From Lagopus muta (Eukaryota; Chordata; Aves; Galliformes; Phasianidae): a DNA stretch of 64,000 nucleotides. The notes beneath the pieces were generated by a model. It had not been told where the DNA came from, did no database searches, and worked only from the letters and a program-made list of their open reading frames with translations. Below are positions 1-64,000 of this stretch, one piece after another. Each line of letters opens with the position of its first letter. The stretch's first letter is position 1. A program made the position numbers and the translations under genes. The stretch lies in the NCBI RefSeq assembly GCF_023343835.1, contig NC_064437.1, positions 41,441,967 through 41,505,966 of the forward strand, given 5' to 3'.

Positions 1-99
1 CCTCACGGATTTCTTTTGAAGAGGTAATGTCATGAAGAAAGACTGAGATGATTGATTAGATTGAAGTGACTCAATCGAGAAGTGGTTGCAAGTGATTGA

Positions 100-1205
<1,106 letters not shown>

Positions 1206-2100
1206 CAACAGCAGCCAAATGAAACTTTATTTTTCAACAAACTTGAGTAGCATTAAAAGCATTAGAGGTGGGTTTTATTTTTTCAATGTGGTGAGGAGGG
1301 GGAGTGGTAGTAGTGTGATGTGTTGTGACTTGATGAAGAGCTGTGACTAGAGATGAGAGGGGTTTAGTCTGATTTCTTTGCGCTGTCAGCATCTTCTAGC
1401 CCTTTGTGCCACCTTCAGCAATTGAGTTACCATCTCTTTTCAGGAGTTTTAGTGTCCCTTGTTACTTTAGTTTAGAAGTTTATAAAGAGTAACTTCATTT
1501 TAGATTTGTAGTGACGAAGTTTTCATGCACACACTTTAGAGAAAGCTCTTAAAAATATTCTGCTCCCTTTTCTCCTCCCTTGAGGGTGGATGTTAAACTT
1601 TTCCTCCAGCCCACAGTGGAGGGGAAAGAGATATTAGAAGTGATGCATGAGGAGCTTCTGTTTTGCTTTTTACTCACAATAATCTCTGTAATTACTGAGA
1701 ATATTTCATGGTGATTTTTTTTTTTGTTCGTTTTATAAGAAAAAAAGAAAAAGATTTGTGAAGTGTGATTATTGTTACGAACCTCATTTTGCTCTGAAAA
1801 TTTGTCACCTTAAGGGGGGAGGAAGGGGGTGGGAAAAGGAAACATCTGAAACTGAATACTTACTGTAGCACACTTATGACACGAGTAACCAGCTTCTGGC
1901 AGAAGTGTAGTGCCATGACATAATTAAAGCTGCTGTGGAGAGGCTGACACAAAGCTGCATTATATACTGTTGAGTTCCATCATTACTGGAGCCTTTTCAG
2001 GGCTGTAGGCAGGCTTTTCACAGGCACTGTACCCAAGTAATACGCAGAGACTTTAGAAGCTAGAGTAGAGAAAGCCAGGAAAAACCCACATAATAAACAA
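1206..2100 (+). other. MACROH2A2: MACROH2A2 3' UTR and tail region
   Basis: This stretch is non-coding and AT-rich, as expected for a 3' UTR. Candidate polyadenylation signals on the + strand are ATTAAA near 1250 and 1922 and a canonical AATAAA at 2093-2098. Which one is used cannot be told from sequence alone. No ORF, repeat or RNA gene was recognised. Confidence 0.5.
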
Positions 2101-2127
2101 GCCACTAACGTTTTGAAAACCATAGTG

Positions 2128-2133
2128 TTTATT
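2128..2133 (-). terminator. AIFM2: AIFM2 polyadenylation signal (AATAAA on the minus strand)
   Basis: TTTATT on the + strand reads AATAAA on the minus strand, about 270 bases after the AIFM2 stop codon. This gives a short 3' UTR (about 2110..2405). A + strand AATAAA for the convergent MACROH2A2 lies only about 30 bases away at 2093-2098. Confidence 0.6.
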
Positions 2134-2405
2134 GTTACAAATTAAGGTAAACCAGGTTTCTTGCCCAGAGCAGTCTCAACAGAGGATGAAAAGAAACAGC
2201 CCTTCCTTTGTTACAGTGAGAACTTTGGTGCAGATTAACTTAGGAAGTGCCTCTCTACCCATTACAATAACACTCCTTTAATTCATTACACTGGAGAACA
2301 GCTTCAGGAGGTGCTGCAGGAGACAGCAACTCTCTAAGCAATAAAAGTGCACCTTCACCTTCTTGCAGTGGTTGAATTCCTTACTAGTTCATTTCCCATC
2401 CCCTC

Positions 2406-5400
2406 CTAAGAGGGCATTGTCTGTCCCATCGTCTTCCAGCTCTTTGAGACAAACAGGCCCCGACTTTTAGCAATGGTCACTAGGAGGCGTCCCACGTAGT
2501 ATCCGTTCACCTGGCCTACACCATCATTCTTACCCATTGAAAGCAGGAATGTCAGTGATCCTGGGAAGAAGAGGCAGAAGTTTAAGTTACCGATTTCACA
2601 GCTAAATACTGAATATACATATACAGAGCCACTCTCTGTTCAGGCTCTTCTGTTGTGATGGAAGTGCACAATGGAGGGGGGAAGACTGTCCTCCCAAGAG
2701 GCAGACAATAAAACTGCGGTAGAAATAAATGTAAGTAGACTGGGAAACCTTTGAAAAAATAAATGTTTGCCCAGGTATCTTCCATCCACACAGAGCAGCT
2801 TTCAGAGTAGTTACAGTATTTTCAAATGGGTTACTTATCAGTGAGAACCATCACCTAGCTAGAATTACTTTCAGATTAAATTTTTCACTTTGTGTTATAG
2901 TTTAAGAGAAGGGAGGGGAAAGTCAAGTCCTCTCCTTGTTCTTAGGATTTAATTGGATGGTAAGCAACTTAAAGGTTGATGAATGGCTGAAACCTACCAG
3001 TATATTTATCAGGAAGACAGAGGTGAGGAAAGGAGACGTTGCATATGCAGATTGACACAGGTAATCAACTTTTACAGTGCTTTTGTCAAGAAGTAAGGTG
3101 AAGCCTGAGCTATAAACCTATATAGCCAACCCTAGCTGTGGGTTCCTTCACCTCAATTAGTATCCCAGACAAGTTTTAAAACATCCGTTCCCTGCAGAAA
3201 AGCAGCTCAACAGCTAAAGCCAAGCACTAAGATGATGTTACCTGGTTGGTAGGTTTTAAGCGGCTTGTGTGTCAAGCTGTTGATGATATTTGACACTACA
3301 ACATCGGCATGCAGCCCAGCGTGGTATGCCATCTTTGGTTCTTTCAGGTTTGCACAGTCCCCAATGGCATAGATGTTGTCATAGCCTTCCACCTGGAGGT
3401 GCTTGTTAACGTTCAAAGCTCCGTTACTCGCCACTTTGTCTCCTGTTTGGCAAAACAGTAAGTTTTGAGAAGGAGTTTGGTGTTGTGTGCTGTGGCCTGA
3501 GACCCCAAAATGCCGTTGTTATCGATGTGTCAATGACACAAAGCGAAGCGTTAAGATTTTCACTCTTTTTTTCTACGTGTGAGGCAAGAAATGCTTTCTG
3601 TCTTGTAATAGGTAATTATTAACATTCTGATGAGTGAGTTATTCCTTGGTATTTCGGTGGAAACATGGCATGATTAGCAGCTAGCATACATGACTTGAGG
3701 GAGGGTCAAGCAAGTATGACATCCTGCCCTTGGCAGCAGGAATTACCATTGACTATGAGGTGTAATCTACCTGGTGCTCGACGAGGGCACTTGGAGGTAT
3801 TAGCAAAAGGAGCTGGAGAAGACTGGGGGCCTTGTCATCTGTAAGTTTCTGACGGTCACATTTCACAGCTAAGTATTTAACATGATGTTAGGGCATTTGC
3901 TATGTCAAGAAAAACTCGAGCAGAAGACACTGAGGACCTGCTATGCTTTCCTCTGTGCAGCAGCTTTTCACTTACCAAATGCAGTGGCATATGCCGAAGA
4001 GTTAATCTTTATCCCCGTGCACAGGACCACCATATCAGCAACAACCTCTGTGCCCTTTTCTGTCCTTACTACCATGTCCTTCTGGAACTGGTTTGTTGTG
4101 AGATTTTCCACGTTGCTGACCTTCTCACCTGTTGTGACAGAGAGCCCTGGGTAACAGACCTTTACTCAGCTGCTGTTTCCAGCTCGCCCAGATGTTTGTA
4201 GAGAAACAGGAATTCAAGGGAGCCATGCTTAGTCCCCAGAAAATTAAATGGGCAATAGGTCATCAAAAAGAGGTGCTGTGGGCAAAGGAAGAGCAGCTTG
4301 GAGGGTGTCAGAGTCTAGGTCTTCAAAGGCATTGTTAAGTACATACTTAATAGGAGGCGAACTCCTTTCCTGAGGAGAATCTCTTTCACCTCCTGACGGA
4401 CGCTTTGTAGCAGCTCTACATCAGCTAGTGCAATTTTTGAGTGAATGAGGGTGACCTGTTGGCAACAAAACAGCAAATGGGCAAATGTGAATGGTATGGG
4501 ACACCCTGCATGTGGGAGCAGCAATGGACAGCTTCTTTTCACACTGCCTAATGCCCAGGGAGACTGAGCTTAGTGAAGGGCATTTAGTGCCAACAGTTGC
4601 ACGTACTGGGTGCTCTTAAAAGAGAAGGCATTGTCTGGAACCTCCTGCCTTGGAATGATCTCCAATACCTCCAGCAGGACCACGGAAGAAGAACAGCTTC
4701 AGAGACAAGTGAAATGTAACTAATATGTTCCTACCTCTTTGGCTGGGTACTCTGTTTTGATCTCTGCAGCCATCTCGACACCAGCAGCACCACCTCCCAC
4801 TACCACAATGCGCTCAGATTTCTCAATCTTGAAATAAAGAAGAAACTGATGTTACTCGAGCTCAACTAAGGCAAGCAGTGCTTCCTAAGAAAATCGGTCC
4901 CTCACCTCCTTAACCATGTCTTCGTAGGTCTGGATGGCGCTTTCCATGTCAATGACCTTGTTGAACTTCCCAGGGAATGGTCCATCACTGCCAGTTGCAA
5001 GAATAAGGTGGGAGTAGTGAAGCTCCTGAGGGGGCACAGGGTTGGACAAGATGTTAGACCTTGTAAAATGAGAGCCTAAAACACAGTTGTTGCCTCCTAG
5101 GTACTATTTACTCATTCCATCTCCACCAGCCTCCACTGATAAATAGGAAAATATTTGCCACTGTCAGAAAGTGGCTTTAAGAAGAGATCTGATCCAGCTG
5201 AAGCCACGTAACTGCCTTCCTCAGGGTCTGAGAGGCACGCTGATCTTCCGATGAGCCCAGTGCTGTGAAGAATCTACTAGAAGCTTACAGGAAATAAGGC
5301 AATTGCTGTGCCAGTAGAGGTTGCCACCGCAGCTGAAGTGCTGAACTCAGAGTCCAGACGGGCACAAGTGCATGCTGACTTCCTTCCTTCACTCCCTTCT

Positions 5401-7055
5401 GAACAGAGGTGAGATGCTTTGGCTGAAAAGAGTTCCCAGAGCTGTTGCCAATATTTGCCTTTTTTTTTTTCCTCCTGTGGTTAGATAAGGATCTGAGCTC
5501 CAGGGTTATCTGAGCTCCAAATCCAACCCTGAGAATAAAAGCTTATCTCAGTACTAGATGGGATGGAGTGGTTACAGCACACCTGTAATTCAGCACAACT
5601 CTAGGTCACTGATCTTGGGTAGAGGTGATACTGCTGTTCCACGCAAGAAGGGGAAGATGGTCTGTTTCCAGGCTTGACAAGGATGATTAAATGCCATGCT
5701 ATTAGCAGACACAGCTTTTAGGTTTTAGAAGAGATGACTGGGAGCCTGCTTTTCTCTTTGGCAGTTCTCCATAGGAGGCCACTGGTTTCATTGCTCAGTG
5801 CCTGCCCAAAGGGCCCGCACCGGGGCTCGTTTGGGATCAGATATTTCAGCCAAACTGAGGCTTACATCAGAACAGGACCCGCTGCACGTGTGAGCTCTGA
5901 GCCTGGGGTGCTGGGTGGAGCAGGTTCATGTGCTTGGCTGACCTAAACTGTAGGAGATAAGGCACCCAGACTGACTTCCAGGTAAGTCAGCCAAGCTACC
6001 CTTACAAGGCACGGCATCACCCACCTCGCCATCGCTGAGCAGGACCTGCTGCCTCTCGGGGTCTATGCCCACCACCCTGCCTTGTCGGAAGCTGTCGCCA
6101 AAGGTGACGGTGTAGGAGATGAAAGTCTTCCTGGCAAATCCTGTGGTAAGAGGAGGGAATAGAGAAAAGATCTCCTTCCATGGAAGTTAACAGACCCTCT
6201 TCCCTTCTTCCCTCAAGAGGACCTTCCTGAAAGCACCGTATGCAGCTGGGAGTGTGGGCTGGGCCCCTCCTCTGTGCTCTCTGCCCTGAATTCCAGGGCC
6301 TTTCCCTTGGAGCTGGTGATAAAGTCAGCTCCTGCGAAATCAAGTGACAACCCCAGCTACACTGTTTTATGTCTGCTTCCTGTATACAGTCTCTTACTGA
6401 TTTGCCAGCAAGTGCTCCAAGGCCTTTCAGGCAGGCTGGCAGGATTTTTTCTGTTTGGATAAGATTTTGACATCACTTTGAAGCTCATTCCCAGCCTCGA
6501 ATGCTACGTTCCCCCCCCAAATCCTGGACTAGGGGGGTTACCCAATCCTCCCTAGATGAGGCCGAGTGGATGACTGACAGAATTTTGTCACATACAGCCT
6601 CAGGGCTGAACTACTCAGCATGCCACACGCAGAAAGCCATGCCATCTGCTGCCCTTCCACTTACTGTGCGTTTCAGCTTAGCCAACTTCTCAACTCAAAG
6701 AAAAAAAAGAATAAAAAGGGCCGTCCAAGTAGTTATTACTTTCTTCCCCTGCAGCCCGTGGGTTTTCCCAGAACCGAGTCATCATATTTTCATCGGACGG
6801 GGGCAGCAGGCACTGTGCGCCTCCTCCCCTCGCACTGAGCTGCCGCAGTGGGGGACACGCAGATGCATCGCTCGGCTTACCGCTCTCCACGGAAGCCCGG
6901 AGGGCAGCGACGTTGTGGTGGAAAGCATCTCTCATGTCCACCAGCACGAAGGGGACGGCCCAGGACTTGAGCTGGCTGGCGGCCGCGATGCCACCAAAGC
7001 CGCCGCCGACGATGACGACGCGCACGGAGTCGTCCACGGACAGCTTGGAGCCCAT
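2406..7055 (-). CDS. AIFM2: AIFM2 / FSP1, NAD(P)H:CoQ oxidoreductase (ferroptosis suppressor), complete
   Basis: Eight coding exons in transcript order: 7055..6881, 6140..6025, 5025..4906, 4827..4735, 4455..4347, 4128..3976, 3442..3242, 2560..2406. All have GT-AG borders and matching phases. They total 1122 bases, or 373 aa plus stop, equal to the mammalian length as I recall it. The start is MGSKLS, an N-myristoylation consensus that in mammals puts FSP1 on the plasma membrane and lipid droplets. A first Rossmann motif [10 protein letters not shown] (about 13-22) binds FAD. A second, [11 protein letters not shown] (about 145-155), binds NAD(P)H. YAIGDCA (about 280-286) is the C-terminal FAD motif. 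The enzyme reduces ubiquinone and vitamin K to radical-trapping quinols that stop lipid peroxidation. No broken exon or missing motif was seen. It is tail to tail with MACROH2A2. Confidence 0.96.
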
Positions 7056-7270
7056 GGCAGCCGGCGGGGCTCGGCCGGGATGAGAGGCACAGGAGGTTGC
7101 GTGGGCCTTCAGGCGGCCGAGACCGCCGGGTGCTGAGCTTTGGGGACGGGCGAGAGGAGCGGCGCTGCCTCTGCCCGCCCCGTGACTCAGCGCTGCGTGC
7201 GATGGGCGGGCCGCGCGGGGCCGAGCCGTGCTGAGCAGAGCTGAGCTCTCCCTCCGACACGGGGCAGGAG
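6850..7270 (-). promoter_or_regulatory. AIFM2: AIFM2 CpG-rich promoter and 5' region
   Basis: GC- and CpG-rich sequence surrounds the first coding exon and continues about 200 bases upstream of the ATG at 7055. No TATA box was recognised. A separate non-coding first exon cannot be excluded. Confidence 0.6.
7183..7191. promoter_or_regulatory. Antioxidant response element-like site (TGACTCAGC)
   Basis: The site TGACTCAGC matches the ARE/NF-E2 core TGACnnnGC and contains a full AP-1 palindrome TGACTCA. It sits about 130 bases upstream of the AIFM2 start codon inside the CpG-rich promoter. Mammalian AIFM2 is an established NRF2 target, so a role here is a reasonable inference but not shown. Confidence 0.45.
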
Positions 7271-7299
7271 CCAAAAAGAGGCTTTTGTTTTGCTTCCGC

Positions 7300-8780
7300 A
7301 AGTTGATGAAGAGCGGGTGCTGTCTGCGTTTGCCTTGTCCTTTGTCAGCTGTGAGTGCTGATTAAATGGATGTCGTTTCAGTGCCCCTTTTAGGATGGCT
7401 GGCTAGTTGGGAAACCCGCGGGCGGGGCGGCTGGGTGATGCCCTCCGGACGGTTCGCTCCCTGCATCCAGCGAGTGCTCCTGCACACAGAAAGGATGGGG
7501 AGTAAGATCAGAAGGACGAGCCCAACATCGCCGTGCTGGAGACAGCGGGATGGCAGGAGGGGTTGCAAACAAAAGGACATCCGGACCCTGATGCTCTGAG
7601 GGACAGAAGCTGCCCCCGAAGACTTTGGATTCCTGCGGCATTCCAGATAAATATAGCCGAGTCAATGTATCTGCCGCACACACTACAGCGCTGTGAGCCG
7701 GCGGAGTTGCCCCACGTGTCGCAGGCGGGCTTGGAGGCTGCCTCTGCCCTTCAGTCCTCCTCCTGACCTGTGCCAAAGCAATCCCCTTCAAACCCCACGG
7801 GTGGGGGAGGGATGGAGGAATTGCAACTTTTCAGGACTAACGGGGCGAGGCGGCCCCTGAGCTGAGCGATGTGTCCGCCAGCCGGCTCGGGCTGCGGGCC
7901 CCAGGTAAGCCAGGGGCAGAAAATCCCGACCCTGTTCACATGCAGGGATGGAGCAGCACCGTGCGGGCTCGCTGCGGGGATGCTGCGATATGCTGCGAGG
8001 GCTGCGGCCGCCAGAGGGTGCAGGCGGCCCGGCCGCGGGGCAGTGCAGGCTGAACTCTGCTAGTCTTAAAGCAAATATCTTAAACCCGCCTCGGAGGCAA
8101 AGCGAAATGCCCCTGGGCATTGCTACCAGAGGGCTTTTTCCTCTTCTTGCCTTCAAATCAAGAAAGAGCCAGTGGAAGGGACAGCTCTCCGCGCTCAGGT
8201 GCTATTTCTGCTCCCAGGCAAGGGGAGAGATCAGGTGAGCCCCATGTTATGCCAGAAGATCAAAGCCACCTTTCATAAGAAAGGGAAACCATTGGAGCCG
8301 GTGAGCTGGAGATGCACCAACAAGACAACGCCAGCGGTGCAAACAGGACCCAAAGCAAACTGCAGCGGTAAAAGGACTCTTTGTGAACACTTCAGGAACC
8401 TCGTGTCCAACCTCAGGCAAATGGGAAAAACCTCCGAATGCTCAACAGAGTGTGGTTGGACGGAGTTCTCTGCGCGCAGGTGTGTGCTTAGCATCGGCTA
8501 ACGTTGTTTGATGGTGTTTATCTGGCTGTCTGCAAGCAGGCAACTGCAGGAAGAGTCAACCAGTGTCAGAGAGGGCTTTGTCTTCTGCCAGCAGGCCAAT
8601 ATGATGAAGGCACCCGTGGAGGCTGATGGCAGCTCTTGGCCTGCCCTGCTCCTTCAAGCTCTGGAGCTCATCACATCTGTCTGTCTGATGCCCTTGTCTG
8701 CCTTGAAGATGCAATGGGACCAGTGAGTTAGCTTCAGGTTCTCTGTCATGGCAACAGGAGATAAGACGTGCAAGGATCTG
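7300..8780. other. Intergenic sequence between AIFM2 and CHST3, left part
   Basis: It is GC-rich near 7.4-8.1 kb and ordinary after that. Several open frames exist on both strands, but they overlap one another, lack recognisable domains and look like chance frames in GC-rich DNA. No gene or RNA was recognised. Confidence 0.5.
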
Positions 8781-8789
8781 CCTCTGCTC

Positions 8790-9272
8790 TGTGCTGGGAG
8801 ACGTCACCTGGAGCACTGTGTCCAGATGGGGAGTCCTCAGTACAGGAGAGACACGGAACTGTTGGAGTGCATCCAGAGGAGGGCCACAAACCTGATCCAA
8901 GGGATGAAAGACTCCCTGCAAGGACAGGCTGGGCCTGTGCAGCCTGGAGAAGAGAAAGCTCATAGCAGCCTGTCAGTATCGAAAGGGGCTGTAAGAAAGA
9001 AGAGGACAGATTCTTCGTGGGGTTTGCTGTGATAGGACAAGGGGAAATTATTTCAAACCAAAACAGAGGAGATTTACAGTGGATATAAGGAAGAGGTGTT
9101 TTACAATAAGGGTGTGACACAGTGGCACAGGTTGTCCAGAGAGGTGGGGGAGTCACCATCCCTGGAGGTACTGCAGAGCCATGGCGATGTGGCTCTGAGG
9201 GATGTTGGCAGTGGGGATGGGCTGGGTGAGCTGAGAGGGCTTTTCCAACCTCAGTGACTGTGATTCTTTGAC
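8790..9272 (+). mobile_element. CR1 LINE, 5'-truncated 3' end, plus orientation
   Basis: The sequence follows the CR1 3' region: ACTGTGTCCAG, then AGGAGGGCCACAAA, CAGCCTGGAGAAGAGA, GATAGGACAAGGGGAAAT, TATAAGGAAGAGG, CAGAGAGGTGGGGGAGTC, and the closing TTTTCCAACCTCAGTGACTG followed by the short terminal repeat GATTCTTTGACTC. It is old: there are many differences from the consensus as I remember it. Truncation at the 5' end is the usual outcome for this family. Open frames overlapping it come from the repeat. Confidence 0.9.
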
Positions 9273-12200
9273 TCAGTGTGTGGGGAAAGACATTCCTTGC
9301 AAATACAGAGAGCAAACAGCTAATTCTGGACCTAATGATAAATGTTATCAAACTGTGAGGGTCTCTGCTGCAGCTTGGGGTGGGATCGGGTTAATCCAGG
9401 GCAAAGAATTGCCTGGAAAAACCAATTCAGACCTGTTTCTGTCTGCTCTTAAATATCAACAGCGGCTGTTTTTTTACCTTGTAAGTAAAATTTGCTTTTA
9501 ACAAGAATCAACAAGGCCCTGTTTAGTTTATTCTGTCTCCAACCAACCTCAGTGACCTCAGCTGAAGAGGTCCACCACTTCCCATCAACCGCTGCCCTCA
9601 GCACCATGGGCACCTTGTGCTGGTCAGGTGGGACAGCACAGCCACTTGTACTTACAGAGAGCAAAGCCCACTCCAGATGTGAGTACCGGGGCTCACCTGA
9701 GGTGTGAGCACTTTGGGGGTGTGGGGCACGGGCTCTCCTGTCCCTTGGGGGAAACGCTGCTCCAAAAGCCCCAGTGACTGCCTTTGGTTTTCACGTGCTG
9801 TACTTCTTTCTTCACCACCCCTTTTCACAGCAATGCCATTTGGTGGGAACTCAGCACTGATTGTGATCTGATGAAGGCAGGTGCAAACAGCAGCTCGGTC
9901 AGCTTTGTCCATCTGGGACATCCCTGGCAAGGCCCTGCTCCTGCAGGTTATGAGTTTCACCCCTTCCCCCCATCCCAGGATTTCACTGCAGTGAAAGCAC
10001 AACATAAAATAAAACCAAGTCCTTAAAAAAAATCAGTCTCACAGACAGACAGCCTTTGTCTGAAGGTGTAATTACAGAATAAATATGGGATGCAGACCAA
10101 GAAGTGCGGTCTGGTCAGGCATGCAGCCTCTTAAAAAAAAACACAACAGAACACAAGGCTGTCATTTAATGCTGAATGTCCACGTCTGCAGCCCCCAGCC
10201 CCCTTACCATTAGGTGCTTCTTGCTGAAAATGCACACCTTTTCTCCCAAACCTCTGCCCTTCCCGATGTGGGGAAGGCCCAGAGCGAGGTCCTGCTTACT
10301 GCTTTAGCCTCGGGGTACCCACGTGTCTGTCCCAATGTGCCTGGCACCACACAGTGCAAATTCCATGCGGGTGTCATGGTTACATGTGTTTAATGAGAGC
10401 AATTAGTCGTCGTGAAAATCCGCATGGGTTGAGGGCACGTTTTCTTTATGTCCTATGACATTTTTGAGTGGAAGCTGGAGAGCGTCCAGGAAGAAATGCT
10501 GCTGCTCAGCTGGAAGGGGCAGTCTGGAGCCAGGCAGTGCCATGCTGCAGGTGAGAGGGGCTGGATCTGCTCCCTGCCCTACATCAGCATGGCTCGCCCT
10601 GTCCTGCCCTGTGTATCCCTCAGTTTTCCCAACTGTCTGCCTTCTCTGTGTACAGTAGGAAGGGGCTGAGGACACTGGGCTCTTCTGAAACCGTTTCTGG
10701 GTCTGTCAGTCAGAGATGCCTTTGCCTTGCATTGCGTTTCATTTAAACTGTTTATTTGCTTCACGAAAGCAACGGGTACCCTTATGTGGAGGCGAGCACA
10801 GAAAGGACCTTGTTGGAGCCTAAATAGCCTTCCTCTGCTGTTTGCTCCTGGGAGCTTAAAGCTCTGCTCCTCCAGCCCCTACTCCTCTGTGTGCTTCCAA
10901 CCACCCACAAAAGGGGCTGCTTGTTTGCATTCCCCTTGCTTTGTGCCGTGGCAGTGTCCTTGCTGTGCCAACAGCTCAGTGGCACCACGCACCGCTCCCA
11001 TCCCGGCGTGCAGCTGTGGGATCTGCCTCCCATCCCAGCACCACTCCGCCTTCCCAGCAGGAAGCTCCCAAACAAAACACCATTCACTGGGGAAGCCAGG
11101 ATGCTCCTCGTGCCGGGAGCTTTGTGTATGTGGGGTGAGAGAGGAGACCAACCCAGCTAAATGCACGCACTGCATGTAAAAATCCCTGCTTCTGCACCCT
11201 TTCCCAAGCCAGGCAGTATCCTGTGCCCTGGCCCTGTTGCATATTGAGGCCAGATGCAAGCAAAGCAATGGGAGAAAGGCAAACCCTGCTGCTGCAGGAG
11301 GATGGCTGCTGAGGCAATGGCATGGCTGCTCCCCATCGGCTGCTCTGCGCTGCTCAATGCCACCTCTGTTCTCTGCTCTGGGTCGAAAACGTGGCTTTGT
11401 GAGCTAGCTGAGCTGCAGCTTGCTGCCGGAGGCTGGGCGGTCCCAGCTGCTGATTTTCACTGATTTATTTTTGCTTTTGTCTAATGGTGCTGGTGTTAGG
11501 GCTGAGCTATGGGTGGCCGTGCCAAGCGGTGTGGGGACAGCGGAGCCCCTTGCTTTCCCTGTGGGGTGTGCAGCCCTTGCTGAGCAGGGAGGGATGGCTC
11601 AGAGTCAGCTTTATGGCGTAGGGGTTGTGTTCACAGTGTGCCTGTATTGCTGACATCAGGGTTGCTGCTACCCAGGTCCCCATCCTGCCCTTGACCACCA
11701 GTGGCTCCCTGCTGCTGGCTCCCCCCCTCTTGCCCATGTGGGGTTTGCTCCCTGACCGGCCTTGGGTTGACTTCCTCTGGGGCAATATAAGGGCAATTAG
11801 CCCTGTGGAAAAGAGTGATGCTGGCACTGATGGAATTAGGAGGACTTGACAGTGGCCGAGTGCTGCTTGGAACGAGGGCTGGTCCCTTTGCTGAGCACTT
11901 CGAAGACACCATGGCCACACTAAGCCACGTGCTCTGCAGAATGTCTGAAACACCAACTTCCATCAAATTGCTCTTTGATCCAAAAACCTGAGCAGCTTGT
12001 ATCCGTGCTCAATGGCAAATGCCTCAGTCCTTTTGTGGGCTCTGGGACTGGGGGAGACGAACACCAACAAGACAGATGTTTTGGACTCTGCTCCTTTGTA
12101 TTGCTTTTTTGCCCATTTCTAATGAAGTCAAGTGAACAAGCTCCCACCAGGTGACGAGGTTCGGTCGCTCTGGGGCAAGTCATGGGATCTGGAGAGCACC

Positions 12201-13137
12201 CTTGCCCTGTGTGAGTTTACCACAGTGTCCCCATTGCTGCCTCACTGCAGCCAGGTGTCCCAGGAGCTGCATCCGTAACTCATCCCGTCCCGAGAGGCCT
12301 CCTGTGGGCTGTACTCCCATCACCTCCTCTGTAGGTCTCTGCAGCACTTTGTGCTGCTCTGATTTTTGGGCTTAGCTCTGACCCCTGATGTATCTTCCCC
12401 ACCCTACCCCCCCTTCAATTTTTAAACATAATAAATAAATAAATTTGCCCTGCAACCCTGGTACACAGAGAAAAATGCAGAAAATAAATCAAAAGTACTC
12501 TCCCCACCTAACAATCAGCACTGCAGAGCACAAACTGAGGGGCCGCCTCGTCCTGCTGCAGGCAGCTCTCAGTCTGTGCTGGTACCAAGGCACTAAACCA
12601 GTAAGGCCTTTGAGGTCCAAGTCCCTGCTGATGCTGGCACACCATGCTGCTGGCACTCGGTGCACACCCTTGGAAAAGGCAGATAGACACATGCCCATGG
12701 GGCAGTGGCATTGCTTCTCGTGCTGAAGTCCACCCAGGAGTGCTCATTGTGTTTGGTGGCATTGGAAAACCTCCAGGTTGCAGAACACTCCCAGAGAACT
12801 GGCTGGGGCTATGGATTCCTGCCTGCAAACTCCGGTTCTTCTGTCCTTTGCTCAATGGCCCTCTGCAGAAAACAGAAGGCACCAGTGGAGCTGGAGCACA
12901 AATCAGGTTGTGCTAAGAGCTCTGGGCACCCATGGTGCTTGGGTTTTCAATCTCAGGGTCTCATCCTTCCATCGGGAGAGGAACTAAACAGCTTCACCCC
13001 TCCGCCGCAGCATTCCTGCGCCATCTCTTGATGGCCCTTCCCAAGAACCCATCGCTATTGTGAGGACGCCCCGGTTCCTAGTCCACGGCACAGGGTGACC
13101 CCGGGCCGGCCGGGCGTATGGGGGCAGCAGAGCCGCA
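9273..13137. other. Intergenic sequence and probable CHST3 3' UTR
   Basis: No gene was recognised. CHST3 on the minus strand ends at 13138, and in mammals it has a long 3' UTR, so part of this stretch may be its untranslated tail. Minus-strand AATAAA candidates occur near 9521 and 11464. A short AATA-type simple repeat (about 12429-12443) is present. The open frames here are short, overlapping and without domains. Confidence 0.45.
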
Positions 13138-14947
13138 CTACGTGACCCGTGTGGGGGGCCCCTCCTCCAGCAGGCTGAGCGAGCGGTTGGTCAGCTCCTG
13201 GGCACTGCTGGCCAGCTTGTAGCCAAAGAGCCGCATGGCCGGCTCGCAGGCGTCCTGCACCACCTGCGCCAGCTTGAAGGGGATGCTGAACCGCCACTTC
13301 TCAAACTGCTCCGAGGAATTCTTCTGCGTGGAGTAAATGCCGTTGCCGTCCTGTGGCGCCTGCGTGTTGGCACGGATCCACTCCTCCACCTGTGGCGTGG
13401 GGTGGATGCCGGCGAAGCGGTACATCTCCAGCGCCTTGCGCAGCGGCGCCCGCGCCACGTCCTCATAGCGCACCAGCATGTAACGGCCTCGCAGCCAGCG
13501 CGGCTGCCGCAGCCCCAGCTCGGCCGACAGCCGGATGCTCTCGCAGTTGCCCCGCAACCGCTGCACCTCATCCTCCTGCAGCGGGGCCTCCCCCTCGGCC
13601 GCCCACTTCTTCCAGCTCTCGTACTTGCCCGAGAAGGCCACCATGCGCGACGCCAGCACGGCACGCGGATCCCGCACCAGCTGGATGATGCGCAGGTCCA
13701 GCCGTGGGTCCTCGGCCAACGGCTGCAGGAACTCCAGCTGCCGGATACGCACCGTCTTCAAGGCCACGTGCTGCTTGCGCCGGCACGCCTCGGCTGCCAG
13801 CGTGACGTTGAGGGGCCCGCAGCGGCGGTTCTTGCAGTGGTACTTCTCAAAGACCTTCTTGAGGCCGGGCGTGCAGACGGGCTCCTCACAGAGTGAGCGG
13901 CTGGAGCCCCTCCGGAACAGGGCGGCCGTAAGGTGCTCCTCGGGCGCCGGCGAGATGAAGCTCTCCAGGATGTAGAGGTCACAGAGGAGGAGCTGCTGCA
14001 GCACGTCCCGGTACACCAGGGCCGAGCCCACCGCGTTGGCCCCCCCTGGCTCAAAAGTGACCGTCCTCTCAATGTGCCACAGGGGCTCAAAGAGGTAGAA
14101 GATGTTGCCCTGCTGGTTGAAGAACTCCCCAACGAAGGAGGAGCCGGTGCGCGTGGTGGCCATCAGCAGGACGTGCCGCCGCGGCCCTGGGGCTGCCATG
14201 CCCAGCTCCCCGGCCAGCTGCAAGGTGACGTTGCGCAGCCGTGTCCTCAGCTGTGAGAAGGCTGTGTCCAGCTGCCGCAGTGAGGCCAGAGACCCATTCT
14301 CAGCTGGCACCGGGCTGGTCTCCGTCTCGTTGGCCTCTGGCAGCACTTGTGGGGACTGCTTCAGCTTGTCTGACACTCTGCAGGACAGCAAGGCAAAACA
14401 GGGCTGAGCCCACGTCCCTCTGTGTCCCTCCATCCCTCTGTATCCCCATGTCCCTCCTTCACAATAAGGGCAGTGAGGTACTGGCACAGGCTGCCCAGAG
14501 AGGTTGTGGTGCCCCAGCTCTGCATACACCCAAGGTCAGGCTGGACAGTGCTCTGAGCTCCTAATGGAGCAGGTGTCTCTGTTCATTGCAGGGGAGTTGG
14601 ACCAGTTGGCCTCTAAGAGTCCCTTGCAACTCTGACAATTTTGTGATTCCATGATCTCTGTGTCCCCAGATTCCTCCATCCCTCTGTATCCCCCTGTATA
14701 AGTTTTGGGGACCCCCTTGCATCCTTTCCCTGCAGGACCTGGGATTATCACCACATGGAGCAGGCAGGTGGCTCAAAGCAGAGGACATGCAGTATTCCCC
14801 TGTTCCCTACCTGGAGATGAAGTTGTTTTCCTTCTCGATGATGACCAGCCCCACCACGAACACCAGCAGCACAGCATACTTGCTCCTCATCTTCAGGCAG
14901 TGCAGCACCTCCCGAAAATCCTGGGGCAAAGCCGATCTCCTCTCCAT
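13138..14947 (-). CDS. CHST3: CHST3, chondroitin 6-O-sulfotransferase 1, complete coding region
   Basis: Two coding exons: 14947..14811 and 14377..13138 (split codon AG|A), 1377 bases, 458 aa, the length I recall for the cloned chicken enzyme. It transfers sulfate from PAPS to C6 of GalNAc in chondroitin, in the Golgi lumen. The start [11 protein letters not shown] leads into a short cytoplasmic tail, then one signal-anchor helix (about 23-38, [14 protein letters not shown]): a type II membrane protein. The 5'-phosphosulfate loop is TTRTGSSF (about 120-127) and the 3'-phosphate site [12 protein letters not shown] (about 279-290). Several N-glycosylation sequons are present, including NVT and NRS. 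The C-terminal exon carries [17 protein letters not shown], typical of the CHST1/3/7 subgroup. The chosen ATG gives the membrane anchor exon; the larger open frame upstream of exon 2 is intronic. Confidence 0.97.
14455..14660 (+). mobile_element. CR1 LINE 3' fragment in the CHST3 intron
   Basis: It contains the CR1 end: CAATAAGGGCAGTGAGG, CTGCCCAGAGAGGTTGTGG, AAGGTCAGGCTGGACAG, TTCATTGCAGGGGAGTTGG, then a degenerate GTGATTCCATGAT tail. It lies antisense to CHST3. It is short and diverged. Confidence 0.9.
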
Positions 14948-15900
14948 TTGGATGGTGAGTGAGGGAGCTACAGCTTTTGTATCCTCTGCATGTCCACGCT
15001 TTCCTTAGAGGATCCCTCAGGCAGGCACCTGATGCTCTGGGCTATCTGCTGGGCACCTGCTGTCCTGCAGCATTTCTTCCCAGGTGGCTCTGGCCTGTGG
15101 GCACAAGGAGAGACATGTGGGTGCCTTCCAGCACAGCTCCCAACATCCAGAGAGCTCATGCAAAGGTTCTGGAGCGATTCCCTTCTGCTGGACAACCATG
15201 AGCTTGAGAACTCCCAGCACCATAAGAACACGGGGGCAGAGTGTCTCTGTACAGTTCCCACCTGGCGCCCAGCAGCTGCTGACAGCACCACTTTCCCGGC
15301 TCCCAAAATAAATCCACCACGGGAGACCCCTTCCCACACCTCCTCCTCCAGCATCGAAACCCAATCCCTGCCAGCTGCCTGCTGCGCCCAGCCAGAAACC
15401 CCTATCAGCCCCCCTGGGCAGGGCCTTCGGCAGCAGGGCTGCTCAATGGGGCTTCAGGAGCTTCCTGTCAGTGTGATGGGGTGCGCGGCTTCCGCCTTCC
15501 TCTAGGTACAAAAAGGAAACCTGATGGGGTTTCAGGAACTGTCTGAAGGCCCACGTGATCCCCTGCGCGCATTGTGCTCTCTGCCCCACACGCTCAGTGC
15601 CACCATTTTCTCATGTGGGGCCGTTGTGGCTTTGCACTTGCTGGCAGTGACGGCTGCCAGGGGAAGGGATTTGGGCTCTGCCATCACCAGTGCAGGAAAA
15701 GTGGCTCCAAGGGTCAGCGCTGCCGCTGCCAGCATCCTGGGTGCAGCCAAGTTGGTATTTCCCCCTTTCAGTGCCTGCAGCAGACAAACCACAAATGATG
15801 CCCAGACCAGGGGCTGTACGGGGAACGGATTCCAGCAAAACCCTGATCCCAAGCTCTTGGGTGGATGTGACTCATTAAATACACGGGCAGCTGAGTACTG
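14948..15900. other. Sequence upstream of the CHST3 start codon
   Basis: No coding exon was recognised. It probably holds intron and 5' UTR of CHST3. Open frames on both strands overlap and have no domain. Confidence 0.4.
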
Positions 15901-16609
15901 GATCCCTGAACCCCGCAGAACTCAGGGTGCACAGAGCACCCCACTCCCTGCACATCTCGGGGTCTGAGGGCTAGAAACCAGCGGGGACAAGGTTGGGAGC
16001 AGCGTGGTGCCCCGCTCGGCATCTTCCTCTCTGGGAGCGCACAGCACGGCCGGGGAGAGGCACAGGCGGCTCTTTGTGAAGGGAACAGAGGGGCTCTGTG
16101 CCCCCGCGCTTCTCAGCACCGCTGGGGCTGGAATGGGAGCAGGCGGCCACAGGGAGCTGCCGGGTCCCGTTCCCGAGTCCCGCTCCCGCTGTTGCCCGTC
16201 GCTGCCGGAGGTGTGCGCGGTGAAGTCACATTTTCCTCCAAGTGACTCAACGGGCGGCGGGCGAGCTCCTCGAGCAAACCGTCTGCTCGCAGCCCTCGCC
16301 TCCCCCTCCCCACCGGGTTAATGGGGGACAGCCCGGCTGAACCCAAGGGCAGAACAAAGGGAGGGCGCGGGCGCCGATCGCCGCTGCTCTTTGTCTACAA
16401 CCTGGGGGAAGAATCACACGTCAGCTCCCTCCGTATTACCGAACGCTTTTCTTCCCCGCGCCGGGAAATACGTCGTTACCCCGACTGCCTCCGCCTGGCA
16501 GCGCCCCGGAGCCGGGCGGTGGGATGGGGACGCTGGAGACGGCACAGCTCGCTTCGGCCACTGGCTGTTTCCTCCGCTATTTTTTGCACAAAATCAACGT
16601 ATTCAAGTT

Positions 16610-16644
16610 AAAAAAAAAAAGGGGGGGGGGGGGGGGGGGGGGGG
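16610..16644. repeat. A11-G24 homopolymer junction
   Basis: A run of about 11 A is followed directly by 24 G at 16621-16644. The exact length is uncertain in any assembly. Confidence 0.9.
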
Positions 16645-17870
16645 CGGGAAGAAATGAAAAAACAGTCACATCCTACGCTGTTTATAAAGTTGCCCAGAAT
16701 AGCCCCAAACCGCGGCCAAATGAGGGCCGGCGCCCAGCCCTGAGCAGGGGATGCGGGCTGGGCGGTGTCGGGGCCATCAGTCCGGCTTCCAGGTGACTGC
16801 TGCTGGGCTGGCAGGAGGCACTGCCAGGGGCTGCCCCAGCCCCGCAATGGGGCTTTCGGAGCCGGAGGCTGCCCGAGGGGTTGTGGCTGGGGCAGAGGCG
16901 GGCGGCCACGTGCTGGGACCCAAACTGGGAACAAACTCAGCGCTAATCGCTGCCGACACCGCTTGCGGAGCCCGCCGGGCATGTTGCGGGCTGGCTCCGA
17001 GGTCGAGACGGGAGGCGCCCAGGTGGGCTCTGGGAATGGCACGGGAGGGAGGAGAGCGGCGGCTCAGTGCGCTCCAGCTGCACAAAGCCCGTCCCTGTGC
17101 CTCAGCCTCAAAAAGCCCTTTCTCCGGGGTGAGACGCAGCGTGCCCGCGTCCCTGAGGCGCAGCGCTGGGAGAGAGCTCCGTACTGACGCGGTGCAGCGC
17201 ACGGGGAAAACGCGGATTTCCATCCCTGCGGTCTCGCGGCGGGCTCCGGGCCGCGACTCCCGGCAGTGGGACCCCGCCGCACCCCGGCAGCTCGGGGCGG
17301 TGTCGGGGCGCGATGCTGCCCGGAGCCTCCGCAGAACTCTCGCGGGCGCTGCGGCCTTTCCCGGCCCCATCCCGGTGCTCCCGCGGTCGGAGAGGAGAGG
17401 CCGAAGACAACTTCGCCTTCCTTCGGGAGGACGGCTGATGCAACTCTGGGAGAAACTCTCCGTACCCCCCCGTCCCCTTTGCTCTCCGCACCGAACCGAG
17501 GCTGCGGCGCGGCTCGTCCCGACCCCGCCGTCTGCTCCCCAGGAGACTCGGGGGCTCCGGGGGTTGCCGGTCCCGGCGGAGAGAGCGGCGAGAGCTCCCC
17601 CTTCGCAGACAAAGGCGCGGTCGGAGGCGGCACAAAGGAGCCCGGCAGCCGCTCGCCGAGGGGCCGGGGGAAGGGGGCGAGAGGGGAGCGGAACGCGGAG
17701 CCCCCCGGCCCCTCCCGCCGGCGCAGAGAGCCCCGGCCCCGCCGCCCCCCGCCGGCCCCGCGCCCCCCGCCCGTACCTACCCGCGAGGGCCCGGTCGTGC
17801 GGTGCGGCGGGGCGGGCGGCGGGGGCCCTGCTTTTCTTCACGGCGCTGTCATCTCCCTCCCTCCCTTTTC

Positions 17871-17910
17871 CCTGCCTCTTTCCCTCCCTCCTTCCTTCCT
17901 TCCTTCCTCC
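17871..17910. repeat. CCTT/CCCT pyrimidine-rich simple repeat
   Basis: A run of CCTT and CCCT units lies in the CpG island. It is strand-asymmetric and could form unusual structure; no function is implied. Confidence 0.75.
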
Positions 17911-18880
17911 CGGGGTGCCGGCGGGGGGAGCTGGGCCGGGGCGGGGCCGGCTCGGGGCATCCTGCCGGCTGCATCCCGCACCCCGTCGGGAAAAGTTTCT
18001 CTCGGTGCCCGGCCCGCTCCTCCGTCGCCGGCTGCTCCGAGCCCCGAGCCCCGCAGCACCCGGGGCAGAATTCATATGCAGAAATCTGTGCGTCCCACTA
18101 CGAGCAACGAAGGACGTCTGGCTCTGCAGGCAGAAAGAGAAGAAAAAAATAGTCCCCATACAGCGTCTCAGCCCCGTTCGCATTCCTGACACAGCTCTTC
18201 CAGGCATCAGGCAGAAACACACTTGCTGGCGTCGGCGTGCCGCTCGTTAGCAGGTCCCCATTAACGAAGTTACCGTGGAGCGCCCTGCCCTGCGCCCGGA
18301 GTGCCAGCACCGCGCTCCCAGCAGGACGGTGCATGCACCAACCTGTGCGAGGTACACGCACCGCTGTGTGCACCGATGGCAGCGCCCGGAGGGTGGAGCA
18401 GCTTGTGAGCAGCCCGGCTCAGCTTCTACCCGCTGACCCCAGCCACCACTTTCCCCTTCCCGGGAACTTTTTTGGGTATTTTCAGCTCCTCGCTTACTGT
18501 TCCAGTGTTGCGTTTGGGCAAGTGGTGAAAATGCTTCATACTGCACTCCCTGCCCGTTTTCTACCCCATATCTGTGCTGGGGACCGCGCCCAGCTGTAAG
18601 GAAGCTGTAAGGAAGCCCGGCCCGGCCTTCTATCTGTGAAAGCAGTGCAGAGTTTGTCTTGATATTCACCCATGGACTGGGAGCTGCCAAACTCTGTCCT
18701 CACATCCCCATGCGCTGCCCGGTGCCATCTGGCAGCCGCAGTGCTGCGGAGTGGGGACTCCGTTCCCTTCCATGCATCCCTCAGGGTGCTTTAGGGGTTC
18801 GTTTTGCAGGAGGACATGGCTGTAGGACTGGGAAGGCTTCCTCCTGTCTTAGCTCCAAGGGTTCATTCTCGATTTGTTTC

Positions 18881-19085
18881 ACAGAATCAATTTCAACCCC
18901 TTGGTTGAAAACGACCTCAAAGATCATCTAGTTTCAACCCCCTGCTACGTGCAGGGTCACCAACCACCAGACCAGGCTGCCCAGAGCCACATCCAGCCTG
19001 GCCTCGAATGCATCCAGGGATGGGGCATCCACAACCCCTTGGGCAACCTGTTCCAGTGTGTCAGCACCCTCTGAGTGACAAGCAG
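18881..19085 (-). mobile_element. CR1 LINE 3' fragment, minus orientation
   Basis: The + strand reads the reverse complement of CR1: ACAGAATCAATTTCAACC, AAGATCATCTAGTTTCAACC, GCAGGGTCACCAACCACC, AGGGATGGGGCATCCACAAC and CCTGTTCCAGTGTGTCA. It shares its layout with the copy at 45.5 kb, so both belong to the same subfamily. Confidence 0.9.
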
Positions 19086-20855
19086 CCAGTGCTAGAGCCA
19101 AGCAGGAGCCCGGTTTTCCAACCACATGCGCACCTCAGGTGCTGGCATGCCATCTTTACCAGCTTGCTGCCTGAAGCATACTGTGGCTGATGCAGCAGTC
19201 ACGGTGAAACAGCGGCACCCAGAGCCTCACGCAACGGAGGGTAATGACGAGGTGCCTAAGGGCCACCAGCAGGCGACCCCAGAGAACACTGCTGCTGGCC
19301 GCTTGGGCCGCCTCCTGCCCCGTATCCGCCTCCTGCAAGCCCAGCAAACGCCACAATCGGAGCTCCCCAGGGCGATTTGCAGCCGATCTCCCTGTTTTTG
19401 GCTCCCCCCAGCGGATGTGCTCGATCCTAGTGGACGTAATTTGGATGGGAGGCTGGGGCCGGCTCTGAGCCCCACTCACCATCCCTCCCCTCCCCCCCCC
19501 CAGCAACGAGGAGGCCCTAGGGCTCTGGATTTTCTGTTCCTTTTTCGGTTCTGCTTTTCTAAAACTGCCGGGGTGCCACTAAGAAGTTGCTACATTGTAG
19601 CCCTCTTTATTTTATTTGCATTTGTAATAATTGTAAACACTTTCATCACCTGCCATGCAGAGACTCCTACTGATGCCATGAGAGCAGCACAATGGGAGGA
19701 TGTCTGGTAGAAAGAGTGATCCTGAAGCAGTGACCCCAGTGAGCAGTGCCCTGGAGGCTGTGGTCCTGCACCTGTCCTGCTTCCCATGGCCTTTCTGCAG
19801 CAGGTGCTCGTCACCAACATGGTGGCCAAGCCAGGCACGTGCTTTTACCACCAAATAACGCATTTTCCATTCCTTTATTGTGAGGAAGCGGGCAGCTGTC
19901 AGCTCAAAATCAGAACCCCAAAAGCACAGCATCTGCCAGCATCTTCAGCTGGGCAAAATGCAGGTTCCCTGCTGCCTACAAAGACAAGGGAGGGGAAAGC
20001 ATGCCAAAACATGGTTTGTCCAACTCTCTCCCCTCCAAAAGAAGAAGGAAGTGAGAACCACAGAGCATTGAGCAAATAGAAGTACTCAGCACCAGGAAAA
20101 CCCCAAGGGTGACTCTGCAGCTCAGGTGTGTGGGCCCCTCCGTGGCAGCTCTCCTCTTTTTCATTTCACCACATGACCCCCAGACCGATTGGACCCCAGC
20201 ATATGTCCCCTTTCCCCTCCTTTGTGTCACTTGCAGCCATGTGAGCCTGAAGCCTCATTTTGCATTGCTTTTCCTGTGCTGGGTGAGCTTCCAGCTGCTT
20301 CGGGATCTGATTGGGTCCACATAGGGCCAGTCTGTCCCCAGACCTGACGCACATGGCTGCAGTGCCAGAGGCAGCAGGGCAGCCCCTCCAGCATCCCTTC
20401 AGGTGTTTTAATTCTGAGCATTGCTGCTGGCCCACAGCAACCTGATCTAACTGATGCGCATTGCTCCTCTTCTGAAAAACCCTCCAGGTCTGAGATTTCT
20501 TAGAAGGCTCTGAGCTCATGGGTGCGTGACTGCCAGAACTTTGCTCTTCTGCCAGATTTGGGGGCTGATCCCTCTCTGAGCTCAGCCACTGTTTACAGAA
20601 GGCAGAAGGCAGTTTCTGACATCCCCTGTCATGCTGCGGCCCTGTCAGCCTCTGCACTCAGGGAGATAATGTCTCCACCTGGATATCTTGTCTGGCTTAA
20701 GATAGCCAAATCCTCGCTATTTAGAACACAATAAGGGCACCAGGGCAAATAGAACAGAGAGCACCAGAGTTGTCCAAAGGTTTGGGACCCAGAGGTCAGC
20801 TCAGCCCAGTTTTGTGGCAGGACGGGGAGAAGTTCCACCCCAACAAGCGCTGCTG
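19086..20855. other. Intergenic sequence between CHST3 and PSAP, part 1
   Basis: No gene was recognised. Open frames are short, overlapping and without domains. A short C-run lies near 19492-19501. Confidence 0.5.
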
Positions 20856-20856
20856 A

Positions 20857-20935
20857 AATCATAGAATCATTCAAGCTGGAAGGGACATTTAAAGGTCATC
20901 TGGTCCATTTTCCCTGCTATGAACAGGGACATGCA
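20857..20935 (-). mobile_element. CR1 LINE very short 3' fragment, minus orientation
   Basis: ATCATAGAATCATTCAAGC, GGAAGGGACATTTAAAGGTC, ATCTGGTCCA and CAGGGACATGCAAGGAGG match the reverse complement of the terminal 80 bases of CR1. Confidence 0.85.
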
Positions 20936-22819
20936 AGGAGGAGATGTGGCTCTCCTTCTGCATGTAGCTTACTGTGGAAAGCTATGGGGAAATTGAGATA
21001 TCTGTGTTAGAACTTACTCAAATGCCAGCTGTCTGCTGATCACCCCAGGCAGCATCAGGAAAACCAAAGAGGACAAAAGCGGTGTGCTCTTTGAGCTCCC
21101 CTGTGAAATAGGAGCAGTTCAAACTCGATGATCTTTTATTTTTAATGAAAAAACTTTCCAAATCTCTCAGGGTTAATTAACTCACATTTGCAGATCTGTT
21201 GGGGAGGACTGGAGGTGGCTCTGGACCTCATCCAACCCCTCTCCTCCCCCATCAGAGCACACAGAGATCTGTCACAGGCAATCACAACCGGAGGGCAAGC
21301 AGCTGTGGGACAGGTTTTAAGGGGTGGCTGCAAAGAGCTGAGGGGCTCCTTTTCAATGCTTTGGTGCTATGTACCCTGGGTCTCTTTGTGAGAGGTGGCT
21401 GTATGCACTAAGCTAGGAATGGAGTTTGCTGCTCTTTCTGAAGTGATATTTGCATGTTTCTCTTTTGTCTGGGCTCAGCCATGCTTTTGTTCTGTGGTTG
21501 TGTCACGATGCCTGGGGTTGGGAGTTCCTACGCCTCTGCCTTCCCTGGGGAAAGGGAAGAGGGCTGTGTTCCCTCTTTCACATCTCCATTACTCTGTGCT
21601 TGCTGCTATGCAGAGATGCTCGGACACTGCCCCAGATGCTGTGGGGTGAGCAGTGAGAAGGGAGGCTGCTGTAGAGCTCTCCTGTGACACCCAGAGAGGT
21701 TGGATTACAGCCCTCCACCTTGCTTGTGTTACAAGTAGAGGATGATGGACTTGCTCTGCAGCCTTTGGCTCTGAGTGTGGGCTGCTGCAGCCATAGGGCT
21801 CCCACTTCCCCCTTGTGCCTCTGAGAGGCCCACCCCAGTGCCAGCAGTCAGCTGCTGCTGTGTAAGTCACTCAATGCTACTGCCTGGCTGGAAGGCCTTT
21901 GGCCCCAGGCATACAGATATCCCTATGTGTGGCACTGCTGGGCCTCTTGCTGAGGTCCCAACCTCCAAGAGCTCCCCATCCATCCCTGCTCCTTGTCCCA
22001 CATGCCAGCTCACCCCATTTGCTCATCTGAGCCTCAGCAGATGTGGGTGATTATTTGTGTTCCAAACTCTTGTGGTTGTGCCCCTCTTCTCCAAATGAAA
22101 CCGTACTCCCTTCTGTGCCTTCCACTTTGCTGCGGGTACAGAAGGAAGGGAAAAACAAGTGTTCCAACAGCAGAGGAAGCTGCATGAATAATGCTGGTGC
22201 GTGGGGGCATGTTTGCTCAGTCCTTGCACAAGGCCCTGAGGCTTTTTGTCCCCTGCCAGCTCTTCTCCCAAAAGCTGACAGCACTTTGTGCTGTGGCTCT
22301 TAGAGTCCCGTGACTGTGTAAGTCACTGCCTGTGTGAGCTGAGTCAAGGCAAAGCAGATTTTCAGTGTGCTGCAAATCAGCCTGCACTGCAGAAAAAAAG
22401 CCCCTGGAGCTTCTAAGAGTAATCCTTGAAAACCTGCAAAGCAGAAAGCAAATAATAATAATAAAAAAAAACCTCAGGCCTCTGCTTTATAAAAAGCTTT
22501 TTGAATTTTGGCAGCTGTGTTTTGCCCATTTCTGACTGGTAGCAACAGCACAGAAGCAAGGCAATGGCACTGCACCAAGCAGGAGCCAGCCCAAAGGCAA
22601 CAAGAAGGTAAAAGAGGTGGTGGAGGATGAGCAGTGTGCTGCCCATTACCGTGGGGCTGTGCTCTGTAGCACCCAGCAACACTCAGGTTTGATCACTGTG
22701 GACAAAGGCACGTGGAAGCAATGCTCACTCCGCAAGAGAGCTCTTTGACAGGAAGACACTGCCCTCTCCCTCCACTTCACACTGATAAATGTGGTGGAAG
22801 AGAAACCCTACCACTCTGG

Positions 22820-22874
<55 letters not shown>

Positions 22875-25800
22875 ACATCACAGCTTGGCCTCATGGTGCC
22901 TGCTTTGGGAAGCTCCATAGGGCTATGCTGGGGCTGCAGCCAGGTCGTTGGTTCCCAAAGGCTGCTGTGGGCAGGTGGAAGCCATGATCAAGGCTTTTCT
23001 CTTTTATTTCACCCCCTAGACTTTGAAGACTCAGGTTAAAGCTTATTTTTTTTAATGCCATCCTTTCTGAGAAGCTCTTAGAAATGGGGAGCAAAGGTTT
23101 TTAAAGGGCTTTTTTTTTTTTTTTCTTTTTTTTTTTCTTCCTTTTCCTAATAGAACTGATGCATTAAAAGCACCTTCAAAAAGCAGCTCTTTAATGGGAA
23201 AAAATGCACTTTCCAAGAGCTAGCTGCTTTCAGAAACTGGTGAGCTTCAATGCAACAGCACAGCCACGACTGAGGGAAGGGGAGCAGTGACGATGGGATT
23301 AGGTAAGCACACTCCTTTGTTCATCCCCTCACTTTTATTGCTGAAAACCTAAAAAAGCATCAAACCCACTCCTTTTATTGCAGAGGGTTTTAGTTCCTGA
23401 TAAGCAGCTGGAGTCGTCTGTTAGAAATCCTGATAGATAAGGTGGGGAAGAGAAGGGGACAGTATTTCCTGGGGTCCCTTGGGGCTTCTTCTGTTGTAGC
23501 ACGAATGGGAATAAAGGTGTCCTAAAATCTCCCTCCTCTTTTCCTTGGTTTTTTTTTTGCTTTGTTTTGTTTTGTTTTAATTTGCTTGGGATTTCTGATA
23601 TATATTTTAAGCTTCATTTTTCATTTTTCCTTTATTTTCTTCCTGGGTGACCTAGGTGTATATGTGTATATTCCTAATGATTTCTTGGGGGATGGGGAGA
23701 AAGTCATACTTAGAACAAACCTAGGGCTTAATTCTCCTTTCGACTTACAAAAAGCAAGCTGTTTCCCCCTTCAAAGGCAGTTGCATGCTGGTAGCAGAGG
23801 TTTGCCTGGCTGCATTCTTACTGCTTACAGCCTTGGGAAGATGACACAATGAGAGCAGAAATGGGAAATCTGCACAGTATGCATCTTCTTTGAAGCACGG
23901 GCTTTGCAAGGCGATGCTAAATTATCGATTCTTCTGCTTTTCTACTGACTCTGTGCTCTCAGGCCCTGGGAGCACCAGTCAGAAATCCTGGCTTGGGGGG
24001 GCAAAGCATTTATGGCTGCTGTCCTCTGACTCTTTGTAGCTAATCTGGTTTGAAAGAGCAGTGCAGTGAATTGGGATACGTTCCTCCCTAGTGGGGTGGA
24101 GTAATCCCACCAAGTAGTACATAAAATGCTGAAGAAAAAAACTGAAGAAAAAATCAGCTTCTATCTATAATAAAAAACTTGTGGCAGGACAAAAGAAATA
24201 CAGAAAAGTGAGAACTCTCTGCAGAGAGATTTGAGGTTTTGTTTTGCTTTGCTTGGAAAATCCGGTGCACTTGATCTGACCCCCTTTAGATAATTAAGTT
24301 GTAGAACGTGGGAAGGAGCAAGGCTGCCATGCCAGCAGTGCTGAGCACTGCCAAAAAGGGGCTGGTCCTTACTGCTTTCATCCCATGCTGCCACCCGGGG
24401 CTCAGGCAGCACCCTGGGTCCAGGTTGGGCTGTTAGTGCTGGTGCAAGGGACGCTGGAAGGCCTCCCTCCCACTGCCCTGCTGGCTCTTTGCGTGCTGCC
24501 TTGGGCTGATTCAGGTCACTAATCCAGCACAACACTGTCTGCTTCTGTGGGGCAGGGCTGTTTTTGCTGTGCTGGGGATGTGAAGGACTTGGAGCAGCAG
24601 AATGAAACCATGCTGGTGCCGGAGTTGTTCCTCTGCACTGTGCTGGTGGCAAGGACAGCGGGCAGAGCATCTGGCATGCTGCAGGGAGCCCATCCTGAGC
24701 CGGGACCCAGCGAGATGTCAATGAGTCATGCGGAGGCTGCTGCTGCTTGAGCTGGCACAAGCTTCAGATGTGCTCAAGGCTCTTCCCAAGCCTGCAAGGC
24801 TGTAATTTGTGGCTTGCTTTTGCTTCCTCATTGACAGCTGGTGCAGTCAGAATGGAAATGCAAAGAGATCTAAAAGCTGCGCTGCTGCAAAAAGTGCCTC
24901 TTTTTTTTCTTTTTTTCTTTTAATTTTGGCAATGAGAGCACTTCTCCTGCAGAGCTGTCTCTGCAACTGCAAAAGCAGAGCCTGCAGGGCCTCTGGCAGG
25001 CCTCCAGACATTGCCAAACACAGACGGCTCGTGTGTTTGCCACTTGGCGCAAAGTGGGGAATACAGCGAGGAGGTGGAGGTGGCCCCTGGGAGGAATTTG
25101 TGCGCCGTAGGCTTGACATAACCAAGCATCAGGCTTCCCCGGAGCTGGCTGGGCCCTGGTGCCAGCCCAGTTGGACTGGTTGCTGGTGGAGCAGCATTGC
25201 TGGCTGCCAGCCTCTGAGCATGAGTCATGGGTTTGCTGCAGGAGAGTCCCTGCTCTGGCAGCTTCCCCAGCCCAAGGCTCTTCCTACTCGCTTTCTCTGT
25301 GCTTCTCAAAGTGGGGCTGAAAACAAGTTCTTGGGTAACCCAGTCCACGACTTTATTTATTTATTTATTATTAAACAACAGCTGTAGTTCTGGATCACTG
25401 AATTGCACAGGCTTTTGAACAAGGAAACTGTAGAGCTGTGAGAAGGAACGCTTGCATCTTGTAGGCATTGTCCCAACAAGCTGTCTGTCCAGCAGAAGGT
25501 CCCTCTCTGTTTCAGAGAGTGCTAGGTAGATGGTGCACAACTGTGGCTCCTGCTGTCAGGATGAGGTCTCCCTGCATGCCTTGGTTCCTCACAGCTGTGA
25601 GCTACACACCTGGTCTCAATAGGACTACCTGATCTCTGGTCTCAATAGGACTACCTGATCTTTGGGGTTTCCTCTTGTAAATAGCCTCATCAGCCGAGGC
25701 AGATGGCCAGCGCTTGATCTCTTGGTGCCATTTAATTTTCTTTAATCCCATTTTAAGTGAGAAAACTACTAGGTGATTTGTTAAAATGGGGAAAGCTATA

Positions 25801-27008
25801 TATATCATAGTGTCAGTTAGGAAGGTGGCAGTCGTGCATGTAAAATAAAAAAGTCCCCAAATATCTAGAATTGGCAAAACCCCAGGGAACTTAAGCTGAC
25901 AGTGCCTGTCCTGGTGCCTATAATGCAAATAAACTGGAAGTGGCACCAGGAAGCTCCATCTTTGTCCTCCATCCCTGGCCTTCAGTTCCCAATGGGAAAC
26001 CACCGTACCTGCTGAAACAGTGCTCGTTTTCCAAATAGTCCTATTTGAGCCCCCCTCCCCCCACTTCTAAATATTCCTCACCAAGCTGTTTTTTTGCGCT
26101 CCTGAGCTAGTAGCTGACTTGGCTTAGAAAGACAAGGTGCCTTGTCAACAGTTTGTGTGCACATGAGAGATAAGAGAGGCATGTTGAGCTATGTCTAAGC
26201 AAAATGGCTTTGGGACCAGAGTAAAGGTTGTTTGCTTAGTCTGGCCAACACTGCTGGCTGGCTGGGCCTGTCCATCTGACTTGAGTTTGAGAATGATCTC
26301 AGTCCTACTGCTCACGGCAGTGGGCAAGCATAGCCCTTGGGGCCTCTGGGTGCGACTGTGGAATGCTCTGTGTCTCTGTGTCTTCTTGCAACTTGGCTGC
26401 CCCAACTTGCCTTTTGACTTGAGAAAGGTCTGTGTAAGAGAAGTGTGCCTTACTCTTATTTAGATACAGGCTTTCATAGTGAATCGGTACAAAAGATCCG
26501 CTTCCTCCTAACCTTAAAATGCAAATAAACCTGAAGTGTTGTCAGTCTGTTCCTTGAGAAATGAATGTGTCAGTACCAAACACAGGACCACTGTGTGTGT
26601 GTAGATCCACATCTGTAAGAGTTGATTAAAAGATGCAGCATGTCTGCTGAGATCAGGCAGAGCTTGCACGAATCCTAACTGCAGAGTGAGCTTTCTGTTC
26701 TCCAAAGCATGGGTGAGAATTGCGCTGTGGGGTGAAAGGAGACCATTTTGCTCTGGTGGGGACAGGTGATGCAGTGCAATGTTCTCATCTTCAGGAAGGG
26801 AGGCAGAAAAAGGGCCAGAACTGTGTGAAGGACCCGCACAGTCCTGGCTGATGGTCAGGCTTTGTGGAAGGCAGTTTCACTGCAGTACCTGCTCCTCCAG
26901 TTGCCTGGTAAGTGCAAGAAATGAGGTTCCAAAGCATGGGAGATTGTGATGAGGAGGGTTTTGGCTTCTTCTCCCAGGAAACAAATAGGACCTGAGGAAA
27001 TGGACACA
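20936..27008. other. Intergenic sequence between CHST3 and PSAP, part 2
   Basis: This is about 6 kb without a recognisable gene. It includes a 52-base C run, a T-rich stretch near 23110-23140 and a TTTA simple repeat near 25352-25372. Open frames are under 200 codons, have no domains and were judged chance. Distal regulatory elements for CHST3 or PSAP could be here but none can be named from sequence. Confidence 0.5.
22823..22874. repeat. C homopolymer of 52 bases
   Basis: An uninterrupted run of 52 C (G on the minus strand). Two overlapping frames read it as polyproline, an artefact of the repeat. The length in the real genome is uncertain. Confidence 0.95.
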
Positions 27009-27009
27009 A

Positions 27010-27245
27010 ATTGTACCAGAGGAGGTTTAGGTTAGACATAAGGAAGAAGTTTTTCTCTCAGAGGTCAGGCACTGGAATGGCTGCCCAGGGAGGTGGTGGA
27101 GTTGCCGTCCCTGGCAGTGTTCAAGAGGCGCCTGGATGAGGAGCTGCGAAATACGGGTTAGTGCTTGTGGTAGCAGTGGGTAGCAGCGGTGATGGGCGGA
27201 CGGTTGGACTAGCTATCTTGTAGGTCGTTCCTATGATTTTGTGAT
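27010..27245 (+). mobile_element. CR1 LINE 3' fragment just upstream of the PSAP promoter
   Basis: AGACATAAGGAAGAAGTTTT, AGGCACTGGAATGGCTGCCC, AGGGAGGTGGTGGAGTTGCC, CAAGAGGCGCCTGGATGAGG and a TTCCTATGATTTTGTGAT end. The middle differs from the copies at 8.8 and 14.5 kb, so it is a different CR1 subfamily. It ends about 350 bases before the PSAP start codon. Confidence 0.88.
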
Positions 27246-27289
27246 CAAGTCAACATAGGTTCTGCTGGTCGTGACTTAACGTTATTTGG

Positions 27290-27596
27290 GCTGTGTGTTG
27301 AGCGGGGAGGGAGAAGGCAGCTTACGGGCCCTGTGAGAACAGTGAGTGCCCCCACCTCCCTCCCGGCCCTGGGCACGCATACCCAACTCCCACCGGCCCG
27401 CCGCCATTTCGCGCCCCGTCAGGCGGCGCTGCGCACAGAGCATGCGCGGCGGCGGAGGCCGGGGCCGGGGGGCGAGGCACGGGAGCGGTGCCGGGGGGGG
27501 GGGAGGGGGAGGCGCCGCGCATGCGCGCTGTGTGCAGACGCAGCCTTGATATAGGGGCGGGGGCGCGAGCGCCGCATTGCAGGCGGGCGCAGGACC
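27290..27596 (+). promoter_or_regulatory. PSAP: PSAP CpG-rich promoter with a perfect NRF1 palindrome
   Basis: GC-rich DNA runs directly up to the PSAP ATG at 27597. It contains the palindrome CGCGCATGCGCG at 27516-27527, a perfect NRF1-type site, a GGGGCGGGGG GC box near 27554 and a weak TATA-like TTGATATAGG near 27546. This suits a broadly expressed housekeeping gene. No CLEAR (TFEB) box was found here by eye. Confidence 0.6.
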
Positions 27597-30500
27597 ATGG
27601 CGCGACGACTGCTGATTCTCCTCGGCCTCCTGGCGGCCGGTAAGCAGCCCTTCCTCGGCGTGTGTACGGGCTAGCACCTCCCGGGGCCCTCCTTGCGCTG
27701 ACTCGGGAGGTTGCAGGCCGCGCCGTGTGGGAGGCAGGGGGACGCGGGCACGGAGGGGGTCCCGGGTGAGCGGCCTTCGGCGGGGCCTTATCTTCATCCC
27801 TTCGGGGGTAGGTCAGCGTTAATGCTCTTTCAGATAGCCCTCTGGGGTCTCCTGCGAGAAAGGGAAGGGCCCGCTGCCGAGCCTGTTGCGGGGCTAAGAA
27901 CGGAGCGGCCTGTCCAGCGCTGGGCTGGAGGTCAGTGCGTGTGTTCGGTGCCTGGCTGGAGGCAGGCGGTGATGCATTTGGGAGCGGAGGGGCGTGATCC
28001 GTGGTTCTGCAGGGAATCCACGGGGTGAAGGTCTGTTACAGCACTGCCCCGATTCGCTCGTTTTGTTTGTTTGGTTTGTTTTGGCAGGTTTTCCTTTAAG
28101 GTAGGTTGAAACATGCTGCCTGCCTGCTTGCTTCTGAGTTTAACTTGTCGCATTTGACCAGCTCATTAAAAGCTATAGCAGTACCGTGCTGACAGGCTGC
28201 AGTAAACCGTGCCGAAGAGAGATTGCACAACTGTGTGCTGCTGTTATACCTAACAGTAAGCAAGTATTGCCCTTCCTTGCGTGCGTGATTTGGTGGAAGA
28301 CGGGCAAGAAAGCCAACGTTGCTGTCTCACTCTGCTTGTTTATCTTCTGGATGGTTTAACTCGGTTGGCTCTGTGTTGGGTTACCTGACACCCAGTCCCA
28401 TTTTAGTGGGGCTGTTCTTGAATCACCACAATCGTTTTTCCCCATGCTTTAAAAGTGGAAAGCCTTGAAAGTGTTCAGCCAAGGTTGCTGTTAGCGTATT
28501 TAGGGAAATTGTAATGAGAAACCAGTTTAGCAATGAGAGTTAACCTGGTCTGCTTCTTAAAGGCATGTGAATGCAGGTAGGCACAGCAGAGGACTTGTTA
28601 GGCCTGTTTTTCTGTAGGAAGTCACTGTTTTAACAGAAATAAACACATCTCTTTTCATTGAAGTGCTGCTATGATTGCTAATTGACTCACCTACAAGAGC
28701 ACTGTAAAGATTTTTTTCTGACATCTTGGCTGTGACAACCTAGAAGGCCAATTTTATGCAACGAGTTAGGTAATTAGCCATTTAAAAATCTCCCTACCCT
28801 TGCTGTATCCTAATGGAGTTACTTGGCAGGCTTACAGCATGGCTGGTAGGCCATCGGGGTTTTTGGTTGACCTATTTACGACTGCTCCTGTGCATCTTCC
28901 CTGGGGAGGCTCTCAGGAATTAAAGCTAGGTGTAAAGGTTGATGTTTTCCTATGCTCTTTGGTTATTGCTGTCAGAGAGAGATTAGTTTCTCTTAAAATA
29001 CATACATAAATCCTTTTAAGTTCACGTATATGTAAAACCTGGTACAATCTAAATTGGGAGTAGGGAGTTAAAAGTTTGAGCAGGCAATTGAAGCAGCACT
29101 TTGCTCTGTGCTGTAGATGAAATTGGCCGAATGATGAAGGTGCCTTGTTGTAAAACACATGTTCTCCCTGTTTTGTGGGATGACTGGTGGGGAGTGCTGT
29201 GGGTGCGAGGTATCGGAGGGCTGTCATGTAACCAGGCTGTGCTGCTGTAATCATGTGACTTGCGTGTGAACCTGGCCTTGGACGATCAGTGTCCCTGCTG
29301 TTTGCAGAAGAGGCAGAAATAGAAGTAGGCACTCTTGGTTGCCTGTGGAGGAGCTGAACAAGCTGTTCTGCATATTCACAGCTACTCCAAGTGAAATAAA
29401 TGCGTGCTTCTGCAGAAATTTGTCCATCTGATGACCTCAATTTGTGCTATAAGTCCTATAAACGTCCTATAGCTATAAGTGCTATAAATGCAGCGGTTCT
29501 GGGAGTCTCTAAAAGCTGAGACGTCATAGGGAGTGGAAAATAAGGCAGAATAGAAGCTTGTCAGCAAAACTGGAAGCATTTCTGTCAGGTGATGGTGATG
29601 TCACCTGGGGCTGTGGGAGGTTGGGCTCTGCTCATGTAGCAGTTTTTGTCTGCAGTGAATCTGCTGCTAAGGCTGCAGGCTGAAAGGGATACTTCTCTGG
29701 TCCTTGAAGTGCGTGCATGTGTTTTTGAGGGGATGTTTGTGTATTGGGTCACAGAGCAATGTTTAGTTTCAGATAGCAGTACTGTTACTGAAGAGGCTTA
29801 CACTTGTTTTACGTGTTTTCTAGACTTTGTACTCCTGTAAAAGTTTGTATATAGAGAGATTTTCTTACAGATGCCCTTCTGTTTTCTGAAGTCTTGGACG
29901 TTTCTGGGCTTCAGCTGCCCTATGCCAGGACTGTAGGGTAACCTGTGACCAAGAACTTTGGCTTCTCTCTGCTAGGTGTGGTTCTAGCTGTAGTTAGGAG
30001 GTGGTGTGACTGTGCTTACCTAATGAAAGGGAAGTCCTCAGTACAGAATTTCTGTGGAAGCTTGCCTGAAATCCCCTTTTTCCCAACCCAAGGAACCCCA
30101 GAGCAAAACAGAAGGAAGGGAGATAAAGTATGTATGTTCAAAACTTCAGATGTATTTATATGGTAAAAAAAAATACTGCTGCAGGGAAAACTGCTTCCCA
30201 TAATCTCATGAGAATATCCTGGTGTCCTGGCTGGGACAGCTTTCCCTTGATGACTGCCAGATGCTCTTGAACATCCAAGTATCTTTCCTAGCTTCTGTCT
30301 TAAGAAAATTGCAGGCAGAAGTTGCATGTTTACTCTGCAACCTGTTGTCTCCTACAGCCTTAAAGGAACACTGACAATTTATTGGAATGGTAAAGCTAAC
30401 TGTACTGTCTTGGCTGATGGCGTTCTCTGTTACCTTTAACTTTGTCGTGATTGCCTGTATGGACAGAAACTGCTCCTCCTACCGTGTTTGCTTTTTTGGT

Positions 30501-33500
30501 GCTAGAAGCAAGGGAGTGCCTGAGCTACAATAGTGTTTTACAGCTACCGAAGTGGGAGGGCACTCCCTACCCTGAGGAAAAACCCAATCCTGCCTTGAAC
30601 TCAAGACTTGTTTCTGGTGGATTGCTGGAGTTCCTGGTATTTCAGGCTTGCTATTGGTTCAGTAGATGCTGCCTGGAAGACTGTGATACTAAGGAACATC
30701 TGGAGAACTGATAACACCTAACCATGTTTCCTGTTCAACCTGCAAATCTGTCCACGCTCTCTCAAGTACTGTGGTCACTTGACTGCCTCATTAATCCAGA
30801 AGCAAAGCACGCCTTTGGCATGAGTTATAAGTGTGGGATGTGGTTACAACTTGTGAAACGTTCCTTAAACTCACTGACTGTCTAAAGAGCTGTGGAGCAC
30901 CTAACCCTTCCAATGACTCCCTGTTGGGGTCATTCCTTGACTTGTTGACACTTTGTAAGATTTGACTAAGAGAGGTTGATCCCACTTGACTTGAGCTTGA
31001 ACGCACTTTGTTCTTGCAGTTCCCAAGAGAAATGGAGTAAATGTAGTTAACAACCACACACACAGTGGAGAGATGGGTGTGTTCCCTTGGTCATTAGGCA
31101 TTTCTGGATGATAGAAGTCTCTTTCATTTAAGCATTGCCAAGGGGGGTAGCCTGGCACATCTCCCTGTTAACGTACTAGGAGCAAATCAGATTGGCAGCA
31201 AGGTGTAAGAGTTGGTAGAACCCCCCAAATTATTTTCCACATATGACTTTGGGGCGTCAAGGTAAATGACGACTCAACTCTTTTCTTACCAGTTGCAGGT
31301 TAATTTGTCCGTGGAAATGCTGCTTACGCTGTACTTCTCCTAGCAGTCTGGTTTGGAGGCAGCTTGAATCTTCAAGCTGAGTTACTGATAGTTTCCTAGC
31401 TTATCCCCTGGCTCTCTAGGAACTCTAGCCTGGCCCATAGAGAATCTCTGCACAGAAGCTTATATAACGTGTTAACTTGTAAGAGCAGTCACGAAAGTCT
31501 CATTAGTAGATTCAGTGCAGCTTTGGAGAAGATTGCTTAGGACCTTTTTCTGTGCATCTTGGAGTAATTCAGGCTGGTTCTCAGTGAAAGAAACATAACA
31601 CATACTTGAAGGAAGGGAAGGTTATTGTCAGTATATATTTATCTCACCATTTTTCCAGTAGCTGCCCTTGCAGAATGGTAATGCAGCCATCGTAAGCTTC
31701 CTTCTGGATTCCTGTTTGTTTAACAGGAGTGAAGAATTCAACTGTACTTCAGTATTCTGTAAACTTGTCAAAAGGAAAAGGCAGTGATGTCTGAGAGGGT
31801 TATTGCCTGTAATTGACTCACCTCTTTGTTAGTTTGTCCCATCACAGATACTAGCACTGAGGAGAGCTGCGATAGTTGGCACACGCCGATCTGAAAAAGT
31901 GTCTCACTGAAGTAAGTAGGGCAGTACCTTTGTGCGAGCAGGGTACAAGTTTCCCTGTAGCTTCCCAGTCCTTACACTGGCTTTTGTGTGAGCTCCTTGG
32001 CAGGCCCCATGTGAGGTACAGTAACTGCTGCTTTTTGGACTGTGTTAGTGATATTCTAGCGGAGTTAGGTTACTGACCTGAGCCTTCAAGAAAGGATTGC
32101 TGCTGCTTTTCAGCTTTTGGAGAGTCTTGGTACGTTTTTGGGCTTCAGGCTGTGTTTCTGAGGCAACTCTGTTTCTGGGAGACAGCTTCTGTTGTTTGTC
32201 AGGAATGAGCATCAGAGAGGTCAGCATGCGTATGAAGCTCTCATCTTTGGGATGGAGAAGCTGCAGCGGTCCTGGGGTGCTTGCAGACTGTCAGCTTGGC
32301 TGCAGGCCTGAAAGTTCAAGTCTTTTGCAAGTGAAAGCCCCTTAATTTGGTATGGGGGCTGCATTTTCACCTCCCCCTTCTCCTTCCCCTTCAATTTTCT
32401 CTAATTGTTTAATTTAGTTGCGCAGTGGCCGTTTGCCTTCTAAATTGGAAGAAGCCAGCTGGAAAAGGGAGGAGCCAGTGAAGGGGATGATTTCTGAAAC
32501 ACCCTGGCCTTCACAGATAAGCTTGTGTGGTGCTCTAAAAACAGTGGCATGTAACAACTTCATGGAAGTGGGGGGCAGGGTTGGATGGGCATGGCAGCTA
32601 ATCTACAGAGAAAGGAGACATCTATTTAAAAATGGGTGACCTCAAGTAGATGAAGAACAATGTGTAAAATAAAGGGATGCCAGAGATAACTAAGAAGGTA
32701 ATCCCATTGAGTTTATCCAGCAAGCATTAGGAGTTGTGTAAGGTAACTGACTGTGCTTTGTTTTCTCCTGGGTTGCTGCAGGCATCAGGTGTCAGTGCAG
32801 AGGCTGTTGGGGGAGAAGGCAAGGAAACTGTTCTGTTGGGAGCTAGCACACAGACTGGAACATTTGCTTTGGTTGTGAATATATGAGAGGAAGAAAAATG
32901 CTAGCTCAGAGATATGAGAACAAGCTAAAAGCAAAAGTTGTGGGAGTGTTAAAAGACTTCCATCTGTTTTCTGAATCTGGAAGAGCCATGTAGGTCTGCT
33001 GGCATACTGTCTTGCTGCAGGAGGGAAGGCTTTAAATACTGGTGGTGTGGTATTTCTTCTGTCCTGGAGCTGGTATGGATCCTGCAGTGTGATAGGCACA
33101 TTAAAATAGAAAGCCAAACAAAAATTGGAAGTTGGTTAAGAGCTGGATTGAACCAGAACGAGTTGCTGTGAGATTGCCTGGGTTTGGGCTTTGAACGGGC
33201 TATTAGATTGAGAGTTTGAGAAACTGCTTTTTATAACTCTCGTAGTTTAGTATTTCAGTTTAGTTCTGTAGCTTTGCAGTATGTTTCAAACAGGGGTAAG
33301 GGGGTAATTTTCTTTTGAAGTACAGAACAAAAGGCATAGGCTAATTCTTTACAAGTAAATAGTTTAAAGTCCTTAGTTCCTCTGTTTAAAGTCAAGGTCG
33401 TGCTTGATTTTAGCCAGGCTTTACTCTTCCTTGCAGAGCTTCTTCCCACTGTTCACTAACCTGTATCTGAAAGGGATGAATTGCTTTCCTTGGCCTTGCT

Positions 33501-36500
33501 GCTTGTCCTCCAGCCAAGAGCTGACAGCTATTTGACTTTCCAGTCTGACTTTGAAACTAAACTCTTGCTGGTGATTCCAGATGGATGGTGCGTGGAGAGT
33601 GTGCTGTGTGTTACAACAGGCCCTCTGTGAGCATTTGGCTGACCACCCACTTTTACAAGTTTAGAAGTCTTACAAGCAGTCCTAGGGTGCAGTTTTGCTG
33701 AAAAATGATGTGCAATCTTAGCCTTTTCCTGGGGGGAGAGCGTGGCAAACTTCTTGCTCTTGTGTAGAGGTTTTAAGTACGCCAGGCACATTTTTCTTAA
33801 AGTAAATGGGTCACTCCTCTGTGAAATCCAGTGTAAACAGGCTTTAGAGAGGAACAGCTGAAAAGGCTGTGGACTGTCACCCATAAAGCACTGTGTATTT
33901 GGCTCTACTTGATGTGTGCTGGCTATGTACCTAGCAGATGTGTTGGTAACTCAGCTGTGAAGCTGATCCTCTAATTGCTCAGAACTGAGATGTGAGAAGC
34001 AGAAACGTGATTATTTGCTTGTCATAACCTCACTAGAAGCTTTGTAGCTTAATTTGTGCTTCTTAGTGGTCAATGTAATTTTACAGCATTTTGTGATGTG
34101 TAAACAGCACTGATGTAGAAATAATGGCTCCTGAATAGCACCTATCCAGCTGATAGGTTTGAACAGGCTTCTAACAGCCCTACGAAAAATGACAGCAGTG
34201 CCCTTTAGGGTAACCATGGCTGGTTGCATAGGAGTGTGCCTGCTGTGGGATTTCAGGAGCTGTTTCTTCATTGGTTACTGCAGCCTGGAAGATTGAGCTG
34301 ACCTACAGGCAAGGTGGGTTGAGAAAACTGGGTGAAGCTGAGTGTCTGCTCCAGTGGCATTTGCAAACAGTAGTTTGTAGTAAACAATAACAGTAAATAG
34401 TAAACAATTAAAATACTTAAAATTAGCTAGGAAATGAGCTTGATGATCTTGCCTTATTACTAATATACTTACTTATTACTAATAAATACTTACTTATTAC
34501 TATACTTACTAATAAATACTTACTTATTACTAATAGTCCAGGTCTCTTATGTGTCTTTAGGGGAGCTGCCTGAAGATCAGCTGCTTTCCTAGAGTTGGCT
34601 GTGCTGTTGGTGTTTGGGACTCATCCTGACCTCTCAGAATAGAAATTACTGGATTGAAATCTGCTTAAAAGTATTAGTAAACTGAAGTGGCGTAATGGAA
34701 AGGGCATAATTACACAGTGCAGCACTGAACTGTTTACGCTGAAGTGGAAATCATTCTAATGTGCAACTGTGAAAGCACGATTCTCTCTTGGCAGCTGTGG
34801 CCAGCCCTGTTTTGTGGCAGAAGGACTGTGTGAAGGGTCCAGAAGTCTGGTGTCAGAGTCTTCGCACAGCGTCGCAGTGTGGAGCGGTGAAGCACTGCCA
34901 GCAGAATGTCTGGAGCAAGCCTACTGTAGTAAGTATCAACTGCTGGGGTGCCTGCCCAGGGTAGTTTGGGTAGCTGGTTTCCATATGCTGAAGATTTTCA
35001 GGTCTGATTGCAGTTAAGTGCTACATCAGACCGCACTGTGGTTGCTGTGAGTTAATTTGGGTGCCAGATAAGGGTTGCTTTCCATTTTGTGGCCTTGCGC
35101 AACCTGTCTGCTGACTTCTCATGTGACCTGTTGCACAGTGCAGCACGTGGAACGGAGCTAGTGGGTTTCAGACTTGATCCTCTTCATTAAGGCGATTCAT
35201 AATTCATAGGGCCCTTTTTATTCTGTGCCACACCAAGCTGGTAGGTTTAGTTAAAAAATAACAGCTGTGTGATTGCTTGGGTCTTTCTCACAGTATGATG
35301 TTCCACAAAAAATACAGCTTGTGCTAAATTAGGAAAGCCCTGACAGTAAATAAGTGTACAGTTGTTATATGTAGTACGGCTCTTAAACTGGTGCTAAATG
35401 TGAGTGCTGCTTTAATGGATACAGCTGTAGCTTGTGGTGTTGTTTCACAGCTTTCTAAGGCAAAGGCCATTTGTACACAGGTACATCCAACCCACTTTGC
35501 CTACATGTGTGCCTAAATGTGTTTCAGCTTGTGGAAAAATTAGGGAAAGGAGGAATGTTAGAATGGTTAAGTGTAATTAAAATGAATGAACCTGCCTTAA
35601 AAGTTCCTATGCTTCTAGTATGTGTGAACTTAAGTAATTTCTTATGCTTTTGTGTTTTGCTCTATCTTTAGACTGCAAGTTTGTGTTCTCTACTCTGTTC
35701 CAAGTTTACTTGACACAAAATAATTAATGTGAATCTGATTAAAAATTACTATATTTGTCCCTGATCTTTGGAAATTTAGACTTTTCAAATAGAAAGGTAA
35801 AACAGGTTCAGGAGATGACATCTCAGGTCAACATACTTTACCTTTCAAATGTGCTGGGACTAGGTGAGGTAATAGTGATGACAAACCTGCTTCTTCAGAA
35901 CTGAAGAAACTGGTGTTGGACATGCTCAGAATGGCCTTGCTCTGTTTTGAAGTGTCTCTGCTTTCACCTTAGTTCCAGCCAATACCTCTTCTTTAATTTA
36001 AAATATGGATGTGGTGCTCATTCTTTGCATTCATATTTGCAAACTGCATTTACAGGCACTTAATTCTGTCTCCAGTTAACTCTTATTCTTCTCTCCCTAG
36101 AACAGCATCCCCTGTGATTTATGCAAGGAACTTGTAACAGTGGTTGGCAAGGTTTTGAAGGACAATGGCACAGAGGTAAGCTGAGCTCTTCTCCTTGCTC
36201 CAAGGCACTTGTTCATTTCTTTGTCATAATAAAGTCTCAAGGTGAAGGGGTATAAGAATATTCTGCAAGAATTTTTCCCAATATGAACAGCAAGTGTTGA
36301 AAGGGGATGGATTACACAGAGTATGGCTTTTAAACCATTTTTTCTGGTTTAGAGATTAGCAAATCCTAGAGCCTTCCCTAACACATCCCTGATTGTCTAT
36401 GTATAGAATTGTTCTTGTGTTAGTGGGCCATTAATCTTGAAGGGTGTGGTAATGTAGAAGTGGATGAGGAAAGCAAGTGAAGTGGGCTTTATTTTGGCTA

Positions 36501-39500
36501 TGTGACCGCTTCCCTTTAGCTTTCATGAACTCGGAGAACTTACAAGCTAGCACGACAGTGATCTTTTCCTCAGTAATTTCACTTCCTATTTAGTGTAAAT
36601 GGCTTGTGGTAATAAGGGCATGTTGTATGGGCCTTGTAGGATGTATTTCATGTTTTCTCTTTGGTAGGGTTTCATTGAAGGTCCAAGACTGGGCAGAAAG
36701 CTGTAATGTAAAATCTTATTCTAATTTGGCTTACTGGCTGCCTAGATCTACCTGAGTCCAAGGGCCGTCTTTAGACCTCATAAAATGCATTTTGGGAGTG
36801 GAAAGAGCTTTTGATATAGGTTTAGATAATCTATGGCTTGCCTTATCTTTTATTAGGATGAGATTCGCTCTTACTTGGAAAAGACATGCGAGTTTCTTCC
36901 TGACCAAGGCCTGGCCTCTGAGTGCAAAGAAATTGTGGACTCCTACCTACCAGTTATCATGGACATGATCAAAGAAGAATTTGTAAGTAAACAACAGTCT
37001 GTAACTGTTTGAATTGAAAACTGCTGTTGTTCATGTTTGAGTTTTCCATACAGGATGATGCATATGGTCCTTTGGTTCTGTATGGGTTACTTGTGTTGCA
37101 CTTCTTTACATTTGAAGACAACTTCCTTACTGGGAACTGTTTTCCTGCTTCAGCAGAACAGCTGTCTACTCTTAACATCATGTAACAGTGCAGTCATTCC
37201 AGTGCTTTATGTACCTATCTTATCTCCCCCAGGATAAACCTGAAGTTGTGTGTAGTGCCCTCTCACTGTGCCAGTCCCTTCAGAAGCATCTTGCAGCAAT
37301 GAAACTTCAGAAGCAGCTTCAGTCCAATAAGATACCAGAGCTGGACTTCTCTGAACTGGCATCTCCATTCATGGCTAATGTGCCTCTTCTCCTTTACCCT
37401 CAAGACAAACCCAAGCAGAAGTCTAAGGTAAGGGTTCAGTGCTACTACACTGTGAAGGAAAAGTGTCAGTTTGCGTAAGAATTCATTGGTGATTCTTTGT
37501 AAGGGATTTTCATCCTGGGCATAGATGTTCTTCACCTGAGCGAAGTCTCCTAGTGCATTTTGTGCTTCTGCATATACCTGTACAGCTATCTTTTCTTCCT
37601 TGTGGATTTAAAGCTGAGTAAGCTAATAGCTGCAGCCGCTATGGACCATCTGTATTGGCTTGGATTAATAACTGCAGTCTAAGCAATTAAGTCTTGTGCT
37701 GGACTTTTCCTATCCAGGACCAGGATAGTAGTCAGACAGGTCTTACTTGAAATCATTTCTTCCAAGAAAGTGTTCAAAGGAAGAAGAGAGATTCCCCCAC
37801 GTTCTGATTAGTCTCCTGGCTGTGCCCTTCAGAGAAAGTGTTTGTCTCTGAATCTGGAGGTGACAGACTGGATCAGAAGAGAATGAATAGCTGACAGAGC
37901 GTTGTAGATGAGATTATGAACTTGGGAGTAGAGGCTGAGTCTGATAATGAACTTAGATAGGGGCACTGAACAGCTGGGTGGATGTAAAACCTGCTCTTGT
38001 GGGTGGAGGAGGGAGATCTATGCCAAATTTAGAAACCTTCCCCCTGCCATCTAGTAACAAAATCAAGAGGTTCTGGTGATGGATATCTCAGCTGTTATAT
38101 CGAGTTTCAGAGCTGTGTGTACCTCATCTCCATCTAGTGGCTGGTGTACATACTGACAGGAATGTGTCTTTTCATGTGAGGTTGGGCTTTTAAGTATTCT
38201 GTATGGTATTAATTAAGGTTTATATATAGCTTAAAATAACTATTAAAGCTTATTACCACACTTGAGAAGATTCAATGGCTATGTGAGGATGTGTCAACTT
38301 CTTTTCACTCTTGGTCCAGGGAACTGAGGATGTATGCCAGGACTGCATTCGGCTGGTTACTGATGTTCAGGAGGCTGTGAGGACAAATGCAACTTTTGTG
38401 AAGTCCTTAGTTGCTCATGCCGAGGAGGAATGTGACCGCCTTGGACCTGGAATGTCTGATATGGTAAGTTATCCTTCTGTTTAAAAAATTGTTTCTCAAT
38501 GTAAACATAAAACATTTGATCGGTGCCTTAGCCTCCTCGGTTATTCTATAATATAACCAAGGAGCATGTGTGACATTTGGTGCATGTTATGCTGTATAAC
38601 AGTGACAACATTGAAGTATCAGCTTTTTGGTCCAGTAAGTAGCAGTGGTGGGGGGGGGGGGGGGGGGGGGGGAAAGGGGGTTAATGGGAGTGGAGGGGAC
38701 AGAAAGAGGCTCAAGATGACTGAGAGGCTTTAAAGATGCATTTCATAAAAATCATCTGTAAGTGTAATGGGGTCAGAGAAGTACAGAGGGGTGCTTTTTC
38801 CCTGGGAGGCATGGAAGGACTCATTAGATAAGCAGGTATGTGGGCAATGATTGTGTAACCTGAAATGCCATCTTATGCTTGGGACAAGCTGTGAAAGATA
38901 ACAGTGTAGGTGTTAAGTAGAGCAGGTAAATTAATGCTTTAGGAAGTATTAGAAAATTTTAGGTTAGCCCTGTAGCTTAAGTGCCCTGAGAATGACAGCA
39001 AGGCTTTCTTTTCTCACTTCCTGCAGTGCAAGAGCTATATCTCTGAATATTCTGACTTGGCCATCCAGATGATGATGCACATGGTAAGATCAGTAAAATG
39101 TGATATTTGATCTCGGTTCATTTTTCTGCTATGTGTAGCTAGCTTATTTGGAAACAGGAAATGCTTTTTGTAGTAGAGGTGGGTAGAGTCTGCTCTGTAA
39201 GTGTTGGTAGTAACACTTGGAATCTGGCATTTAATTGGATAATAACCTCACTCCCAGTTTGCTTCAGCCCTTTCCTCTTCTTCCGCAACTGCTTCAGTAG
39301 TGCAAAAGGCACGCCAGAGATACAGAGGAAGATGCTTTATGTACATTATGCATGACTATCTCAGTCCTGTACTTATACCACTTTTCCCCTCAAATACTGT
39401 ATACAAATAATGTCTCTGTCACAGTTAGCGTTGCAAAATTGATTCAAGTAAGTGCTGGAGATAAGTGTATCTTGGGGGTTGTGCACTGTCACCCTCCATT

Positions 39501-42500
39501 TTCTTTATGGAAAGAGTATGCAGTTTAAATGCTTGACAATTTTTTTTCTTAACTGTTATCTTTAATTTCTCCTATCTTCTTCTGTCTCCCATTTTCTTTG
39601 TCAACAGAAAGATCAGGTAGGTGAATAACTTGCCTGTGGTGGTAGCCTGCTTGTAGTTCACTTGCTACTCTTAAAGGGCTGGTAGTTCACTTCTTGCTCT
39701 ATTAGCTGTGTATGTGGTGTGAGTGCACTCAGTTTTGACAGATACAAGGGATGCTTATGTGATGACAGCAGGGAAAGACTTCAGACTTTTGCCAATTGAT
39801 TGGCCTGTCTTCCAGCTCTGCATACCAGTCTGTAGTACCAAGATATCAACTTGGTTATGCTTTGGCTGGTAGAGCAGATGATGTGCTTACTTTCATACGA
39901 GATAGAAGTGGGAAGAGAGAGCCAGCGGCTCTTGTTAGCTTCTGGTGTAATGTTTGGGCTCAAAAGGGCTTGAGTCTGGCTATCTTTGGGTCACCTTTGT
40001 GTTCTCTTTGTGACCTATCATATTAGATGCTCCGAATACACAAATCGAAGGGAAAGGTGCAGGAGGCCTTTAGGCTTCTGCTTCTTAGAGCTGTTTGGGC
40101 TTTCAATTTAACTGCTCCTGGGAGACCTTGTGTCTGTCATCTCTTTGAGAGAGAACACTGTGCGTGTGGATGTTGTTTTAACATTAATGTTAAGGAAATG
40201 CTTATAACGACGCATGAATCAAAGGGCTTGACTTAAAGGTACTGTCTGGAGTAGCCTGAAGCATCGCTGTAAGTCTGAGATACTGCTTTTGCCTGTGCAT
40301 GAGGTTATGGCGTGATGTTGAGTAAGCCTCTGCTGTAATAAGCTTGATGACTTGGCTCATTGGGTGGGTATGACCTTCTAGTTATCTGTAGGACTAAAGG
40401 TAACTTTTAAAAAATCTTAAATAGACTCAAGGGGAGGGGAAACTCAAGTTTTGCATGATTCTCTGAAAAGCCTTTCTCACCTTGTGTAGGTACAGCATGA
40501 CCTCCTTACAGCAGTGTATTTGCCTCATGTTCAGGATCTGTTTCTGCATTTAGTAATGTCCTTGACATCTGAGACGCTAGAAAGCCTTTTTAATGGCTTT
40601 GTCTTATGCTCTTATGGCTGTGAGAAGAATGCTTTGAATGTAGAATTGCATATACTTTAAAAAAAAAAAAAAAGGGGTAGGGTTAGGCTTAGTTTTTAAC
40701 ATGGTTAACTTTTGTTCATTATAGGCTTATAGCGTTCAGTAATACAGGAATGTGTTTCTGTTTTCAAAATGTGATGTTACTGGATGCTTTAAAGAAGCTA
40801 GTTTGTGAAAGAGGAGGAATCCTTTCTTCAGAGCATTTCTTCCAGTTCTTGGGTGAACTTGTCAGCAAAATGAACCTTTTCTGTAACAACTTGGGGCTTT
40901 CAGGGGAGCAGCTTATGGATGCAGATCTAAGGGGGTGGTGGTGACCTGTTTTGGTGTTGGTACATCTTAAGTCAACTCCTTTGAAGGGCTTGCATATAGC
41001 ATATTAGCTCTTGGTAAATGGGTTTTGAAGTGGATGTGGCCTAACCTCCTCTTCTTCTAAGGGAGCTGCTAAATTTGGTTTGGTAGCTGTTCTGCCTGTA
41101 ACCATACCAAATGCTTTGGCAATACTTAAGTAGTCCTGAAACCAATAGTTGTGTTGGAGCCTTTTAATAAAGGTGTGTCTTGTTCTCTTGGCGCTCCCAC
41201 AGGCCCCATAGAAAGGGGTGCATCTTCTAGACCTTTAAAAGTTACTACAACTCTCTTTCCAGCAACCAAAGGACATTTGTGCCATGGTTGGATTCTGTCC
41301 TTCTGTGAAATCTGTTCCCCTTCAGACTCTGGTGCCAGCTCAAGTGGTTCATGAAGTGAAAATGGAAACTGTGGAGGTAAGATGGATGACTTTGTACTCA
41401 AAAGCTTTGCTACCCTTTTTTTGCTTTACTATAATGAACGAGGTGAAACAAAGTAAATGCTTGTATGTGTTGTATAATCCAAGTCTCCCTGCATATAAAA
41501 TCCTGGGCTGTTGTTTTTGAGGCTGGTCTGTAAAGTAGAAGGGAGCTGATGCATTTATTATCTTTCCACAGCCTTTAAGTTAAGCAATGAGATGAGGTTT
41601 TTTTCCAGTCTCTTTTGCATATAGCTAACTTCTGATAAACAGTCTCCAAATAATTTCCCTCAACTCCCTCTGTGTTTTTTAAGACCCAAACAGGAGGATG
41701 CTCTCAATTCTAGTAAATTTTGTTCTGTTAATGTGTTTTAAGAAATACTTTGTGTTTCCCTTGACTCCAGTCACCATGGCAGTGCTTATTTTTGTTAGAT
41801 TTAACTCTCTGCCTCATGCAACCTGAGAACTGTGGTCTTAAATAATCATACAAAATAAGTTTTCATACAAAAAAACATTTTATAAAGGCCTTTGAGGTTT
41901 TGGGGCTGTGCAAGACCTCTTGAATCTAGCTCAAACTGGCTAGCTAGGTAAAGGGCTCAGTATGCCAGTCCTGAATGTAAGTGCTGTTGGACTGATCTTT
42001 TATGAATTGTACTGTCAAATGTGGTCTGGTGTTGATTTATTGTTTTGTATGAATGTTTATATTCTCAGAAAGCTGCAGTTCAAGAGAAGACTTTTTCTGT
42101 GTGTGAAATCTGTGAGACGATGGTGAAAGAAGTGACTGGCCTGTTGGAGAGCAACAAGACAGAGGTGTGTAAGTGATGAAAATGGTACCCCTGCCAAGGC
42201 TTTGGCTAAAATGGGCCTGTATTGTTATTGGTTTAGAGGGGAAAGAAAGCTCAGCTTCATGAGAGCGAGAGTTTTCTCCTCGTTTGCTAGGACAAAGGAA
42301 GCAAATACACTTGAACAGATGGACGTTTGTGTCTGTTATTTGCTACTCGTGCTTCCTTGTCCTCCAGGAGGAGATTGTGCATGAAATGGAGGTCGTCTGC
42401 TACCTGCTCCCAGCAAGTGTCAAAGATCAGTGTAAGGACTTCATAGAGGTCTATGGCCAGGCTTTGATTGACATGCTCCTGGAAGCGACAAATCCTGAGG

Positions 42501-45500
42501 CTGTGTGTGTCATGCTGAAATGCTGTGCAGCCAACAAGCTTCCGCAGCAGCCAGGTTGGTAAAGAGGACTTAGTATTGTTGCAGTATGAGCTAGTTAACC
42601 TGTGATTATATCCTCTGTGGATTCGTGCTATCATCCTTTGCCTAGTGCTGCCTCCTTTCTTCTGTTGGGGGAACTACCTAAGTGTTTTTTTTCTTTCTCA
42701 GTTGTGGTGAAACCCGCAGGTGGCTTCTGTGATATCTGCAAGATGGTAGTAGCTTATGCAGACAAAGAACTCGAGAAGAATGCCACAACAACTGAGATTG
42801 AGGCTTTACTGGAAAAAGTCTGTCACTTCCTGCCAGAGTCTGTCAGTGATCAGGTAAAGCATCTGCATAGGGGCAGGCTAAAAAGCAATTCTGTGCACAG
42901 TCCAAGGCTGAAAATGAAATGTCAGCACATGCAGCTGGAACTGATTTGGTTCAGCCACCCAATCCTTAGGATTTTTCCTTCTCTACTTGGCACAAAGGCA
43001 GAGCAAGCTCTGACATTCCCTCGCTCCAATTTGTAGGAGGGAGATGAGGTTCTTTTAATATCTGTATACCCGATGTGAGATTAAGAAACAACAAATCAAA
43101 TGTTGGTCTGACCAGATTATAAATCCTAATCAGGGAGATGGGGAAGGGAAAGAAGGCGATAGAAAAGATAGGAAAGATGTGAGAATTGTGTAAAGTGGGG
43201 ATGGTCACCACCAGGATCCAGCAGCGGTCCCACTGCACAGCGTTTCAAAGGTCTGAGGCAAAAGCAGCAGGGGAGGAGAGCAGCAGCAGCGTGGCCAGCC
43301 TTGGGCAGCAAGCAGGTAGCAGGAAGAAGTCGCAGAGCCAATCCGTGGGGGGGGAGGGGGAGGTATGAAGGCAGCAGGCCTGATCTGGGCAGTCCTGGCT
43401 GTGTGGACAGCCTGCCTTCCGATCAGTGCAAGGTAAAGATGAACAGAAGAATGAAGCAGAGAATGTGGGAAGGCTGGAGTGTAGTAGTACCTCGGGGTGT
43501 TTCTTATAAGAATATAATCAGTGTGACAGTGTGACAGAGTTGGAGGAATCTCCTTCTGCAGAGACTGGAAGGACTTGGTTTGGGCAGACTAGATTTTCAT
43601 GTTCCATATCCTTAGAGGGGTTGGCAGTCTGAATGGATGGAGACTTCCAAGGTCTTGGCTGGCTGGCTGCTGTACTCATTTGTAGTCAATAAAGGTCTGC
43701 CTGGAAATCCTCTGAGAACAGTGGGTGGAGGCAGCTGAAGGGTTTTTTCCCTTCCTATCTCAACAAGGATCCTGTTAGGGGGGATTAACAAAGTAACTGG
43801 ATGTTAGCTGGCATAATTCCAGTGAGATAGTAAAAGGCAATGGCTGTTACACTGTTGCTGTCAAGGTTTACCTGGAAATCTTACTAGGTGGCTGCTGAGT
43901 GTCAACTGCTTGTAAGTTTAGCAGGCATATTATATGCAGGGTTGAAGTAGCCATGAAATAGCTGTTCCTGCTAACTGCTGTGAGGCTGTTTAATAGCTGT
44001 GGTTGGCTTATTAATTGGTGCCGTTAGTCTCTGCTGAGACTGCCAGTGTGTCTGTGCTTCAGAGTTGGCCTCTCCACTAGAGGGCTGACTGCTAGTGATG
44101 GGAAGCACTTCTGCAGTTGCCAGAGTGGATGGTTACTGCTTGGGTTAAAGAAGCTTAAGAGCCATCATTAGTGCATTGCTGTGATCCTGTTCAGGATGTT
44201 TGTCTTCAGCTTGAGCGTGCTTTCCCCAAGACGCTGGTAAGCTCCACTATCAGAGACTGAGCATTGCACATCAAAGCATGTGTTGCTTTTTTGACCACTT
44301 TCTCATTGCAGCCCTTTTCCATACTCAATTGTGTCTACAGGCAGGTATGAGCTAACCAAAAATTATTTTGTTGTGGGGTGAATGCCATGCTGAATCTTCT
44401 GATCTGCGGAGCTTGAGTCTCTAGTTTATTGGTTTAGAGTGTGTTATTGGAGTGGTTGGAGAAAAAGATTATGGGTCGGCTTGCTAAAGACTATATTACT
44501 GTGATCTTTTTAAGGCCTTAATGGGAAAATCTCTCAACCTGTGCTTTGTTACAGTGTGTTCAGTTTGTGGAACAGTATGAGCCTGTGGTTGTGCAACTCT
44601 TGGCAGAGATGATGGATCCCACTTTTGTTTGCACTGTGAGTATCGTGTTTAGTTCTATTCAGGATGGGCTCTGATACAGTCCTGCCTACTCTTCCCTATG
44701 CTTTTCAGCGTGTAGCAAGCAGAAACTCTGTTGGAATAAAAATTAGTGTGCTGAATGCTTTGAGCAAATTCACTTGTGCAAGGCCTTGGGCTTAATGAAT
44801 GGACAGCTGTTTGACTGCCAGCCTTGTGTAAAGAAGGACAGAAGAAAAGAACTGCCAGTGGTTATCCACTGTTCAGGTTCAGTAACAAGCATGTTGTGTC
44901 CTGAATGGGATGAGAGGAAGTTAAATGACATTTGAGAACCATCCCTTTCTAGAAGCTGTTTCACAATACTTAATATGAAAAAGTTGTAGTAACTTAATTT
45001 TTCCTGGTGTTACATTGCTGCTTTGAGTCTATTGATTCAGCTGCAACCATGACTGCAATTGTCAGCTGAGGACAGTGCTGTGTTTGCTCCTGAAGCTGCC
45101 TTTGGGCTCCTGCACTTTGTTAGGTAAAAGCTCAGATGTAAGGCTGCAGTCTAAATGTTTTGGTGCTGATTCATACTGACTACTGCTGTTCTTTTCACAG
45201 AAATTAGGAGTCTGTGGAGCAGCTAAAAAGCCTCTCCTAGGGGATGATGCTTGTGTTTGGGGTCCAGGTTACTGGTGTAAGAACATGGAGACTGCTGCTC
45301 AGTGCAACGTACGTAAAACCTTGAATTTCCAATTGTCTTTGAAAACCTCCTTAAAAACTAATTTGCCAGCTTCTGTAGCACACTAAGTGGGTGAATTCTT
45401 AGGTAGGTGCTGAGTTTCATTAGAGGTTCTTCCATAGCCCTTAGTTTTCTCAAAGCATGCTGTTCCTCCCTTATTCCTTCCTATTTATTACTGTGCAAGC

Positions 45501-46311
45501 ATTTTGGAATCAGAGTCATGGATTTTCAACCCATGGCTTGGGTTGAAAAGGACTACAATGATCATCTAGTTTCAACCCCCCTGTCACGTGCAGGGTCACC
45601 AACCACCAGATCAGGCTGTCCAGAGGCACATCCAGCCTGGCCTTGAATGCCTCCAGGGATGGGGCATCCACAACCTCCTTGGACAACCTGTTCCAATGTG
45701 TCACCACCCTCTGAGTGGGAAAAACTTCCTCCTAATACCTAACCTAAACCTCTCCTGTCTCAGTTTAAAACCATTCTCCCTTGTCCTATCACTATACACC
45801 CTCACAAACAGACATACCTCCTCCTGTTTATAAGCTCTCTTCGAATATTGGAAGGCCACAGTGAAGTGTCCCTGGAGCCTTTTCTACTCCAGGCTAAACA
45901 AGCCCAATTCCCTCTACGTTTTTTCATAGGAGAGTGAATAGGAATGCATAGTAAGCTGCAGTATGAGCTTTGTATATTCTGTGTTCCAAGAGCCATAAAG
46001 CCTTGTCACAACCTGTGTTCAGGCTCTAAAAGTTGGCTTCAGTATTGTTGTGGATTGATGCTTTCTCTGCCAGGCCTTAAAGACTGAGGATCATTGTTTC
46101 TGAGTGGGGGGCAAAAATACAGTTTATTGTAGTTCTCTATGGAACCACTTATTTTAAGAAATGTTTTTTGTTCCAAAATCTTAGTTCAGAGTAAGGTGTT
46201 AATTGTGTAAGTAAGTACCCATTTGTCCTCTAACAGGCTTTTTTCCACTCACATATACCATTTTTTTCCCTGCAGGCTGTTGATCACTGCAGACGTCATG
46301 TGTGGAACTAG
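27597..46311 (+). CDS. PSAP: PSAP, prosaposin (precursor of saposins A-D), complete
   Basis: Fifteen coding exons: 27597..27639, 34795..34928, 36101..36175, 36857..36982, 37233..37427, 38320..38463, 39027..39083, 39608..39616, 41263..41376, 42069..42164, 42368..42554, 42702..42853, 44555..44635, 45201..45308, 46276..46311. They total 1557 bases, 518 aa. Layout: signal peptide ([14 protein letters not shown]), N-terminal saposin-A-type domain, SapA, SapB, SapC and SapD, then a C-terminal saposin-A-type domain ending HCRRHVWN. Each saposin has the cysteine skeleton for three disulfides and one N-glycosylation sequon (NGT, NAT, NKT, NAT). Lysosomal proteases release the saposins, which present sphingolipids to glucocerebrosidase, arylsulfatase A and others; the uncleaved protein is also secreted and neurotrophic. 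SapC carries one extra cysteine. The first intron is about 7.2 kb. A tandem paralog follows 3 kb downstream. Confidence 0.97.
27640..34794 (+). other. PSAP: PSAP intron 1 (about 7.2 kb)
   Basis: The donor GTAAGC follows 27639 and the acceptor TTGGCAG ends at 34794. The interior is single-copy by eye, with a small tandem repeat at 34440-34540. No embedded gene or recognisable transposon was seen. First introns of this size often hold enhancers, but none can be named. Confidence 0.8.
34440..34540. repeat. TACTTACTTATTACTAATAA tandem repeat in PSAP intron 1
   Basis: About four imperfect copies of an AT-rich unit of roughly 25 bases built from TACTTACTTATTACTAATA. It is a minisatellite. Confidence 0.85.
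38650..38672. repeat. G homopolymer of 23 bases in PSAP intron 6
   Basis: The run lies about 190 bases after the exon 6 donor. Long G runs can act as intronic splicing enhancers or form quadruplexes in RNA; the next exons include the 9-nt microexon, about 940 bases further on. Confidence 0.9.
39608..39616 (+). CDS. PSAP: PSAP 9-nt microexon (Lys-Asp-Gln) in the SapB region
   Basis: AAAGATCAG sits between the acceptor TTGTCAACAG and the donor GTAGGT. It keeps the reading frame whether used or skipped. Mammalian PSAP has an equivalent 9-base exon (Gln-Asp-Gln) that is alternatively included, changing SapB by three residues. Its presence here was found from splice signals and homology; it is far too short to appear as an ORF. 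Confidence 0.9.
45515..45945 (-). mobile_element. CR1 LINE 3' part in the last PSAP intron, minus orientation
   Basis: The + strand shows the reverse complement of CR1: ACAATGATCATCTAGTTTC, GTGCAGGGTCACCAACCACC, AGGGATGGGGCATCCACAAC, GGAAAAACTTCCTCCTAATA, AACCATTCTCCCTTGTCCTA and CTCCAGGCTAAACAAGCCC. About 430 bases, the second-longest copy in the window. It is antisense to PSAP. Confidence 0.92.
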
Positions 46312-48560
46312 AAGTATTTTCCAGTACTGAAAGTTTGCCATGGCTCATAAAAACATGGACTGAGGCTGGAGAGCTGTATCTCAAATGTCCCTCCTCTCTG
46401 CCTCGTTAACAATTTGACCTTCAAGTTCCTTTATTGTAACTCTTCTGTAGCAGTGCTGCTGTTGAAGGATCAGATCTTCATTGTTGACTTAACAAAGATA
46501 TTTCTGGCTGTACAGTTTAACTCATTATGCTCCTGAAAATAGTCAGTGTGTTGTAGATTTTAATTGGTAGGCTGAAGTTTTTTTAGGTGCTGGGAAGAAT
46601 GATGAAAGATGAAATGAGCCTCTTATCTTTTAATTTAAAAAAGAACAAGATAGTGACTAAACTTTTAAATATCTTTCTGTAGCCAGCTTTGGGAAGATGA
46701 CATATGTTGTGTTTAACATCTGTCTGGAGTACTAGTTTTCTACTTACTGTAGGGGAACCCTAAGGGAAAGTGTTGAATCCTGGAATTCCTTCAGCTGGAG
46801 TTTTCAAAGCTTTACAGATACAGGAAAGGGGACTTGATGTGCCCAGCGAACTTTCAAAGCAACCAGTATATAAAAAGGTTACATTTGCACTTGAGTGGTC
46901 ACACTTAAGACTTGTAGTGTTGTCATAGCCAGGGAAAACCCTCAATATTAGATCATGTTCTTTTTATTTCCTTGGACCACTCAGCTTCAACATGGGTGTT
47001 CTCTTGTCAAGCTCTGAACAGTTCAGTCTTCTCAAGCATGCTGACACACTTAAGGAATGCCTCCCCCCCTTTTTTTTTCCCCCTACTTGCTCACCGATTC
47101 TGCTTCATCTTACAGCTTGCTACATGCAGCCAGCCTGGTGCTAAGGAGGTAGAGCAAACTGACTCGATAGGAGATGGAGGTGAAAAAGTCAGCAGGGGCT
47201 CCATGTATGTGAAAGCCTGTACAGTTTAGTGGGCAGAACATGTGGGAGATGGTTTTACTGTAAAACGCTGTTTCGTTCCTTGCTTTCGGTTTTCTCTCGT
47301 GGCGTATTCCAGTAATCTTAAAGCTTCAGAGGTACTGTTAGGCTTGCAGGTAGTTCCCACTGCTGCCACCCATTCTCAGTGACATTCATCCTTCTGAGTA
47401 GTTTGAAGTATAACTTTCTCTTTTCCCAGAGTTCCCATTTCTATTGGGAAATGCAGCTGAGTTGCAAGTGGAGATGGCAGAGTGAGAATGCTGTTGCAGG
47501 TATTTTACAGCTTTGCTGGCATGCCTGGCAGCCTTTCACAGTGGCGCAGCAGGAAAACATCACGCTGAAATTGTCTGAACTTTGGAACAGAAGACTTTTA
47601 AGGCAGACTGCTACCCTGAAAACAAGTCAGGCCCTCAAGGTAGGGGCTTTCAGGATGAGAATCATGCTTATGTTGTTCAAGACAGACCTTTTACTGGCTT
47701 TATGTGCTAAATTCTGAACAAGGTAACTCCTCAGAAGGCACAAGAGTAGCACTGGAGAGTCCTCTGGGAAGGAGAAGCTGGGCTGTGTGGAGCTTTGAAA
47801 ACTCCAGTCCTGTTCAGAAAGTGCTGGCAGCTGCTCCTCTTTGTGCAGCGCCTCGGGTGAGACGGGAGCTCTGCTAACAGGGCTTCAGGAGCAAGCAAAC
47901 TCATTTTCGTGGAGTTGAATTGAAAACCACTCAACTGCATCTTTTTCTTACTACTTGTACACACTGAATGTCGGGGCGGTCTTGACAGATACTGAGACGG
48001 ATTTATCTTTCCTGTTTGTGTTCAGAACTCTGAAGCACTCCCTGCTTTAAGAAAAGTCCTCTAAAGGTGTACAATATCAGCAGCTTTCTATCTTGGCAGG
48101 CTTGTGCAGTGCTTCTAGTGGTGTATCCCAGCAGGGGTGAATGTCCCAGGTAGATGATGGGCTCTCCTCAGCATGGCTGCCCCTGGAGAGGTGCAGGTTG
48201 TCACACTGCAGCATGCAGTATGGGATTGGATCTTTTAAAATGATTTTTTTCTTTTAGGGGGTGGATTGACACTAGCTCTTATCAGCTGGCAAGGTTGTAA
48301 TTCCTGTGGGTTTTTTAGTAGTGGAGGACTCATGCTGGCAGCCTGTAGGGCAAGGTGAGCTGGGCGAAGTCCTGTGCTCCTGCTGGGAATCTCTTCAGTT
48401 TTTTCTCACTTCCTGTGGAATGTGGCACCTGACCTGCTTGAGTTACGTGTGTGGGGGGACATGCAGTTGCTTTCTAAAGGACATTGTCTTGATTTTTTTT
48501 TTTCTTTTTTTGCACAAAAGCTTCTTTAATGAACAATAAAAACCTCTGTAAACTGGTAAC
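46312..48560 (+). other. PSAP: PSAP 3' UTR with polyadenylation signals
   Basis: A long non-coding tail follows the stop at 46309-46311. The best signal is AATAAA at 48535-48540, preceded by a T-rich stretch. A second AATAAA lies at 49017-49022 and could give a longer form that ends about 280 bases before the downstream paralog's ATG. Open frames inside have no domains. Confidence 0.6.
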
Positions 48561-49139
48561 TCTGTTGTTCCCTTGGTGTGTGCTCATTCCTGAAGGATCT
48601 TGTCAGCGTCCCTTTGCCTCAAAGGCAGAAGAGGGCACGTCCCAAAATGTCACCTGAAGCTTTTGCAGCAAGGCAGGGCGATGCCAGGAATCCTGAGGCT
48701 GAATGACAGGATTCAGGTTTGCGTTGCAGCATGCATGTCCTATCAAGCCTTTTTATATGGAGGGCAGCTGTGGGCTTGCCAGGGATTGCTGCTGCTCGTC
48801 TCTTCCCTGGATGAGCGCAATGCCTGCTGTGAGGTAACACTGACGTGTCGCAATTCCCATGCAAGGCCAGGAGGGAGTTCTTGCTGGAGCTGTTTGCGAG
48901 TCAGCACTGAAGCCTGCTATCATTTAGCATGGCTTCTGCATGTGTCTGCATTCCTTGTTTTTATTTGATTGCAATATATTTCTTATAAATGCTTAATGAC
49001 ACCATTGATTCTTTTGAATAAACTTACTGGTCTCTAATACCTGTGCTAGCTTTGGGCAGTGGGTTCTGGGCTGTGAAATGAAGCCTGGTTGGTTCTGACC
49101 TCCTGGGAATACCTGCCTGACTCTGGTCCCTCCCTCCGC

Positions 49140-49301
49140 TTGCATACTGCTGCTCTGATTTTATAATCAGGGCATAAAGAGGGGTGTGGTAATTGCTGTG
49201 CGTAGGTGTCGGTTCTCACTACTTCTCCCAGCTGTTCCAAGATTCCTCAGTCTGGGAGAAGCACGGGAATAACCAGCACTGAGGACTGTCTTGGGAACAG
49301 C
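49140..49301 (+). promoter_or_regulatory. Putative proximal promoter and 5' UTR of the prosaposin paralog
   Basis: Only about 280 bases separate the last possible PSAP poly(A) signal (49017) from the paralog ATG (49302). AT-rich TATA-like words TTTATAATC (about 49160) and GCATAAAGA (about 49171) occur 130-145 bases before the ATG. No CpG island is present, unlike PSAP, which suggests more restricted expression. Confidence 0.4.
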
Positions 49302-52300
49302 ATGGCGAGCAAGTGGAGAGGCTGGGTGCTGATCCTCTCCGTGTGCTTGGGGTCGTACCAAGGTAAGGTCAGGCCTTGTGCATAGGGCTCTTTCCTCAAG
49401 AGAGCTCAGAAAATGCCTCTGAACCCCAGAACTATTCCAAGCTATCTTGAGCATGTGTTCCTCCTTGGAAAGGATCAGAAAGGTTGAAACTCAATAGCAC
49501 GCTTCCTTGTCCTCTGGTTTTGGGCACTCTCCAATGGGTTGAGCTCTGACTCCTGTTCATTTGGAATTGAATGTTCTGGTTTTTGCTCTGAATGGTGATT
49601 TTAAGGGCAGAAAATGATTCCCATAGGAGCCAGCAGAGCTGGTGTTTTTGTAGGGGCTCAAGGGTGTGGAGGAGATGAGATTGAAGAGGATGAGTCAATG
49701 TGGAATCTCAGCAGCTTGGCTGCTGCCCTCTGTGCTGGGGCCTGGATGTGAATATGTGCTGTGGGAGCCATTCCTTGTACTGTGGAGAGCCAGAATAGCA
49801 CACACAGCTGTCTGTTGGGTTGGGGGTAGAGAAGCAGGAAGCCCTTTCTGCTGAACTTCCTAGCTGGGTCTTGGTGAGCTCTGGGTTACCGGGTGTAACG
49901 TTGGAGAGCTGCTGAAGCCCTCATCAGTAGAGCTTTGGGAGCAGATTCCCCCAGGCAGCAGAAGGCAGAGGGGTCTGTACCCAGTGGTACTTGCTGATGG
50001 GGGAGGGAAGAGGGTTGGAAGCACTTAGGAGGTAATTCCTTGGGGAAGCCACAGAGCTCTGTAGATGCAGGAAGGTGAACTTAAGACCTTTTGTGCACTT
50101 ACTTTGGCCACCCTCCCATTGGGCTCCACAACCTGTGCTGTGCTGGCACTGTGGTGGAGTTGTGCTCACCGCATGGGATGTGCTGGGGGGGCATGGGCTG
50201 CTGGGAGCTTCCCTACCAGCAACAGGACCAGCAGGAAAATTCACCTGTGTGCTCAGCATGTTGGAGGCAGCCTGCGGTGGGAGGGAGTGCAGCTCTCCCA
50301 CATGCTCGCCAACTCCTCATTTCCTCGTTGCTGGTGGGAAAACCCTCCAGTAATGTTAACATCACCTCTTCTTGGCCAGATCCTTGGATGGTTTGGGGGG
50401 AAAAGCTGCGTTTGGGGAGTGTGTTTCCTGGCTAGTAACTGGGGCGCAGGGCCCACGTGCCACCCCCAGGCTTGCGCCACAACCGGTTCTCCGGGCTCAG
50501 CAGGCTCAGCTGTGGAACGAACGCTCCTCCGCGCCCTGCAACGTGCTCAAGGCACAGCGGTGATCCCATCCCTACATGTCCTTCAGAGGGCCATTCCCAC
50601 CTGGGGACCGTTTGTGTGGTTGTTCTCCAGCCTGATGCTGGTAGAGGTGCCCATGTCTGTGCGTCAGCCTGTTCACGTCTGTTGGATTAGGTGGGGCTGT
50701 GTCCGTGGGTCAAGCTGGGCCATCCCAATGTGCACGCTCAGTGTTTTTTGGGTTGTGTGGTGTGTGTGCAACCCCTTCCGTGCTTACTCAGCATCTCACA
50801 GGATGAGCTGGTGACCCAACATCCATGAAAACAGTGATTAAAATGGACAGCTGTCTGATCTGGGAGGATGTGGCAGGTAGAAATGGAATCTTGGGCCACT
50901 TCATGCTGAGGCTGTGCACCTCCCTTTCCTAACCCTAGCATCACATTTCTGTATGCAATCTGTTTTCCTTAATCAAAGTGGCATCAAGAGGGAGAACTGG
51001 CTTCAAATAATAAAGGGTGGATTTTGCTAGGGGAAAGCATCAGCGCTCCTTTTTCAGCCATGTAGATGTGTGTATCATAAATAGGTATTTTTATATATAG
51101 TAAGCTCAGAAGCAGCCTCAGGTTGCAATGCTTTGTCTCTTTTCTTTTAAATGGGGTTGCCCCTTAGCTCTTGTCTGCCTTGCTGTTCCTGTTCAAAGAC
51201 TGTTGCTGTACCTACATCAGCTGATGCAGTGTGTGCGTGCCTCGGTGGGACTATTCCATGGGAACAGTCCCTGTCGGACCCACCCTGCCCTGGAGCAGCC
51301 CAGCAGCACTGCAGAGGGCTGTGCTAGCACTTTTGCTGCAGATGCAGCTTGTGGAGGGATACTGCTTGCCCTGTCGTGCCTGCACAAAATGCATCCTGAC
51401 ATGTGGAGGTGGCAATTAAACACTGATGGTGGGAGGTGCTTATCAGGTGGCATTGCACCATGCCTGGCCTGAGTGAGAGCGATGCTGTCACCTCTGGATT
51501 ATTCATTTTGCAAGATTTATGAGTGTTTTTTTTACGGTGACACCTTACCAGGTGTATTCAGCCTTTCAGGCTGTAGGTGCCTCACATTCTCTGTGATTTT
51601 AAGATGCTGTTATGTGCGCCTGTCCTTATTGAGGGCAATAAATGATGTTGCAAAAGGAGAAGGAGGAAGAGTTGGGGTTGTGTGAGCTTTGGGTGTCGGC
51701 AGCACATGGCAGAGATAAAATAATAGTAGATGATGCTATTGTGAAAGCTGAGGCGAGTCAGGGCAGGAAGAATGAGCAGCATAGCATCGCTCCTTGCTGC
51801 CTTTGTAGCTGGGGATGGGATGGGATTGGGTGAAATGGGAAGCAAGGAGACAGATAGGATGGGAATGAGACAGAATGTGATGGTATGAAAGAGGGTGTGA
51901 TGGAATGGAAAGAGATAAGTTAGGATGCAATGGGATGAGATGGAAGGGGATGGTATGAAGTGGGATGTAATGAGAAGAGACAGGATAAGAAGAGGTGAGA
52001 TTAAATGTGATAGGATGATTGAGATGTGATGGATAGGATGGAGTGGAATGGGATTGGATGAGGTGGGATGCAGTGAGATGGGATGGGATGAAAGGGGAAA
52101 GAGGGGATGACAAGAGATGAAATGTGATGGGATTTGATGTGATGGAATGGGCTAGAATGAGTTGGGATGAGAAGAGATGCAATGGAATGTGATGGGATGC
52201 AAGGAGATGGGATGGGAGGCTTGCGTGAAGCAGGCTGGCAGTCCATGGGTTGGGGGTTATGCCACCCTAGGGATCCATGTATGTGCCTGGGTACTGATGT

Positions 52301-55300
52301 TTCCCTCTCCTCCCCTAGCTGGGGCCAGCCCCCTCCCTGAGTGTGACGAGCAGCCAGAGGAGTGGTGCCGTGATGTGGGGACAGCAGCCAAGTGCGGGGT
52401 GCTGGAGCTGTGCCGGCTCACTGTTTGGGACCAACCAGTAGGGGTAACTGCAACTGGGGGAATGCGTGGTATTGACCTGCCCATAATCCAGGGGTGGGAA
52501 GTGGGAAGATACAGAGGGTCTGGTGCTAAGACAGCATCCTGATCCGTTCTCTGTCTCAGCAGAAAGGGATCCCATGCCACCTGTGCCAGGTGGTGGTGTC
52601 CATGATGGGCAAGATTCTGCAGGACAACTGCACCGAGGTGAGCTCTTACTGGGGGCACGGGCTGCTGTCTCCCCATGCGTCTGCAGGGCCGACCCTGAGC
52701 TGAGTGCTCCCCTTCTCCTCTAGGAAAAGCTGCGGCTCTTCTTGGATAAGAGATGTCAGTATCTGCCCTTCCAGGACTGGTCAGTCAAGTGCAAGAAGAT
52801 GGTGGACACTGGTGTCCTCGTCCTGGCCCAACTGGGCAAGCAAGTGCTGGTAACAGCCTGGGGACCTCTGCAGCAGGGAAAACCCCTTGAGATACACAAT
52901 GTGGGGAGCATGATGGGGGAATACAACCCTGTAATGATGTGGAAGGCTGTAGACAATACGTCTGCAGGGAGAGGATGGAAATAGGAATGATGCTTTGGTG
53001 TGGGGATAAATGTTGATATGGTGATGGCCCCAGCCTGCTACCTCACTCCCACAGTCAGACCCAAAGGTGGTGTGTGGCACTATCAAGTTGTGTCAACCCC
53101 GAGGGGGCCTTGAAGGGGCCCTGAAGTTCCAGGAACAGCCACCAGCCCCCGCTGACCCTGCACAGGACTTGGCCCAACTGGCTGTGCCCTTCATCAATGG
53201 TGTTCCGCTCCTGCTCCAGCCCCAGGACCTGCCTCATGCCCAGGTACTGATAGCTGTCCCTCTCTTTATAGCCCATATACCAGTGCTGTTCTGGTGCTTT
53301 GGGTTAATGAGGGTCCTGGAGCAAAACTGTTTATGTTTGACACTGAGTTGTGCTGCTATCATCCTGCAGGACACTGGGGACCTGTGCGAGGACTGCGCCC
53401 GCCTGGTGGCAGCTGTGCAGTTGGAGCTGAGCAACGGAGCCACCACTGCTCGCTCACTGATGGCCCGTGCCAAGGAGGAGTGTGAGGGCCTGGGGCCCGT
53501 CCTGGCACAGCGGGTAATGTCACTGCACCAGGGACATCCTAGTGGCTGCTGGGGCTGGGAGGTGGCAGAAGGCAGTGGTGGTCACCGTGCCCCAGCTTGT
53601 TTGATATCTTTATTGACCTGGATGAGGGGATTGAGTGCACCCTCAGTTGCAGATCACACTAAGTCAAGAGGAAATGTCAATCTGCCTGGGGACAGGAAGG
53701 CCCTACAGAGTGATCTGGGTAGGCTGGATTGCTGGGCTGAGGTCAATGGGTTGAGGTTCAGTAAGACTAAAGTCTGTGTCCTACAGTTAGATTGTTGTAA
53801 CCCCAGGCACTGCTAAAGGCTTGGGGCAGAGTGGCTGGAAAGCTGCATGGAAGAAAAGGAAGTGTTCCAGAGTTGGGGAGATGTGGCACTGAGGGATGTG
53901 GGCAGGAGGGGGTGGGCTGGGGTTGGGCTAAGTGACCTGAGAAGGCTTTTTTAACCTGGATGATTCTATAATCCTATGTTCTTCCTGCACAGTGCAATTA
54001 CTACCTGGCCAAGTATGCGGACACAGCTGCCTGGATGCTCCGGCACTTGGTAAGTGGGAGAGCTGCTCTCTAGTGCTTCCTTTTGCTTCTACAACTTTCT
54101 AGATAGCTCTCACTGTTGCAATTCATTTTTTAATGATCGTTCTTGTATGTTTCTCTCCGCCCTCCACCTTCCCACCTCCAGCTGGCTGAGGTAAGCAAGA
54201 TGCCCACTAGCAGCCCAGTAGGGCCAGCACAGGTCCATGGGCTGAACGTGAGCCGTGTCTCCGCAGGACCCGCGGGAGCTCTGCAGCATGCTGGAGCTCT
54301 GCCCCACAGCAGACCCAGGACCCCTGCACACGCCGCTCTCTGAGAAAATGGCCCAGCTCCTGGGCACGCTGCTCTCCAATACGGTATGGCCCCGGCCCCT
54401 CTGCCAGGAAGGGTGGATGGGGTGAATGCAACTTAGCCCTTTTCTCTCCCTCCCAGGAGGCCACGCCGCTGTGTGAGATGTGCGAGTTCGCTGTGCGGGC
54501 GGCTGAGAGCCTCCTGGAGAACAACATGACAGAGGTGAGCGGGGGCTGTGGGGGGCTGCGGGCAGCAAGGCGATTTCCCCGTGGCATCACGCCCTCCCCA
54601 CCCAACAGGAGCAGCTGGTGAACGACATTGAGAAGGTGTGCTACATGCTGCCACACAGTGTCATCGGGCAGTGCAAGGACTTTGTGGATTCGTACGGCAA
54701 GGCGGTGGTCATCATGCTGCTGGAGGCCACCGACCCACAGGCTGTGTGCACCATGCTGCATGTCTGTCCGCGCCAGGAGGCGGCCCGGGGGGCAGAGCTG
54801 GGGGCAGGCATGGGGGCAGCACTGGAGCCAACTGCTGGAGCATTTTGCAACGTCTGCCAGATCTTCATCACTTACCTGGATAATGAGCTGCTGAAGAACG
54901 AGACGCTGACAGAACTGGGGGCTGTGCTGGAAAAGGGCTGTGAGCTGCTGCCCGGCCCGCTCACCAGCACGGTCAGTGGGGCTGTGCCTGGGGTGGTCCC
55001 TGATCACCACCCCAATACCAGGCTCACTGCAACCCCTCTCTCCTGCAGTGCGAGGCGCTGGTGATGCAGTACGAGCCAGCAGCTGTGCGGCTCCTCGTGC
55101 AGATGATGGACCCTGACTTTGTCTGCACTGTGAGTGCAAACCCACAGGTTGTGGTGGGACTGATAGCTTTCAGGGCACAACCTCACTCCTCCCCTATTTC
55201 CTCCTTGGCAGAAAATCCGAGCTTGTGACTCAGAGCTGACCTCAGCCCCCTGTGCCCAGGGACCTGACTACTGGTGCATCAGCATGGCCACGGCCACCGA

Positions 55301-55422
55301 GTGTGACGTAAGTGACAGCAGCAATCCTCCTGCCCACTGCACACCCTGCAGCGGTGCAGCCCCATCTGTCCCATCTCTCCCTGCAGGCTGTGGAACATTG
55401 CAGGCAGCATGTGTGGAACTAG
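49302..55422 (+). CDS. Second complete prosaposin-type gene, tandem paralog of PSAP
   Basis: Fourteen coding exons: 49302..49362, 52319..52437 (end could be 52443), 52560..52637, 52724..52849, 53055..53243, 53370..53513, 53993..54049, 54182..54190, 54267..54383, 54457..54534, 54609..54971, 55049..55129, 55212..55307, 55387..55422. They total about 517 aa. The order is the same as PSAP: signal peptide ([18 protein letters not shown]), N-terminal saposin-A-type domain, four saposins, C-terminal saposin-A-type domain ending HCRQHVWN. Exon lengths match PSAP almost one for one. All saposin core cysteines are kept. Sequons are present in SapA (NCT), SapC (NMT) and SapD (NET) but missing in SapB. 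The SapA sequon adds a cysteine. Two PSAP exons are fused (54609..54971). It is more GC-rich and compact than PSAP. Intact frames and splice sites argue for a working gene. It is not the intronless mammalian PSAPL1 retrogene by structure, and it has more domains than SFTPB. The substrate is unknown. Confidence 0.93.
49363..52318 (+). other. Intron 1 of the prosaposin paralog (about 3 kb)
   Basis: The donor GTAAGG follows 49362 and the acceptor CCCCTAG ends at 52318. It holds a degenerate ATGGG satellite at its 3' end. Open frames of up to 249 codons at 50.0-50.8 kb have no recognisable domain, overlap frames on both strands and were judged chance. Confidence 0.75.
51814..52216. repeat. Degenerate GATGGGATGTGATGGAAT-type satellite
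   Basis: About 400 bases are made of imperfect 5-mer and 10-mer units (GATGG, GATGT, AATGG, GAAGA), purine-rich on the + strand. It ends about 100 bases before the exon 2 acceptor of the prosaposin paralog. The minus strand reads as long TCCCATCCCATC-type frames that are not genes. Confidence 0.9.
52558..52562 (+). promoter_or_regulatory. NAGNAG tandem splice acceptor at exon 3 of the prosaposin paralog
   Basis: TCAGCAG offers acceptors ending at 52559 and 52562. Use of the second drops one glutamine codon and keeps the frame. The preceding exon 2 also has two in-frame candidate donors six bases apart (after 52437 and after 52443). Confidence 0.7.
53600..53980 (+). mobile_element. CR1 LINE with internal deletion, in intron 6 of the prosaposin paralog
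   Basis: It starts inside the CR1 coding region (TTTGATATCTTTATTGACCT, GGATGAGGGGATTGAGTGCA, GGTCAATGGGTTGAGGTTCA) and jumps to the 3' end (GTGGCACTGAGGGATGTGG, TTGGGCTAAGTGACCTGAG, GATGATTCTATAATCCTATG). The middle is lost. It ends about 10 bases before the exon 7 acceptor region, so its terminal repeat abuts the polypyrimidine tract. Confidence 0.88.
54182..54190 (+). CDS. 9-nt microexon (Leu-Ala-Glu) of the prosaposin paralog
   Basis: CTGGCTGAG lies between the acceptor CCCACCTCCAG and the donor GTAAGC, at exactly the position of the PSAP microexon (between the exons ending HMVK-type MMHM/LRHL and the exon starting DPRELC). Skipping it keeps the frame. Confidence 0.85.
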
Positions 55423-56490
55423 GAGCATCTCCATCCTGGACCCTCCCTCCCTTGGGATGCAGCCACAGCACCAGGGATGGGGTGTCCCAGAGTTTCCCTG
55501 CTTGGCTCTGAGACACTCCAGTCCACTCTGCCTTCTTCTTTTCCACCCCCGGGGCTTGGATTTTTGGATCAGGTTAAGGGATTTTGTCTTGTTGTTGGGA
55601 CTGGGAACTCAGCAGTAGGCTTGTTTCAACATACCCCCCTTATGCTATCCGCTGAGTGAAAACCTTTGGTCGTTTCCTTTCACATCCCACCCAGAACTGA
55701 CACTAAAGACATGATCAGAGCAACTCCATGGACTGGGATGGGCTCTGCTGCTGCAGTGCTGGTCCCAGTTTGCTGGTGCTCTCTCACCATGGGTCCCATG
55801 TGATTTTTGGCAAGACCTTCGCTAGACTCAGTCCCAACTGGGGCAGCTGTTTAATTTTATTTTTTTCCCATGGTCACCAGTTAAAGAAACAAAGCAGATT
55901 CCATGTGCCTGGCTTTGCATGACTTCTGCAGTAGATGAATGTTGCAGGGGGGAATGAGAAGACATAGGCTGGGTTAGAAACATGCATGTGTTTTTATATA
56001 TATATAAATATATTACATATGTTTATATATACGCATATCTGTTATGTGTGTGTATATATACATGTTTATGTGTGCATGTATATACACATATAAATACATA
56101 TATTTATGTATATGTAGATAGAAGGACACTGCCTTCACCCTGCTCCTGTGTGAGGATGGGCATAGCCTGCAGAAGGATGCAAACCCAGCACTGCAGGGCC
56201 AGGATGTGGGGTTCCCTTGCTGCAGGGAGGCATGGGCTGGTATCTCCAGCCCCAGGCATGGGATGCAACATGGGGTCACCTTCAATCCACTGGCACAGGA
56301 GCCTCCTGGAATATATATATATATATATATAGTGTGGGCATCCCATGAACACACAAATGAGTGAGTTTGGGATTTCCTTCCCAGCAAACATCTCTTGCAG
56401 GGGATCCCGATGCCAAAGTGTGGTGATGAGGCAGTGGTGTGCTGGCTTGTCCCCACTACACCACCAATAAACACCTCCATCAACCTGGCT
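55423..56490 (+). other. 3' UTR of the prosaposin paralog
   Basis: Non-coding tail after the TAG at 55420-55422, ending at a canonical AATAAA at 56466-56471. It contains TATA/TGTA-rich microsatellites at 55990-56117 and 56311-56331. Confidence 0.6.
55993..56117. repeat. TA/TGTATA-rich microsatellite
   Basis: Alternating TATATA, TGTGTG and ACATATA units over about 125 bases. Frames across it (both strands) read as Tyr-Ile repeats and are not genes. A second (TA)n run is at 56311-56331. Confidence 0.9.
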
Positions 56491-56603
56491 CTTGTCTCCC
56501 TTCTCTTCTGTGCACCATGGTGATGCTTGTGCAGTGTTATGTTTCTCCCTAAAAACCAGGCTGTAAGGGTGGGTGGAGGGATAAATTAAAGGAATTAAAG
56601 GGC

Positions 56604-56609
56604 TTTATT
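56604..56609 (-). terminator. CDH23: CDH23 polyadenylation signal candidate (AATAAA on the minus strand)
   Basis: TTTATT on the + strand, 760 bases beyond the CDH23 stop codon, gives a 3' UTR of about 56590..57368. The convergent prosaposin paralog ends at AATAAA 56466-56471, so the two transcripts stop about 100 bases apart. Confidence 0.5.
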
Positions 56610-57368
56610 TACAAGAGGTGGCTGTAGGATAGTGATCGTGTTTGCAGGGCCAGAAGGAAGAACGACAGCTTAACCAAAGCCATAAGGAGTGTATTTCTGA
56701 TTCCTGTAACAGACCATTCCCAAAACTCTCCACAAGATAATGGTTGGAAACAACCCCCGAATGAACAAACCCGAGAGCCAAAGAGAGGGGGAGGACAAGG
56801 GGAAGAGGATACACACAAACACTCAACAGCCAGAAGCCCGCTATTGTCAGTCTCTCTCTTTTGATCACATCGTAACACATTTTGGTAAAGCCAGCAAAAT
56901 GGAGAAATGTCTTCGGTTGGGTCTTTCCCTGCTGGAAAGGTGACAACAAGCAGTAATGGTGGGTGGCTTCAGGCCATCTGTGCTCGCCCAGCCCCATGAC
57001 CATAGTTGAGGTGCAACGGGCTTTGGTCCCCCAGTTTGTGTGGGGGGATGCCTTGCTGTGGCTGTGCTGTTTTCGGGTTGCCTTCACCCCCAGCCTCATA
57101 ACGCTTGAGTTCTTTGCATTCACTCAGCATTATTAAAAAAAAAAAAAGTTTTTTAATAAAAAAATGAATTATTTAATGATTCAATGACGCGCAAGGAAGG
57201 GCAGATCAGTCCTGAGAGCCCTCTCCCAGGACCCAGCTCTACAAGGCTGCTGGGTTGAATTGTAGGGACAGATGGAAAGGGGACTGAGTGCCGGTCTCAG
57301 TACCCACTGCCCCCCAGCTCTGTGCTTGTCCTCTGCCATCCCGGGCTGGCCTGGGTGGATGCTGCTGG

Positions 57369-60300
57369 TCATAGCTCAGTGATTTCCAGTGGGCTCTCCA
57401 TGATCACCTCCCGCATCTTGTGCAGGGGGGTGGATTTGGCTGACTCGGTGCGGGCATTGTGGTCGTAAGCCCCACAGTCGGCAGTCAGAGTCTCCAGCGA
57501 GCGCCCCAGCACCTTCTGGTCATCTTCAGGGAGGCTGTTGAGGTCAGAGGCCAGCAGCGTACCTGTACTGCCGTGCACCACGTGGATGCCATCAGGGCCT
57601 TTCAGTTCTACTGGCTGCTTGTGCCGAAAGCGCAGGCTGCCCTGGCTGGGGCAGCGCTCCTCGTCCTCCTCCAGATCCTTCTGGATAAGCTGCAAAACCC
57701 CACCACGATGTCACCAGGTGTCCTAACTCCCTTCTGGGGAGTTACAACTCAGAATCATAAACACTGGAAGCACCACTTAGGTCATCTAGTTTATCTGTCA
57801 GCCCATCACCACTATAGCACTAAATCATGATGCTAAGTATAACATCTCCCCTTTTCTTGATCATGACCAGGGACGGTGACTCCACCGCCTCCCTGTGCAG
57901 CCTGTATCAGTGCATCACTGCTCTGAGAAGGAGAGACCCAAACCTCCTCTTTCTTCACAGGGAGCTCCACAATTGATCTCCCCTTGCTCATTTTGGGGAG
58001 CAGATTTCTGTGCATCTGAATATTGCAAAGCTAGCCTTGGGCTTCACAAGGCCCTGGCACTGGGTTGTGGGGCCAGGAGGACACACTGCATCCCAAAGGG
58101 CACAGCAAGCATCTCCCCATGCCCACACACCCCCTCTACCTCTGTGACCGAGGAGCGGTCCCCCTGACTGGAGGTGGCCTTATGCACCATCCGTTGGGCA
58201 AAGAGCCTTTTCAAGCGCATGTAATCATCCAGGACCACCTTCAGGAGAGATCCCTGGGTGGAGGAGGAGAGAGGATGAGTTATGCAAGGGAGAGAACTGA
58301 AATGGAGGAAGGCTGGCCCCACGCTGCTGTTTCTCGCAGAAAAAAAAATCCCCTTCTGCTGTAGCACCTGGCAGGAGGAAGCAATGTTGGATCCACGGTG
58401 GGGATGCTCACCTTTATGGGTCCCTCGCGCATGATCTGCCCCAGCTTGGCAATGTTGTCGTACTCCTGGATGGCGGCTCGCAGGTAGCGGTCATCCTCAG
58501 GCTTGGCAGCTGAGGGCTCTCTGCCAAAGGTGCCCTGCAGGAGGAGAGCACGGCTTTGGTGTCAGCATGGGAATGGGCATAGAAATGGGTGGGCAGGGCC
58601 AGGGCTGCGTCTCACATGGGTCCTGGCTGGGCTGTTCCAGAGGTCAGTGATCTCGCTCAGGTTCTCTGGAAGGTCATCTTCATGCTCCGCTTGTGCCGCC
58701 AGTTCCATGGTCCGGCAGAAGGGGTCGAGCCACACGGGGTTGGCCCTGCCTCGGGAGGGGAAGAGTGCTCAGCCCAAGGGAGAGCAAGAAGAGGGCAGCC
58801 AGAAAATGCCCCAAATACTGTGCCCAGCTGAATCCCTCCATAAAGCAGAGGATTCTCTACCGCCAGTTCATCCCTGGCTGTAACATGTGGGTACTCCATT
58901 GAGAGCATCCTATGATGTATGAGGAAGCAGAGATAGGAGAACTCACCCATCAAAGGAGTACTTGTTGGTGTTTGGCATGTCCATGATGTCCATGAAGCCT
59001 CTATTGCCTGCAAAAGGCAGGGGTAGAGGCTACCCAGCAGCTCAGCTGCTTACGAGCAGCAAAAAGCTATGGGCATGGGACAATTTCTTTATGAGGGGAA
59101 TTCAGTGACAAAAAAGGCACTGGTGGCAGGAAGACCACTTTGTGATGGGGCTGATGGCAGGGAGCCTGGATGAGGAGAAAGCTTCCTACCACCACACCTC
59201 CATATCTAGCACCATGCATACCAGCCAGGCACCCTACTGAGCCATGCAGATGGAAACCCCCAGCACTGCTCACCTGTGGAGCCCGCCACAATGGCTTTCA
59301 GCTTCCTTTTGTGCCTGCGAGAGAGAATAATACAGCAAATTAGCAGAGAAGATCAGAAAGATGTCTGGAAGGAGCAGAACGTGCAGGTTATTGGAAGTCA
59401 GGCAATACTCACACGGTGCGGTAATACCAGTTCATGAGGATGAAGAGCATGGCAGCCAGGAAGAGCAGGACAGCCAGCACGATGATCGCCATCTGGGAGA
59501 GACAGATGGGTAGGGGCAAAATGAAAGTAATTATATTTATTAAAATAATATATAAATATAATTAATATATAAAATAAGAGTATTATGTACGATGTACGTA
59601 ATATTAGAATAATAATATTAGTATTACAGTAAAAAATAAAGTGTTACTACATGGGAGGAAGGAGCTTCACCTGCAGAGCTGAGAGGTCGTCCGGGGCACG
59701 GGCAGTGATGGCAGGCTGTACATCCAGCACATTATAGTTCCTGAAGAGGTTCCTCAGCTGCTCCTTGTTCTCATCAATCATCTGAATCACCCTGGGGACA
59801 GAAGAGTGCTTGGGCCTCTTGATCTGTAAGGCTCACCATGGGCTCTGACCAATGGCTAACGTACCGCTCCACATCCAGGATGCGGTTGGTCTCTCTGTTC
59901 ACCACATGGATCAGCAGCTCTGTCTGTGCAAAGTTCACCCGGCCTTTCTTGTCCACATGGAACTGGGGAGAGACAGCAAGGTCTGCAATGCTGTAAGGGT
60001 GTCTCCTCAGGGAGCATCTCCTGAGGCATGCTCATGTGTCATTGCCCACATTCATGCAGGGACAGCCTTGTCCTCAGCTAGCAGTGCTCGAGATGTGTCC
60101 ACAGCCAGATTGCTGGGCACTTGACTGGTGGTGGAGTAGCCACATTGCTCCACAGCAACCAAGGCCAGGGTTGGTCCTCCACTTCCAGACCCTGAGAACC
60201 TCTGTATCTACATGTGGGAGGTGACCTGCCCCTCAAAATAACCTGGAGAACTGATGGTTACCTGCACATCATCAGTGTTAACGATGGCACCCGTGATGTT

Positions 60301-63300
60301 GGAAAGCAGACTGATGAACTCCTCCTCAAACTGCCTGACCTTATCGGGGATCTCATTGATGATAATTTTGACTCTCTGGTCATCCCGCAGGATGTAGATC
60401 CCCACAATGGCTGTGTCATTGTGGCCCACCAGGTCAGAGGCCATGATGTCCACCACAAAGTAGCCAGGATTATAGGCCGTGAAGAGATCAAAGGTTCTTA
60501 GGATGCCATCAAGAGTACCTGGGAAAAGGACATCCACAAGTCCAAGGTTAGTGCAGCCACTTCAAAATGCTCACCTGAGGTCTCCATCAAGGAATATTGC
60601 AAACCAGGGCTTGGCAGGTAACATACAGAAGCTCTTGCAAGCTAGAGCCTACATTGTGAGTGGAAGAAAGAGGATGGAGGAACAGCCATGCTGCCTAGTG
60701 ACTATGGCTATGGAGGACATCTTTGACCATGGAATCATCTGGCCCTGCACTCCTGCAGTATCCAGGCTACGCACCAATGCTGAAGATGTTGGCCACCTCC
60801 TCAGAATCATTAGAGTGCTGCTTGATGTAGCGGATCCCCAGGATGCTGTACAGGACTAGGCTGTTGTTGCCCACATCAGCGTCCACGGCCAAGACCTTGA
60901 TCAGCTCTGATCCCACCTTGGCATCTGTGGCCACGCCTTTGGGAGGGAGATAGAACAGAGGTCTGGATCTGTGCTGCATTGCTTTTCCATCCCCTCATCG
61001 CTGGGATCCCCTCCCAGACACCAGCAGTCCTTACCCGCTGTGTACTCCGACTTGGTGAACTGGGGGGACTGGTCATTGATGTCGTCCAAGAAGATCCGCA
61101 CTTCCTGAAGAGTCAGATCTGTGCTGAGGTCCCAGGGCTGTGCTCTGCCTGCATGCTGGCCCCGGGGTGGGGACCAGTTCCTCTGGCTGGATGCTTTGAC
61201 GATGATGGAGTAGTAGGGCTCCTTCTCGCGGTCCAGGTCGCGCAGGACTTGGAGCTTCCCCTCCCGGCTCAACAGGAAGTTGCTCTCTTGGTTCCCAGCT
61301 GCATGCAGAAAGGGGAGCTGAGTCACTTGCCTTCTGGCTCACCATGTACTTTACCATGTTAGAAATACCTTGAGCAGCCCAGGGGAGCTATGCAAACCCT
61401 TGTAGAGCATGCAGGTGGGCGTGGGGTGCTCAGACCAGAACAGATGCAGAGTGACTCTAGGGATGATAGCTTAGGACATCATCCTTGTTTGGCCATGCTG
61501 TGTCCCCATCTCACCTGCTATGAAGTAGTAGACGATGGCATTGGAGCCCTCATCTGCATCCACTGCACCAGTGACATTGCCCACCACGGTGCCAGGCTGC
61601 GAGTGCTCAGGAACGGAGAGTGCCTGGTACTGGGGACTGTCTCTCTGCCGAAGCCCAGGAGAAGGTAGGGAAGGCTTATTGTGGTGTATGAGCCTTGAGT
61701 GCTCCCCTCCTCACCCCCCCTTTTTTTTTTTTCTTTCCCTTTTAAAGGCTAGAAGTGTCCATACTCCAGTGCAGTGATGCCCAGCAGTGCATGCTCTATC
61801 ACATGCAGCCCCATCCCAGCACCCTCTTTGCCCTCCTTGATGCCTTACAGGTGGCCTGAGGAAGATAGGCTCATTGTCATCAATGTCATCGAGCGCGACC
61901 TGGAGGGGCTGCATCGTCTCATAGGTTGGCTGGCCCTGGTCAGAGGCCACAATGATCAGCTAGGGAGAGAAATAAAGTGCTGTTCTGGGCAAAGGCAAGC
62001 AGAGTGAAGGGACATTGCCAAGGCAGTGGTAGAGTGGTGGCTGGGTGGCAGAGGGAATTTAACAGGGAACTGGGTGATGGCCCACCACCACCATGTCCTC
62101 CAGGACACAACCTTCTGGTGGCCACCTCTTGACCGTACCACATCCCTCTTGCATCCTCTGATATCATTTGATAACCATGTGATTCCTGCTAAGGTGGTGG
62201 TGGGAAATTTCCACTACAGGGGCAGATGTGACCATCCCTGGTCATGGCCTGCACTCTACCAGCCCATCCTATGGACCAGTCAAGTGTGTTACCACCTCAC
62301 TCACATTGTACACTGCTTGCTTCTCCCGGTCCAACCGCATGGCCGTCTGGATCAGCCCACTGACAGCGTCGATGCTGAAATACTCCCAGTCCTTGTTCCC
62401 TGCCCCAGTTTTCAGGAGGCTGTACAGTACTGCCCCATTGAGACCCTCATCCTTGTCAGTGGCATAGACCTCGTAGACGTTGGAGCGCAGAGGGATCTCC
62501 TGTTGGCACATGAGCAGCACCTCAGCCCCCAAATTGCAAGCCAGCCCCCAAACTGCAAGCCAGCCCCCTGCTCCATCAGCCCCTCCAAACCCCGTTGTAC
62601 TGGCTCATGTTGTCCAAAACACAGCCTGGGGCTTGCAACACCCATGGCACCCCCTGCACCTTGCAATGCACTGCTCATGTATCCTGGGGGTCACCATCCC
62701 AGCAGTTCCTGTATCCAATGCTGGAGCTGTGCAGCCCACACTGACAGCTTCAAAGGGGAAATGTGGAATTCTGATTTTTTACGGAATAGCTGCAACTCCG
62801 GGTACTGGTTGGAGCCAAGCCTGGCCCATGTTTATAGCACGTTCAGCATGCAGTGACTGGCTATTTCCCTATTTTGTACACTGCCAGAGTTTCTGTTTCC
62901 CAGGATGTCCCTTTGGGATCCAGCTCTGCTCAGAGGCTGGTCTAACATCCAGAGATGACCTCCTCATCCCAGGAAACCCTTCCAGTTTTAACCAAAAGCA
63001 AGTGCCAACCCAACTTCTTGCCATATGTTAAATCAAGGTCTTCTATCATCCCTGGTGGGCATGGAGAGTGTTTTTGTTCACCAGAAAGGCTGTGTGCCAT
63101 GGTGTGCCACCTCTCTCTGCCTACCTCCCACCCCTCAAGCCCCAGATGTACCTCCTTGATGTGCAGAATGGTGCCATTGGGTGGGCGGACAAAGACAGGG
63201 CGGTTGTCGTTGATGTCAATGACCTCGATGTGAAGCATGGTGGTCCCCCAGAGTGGGGGACGACCTTTGTCTGTGGCCACCACAGTCAGGTTGAATCTCT

Positions 63301-63909
63301 CATAGGACTGCAAGCGCCGCCGGGATGTGATAAGGCCAGAGTCCTTATTGATTTTGAAGGCCTCTGGGGACAAGGAAAACACACCTCAGGTTCAGGAAAC
63401 TTGACACTAAATAAACAAGGAGTGGTATACTTCAGAAATCTGTCCACCAGATGAAGCACATCCCTTGCCAGTGGAAAATCCCTATGATGGGGTGATGGAG
63501 CAGAGCTATCTGTCTGAGCCTAGGGTGCCACCTGGCTGCTGAATTCTCATACCTGGGCAGCATCAAGGAGGCCACCCTGCTGTGTTTCAGTGCTGCTCAG
63601 GGATTACTGGATTTCAGGCATCATCTCTATCCACCTGCAAAACCTTAACCCTTATTGGCCCCTACAGCTCCTCACCATAACCCTATATGTCCCCCATCCA
63701 CAGTGAGAAGCCAGCCTCCTGTGGCACCTACCTGCTCCAGGACCTTCAATGCTATAGGTCACCACACCGTTGTCCCCCTCATCCAGGTCTGTTGCGGTCA
63801 TGGTGATCACTGATGTACCTGCTGGCTCATTCTCGTAGACGCTGGTGCTGAACTGGCTCTTGCTAAACTGCGGTCTGAAGTCATTGATGTCCAGGACGGT
63901 GATCAGTAC
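57369..63909 (-). CDS. CDH23: CDH23 (cadherin-23), 3' end: EC24-EC27, membrane-proximal domain, TM and cytoplasmic tail
   Basis: Seventeen exons in transcript order: 63909..63732, 63363..63152, 62499..62305, 61959..61849, 61644..61515, 61298..61035, 60936..60775, 60518..60262, 59962..59865, 59791..59671, 59492..59413, 59314..59274, 59007..58947, 58745..58616, 58534..58412, 58253..58140, 57689..57369. All phases agree; 865 aa of about 3350. The first exon starts at the end of EC23 (DINDFRPQF). Calcium-linker motifs DINDN, DIDDN and DINDQ close EC24-EC26; EC27 is followed by the membrane-adjacent domain (exons 60518..59671), one TM helix (exon 59492..59413, IIVLAVLLFLAAMLFILM) and a tail of about 265 aa ending ITEL, the PDZ ligand for harmonin. 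CDH23 forms the upper tip link of hair cells. Earlier exons lie to the right of the window. Confidence 0.96.
57752..57960 (-). mobile_element. CR1 LINE 3' fragment in the last CDH23 intron, minus orientation
   Basis: The + strand shows GAATCATAAACACTGGAAGC, AGGTCATCTAGTTTATCTG, CACTAAATCATGATGCTAAG, GGGACGGTGACTCCACCGCC and GTGCAGCCTGTATCAGTGC, the reverse complement of a CR1 subfamily different from the 45.5-kb copy. It is old and diverged. Confidence 0.82.
58140..58253 (-). CDS. CDH23: CDH23 tail exon matching the alternatively spliced mammalian exon 68
   Basis: The exon encodes GSLLKVVLDDYMRLKRLF, then AQRMVHKATSSQGDRSSVTE, 38 codons, phase 0 at both ends so it can be skipped without a frameshift. 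The mammalian counterpart encodes 35 residues, is included mainly in the inner ear and changes binding to harmonin. The bird exon is three codons longer at its 3' end. Confidence 0.8.
59524..59642. repeat. AT-rich low-complexity stretch in a CDH23 intron
   Basis: About 120 bases of TAATATATAAAAT-type sequence between the TM exon and the preceding exon. Confidence 0.85.
62500..63151 (-). other. CDH23: CDH23 intron between exons 63363..63152 and 62499..62305
   Basis: About 650 bases with only the short tandem repeat noted separately. Open frames on the + strand are chance. Confidence 0.7.
62521..62580. repeat. Short CAAGCCAGCCCCCAAA tandem repeat in a CDH23 intron
   Basis: About two to three copies of a 20-base unit (CCCCCAAATTGCAAGCCAG and variants), just upstream of the acceptor of exon 62499..62305. 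Confidence 0.7.
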
Positions 63910-64000
63910 CTTCGACAAAGCCCAGCCCACTGGGTCACATGAGGATGGAGACCCTGCCATGACTGCCACCGGAGCACGGTGCCCTTTCCTGCTATTTGTC

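Follow-up and report, generated by a model that had tools for sequence, protein, structure and literature searches.

A second prosaposin-type gene directly downstream of PSAP in Lagopus muta

The precursor encoded by PSAP enters its pathway by means of a signal peptide, its SapA ends and linkers are removed in the lysosome, and the resulting saposins lift lipids for hydrolases. To our knowledge, mammals have a single PSAP at the syntenic place; mammalian PSAPL1, a diverged prosaposin of the same layout, is unlinked and intronless. The locus described here raises the question of what a second gene of prosaposin type, lying next to PSAP in a bird, represents: a working duplicate, a relative that already bears a name, or a decaying copy. 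Judging from the DNA sequence, we put at roughly 80% the probability that it is an ancient segmental tandem duplicate of PSAP that still works as a protein-coding gene.

The locus and the gene model

The window, i.e., the whole analysed stretch of 64,000 nucleotides, corresponds to C8:41441967-41505966 in the searched genome (1.027 Gb, 165 contigs) and contains, in this order:

13138-14526, minus strand: CHST3-like sulfotransferase (Pfam Sulfotransfer_1, 85 bits)
27597-46311, plus strand: PSAP, 15 coding exons, 518 aa
49302-55422, plus strand: second prosaposin-type gene, in the PSAP-CDH23 interval
ending near 57369, minus strand: last coding piece of CDH23, whose 3' end faces the second prosaposin gene

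The names CHST3 and CDH23 are those we presume from family match, C-terminal letters and neighbourhood, and exon 1 of PSAP was picked from three candidate starts by signal peptide, phase and CpG-rich setting. The original prediction of a second prosaposin gene placed directly downstream of PSAP, head to tail and about 3 kb away, describes a real gene: its start (49302) and stop (55422) are exact, and 2,990 bp separate the PSAP stop codon (ending at 46311) from the second ATG.

When rebuilt, the second gene has 13 coding exons that together read without a stop over 516 aa; each of the 12 introns runs from GT to AG, as had been proposed for its splice sites and frame. Inclusion of a candidate 9-bp microexon gives 14 exons and 519 aa. 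The earlier count of 14 exons thus holds only if the microexon is counted, and the earlier protein length of 517 aa is replaced by 516 or 519 aa. The coding exons, all on the plus strand, are the following:

49302..49362, plus: exon 1, start codon and signal peptide (the latter by inspection only)
52319..52443, plus: exon 2, N-terminal SapA, also matched in the genome SapA search
52560..52637, plus: exon 3, first part of the A-like saposin, with an extra cysteine within an NCT sequon
52724..52849, plus: exon 4, middle of the A-like saposin (basic)
53055..53243, plus: exon 5, end of saposin A and A-B linker
53370..53513, plus: exon 6, B-like saposin, N-glycosylation sequon lost
53993..54049, plus: exon 7, B-like saposin, continued
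54182..54190, plus: exon 8, candidate 9-bp microexon (LAE), at the place of the PSAP KDQ microexon 39608-39616
54267..54383, plus: exon 9, end of saposin B and B-C linker
54457..54534, plus: exon 10, start of the C-like saposin
54609..54971, plus: exon 11, rest of saposin C, C-D linker and first part of saposin D, equivalent to PSAP exons 11 and 12
55049..55129, plus: exon 12, second part of saposin D
55212..55307, plus: exon 13, end of saposin D and first part of the C-terminal SapA
55387..55422, plus: exon 14, end of the C-terminal SapA and stop, 9 of 11 residues as in PSAP

The two other frames of the spliced gene carry 13 and 19 stops, and about 16 would be expected by chance in 515 codons at this base composition (probability of none, about 6e-8). 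The ATG has A at -3 and G at +4, and the protein ends in HVWN, as does PSAP. The candidate microexon lies in the intron after exon 7, behind a long pyrimidine tract and before a GTAAG donor; across the 64 kb, an AG-9 nt-GTRAG pattern together with such a tract is present at two plus-strand places, one being the microexon itself, and at none on the minus strand. The 9-nt exon of PSAP at the corresponding place is presumably the counterpart of exon 8 in human PSAP, which undergoes alternative splicing. Note also that the first intron of the second gene (3 kb) ends with a degenerate GATGG-type tandem tract (52023-52217; 39 copies of 5 bp, 61% matches).

Family membership and candidate identities

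The encoded protein has the layout of a prosaposin. Pfam scores reach 93.9 bits for SapB_2, 87.7 for SapB_1 and 80.1 for SapA (cut-offs 21, 25.2 and 22 bits, respectively), but only two stretches for each of these models pass the cut-off on their own, so that no more than two copies of each half-saposin are recognised by Pfam alone. All four saposins were matched in a search of PDB, where 30 distinct sequences matched with E no higher than 1. The top 18 all derive from prosaposin (five D, four C, three B and six A), and each of them scores best on the domain of the same letter. The second gene thus carries four saposin B-type domains in the order A-B-C-D, SapA at both ends and, by inspection of exon 1, a signal peptide, in agreement with the domain content first proposed. 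Six conserved cysteines are present in each of the four saposins, with one more in domain A, and the sequon found at a shared place in prosaposins is present in A, C and D and lost in B. The mature saposins of the second gene depart from uniform acidity, with net charges of +4 (A), -3 (B), -8 (C) and -6 (D); acidity is a usual property of PSAP saposins and not part of the layout, and membership of the prosaposins by homology stands.

Among named relatives, surfactant protein B (SFTPB) deserves consideration, since it belongs to the saposin family and has an N-terminal SapA. SFTPB has three saposins, of which the middle one is very hydrophobic, and no C-terminal SapA. SFTPB chains in PDB match domain A of the second gene at 22-34 bits, mature SP-B likewise carries a positive net charge (+7, from a provisional sequence) and seven cysteines, and a query with a provisional human SFTPB sequence matched only two exons of PSAP in the genome. 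However, the second gene encodes four saposins plus a C-terminal SapA, and prosaposin chains match it at 55-80 bits. Its odd cysteine is placed elsewhere, and mature SP-B is far more hydrophobic than the A-like saposin (GRAVY 1.03 vs 0.19). Chicken SFTPB, moreover, is reported on chromosome 22 (PMC10817956). That the gene is SFTPB under another guise is, on its architecture and scores, hardly credible, and the earlier concern that it might prove to be such an already named gene can largely be set aside. NK-lysin and granulysin share a basic saposin fold with the A-like domain, but have a single saposin domain without the prosaposin layout.

Queried with the protein, the genome yielded 20 matches (E up to 10), of which 19 fall in the window; among these best candidates, the only ones scored, there was neither a third copy nor an intronless PSAPL1. 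The twentieth match (E 0.34, two stops) was rejected as chance. SapA yielded 19 genomic matches, of which the four over the cut-off all fall in the window and none outside it; 1 of the 15 below the cut-off is in the window, and 3 of 14 control genomes also matched below the cut-off. Both SapB_1 matches at E up to 0.001 are in the window, as are 7 of the 11 SapB_2 matches (five over the cut-off), the remainder being one NK-lysin-like match over the cut-off and three below. PF20825 ('Saposin-like domain') gave ten matches, two of them over the cut-off; these two, L049 and L050 on contig C10 (C10:45769238-45774292; 58 and 55 bits), lie 5 kb apart and are perhaps two exons of one other gene. The NK-lysin-like gene (L016, C30:243889-246987) encodes basic saposin-type letters ending in ...VCTTLGMC and is, we presume, the likely NK-lysin gene. 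A search for bird SFTPB in its vicinity, covering 190 kb of contig C30 (4.69 Mb), gave only this NK-lysin-like gene. The failure to find SFTPB in the genome may reflect divergence, an assembly gap or loss, and we do not claim its loss. Searches for relatives in viral contigs (174 pattern stretches) and in prokaryote genome contigs (53 pattern stretches) confirmed none, and an Rfam scan of the window gave no match.

PSAPL1 is another gene of prosaposin layout, and the second gene could be its avian orthologue, mammals having retained only an intronless copy. We compared bird PSAP, the second gene, human PSAP and PSAPL1 in an unrooted four-protein alignment and tree, the human sequences used, that of PSAPL1 above all, being provisional. 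The informative columns lean towards such a link, joining the second gene with PSAPL1 in 15 cases, with bird PSAP in 11 and with human PSAP in 5, although long branches could cause this, and we gave the link a shade more weight because of this count. In the likelihood tree, by contrast, the two bird genes pair with each other and PSAPL1 pairs with human PSAP (100/99), and PSAPL1 is 47% identical to human PSAP against 33% to the second gene. Unlike the intronless PSAPL1, the second gene has 13 introns. Orthology with PSAPL1 is highly improbable, and the original view of a gene separate from PSAPL1 is upheld by the tree, though not by the columns.

Origin, divergence and age

With the microexon included, all 13 introns of the second gene share their phase with introns of PSAP, nine at the same alignment column and four within two columns of it; the C-D linker intron of PSAP is absent. 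The common phase and place of the introns indicate a segmental tandem duplicate that carried its introns along, and therefore not a retrocopy. The two genes have in common the arrangement SapA-A-B-C-D-SapA, six cysteines per saposin, 13 introns and a 9-bp microexon in saposin B, whereas the second gene differs by one intron fewer, a basic saposin A, a seventh cysteine, the missing sequon in saposin B and a promoter that is not CpG-rich.

Divergence between the two is considerable: 215 of 500 residues (43%) are identical, and only 30 of 99 four-fold sites agree, against 23% expected by chance (p 0.12). Silent sites are thus near saturation. By its letters, then, the duplication is old, and the proposal of a separate tandem duplication that stayed intact despite strong divergence is supported by the shared introns, the protein identity and the near-saturated silent sites. 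Since silent sites are so close to saturation, dN/dS against PSAP is useless, and the intact reading frame, splice sites and cysteines of the second gene are the only basis on which we infer purifying selection. The fast change of saposins A and B might suggest a recently dead or dying pseudogene that is open by chance. Even at near silent saturation, however, the gene retains its frame, all 26 splice sites (counting those of the microexon), the 24 saposin cysteines and both SapA ends, which makes this reading very improbable.

Identity is unevenly spread. Between the second gene and PSAP it amounts to 33/79 in saposin A, 33/78 in B, 42/76 in C and 39/79 in D, and between PSAP and human to 48/79, 58/78, 33/76 and 44/79, respectively. 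Four-fold identity is 11/25 in exon 11 and 4/7 in exon 12, against 15/67 in the other exons together; the combined 15/32 for exons 11 and 12 (p 0.005) concerns exons picked after the table had been viewed. Recent gene conversion with PSAP is excluded by the four-fold identities, but the closer match of C and D may owe something to a conversion of older date in exons 11-12. As a separate observation, PSAP saposin C (42368-42554) has an additional cysteine beside the last conserved one (CC), which is absent in the human domain and in the second gene.

Did the duplication precede the bird-mammal split, with the copy subsequently lost in mammals, or did it arise in the bird/reptile line? An older duplication is compatible with the unrooted four-protein tree. 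When sister saposins were used for rooting, none of six alternatives was rejected (AU p 0.27-0.45, with long branches and a bootstrap that had not settled), and saposins A and C each failed to form single groups in the rooted tree. Saposin B weakly groups bird PSAP with human (87/73). We also gave the older date somewhat more weight because of the four-fold result in exons 11-12. Against it, bird PSAP and the second gene share a state that differs from human in 41 of 312 saposin columns, and the second gene sides with human and not with bird PSAP in 22 (sign test p 0.02); leaving out saposin C gives 24 and 16 (p 0.27), and a like picture could result from conversion or from faster change in mammals. 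These shared-state counts lean to a duplication in the bird line, and we hold an origin before the split to be somewhat short of an even bet.

Expression, proposed function and significance

The promoter of the second gene lacks a CpG island of the PSAP type: the upstream stretch 48800-49400 has a GC content of 0.498 and a CpG o/e of 0.30, against 0.667 and 0.87 for the CpG-rich start region of PSAP (27100-27700). The candidate control elements, all motif matches only, are:

49162..49178, plus strand: TATA-like motifs TATAAT (49162) and CATAAA (49173), 129-140 bp before the ATG
56466..56471, plus strand: AATAAA, candidate polyadenylation signal of the second gene

A further TATAAA lies upstream at 48984. 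Because the upstream stretch shows TATA-like motifs and no CpG enrichment, the second gene would be tissue-restricted. Candidate polyadenylation signals of PSAP at 48535 and 49017 are located about 630 and 145 bp ahead of the first TATA-like motif of the second gene; the gap from the end of PSAP to the second promoter may thus be well under 700 bp, and read-through transcripts from PSAP into the second gene are possible. At the other end, about 130 bp separate the AATAAA at 56466 (plus strand) from one on the minus strand (TTTATT at 56604), which could serve CDH23, leaving almost no spacer between the two tail-to-tail genes.

Published data may already contain products of such a gene. The accession XM_027460548 falls in what is presumably the number range of duck. 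Under this accession (symbol PSAP), a goose study gives a 'prosaposin-like isoform X1' as one of the ten mRNAs with the strongest up-regulation in atretic follicles, with a log2 fold change of 5.89 (PMC9843891). That it represents the second prosaposin gene is a guess. In two eggshell proteomes, 'proactivator polypeptide (PSAP)' is listed for quail (PMC4550075) and 'similar to proactivator polypeptide (PSAP-1)' for zebra finch (PMC4666066). Titles and abstracts of the open-licence PMC text gave no description of a tandem avian prosaposin, and the accessible portions of PMC12235828 and PMC12864279 make no mention of a second prosaposin gene. The locus is likely to be auto-annotated already as 'prosaposin-like' in bird genomes, and we do not claim a newly discovered gene.

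The most pronounced change in the protein concerns the A-like saposin, which has a net charge of +4 (pI 8.75), against -8, -8 and -9 for the saposin A of two PDB chains, presumably from two mammals, and of the neighbouring PSAP. Relative to PSAP, lysine or arginine was gained at six sites and lost at three, and four of the six gains come from glutamate (E25K, E45K, E48K, E69K). The seventh cysteine sits inside the NCT sequon. Acidic sites common to human and bird PSAP were lost at 7 of 12 positions in saposin A and at 8 of 21 in C and D together; as this loss is not significantly higher (Fisher p 0.30), we make no claim of selection for charge in saposin A.

The second gene is most likely a working, tissue-restricted and partly re-specialised prosaposin. 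Its product would be a secreted or lysosomal precursor, cut like PSAP into four saposins and made wherever the non-housekeeping promoter turns the gene on. The C- and D-like saposins probably retain the ordinary lifting of sphingolipids to lysosomal hydrolases, while the basic A-like saposin has probably changed its partner, the best guess being a different lipid surface of more anionic character. With the partner of the A-like saposin altered, the PSAP pair would therefore have divided, and partly changed, its function. One may go further and imagine a bifunctional precursor, with acidic C and D serving lysosomal lipid breakdown and a charge-reversed A, paired into dimers through its spare cysteine, acting on anionic membranes in the manner of SP-B or NK-lysin; we regard this as rather unlikely. 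If this were so, the second gene would encode a prosaposin on its way towards proteins of host-defence or surfactant type, something that mammals lack.

As an event, the second gene is of an ordinary kind: a tandem duplicate of old date in which a single part has been re-specialised. Thinking about saposins, as in Gaucher disease, Krabbe disease and metachromatic leukodystrophy, mostly rests on one PSAP gene. Bird prosaposin work by antibody, probe or proteomics may have mixed two genes, and the intact tandem copy offers a natural test of which saposins have to be conserved and which are free to change.
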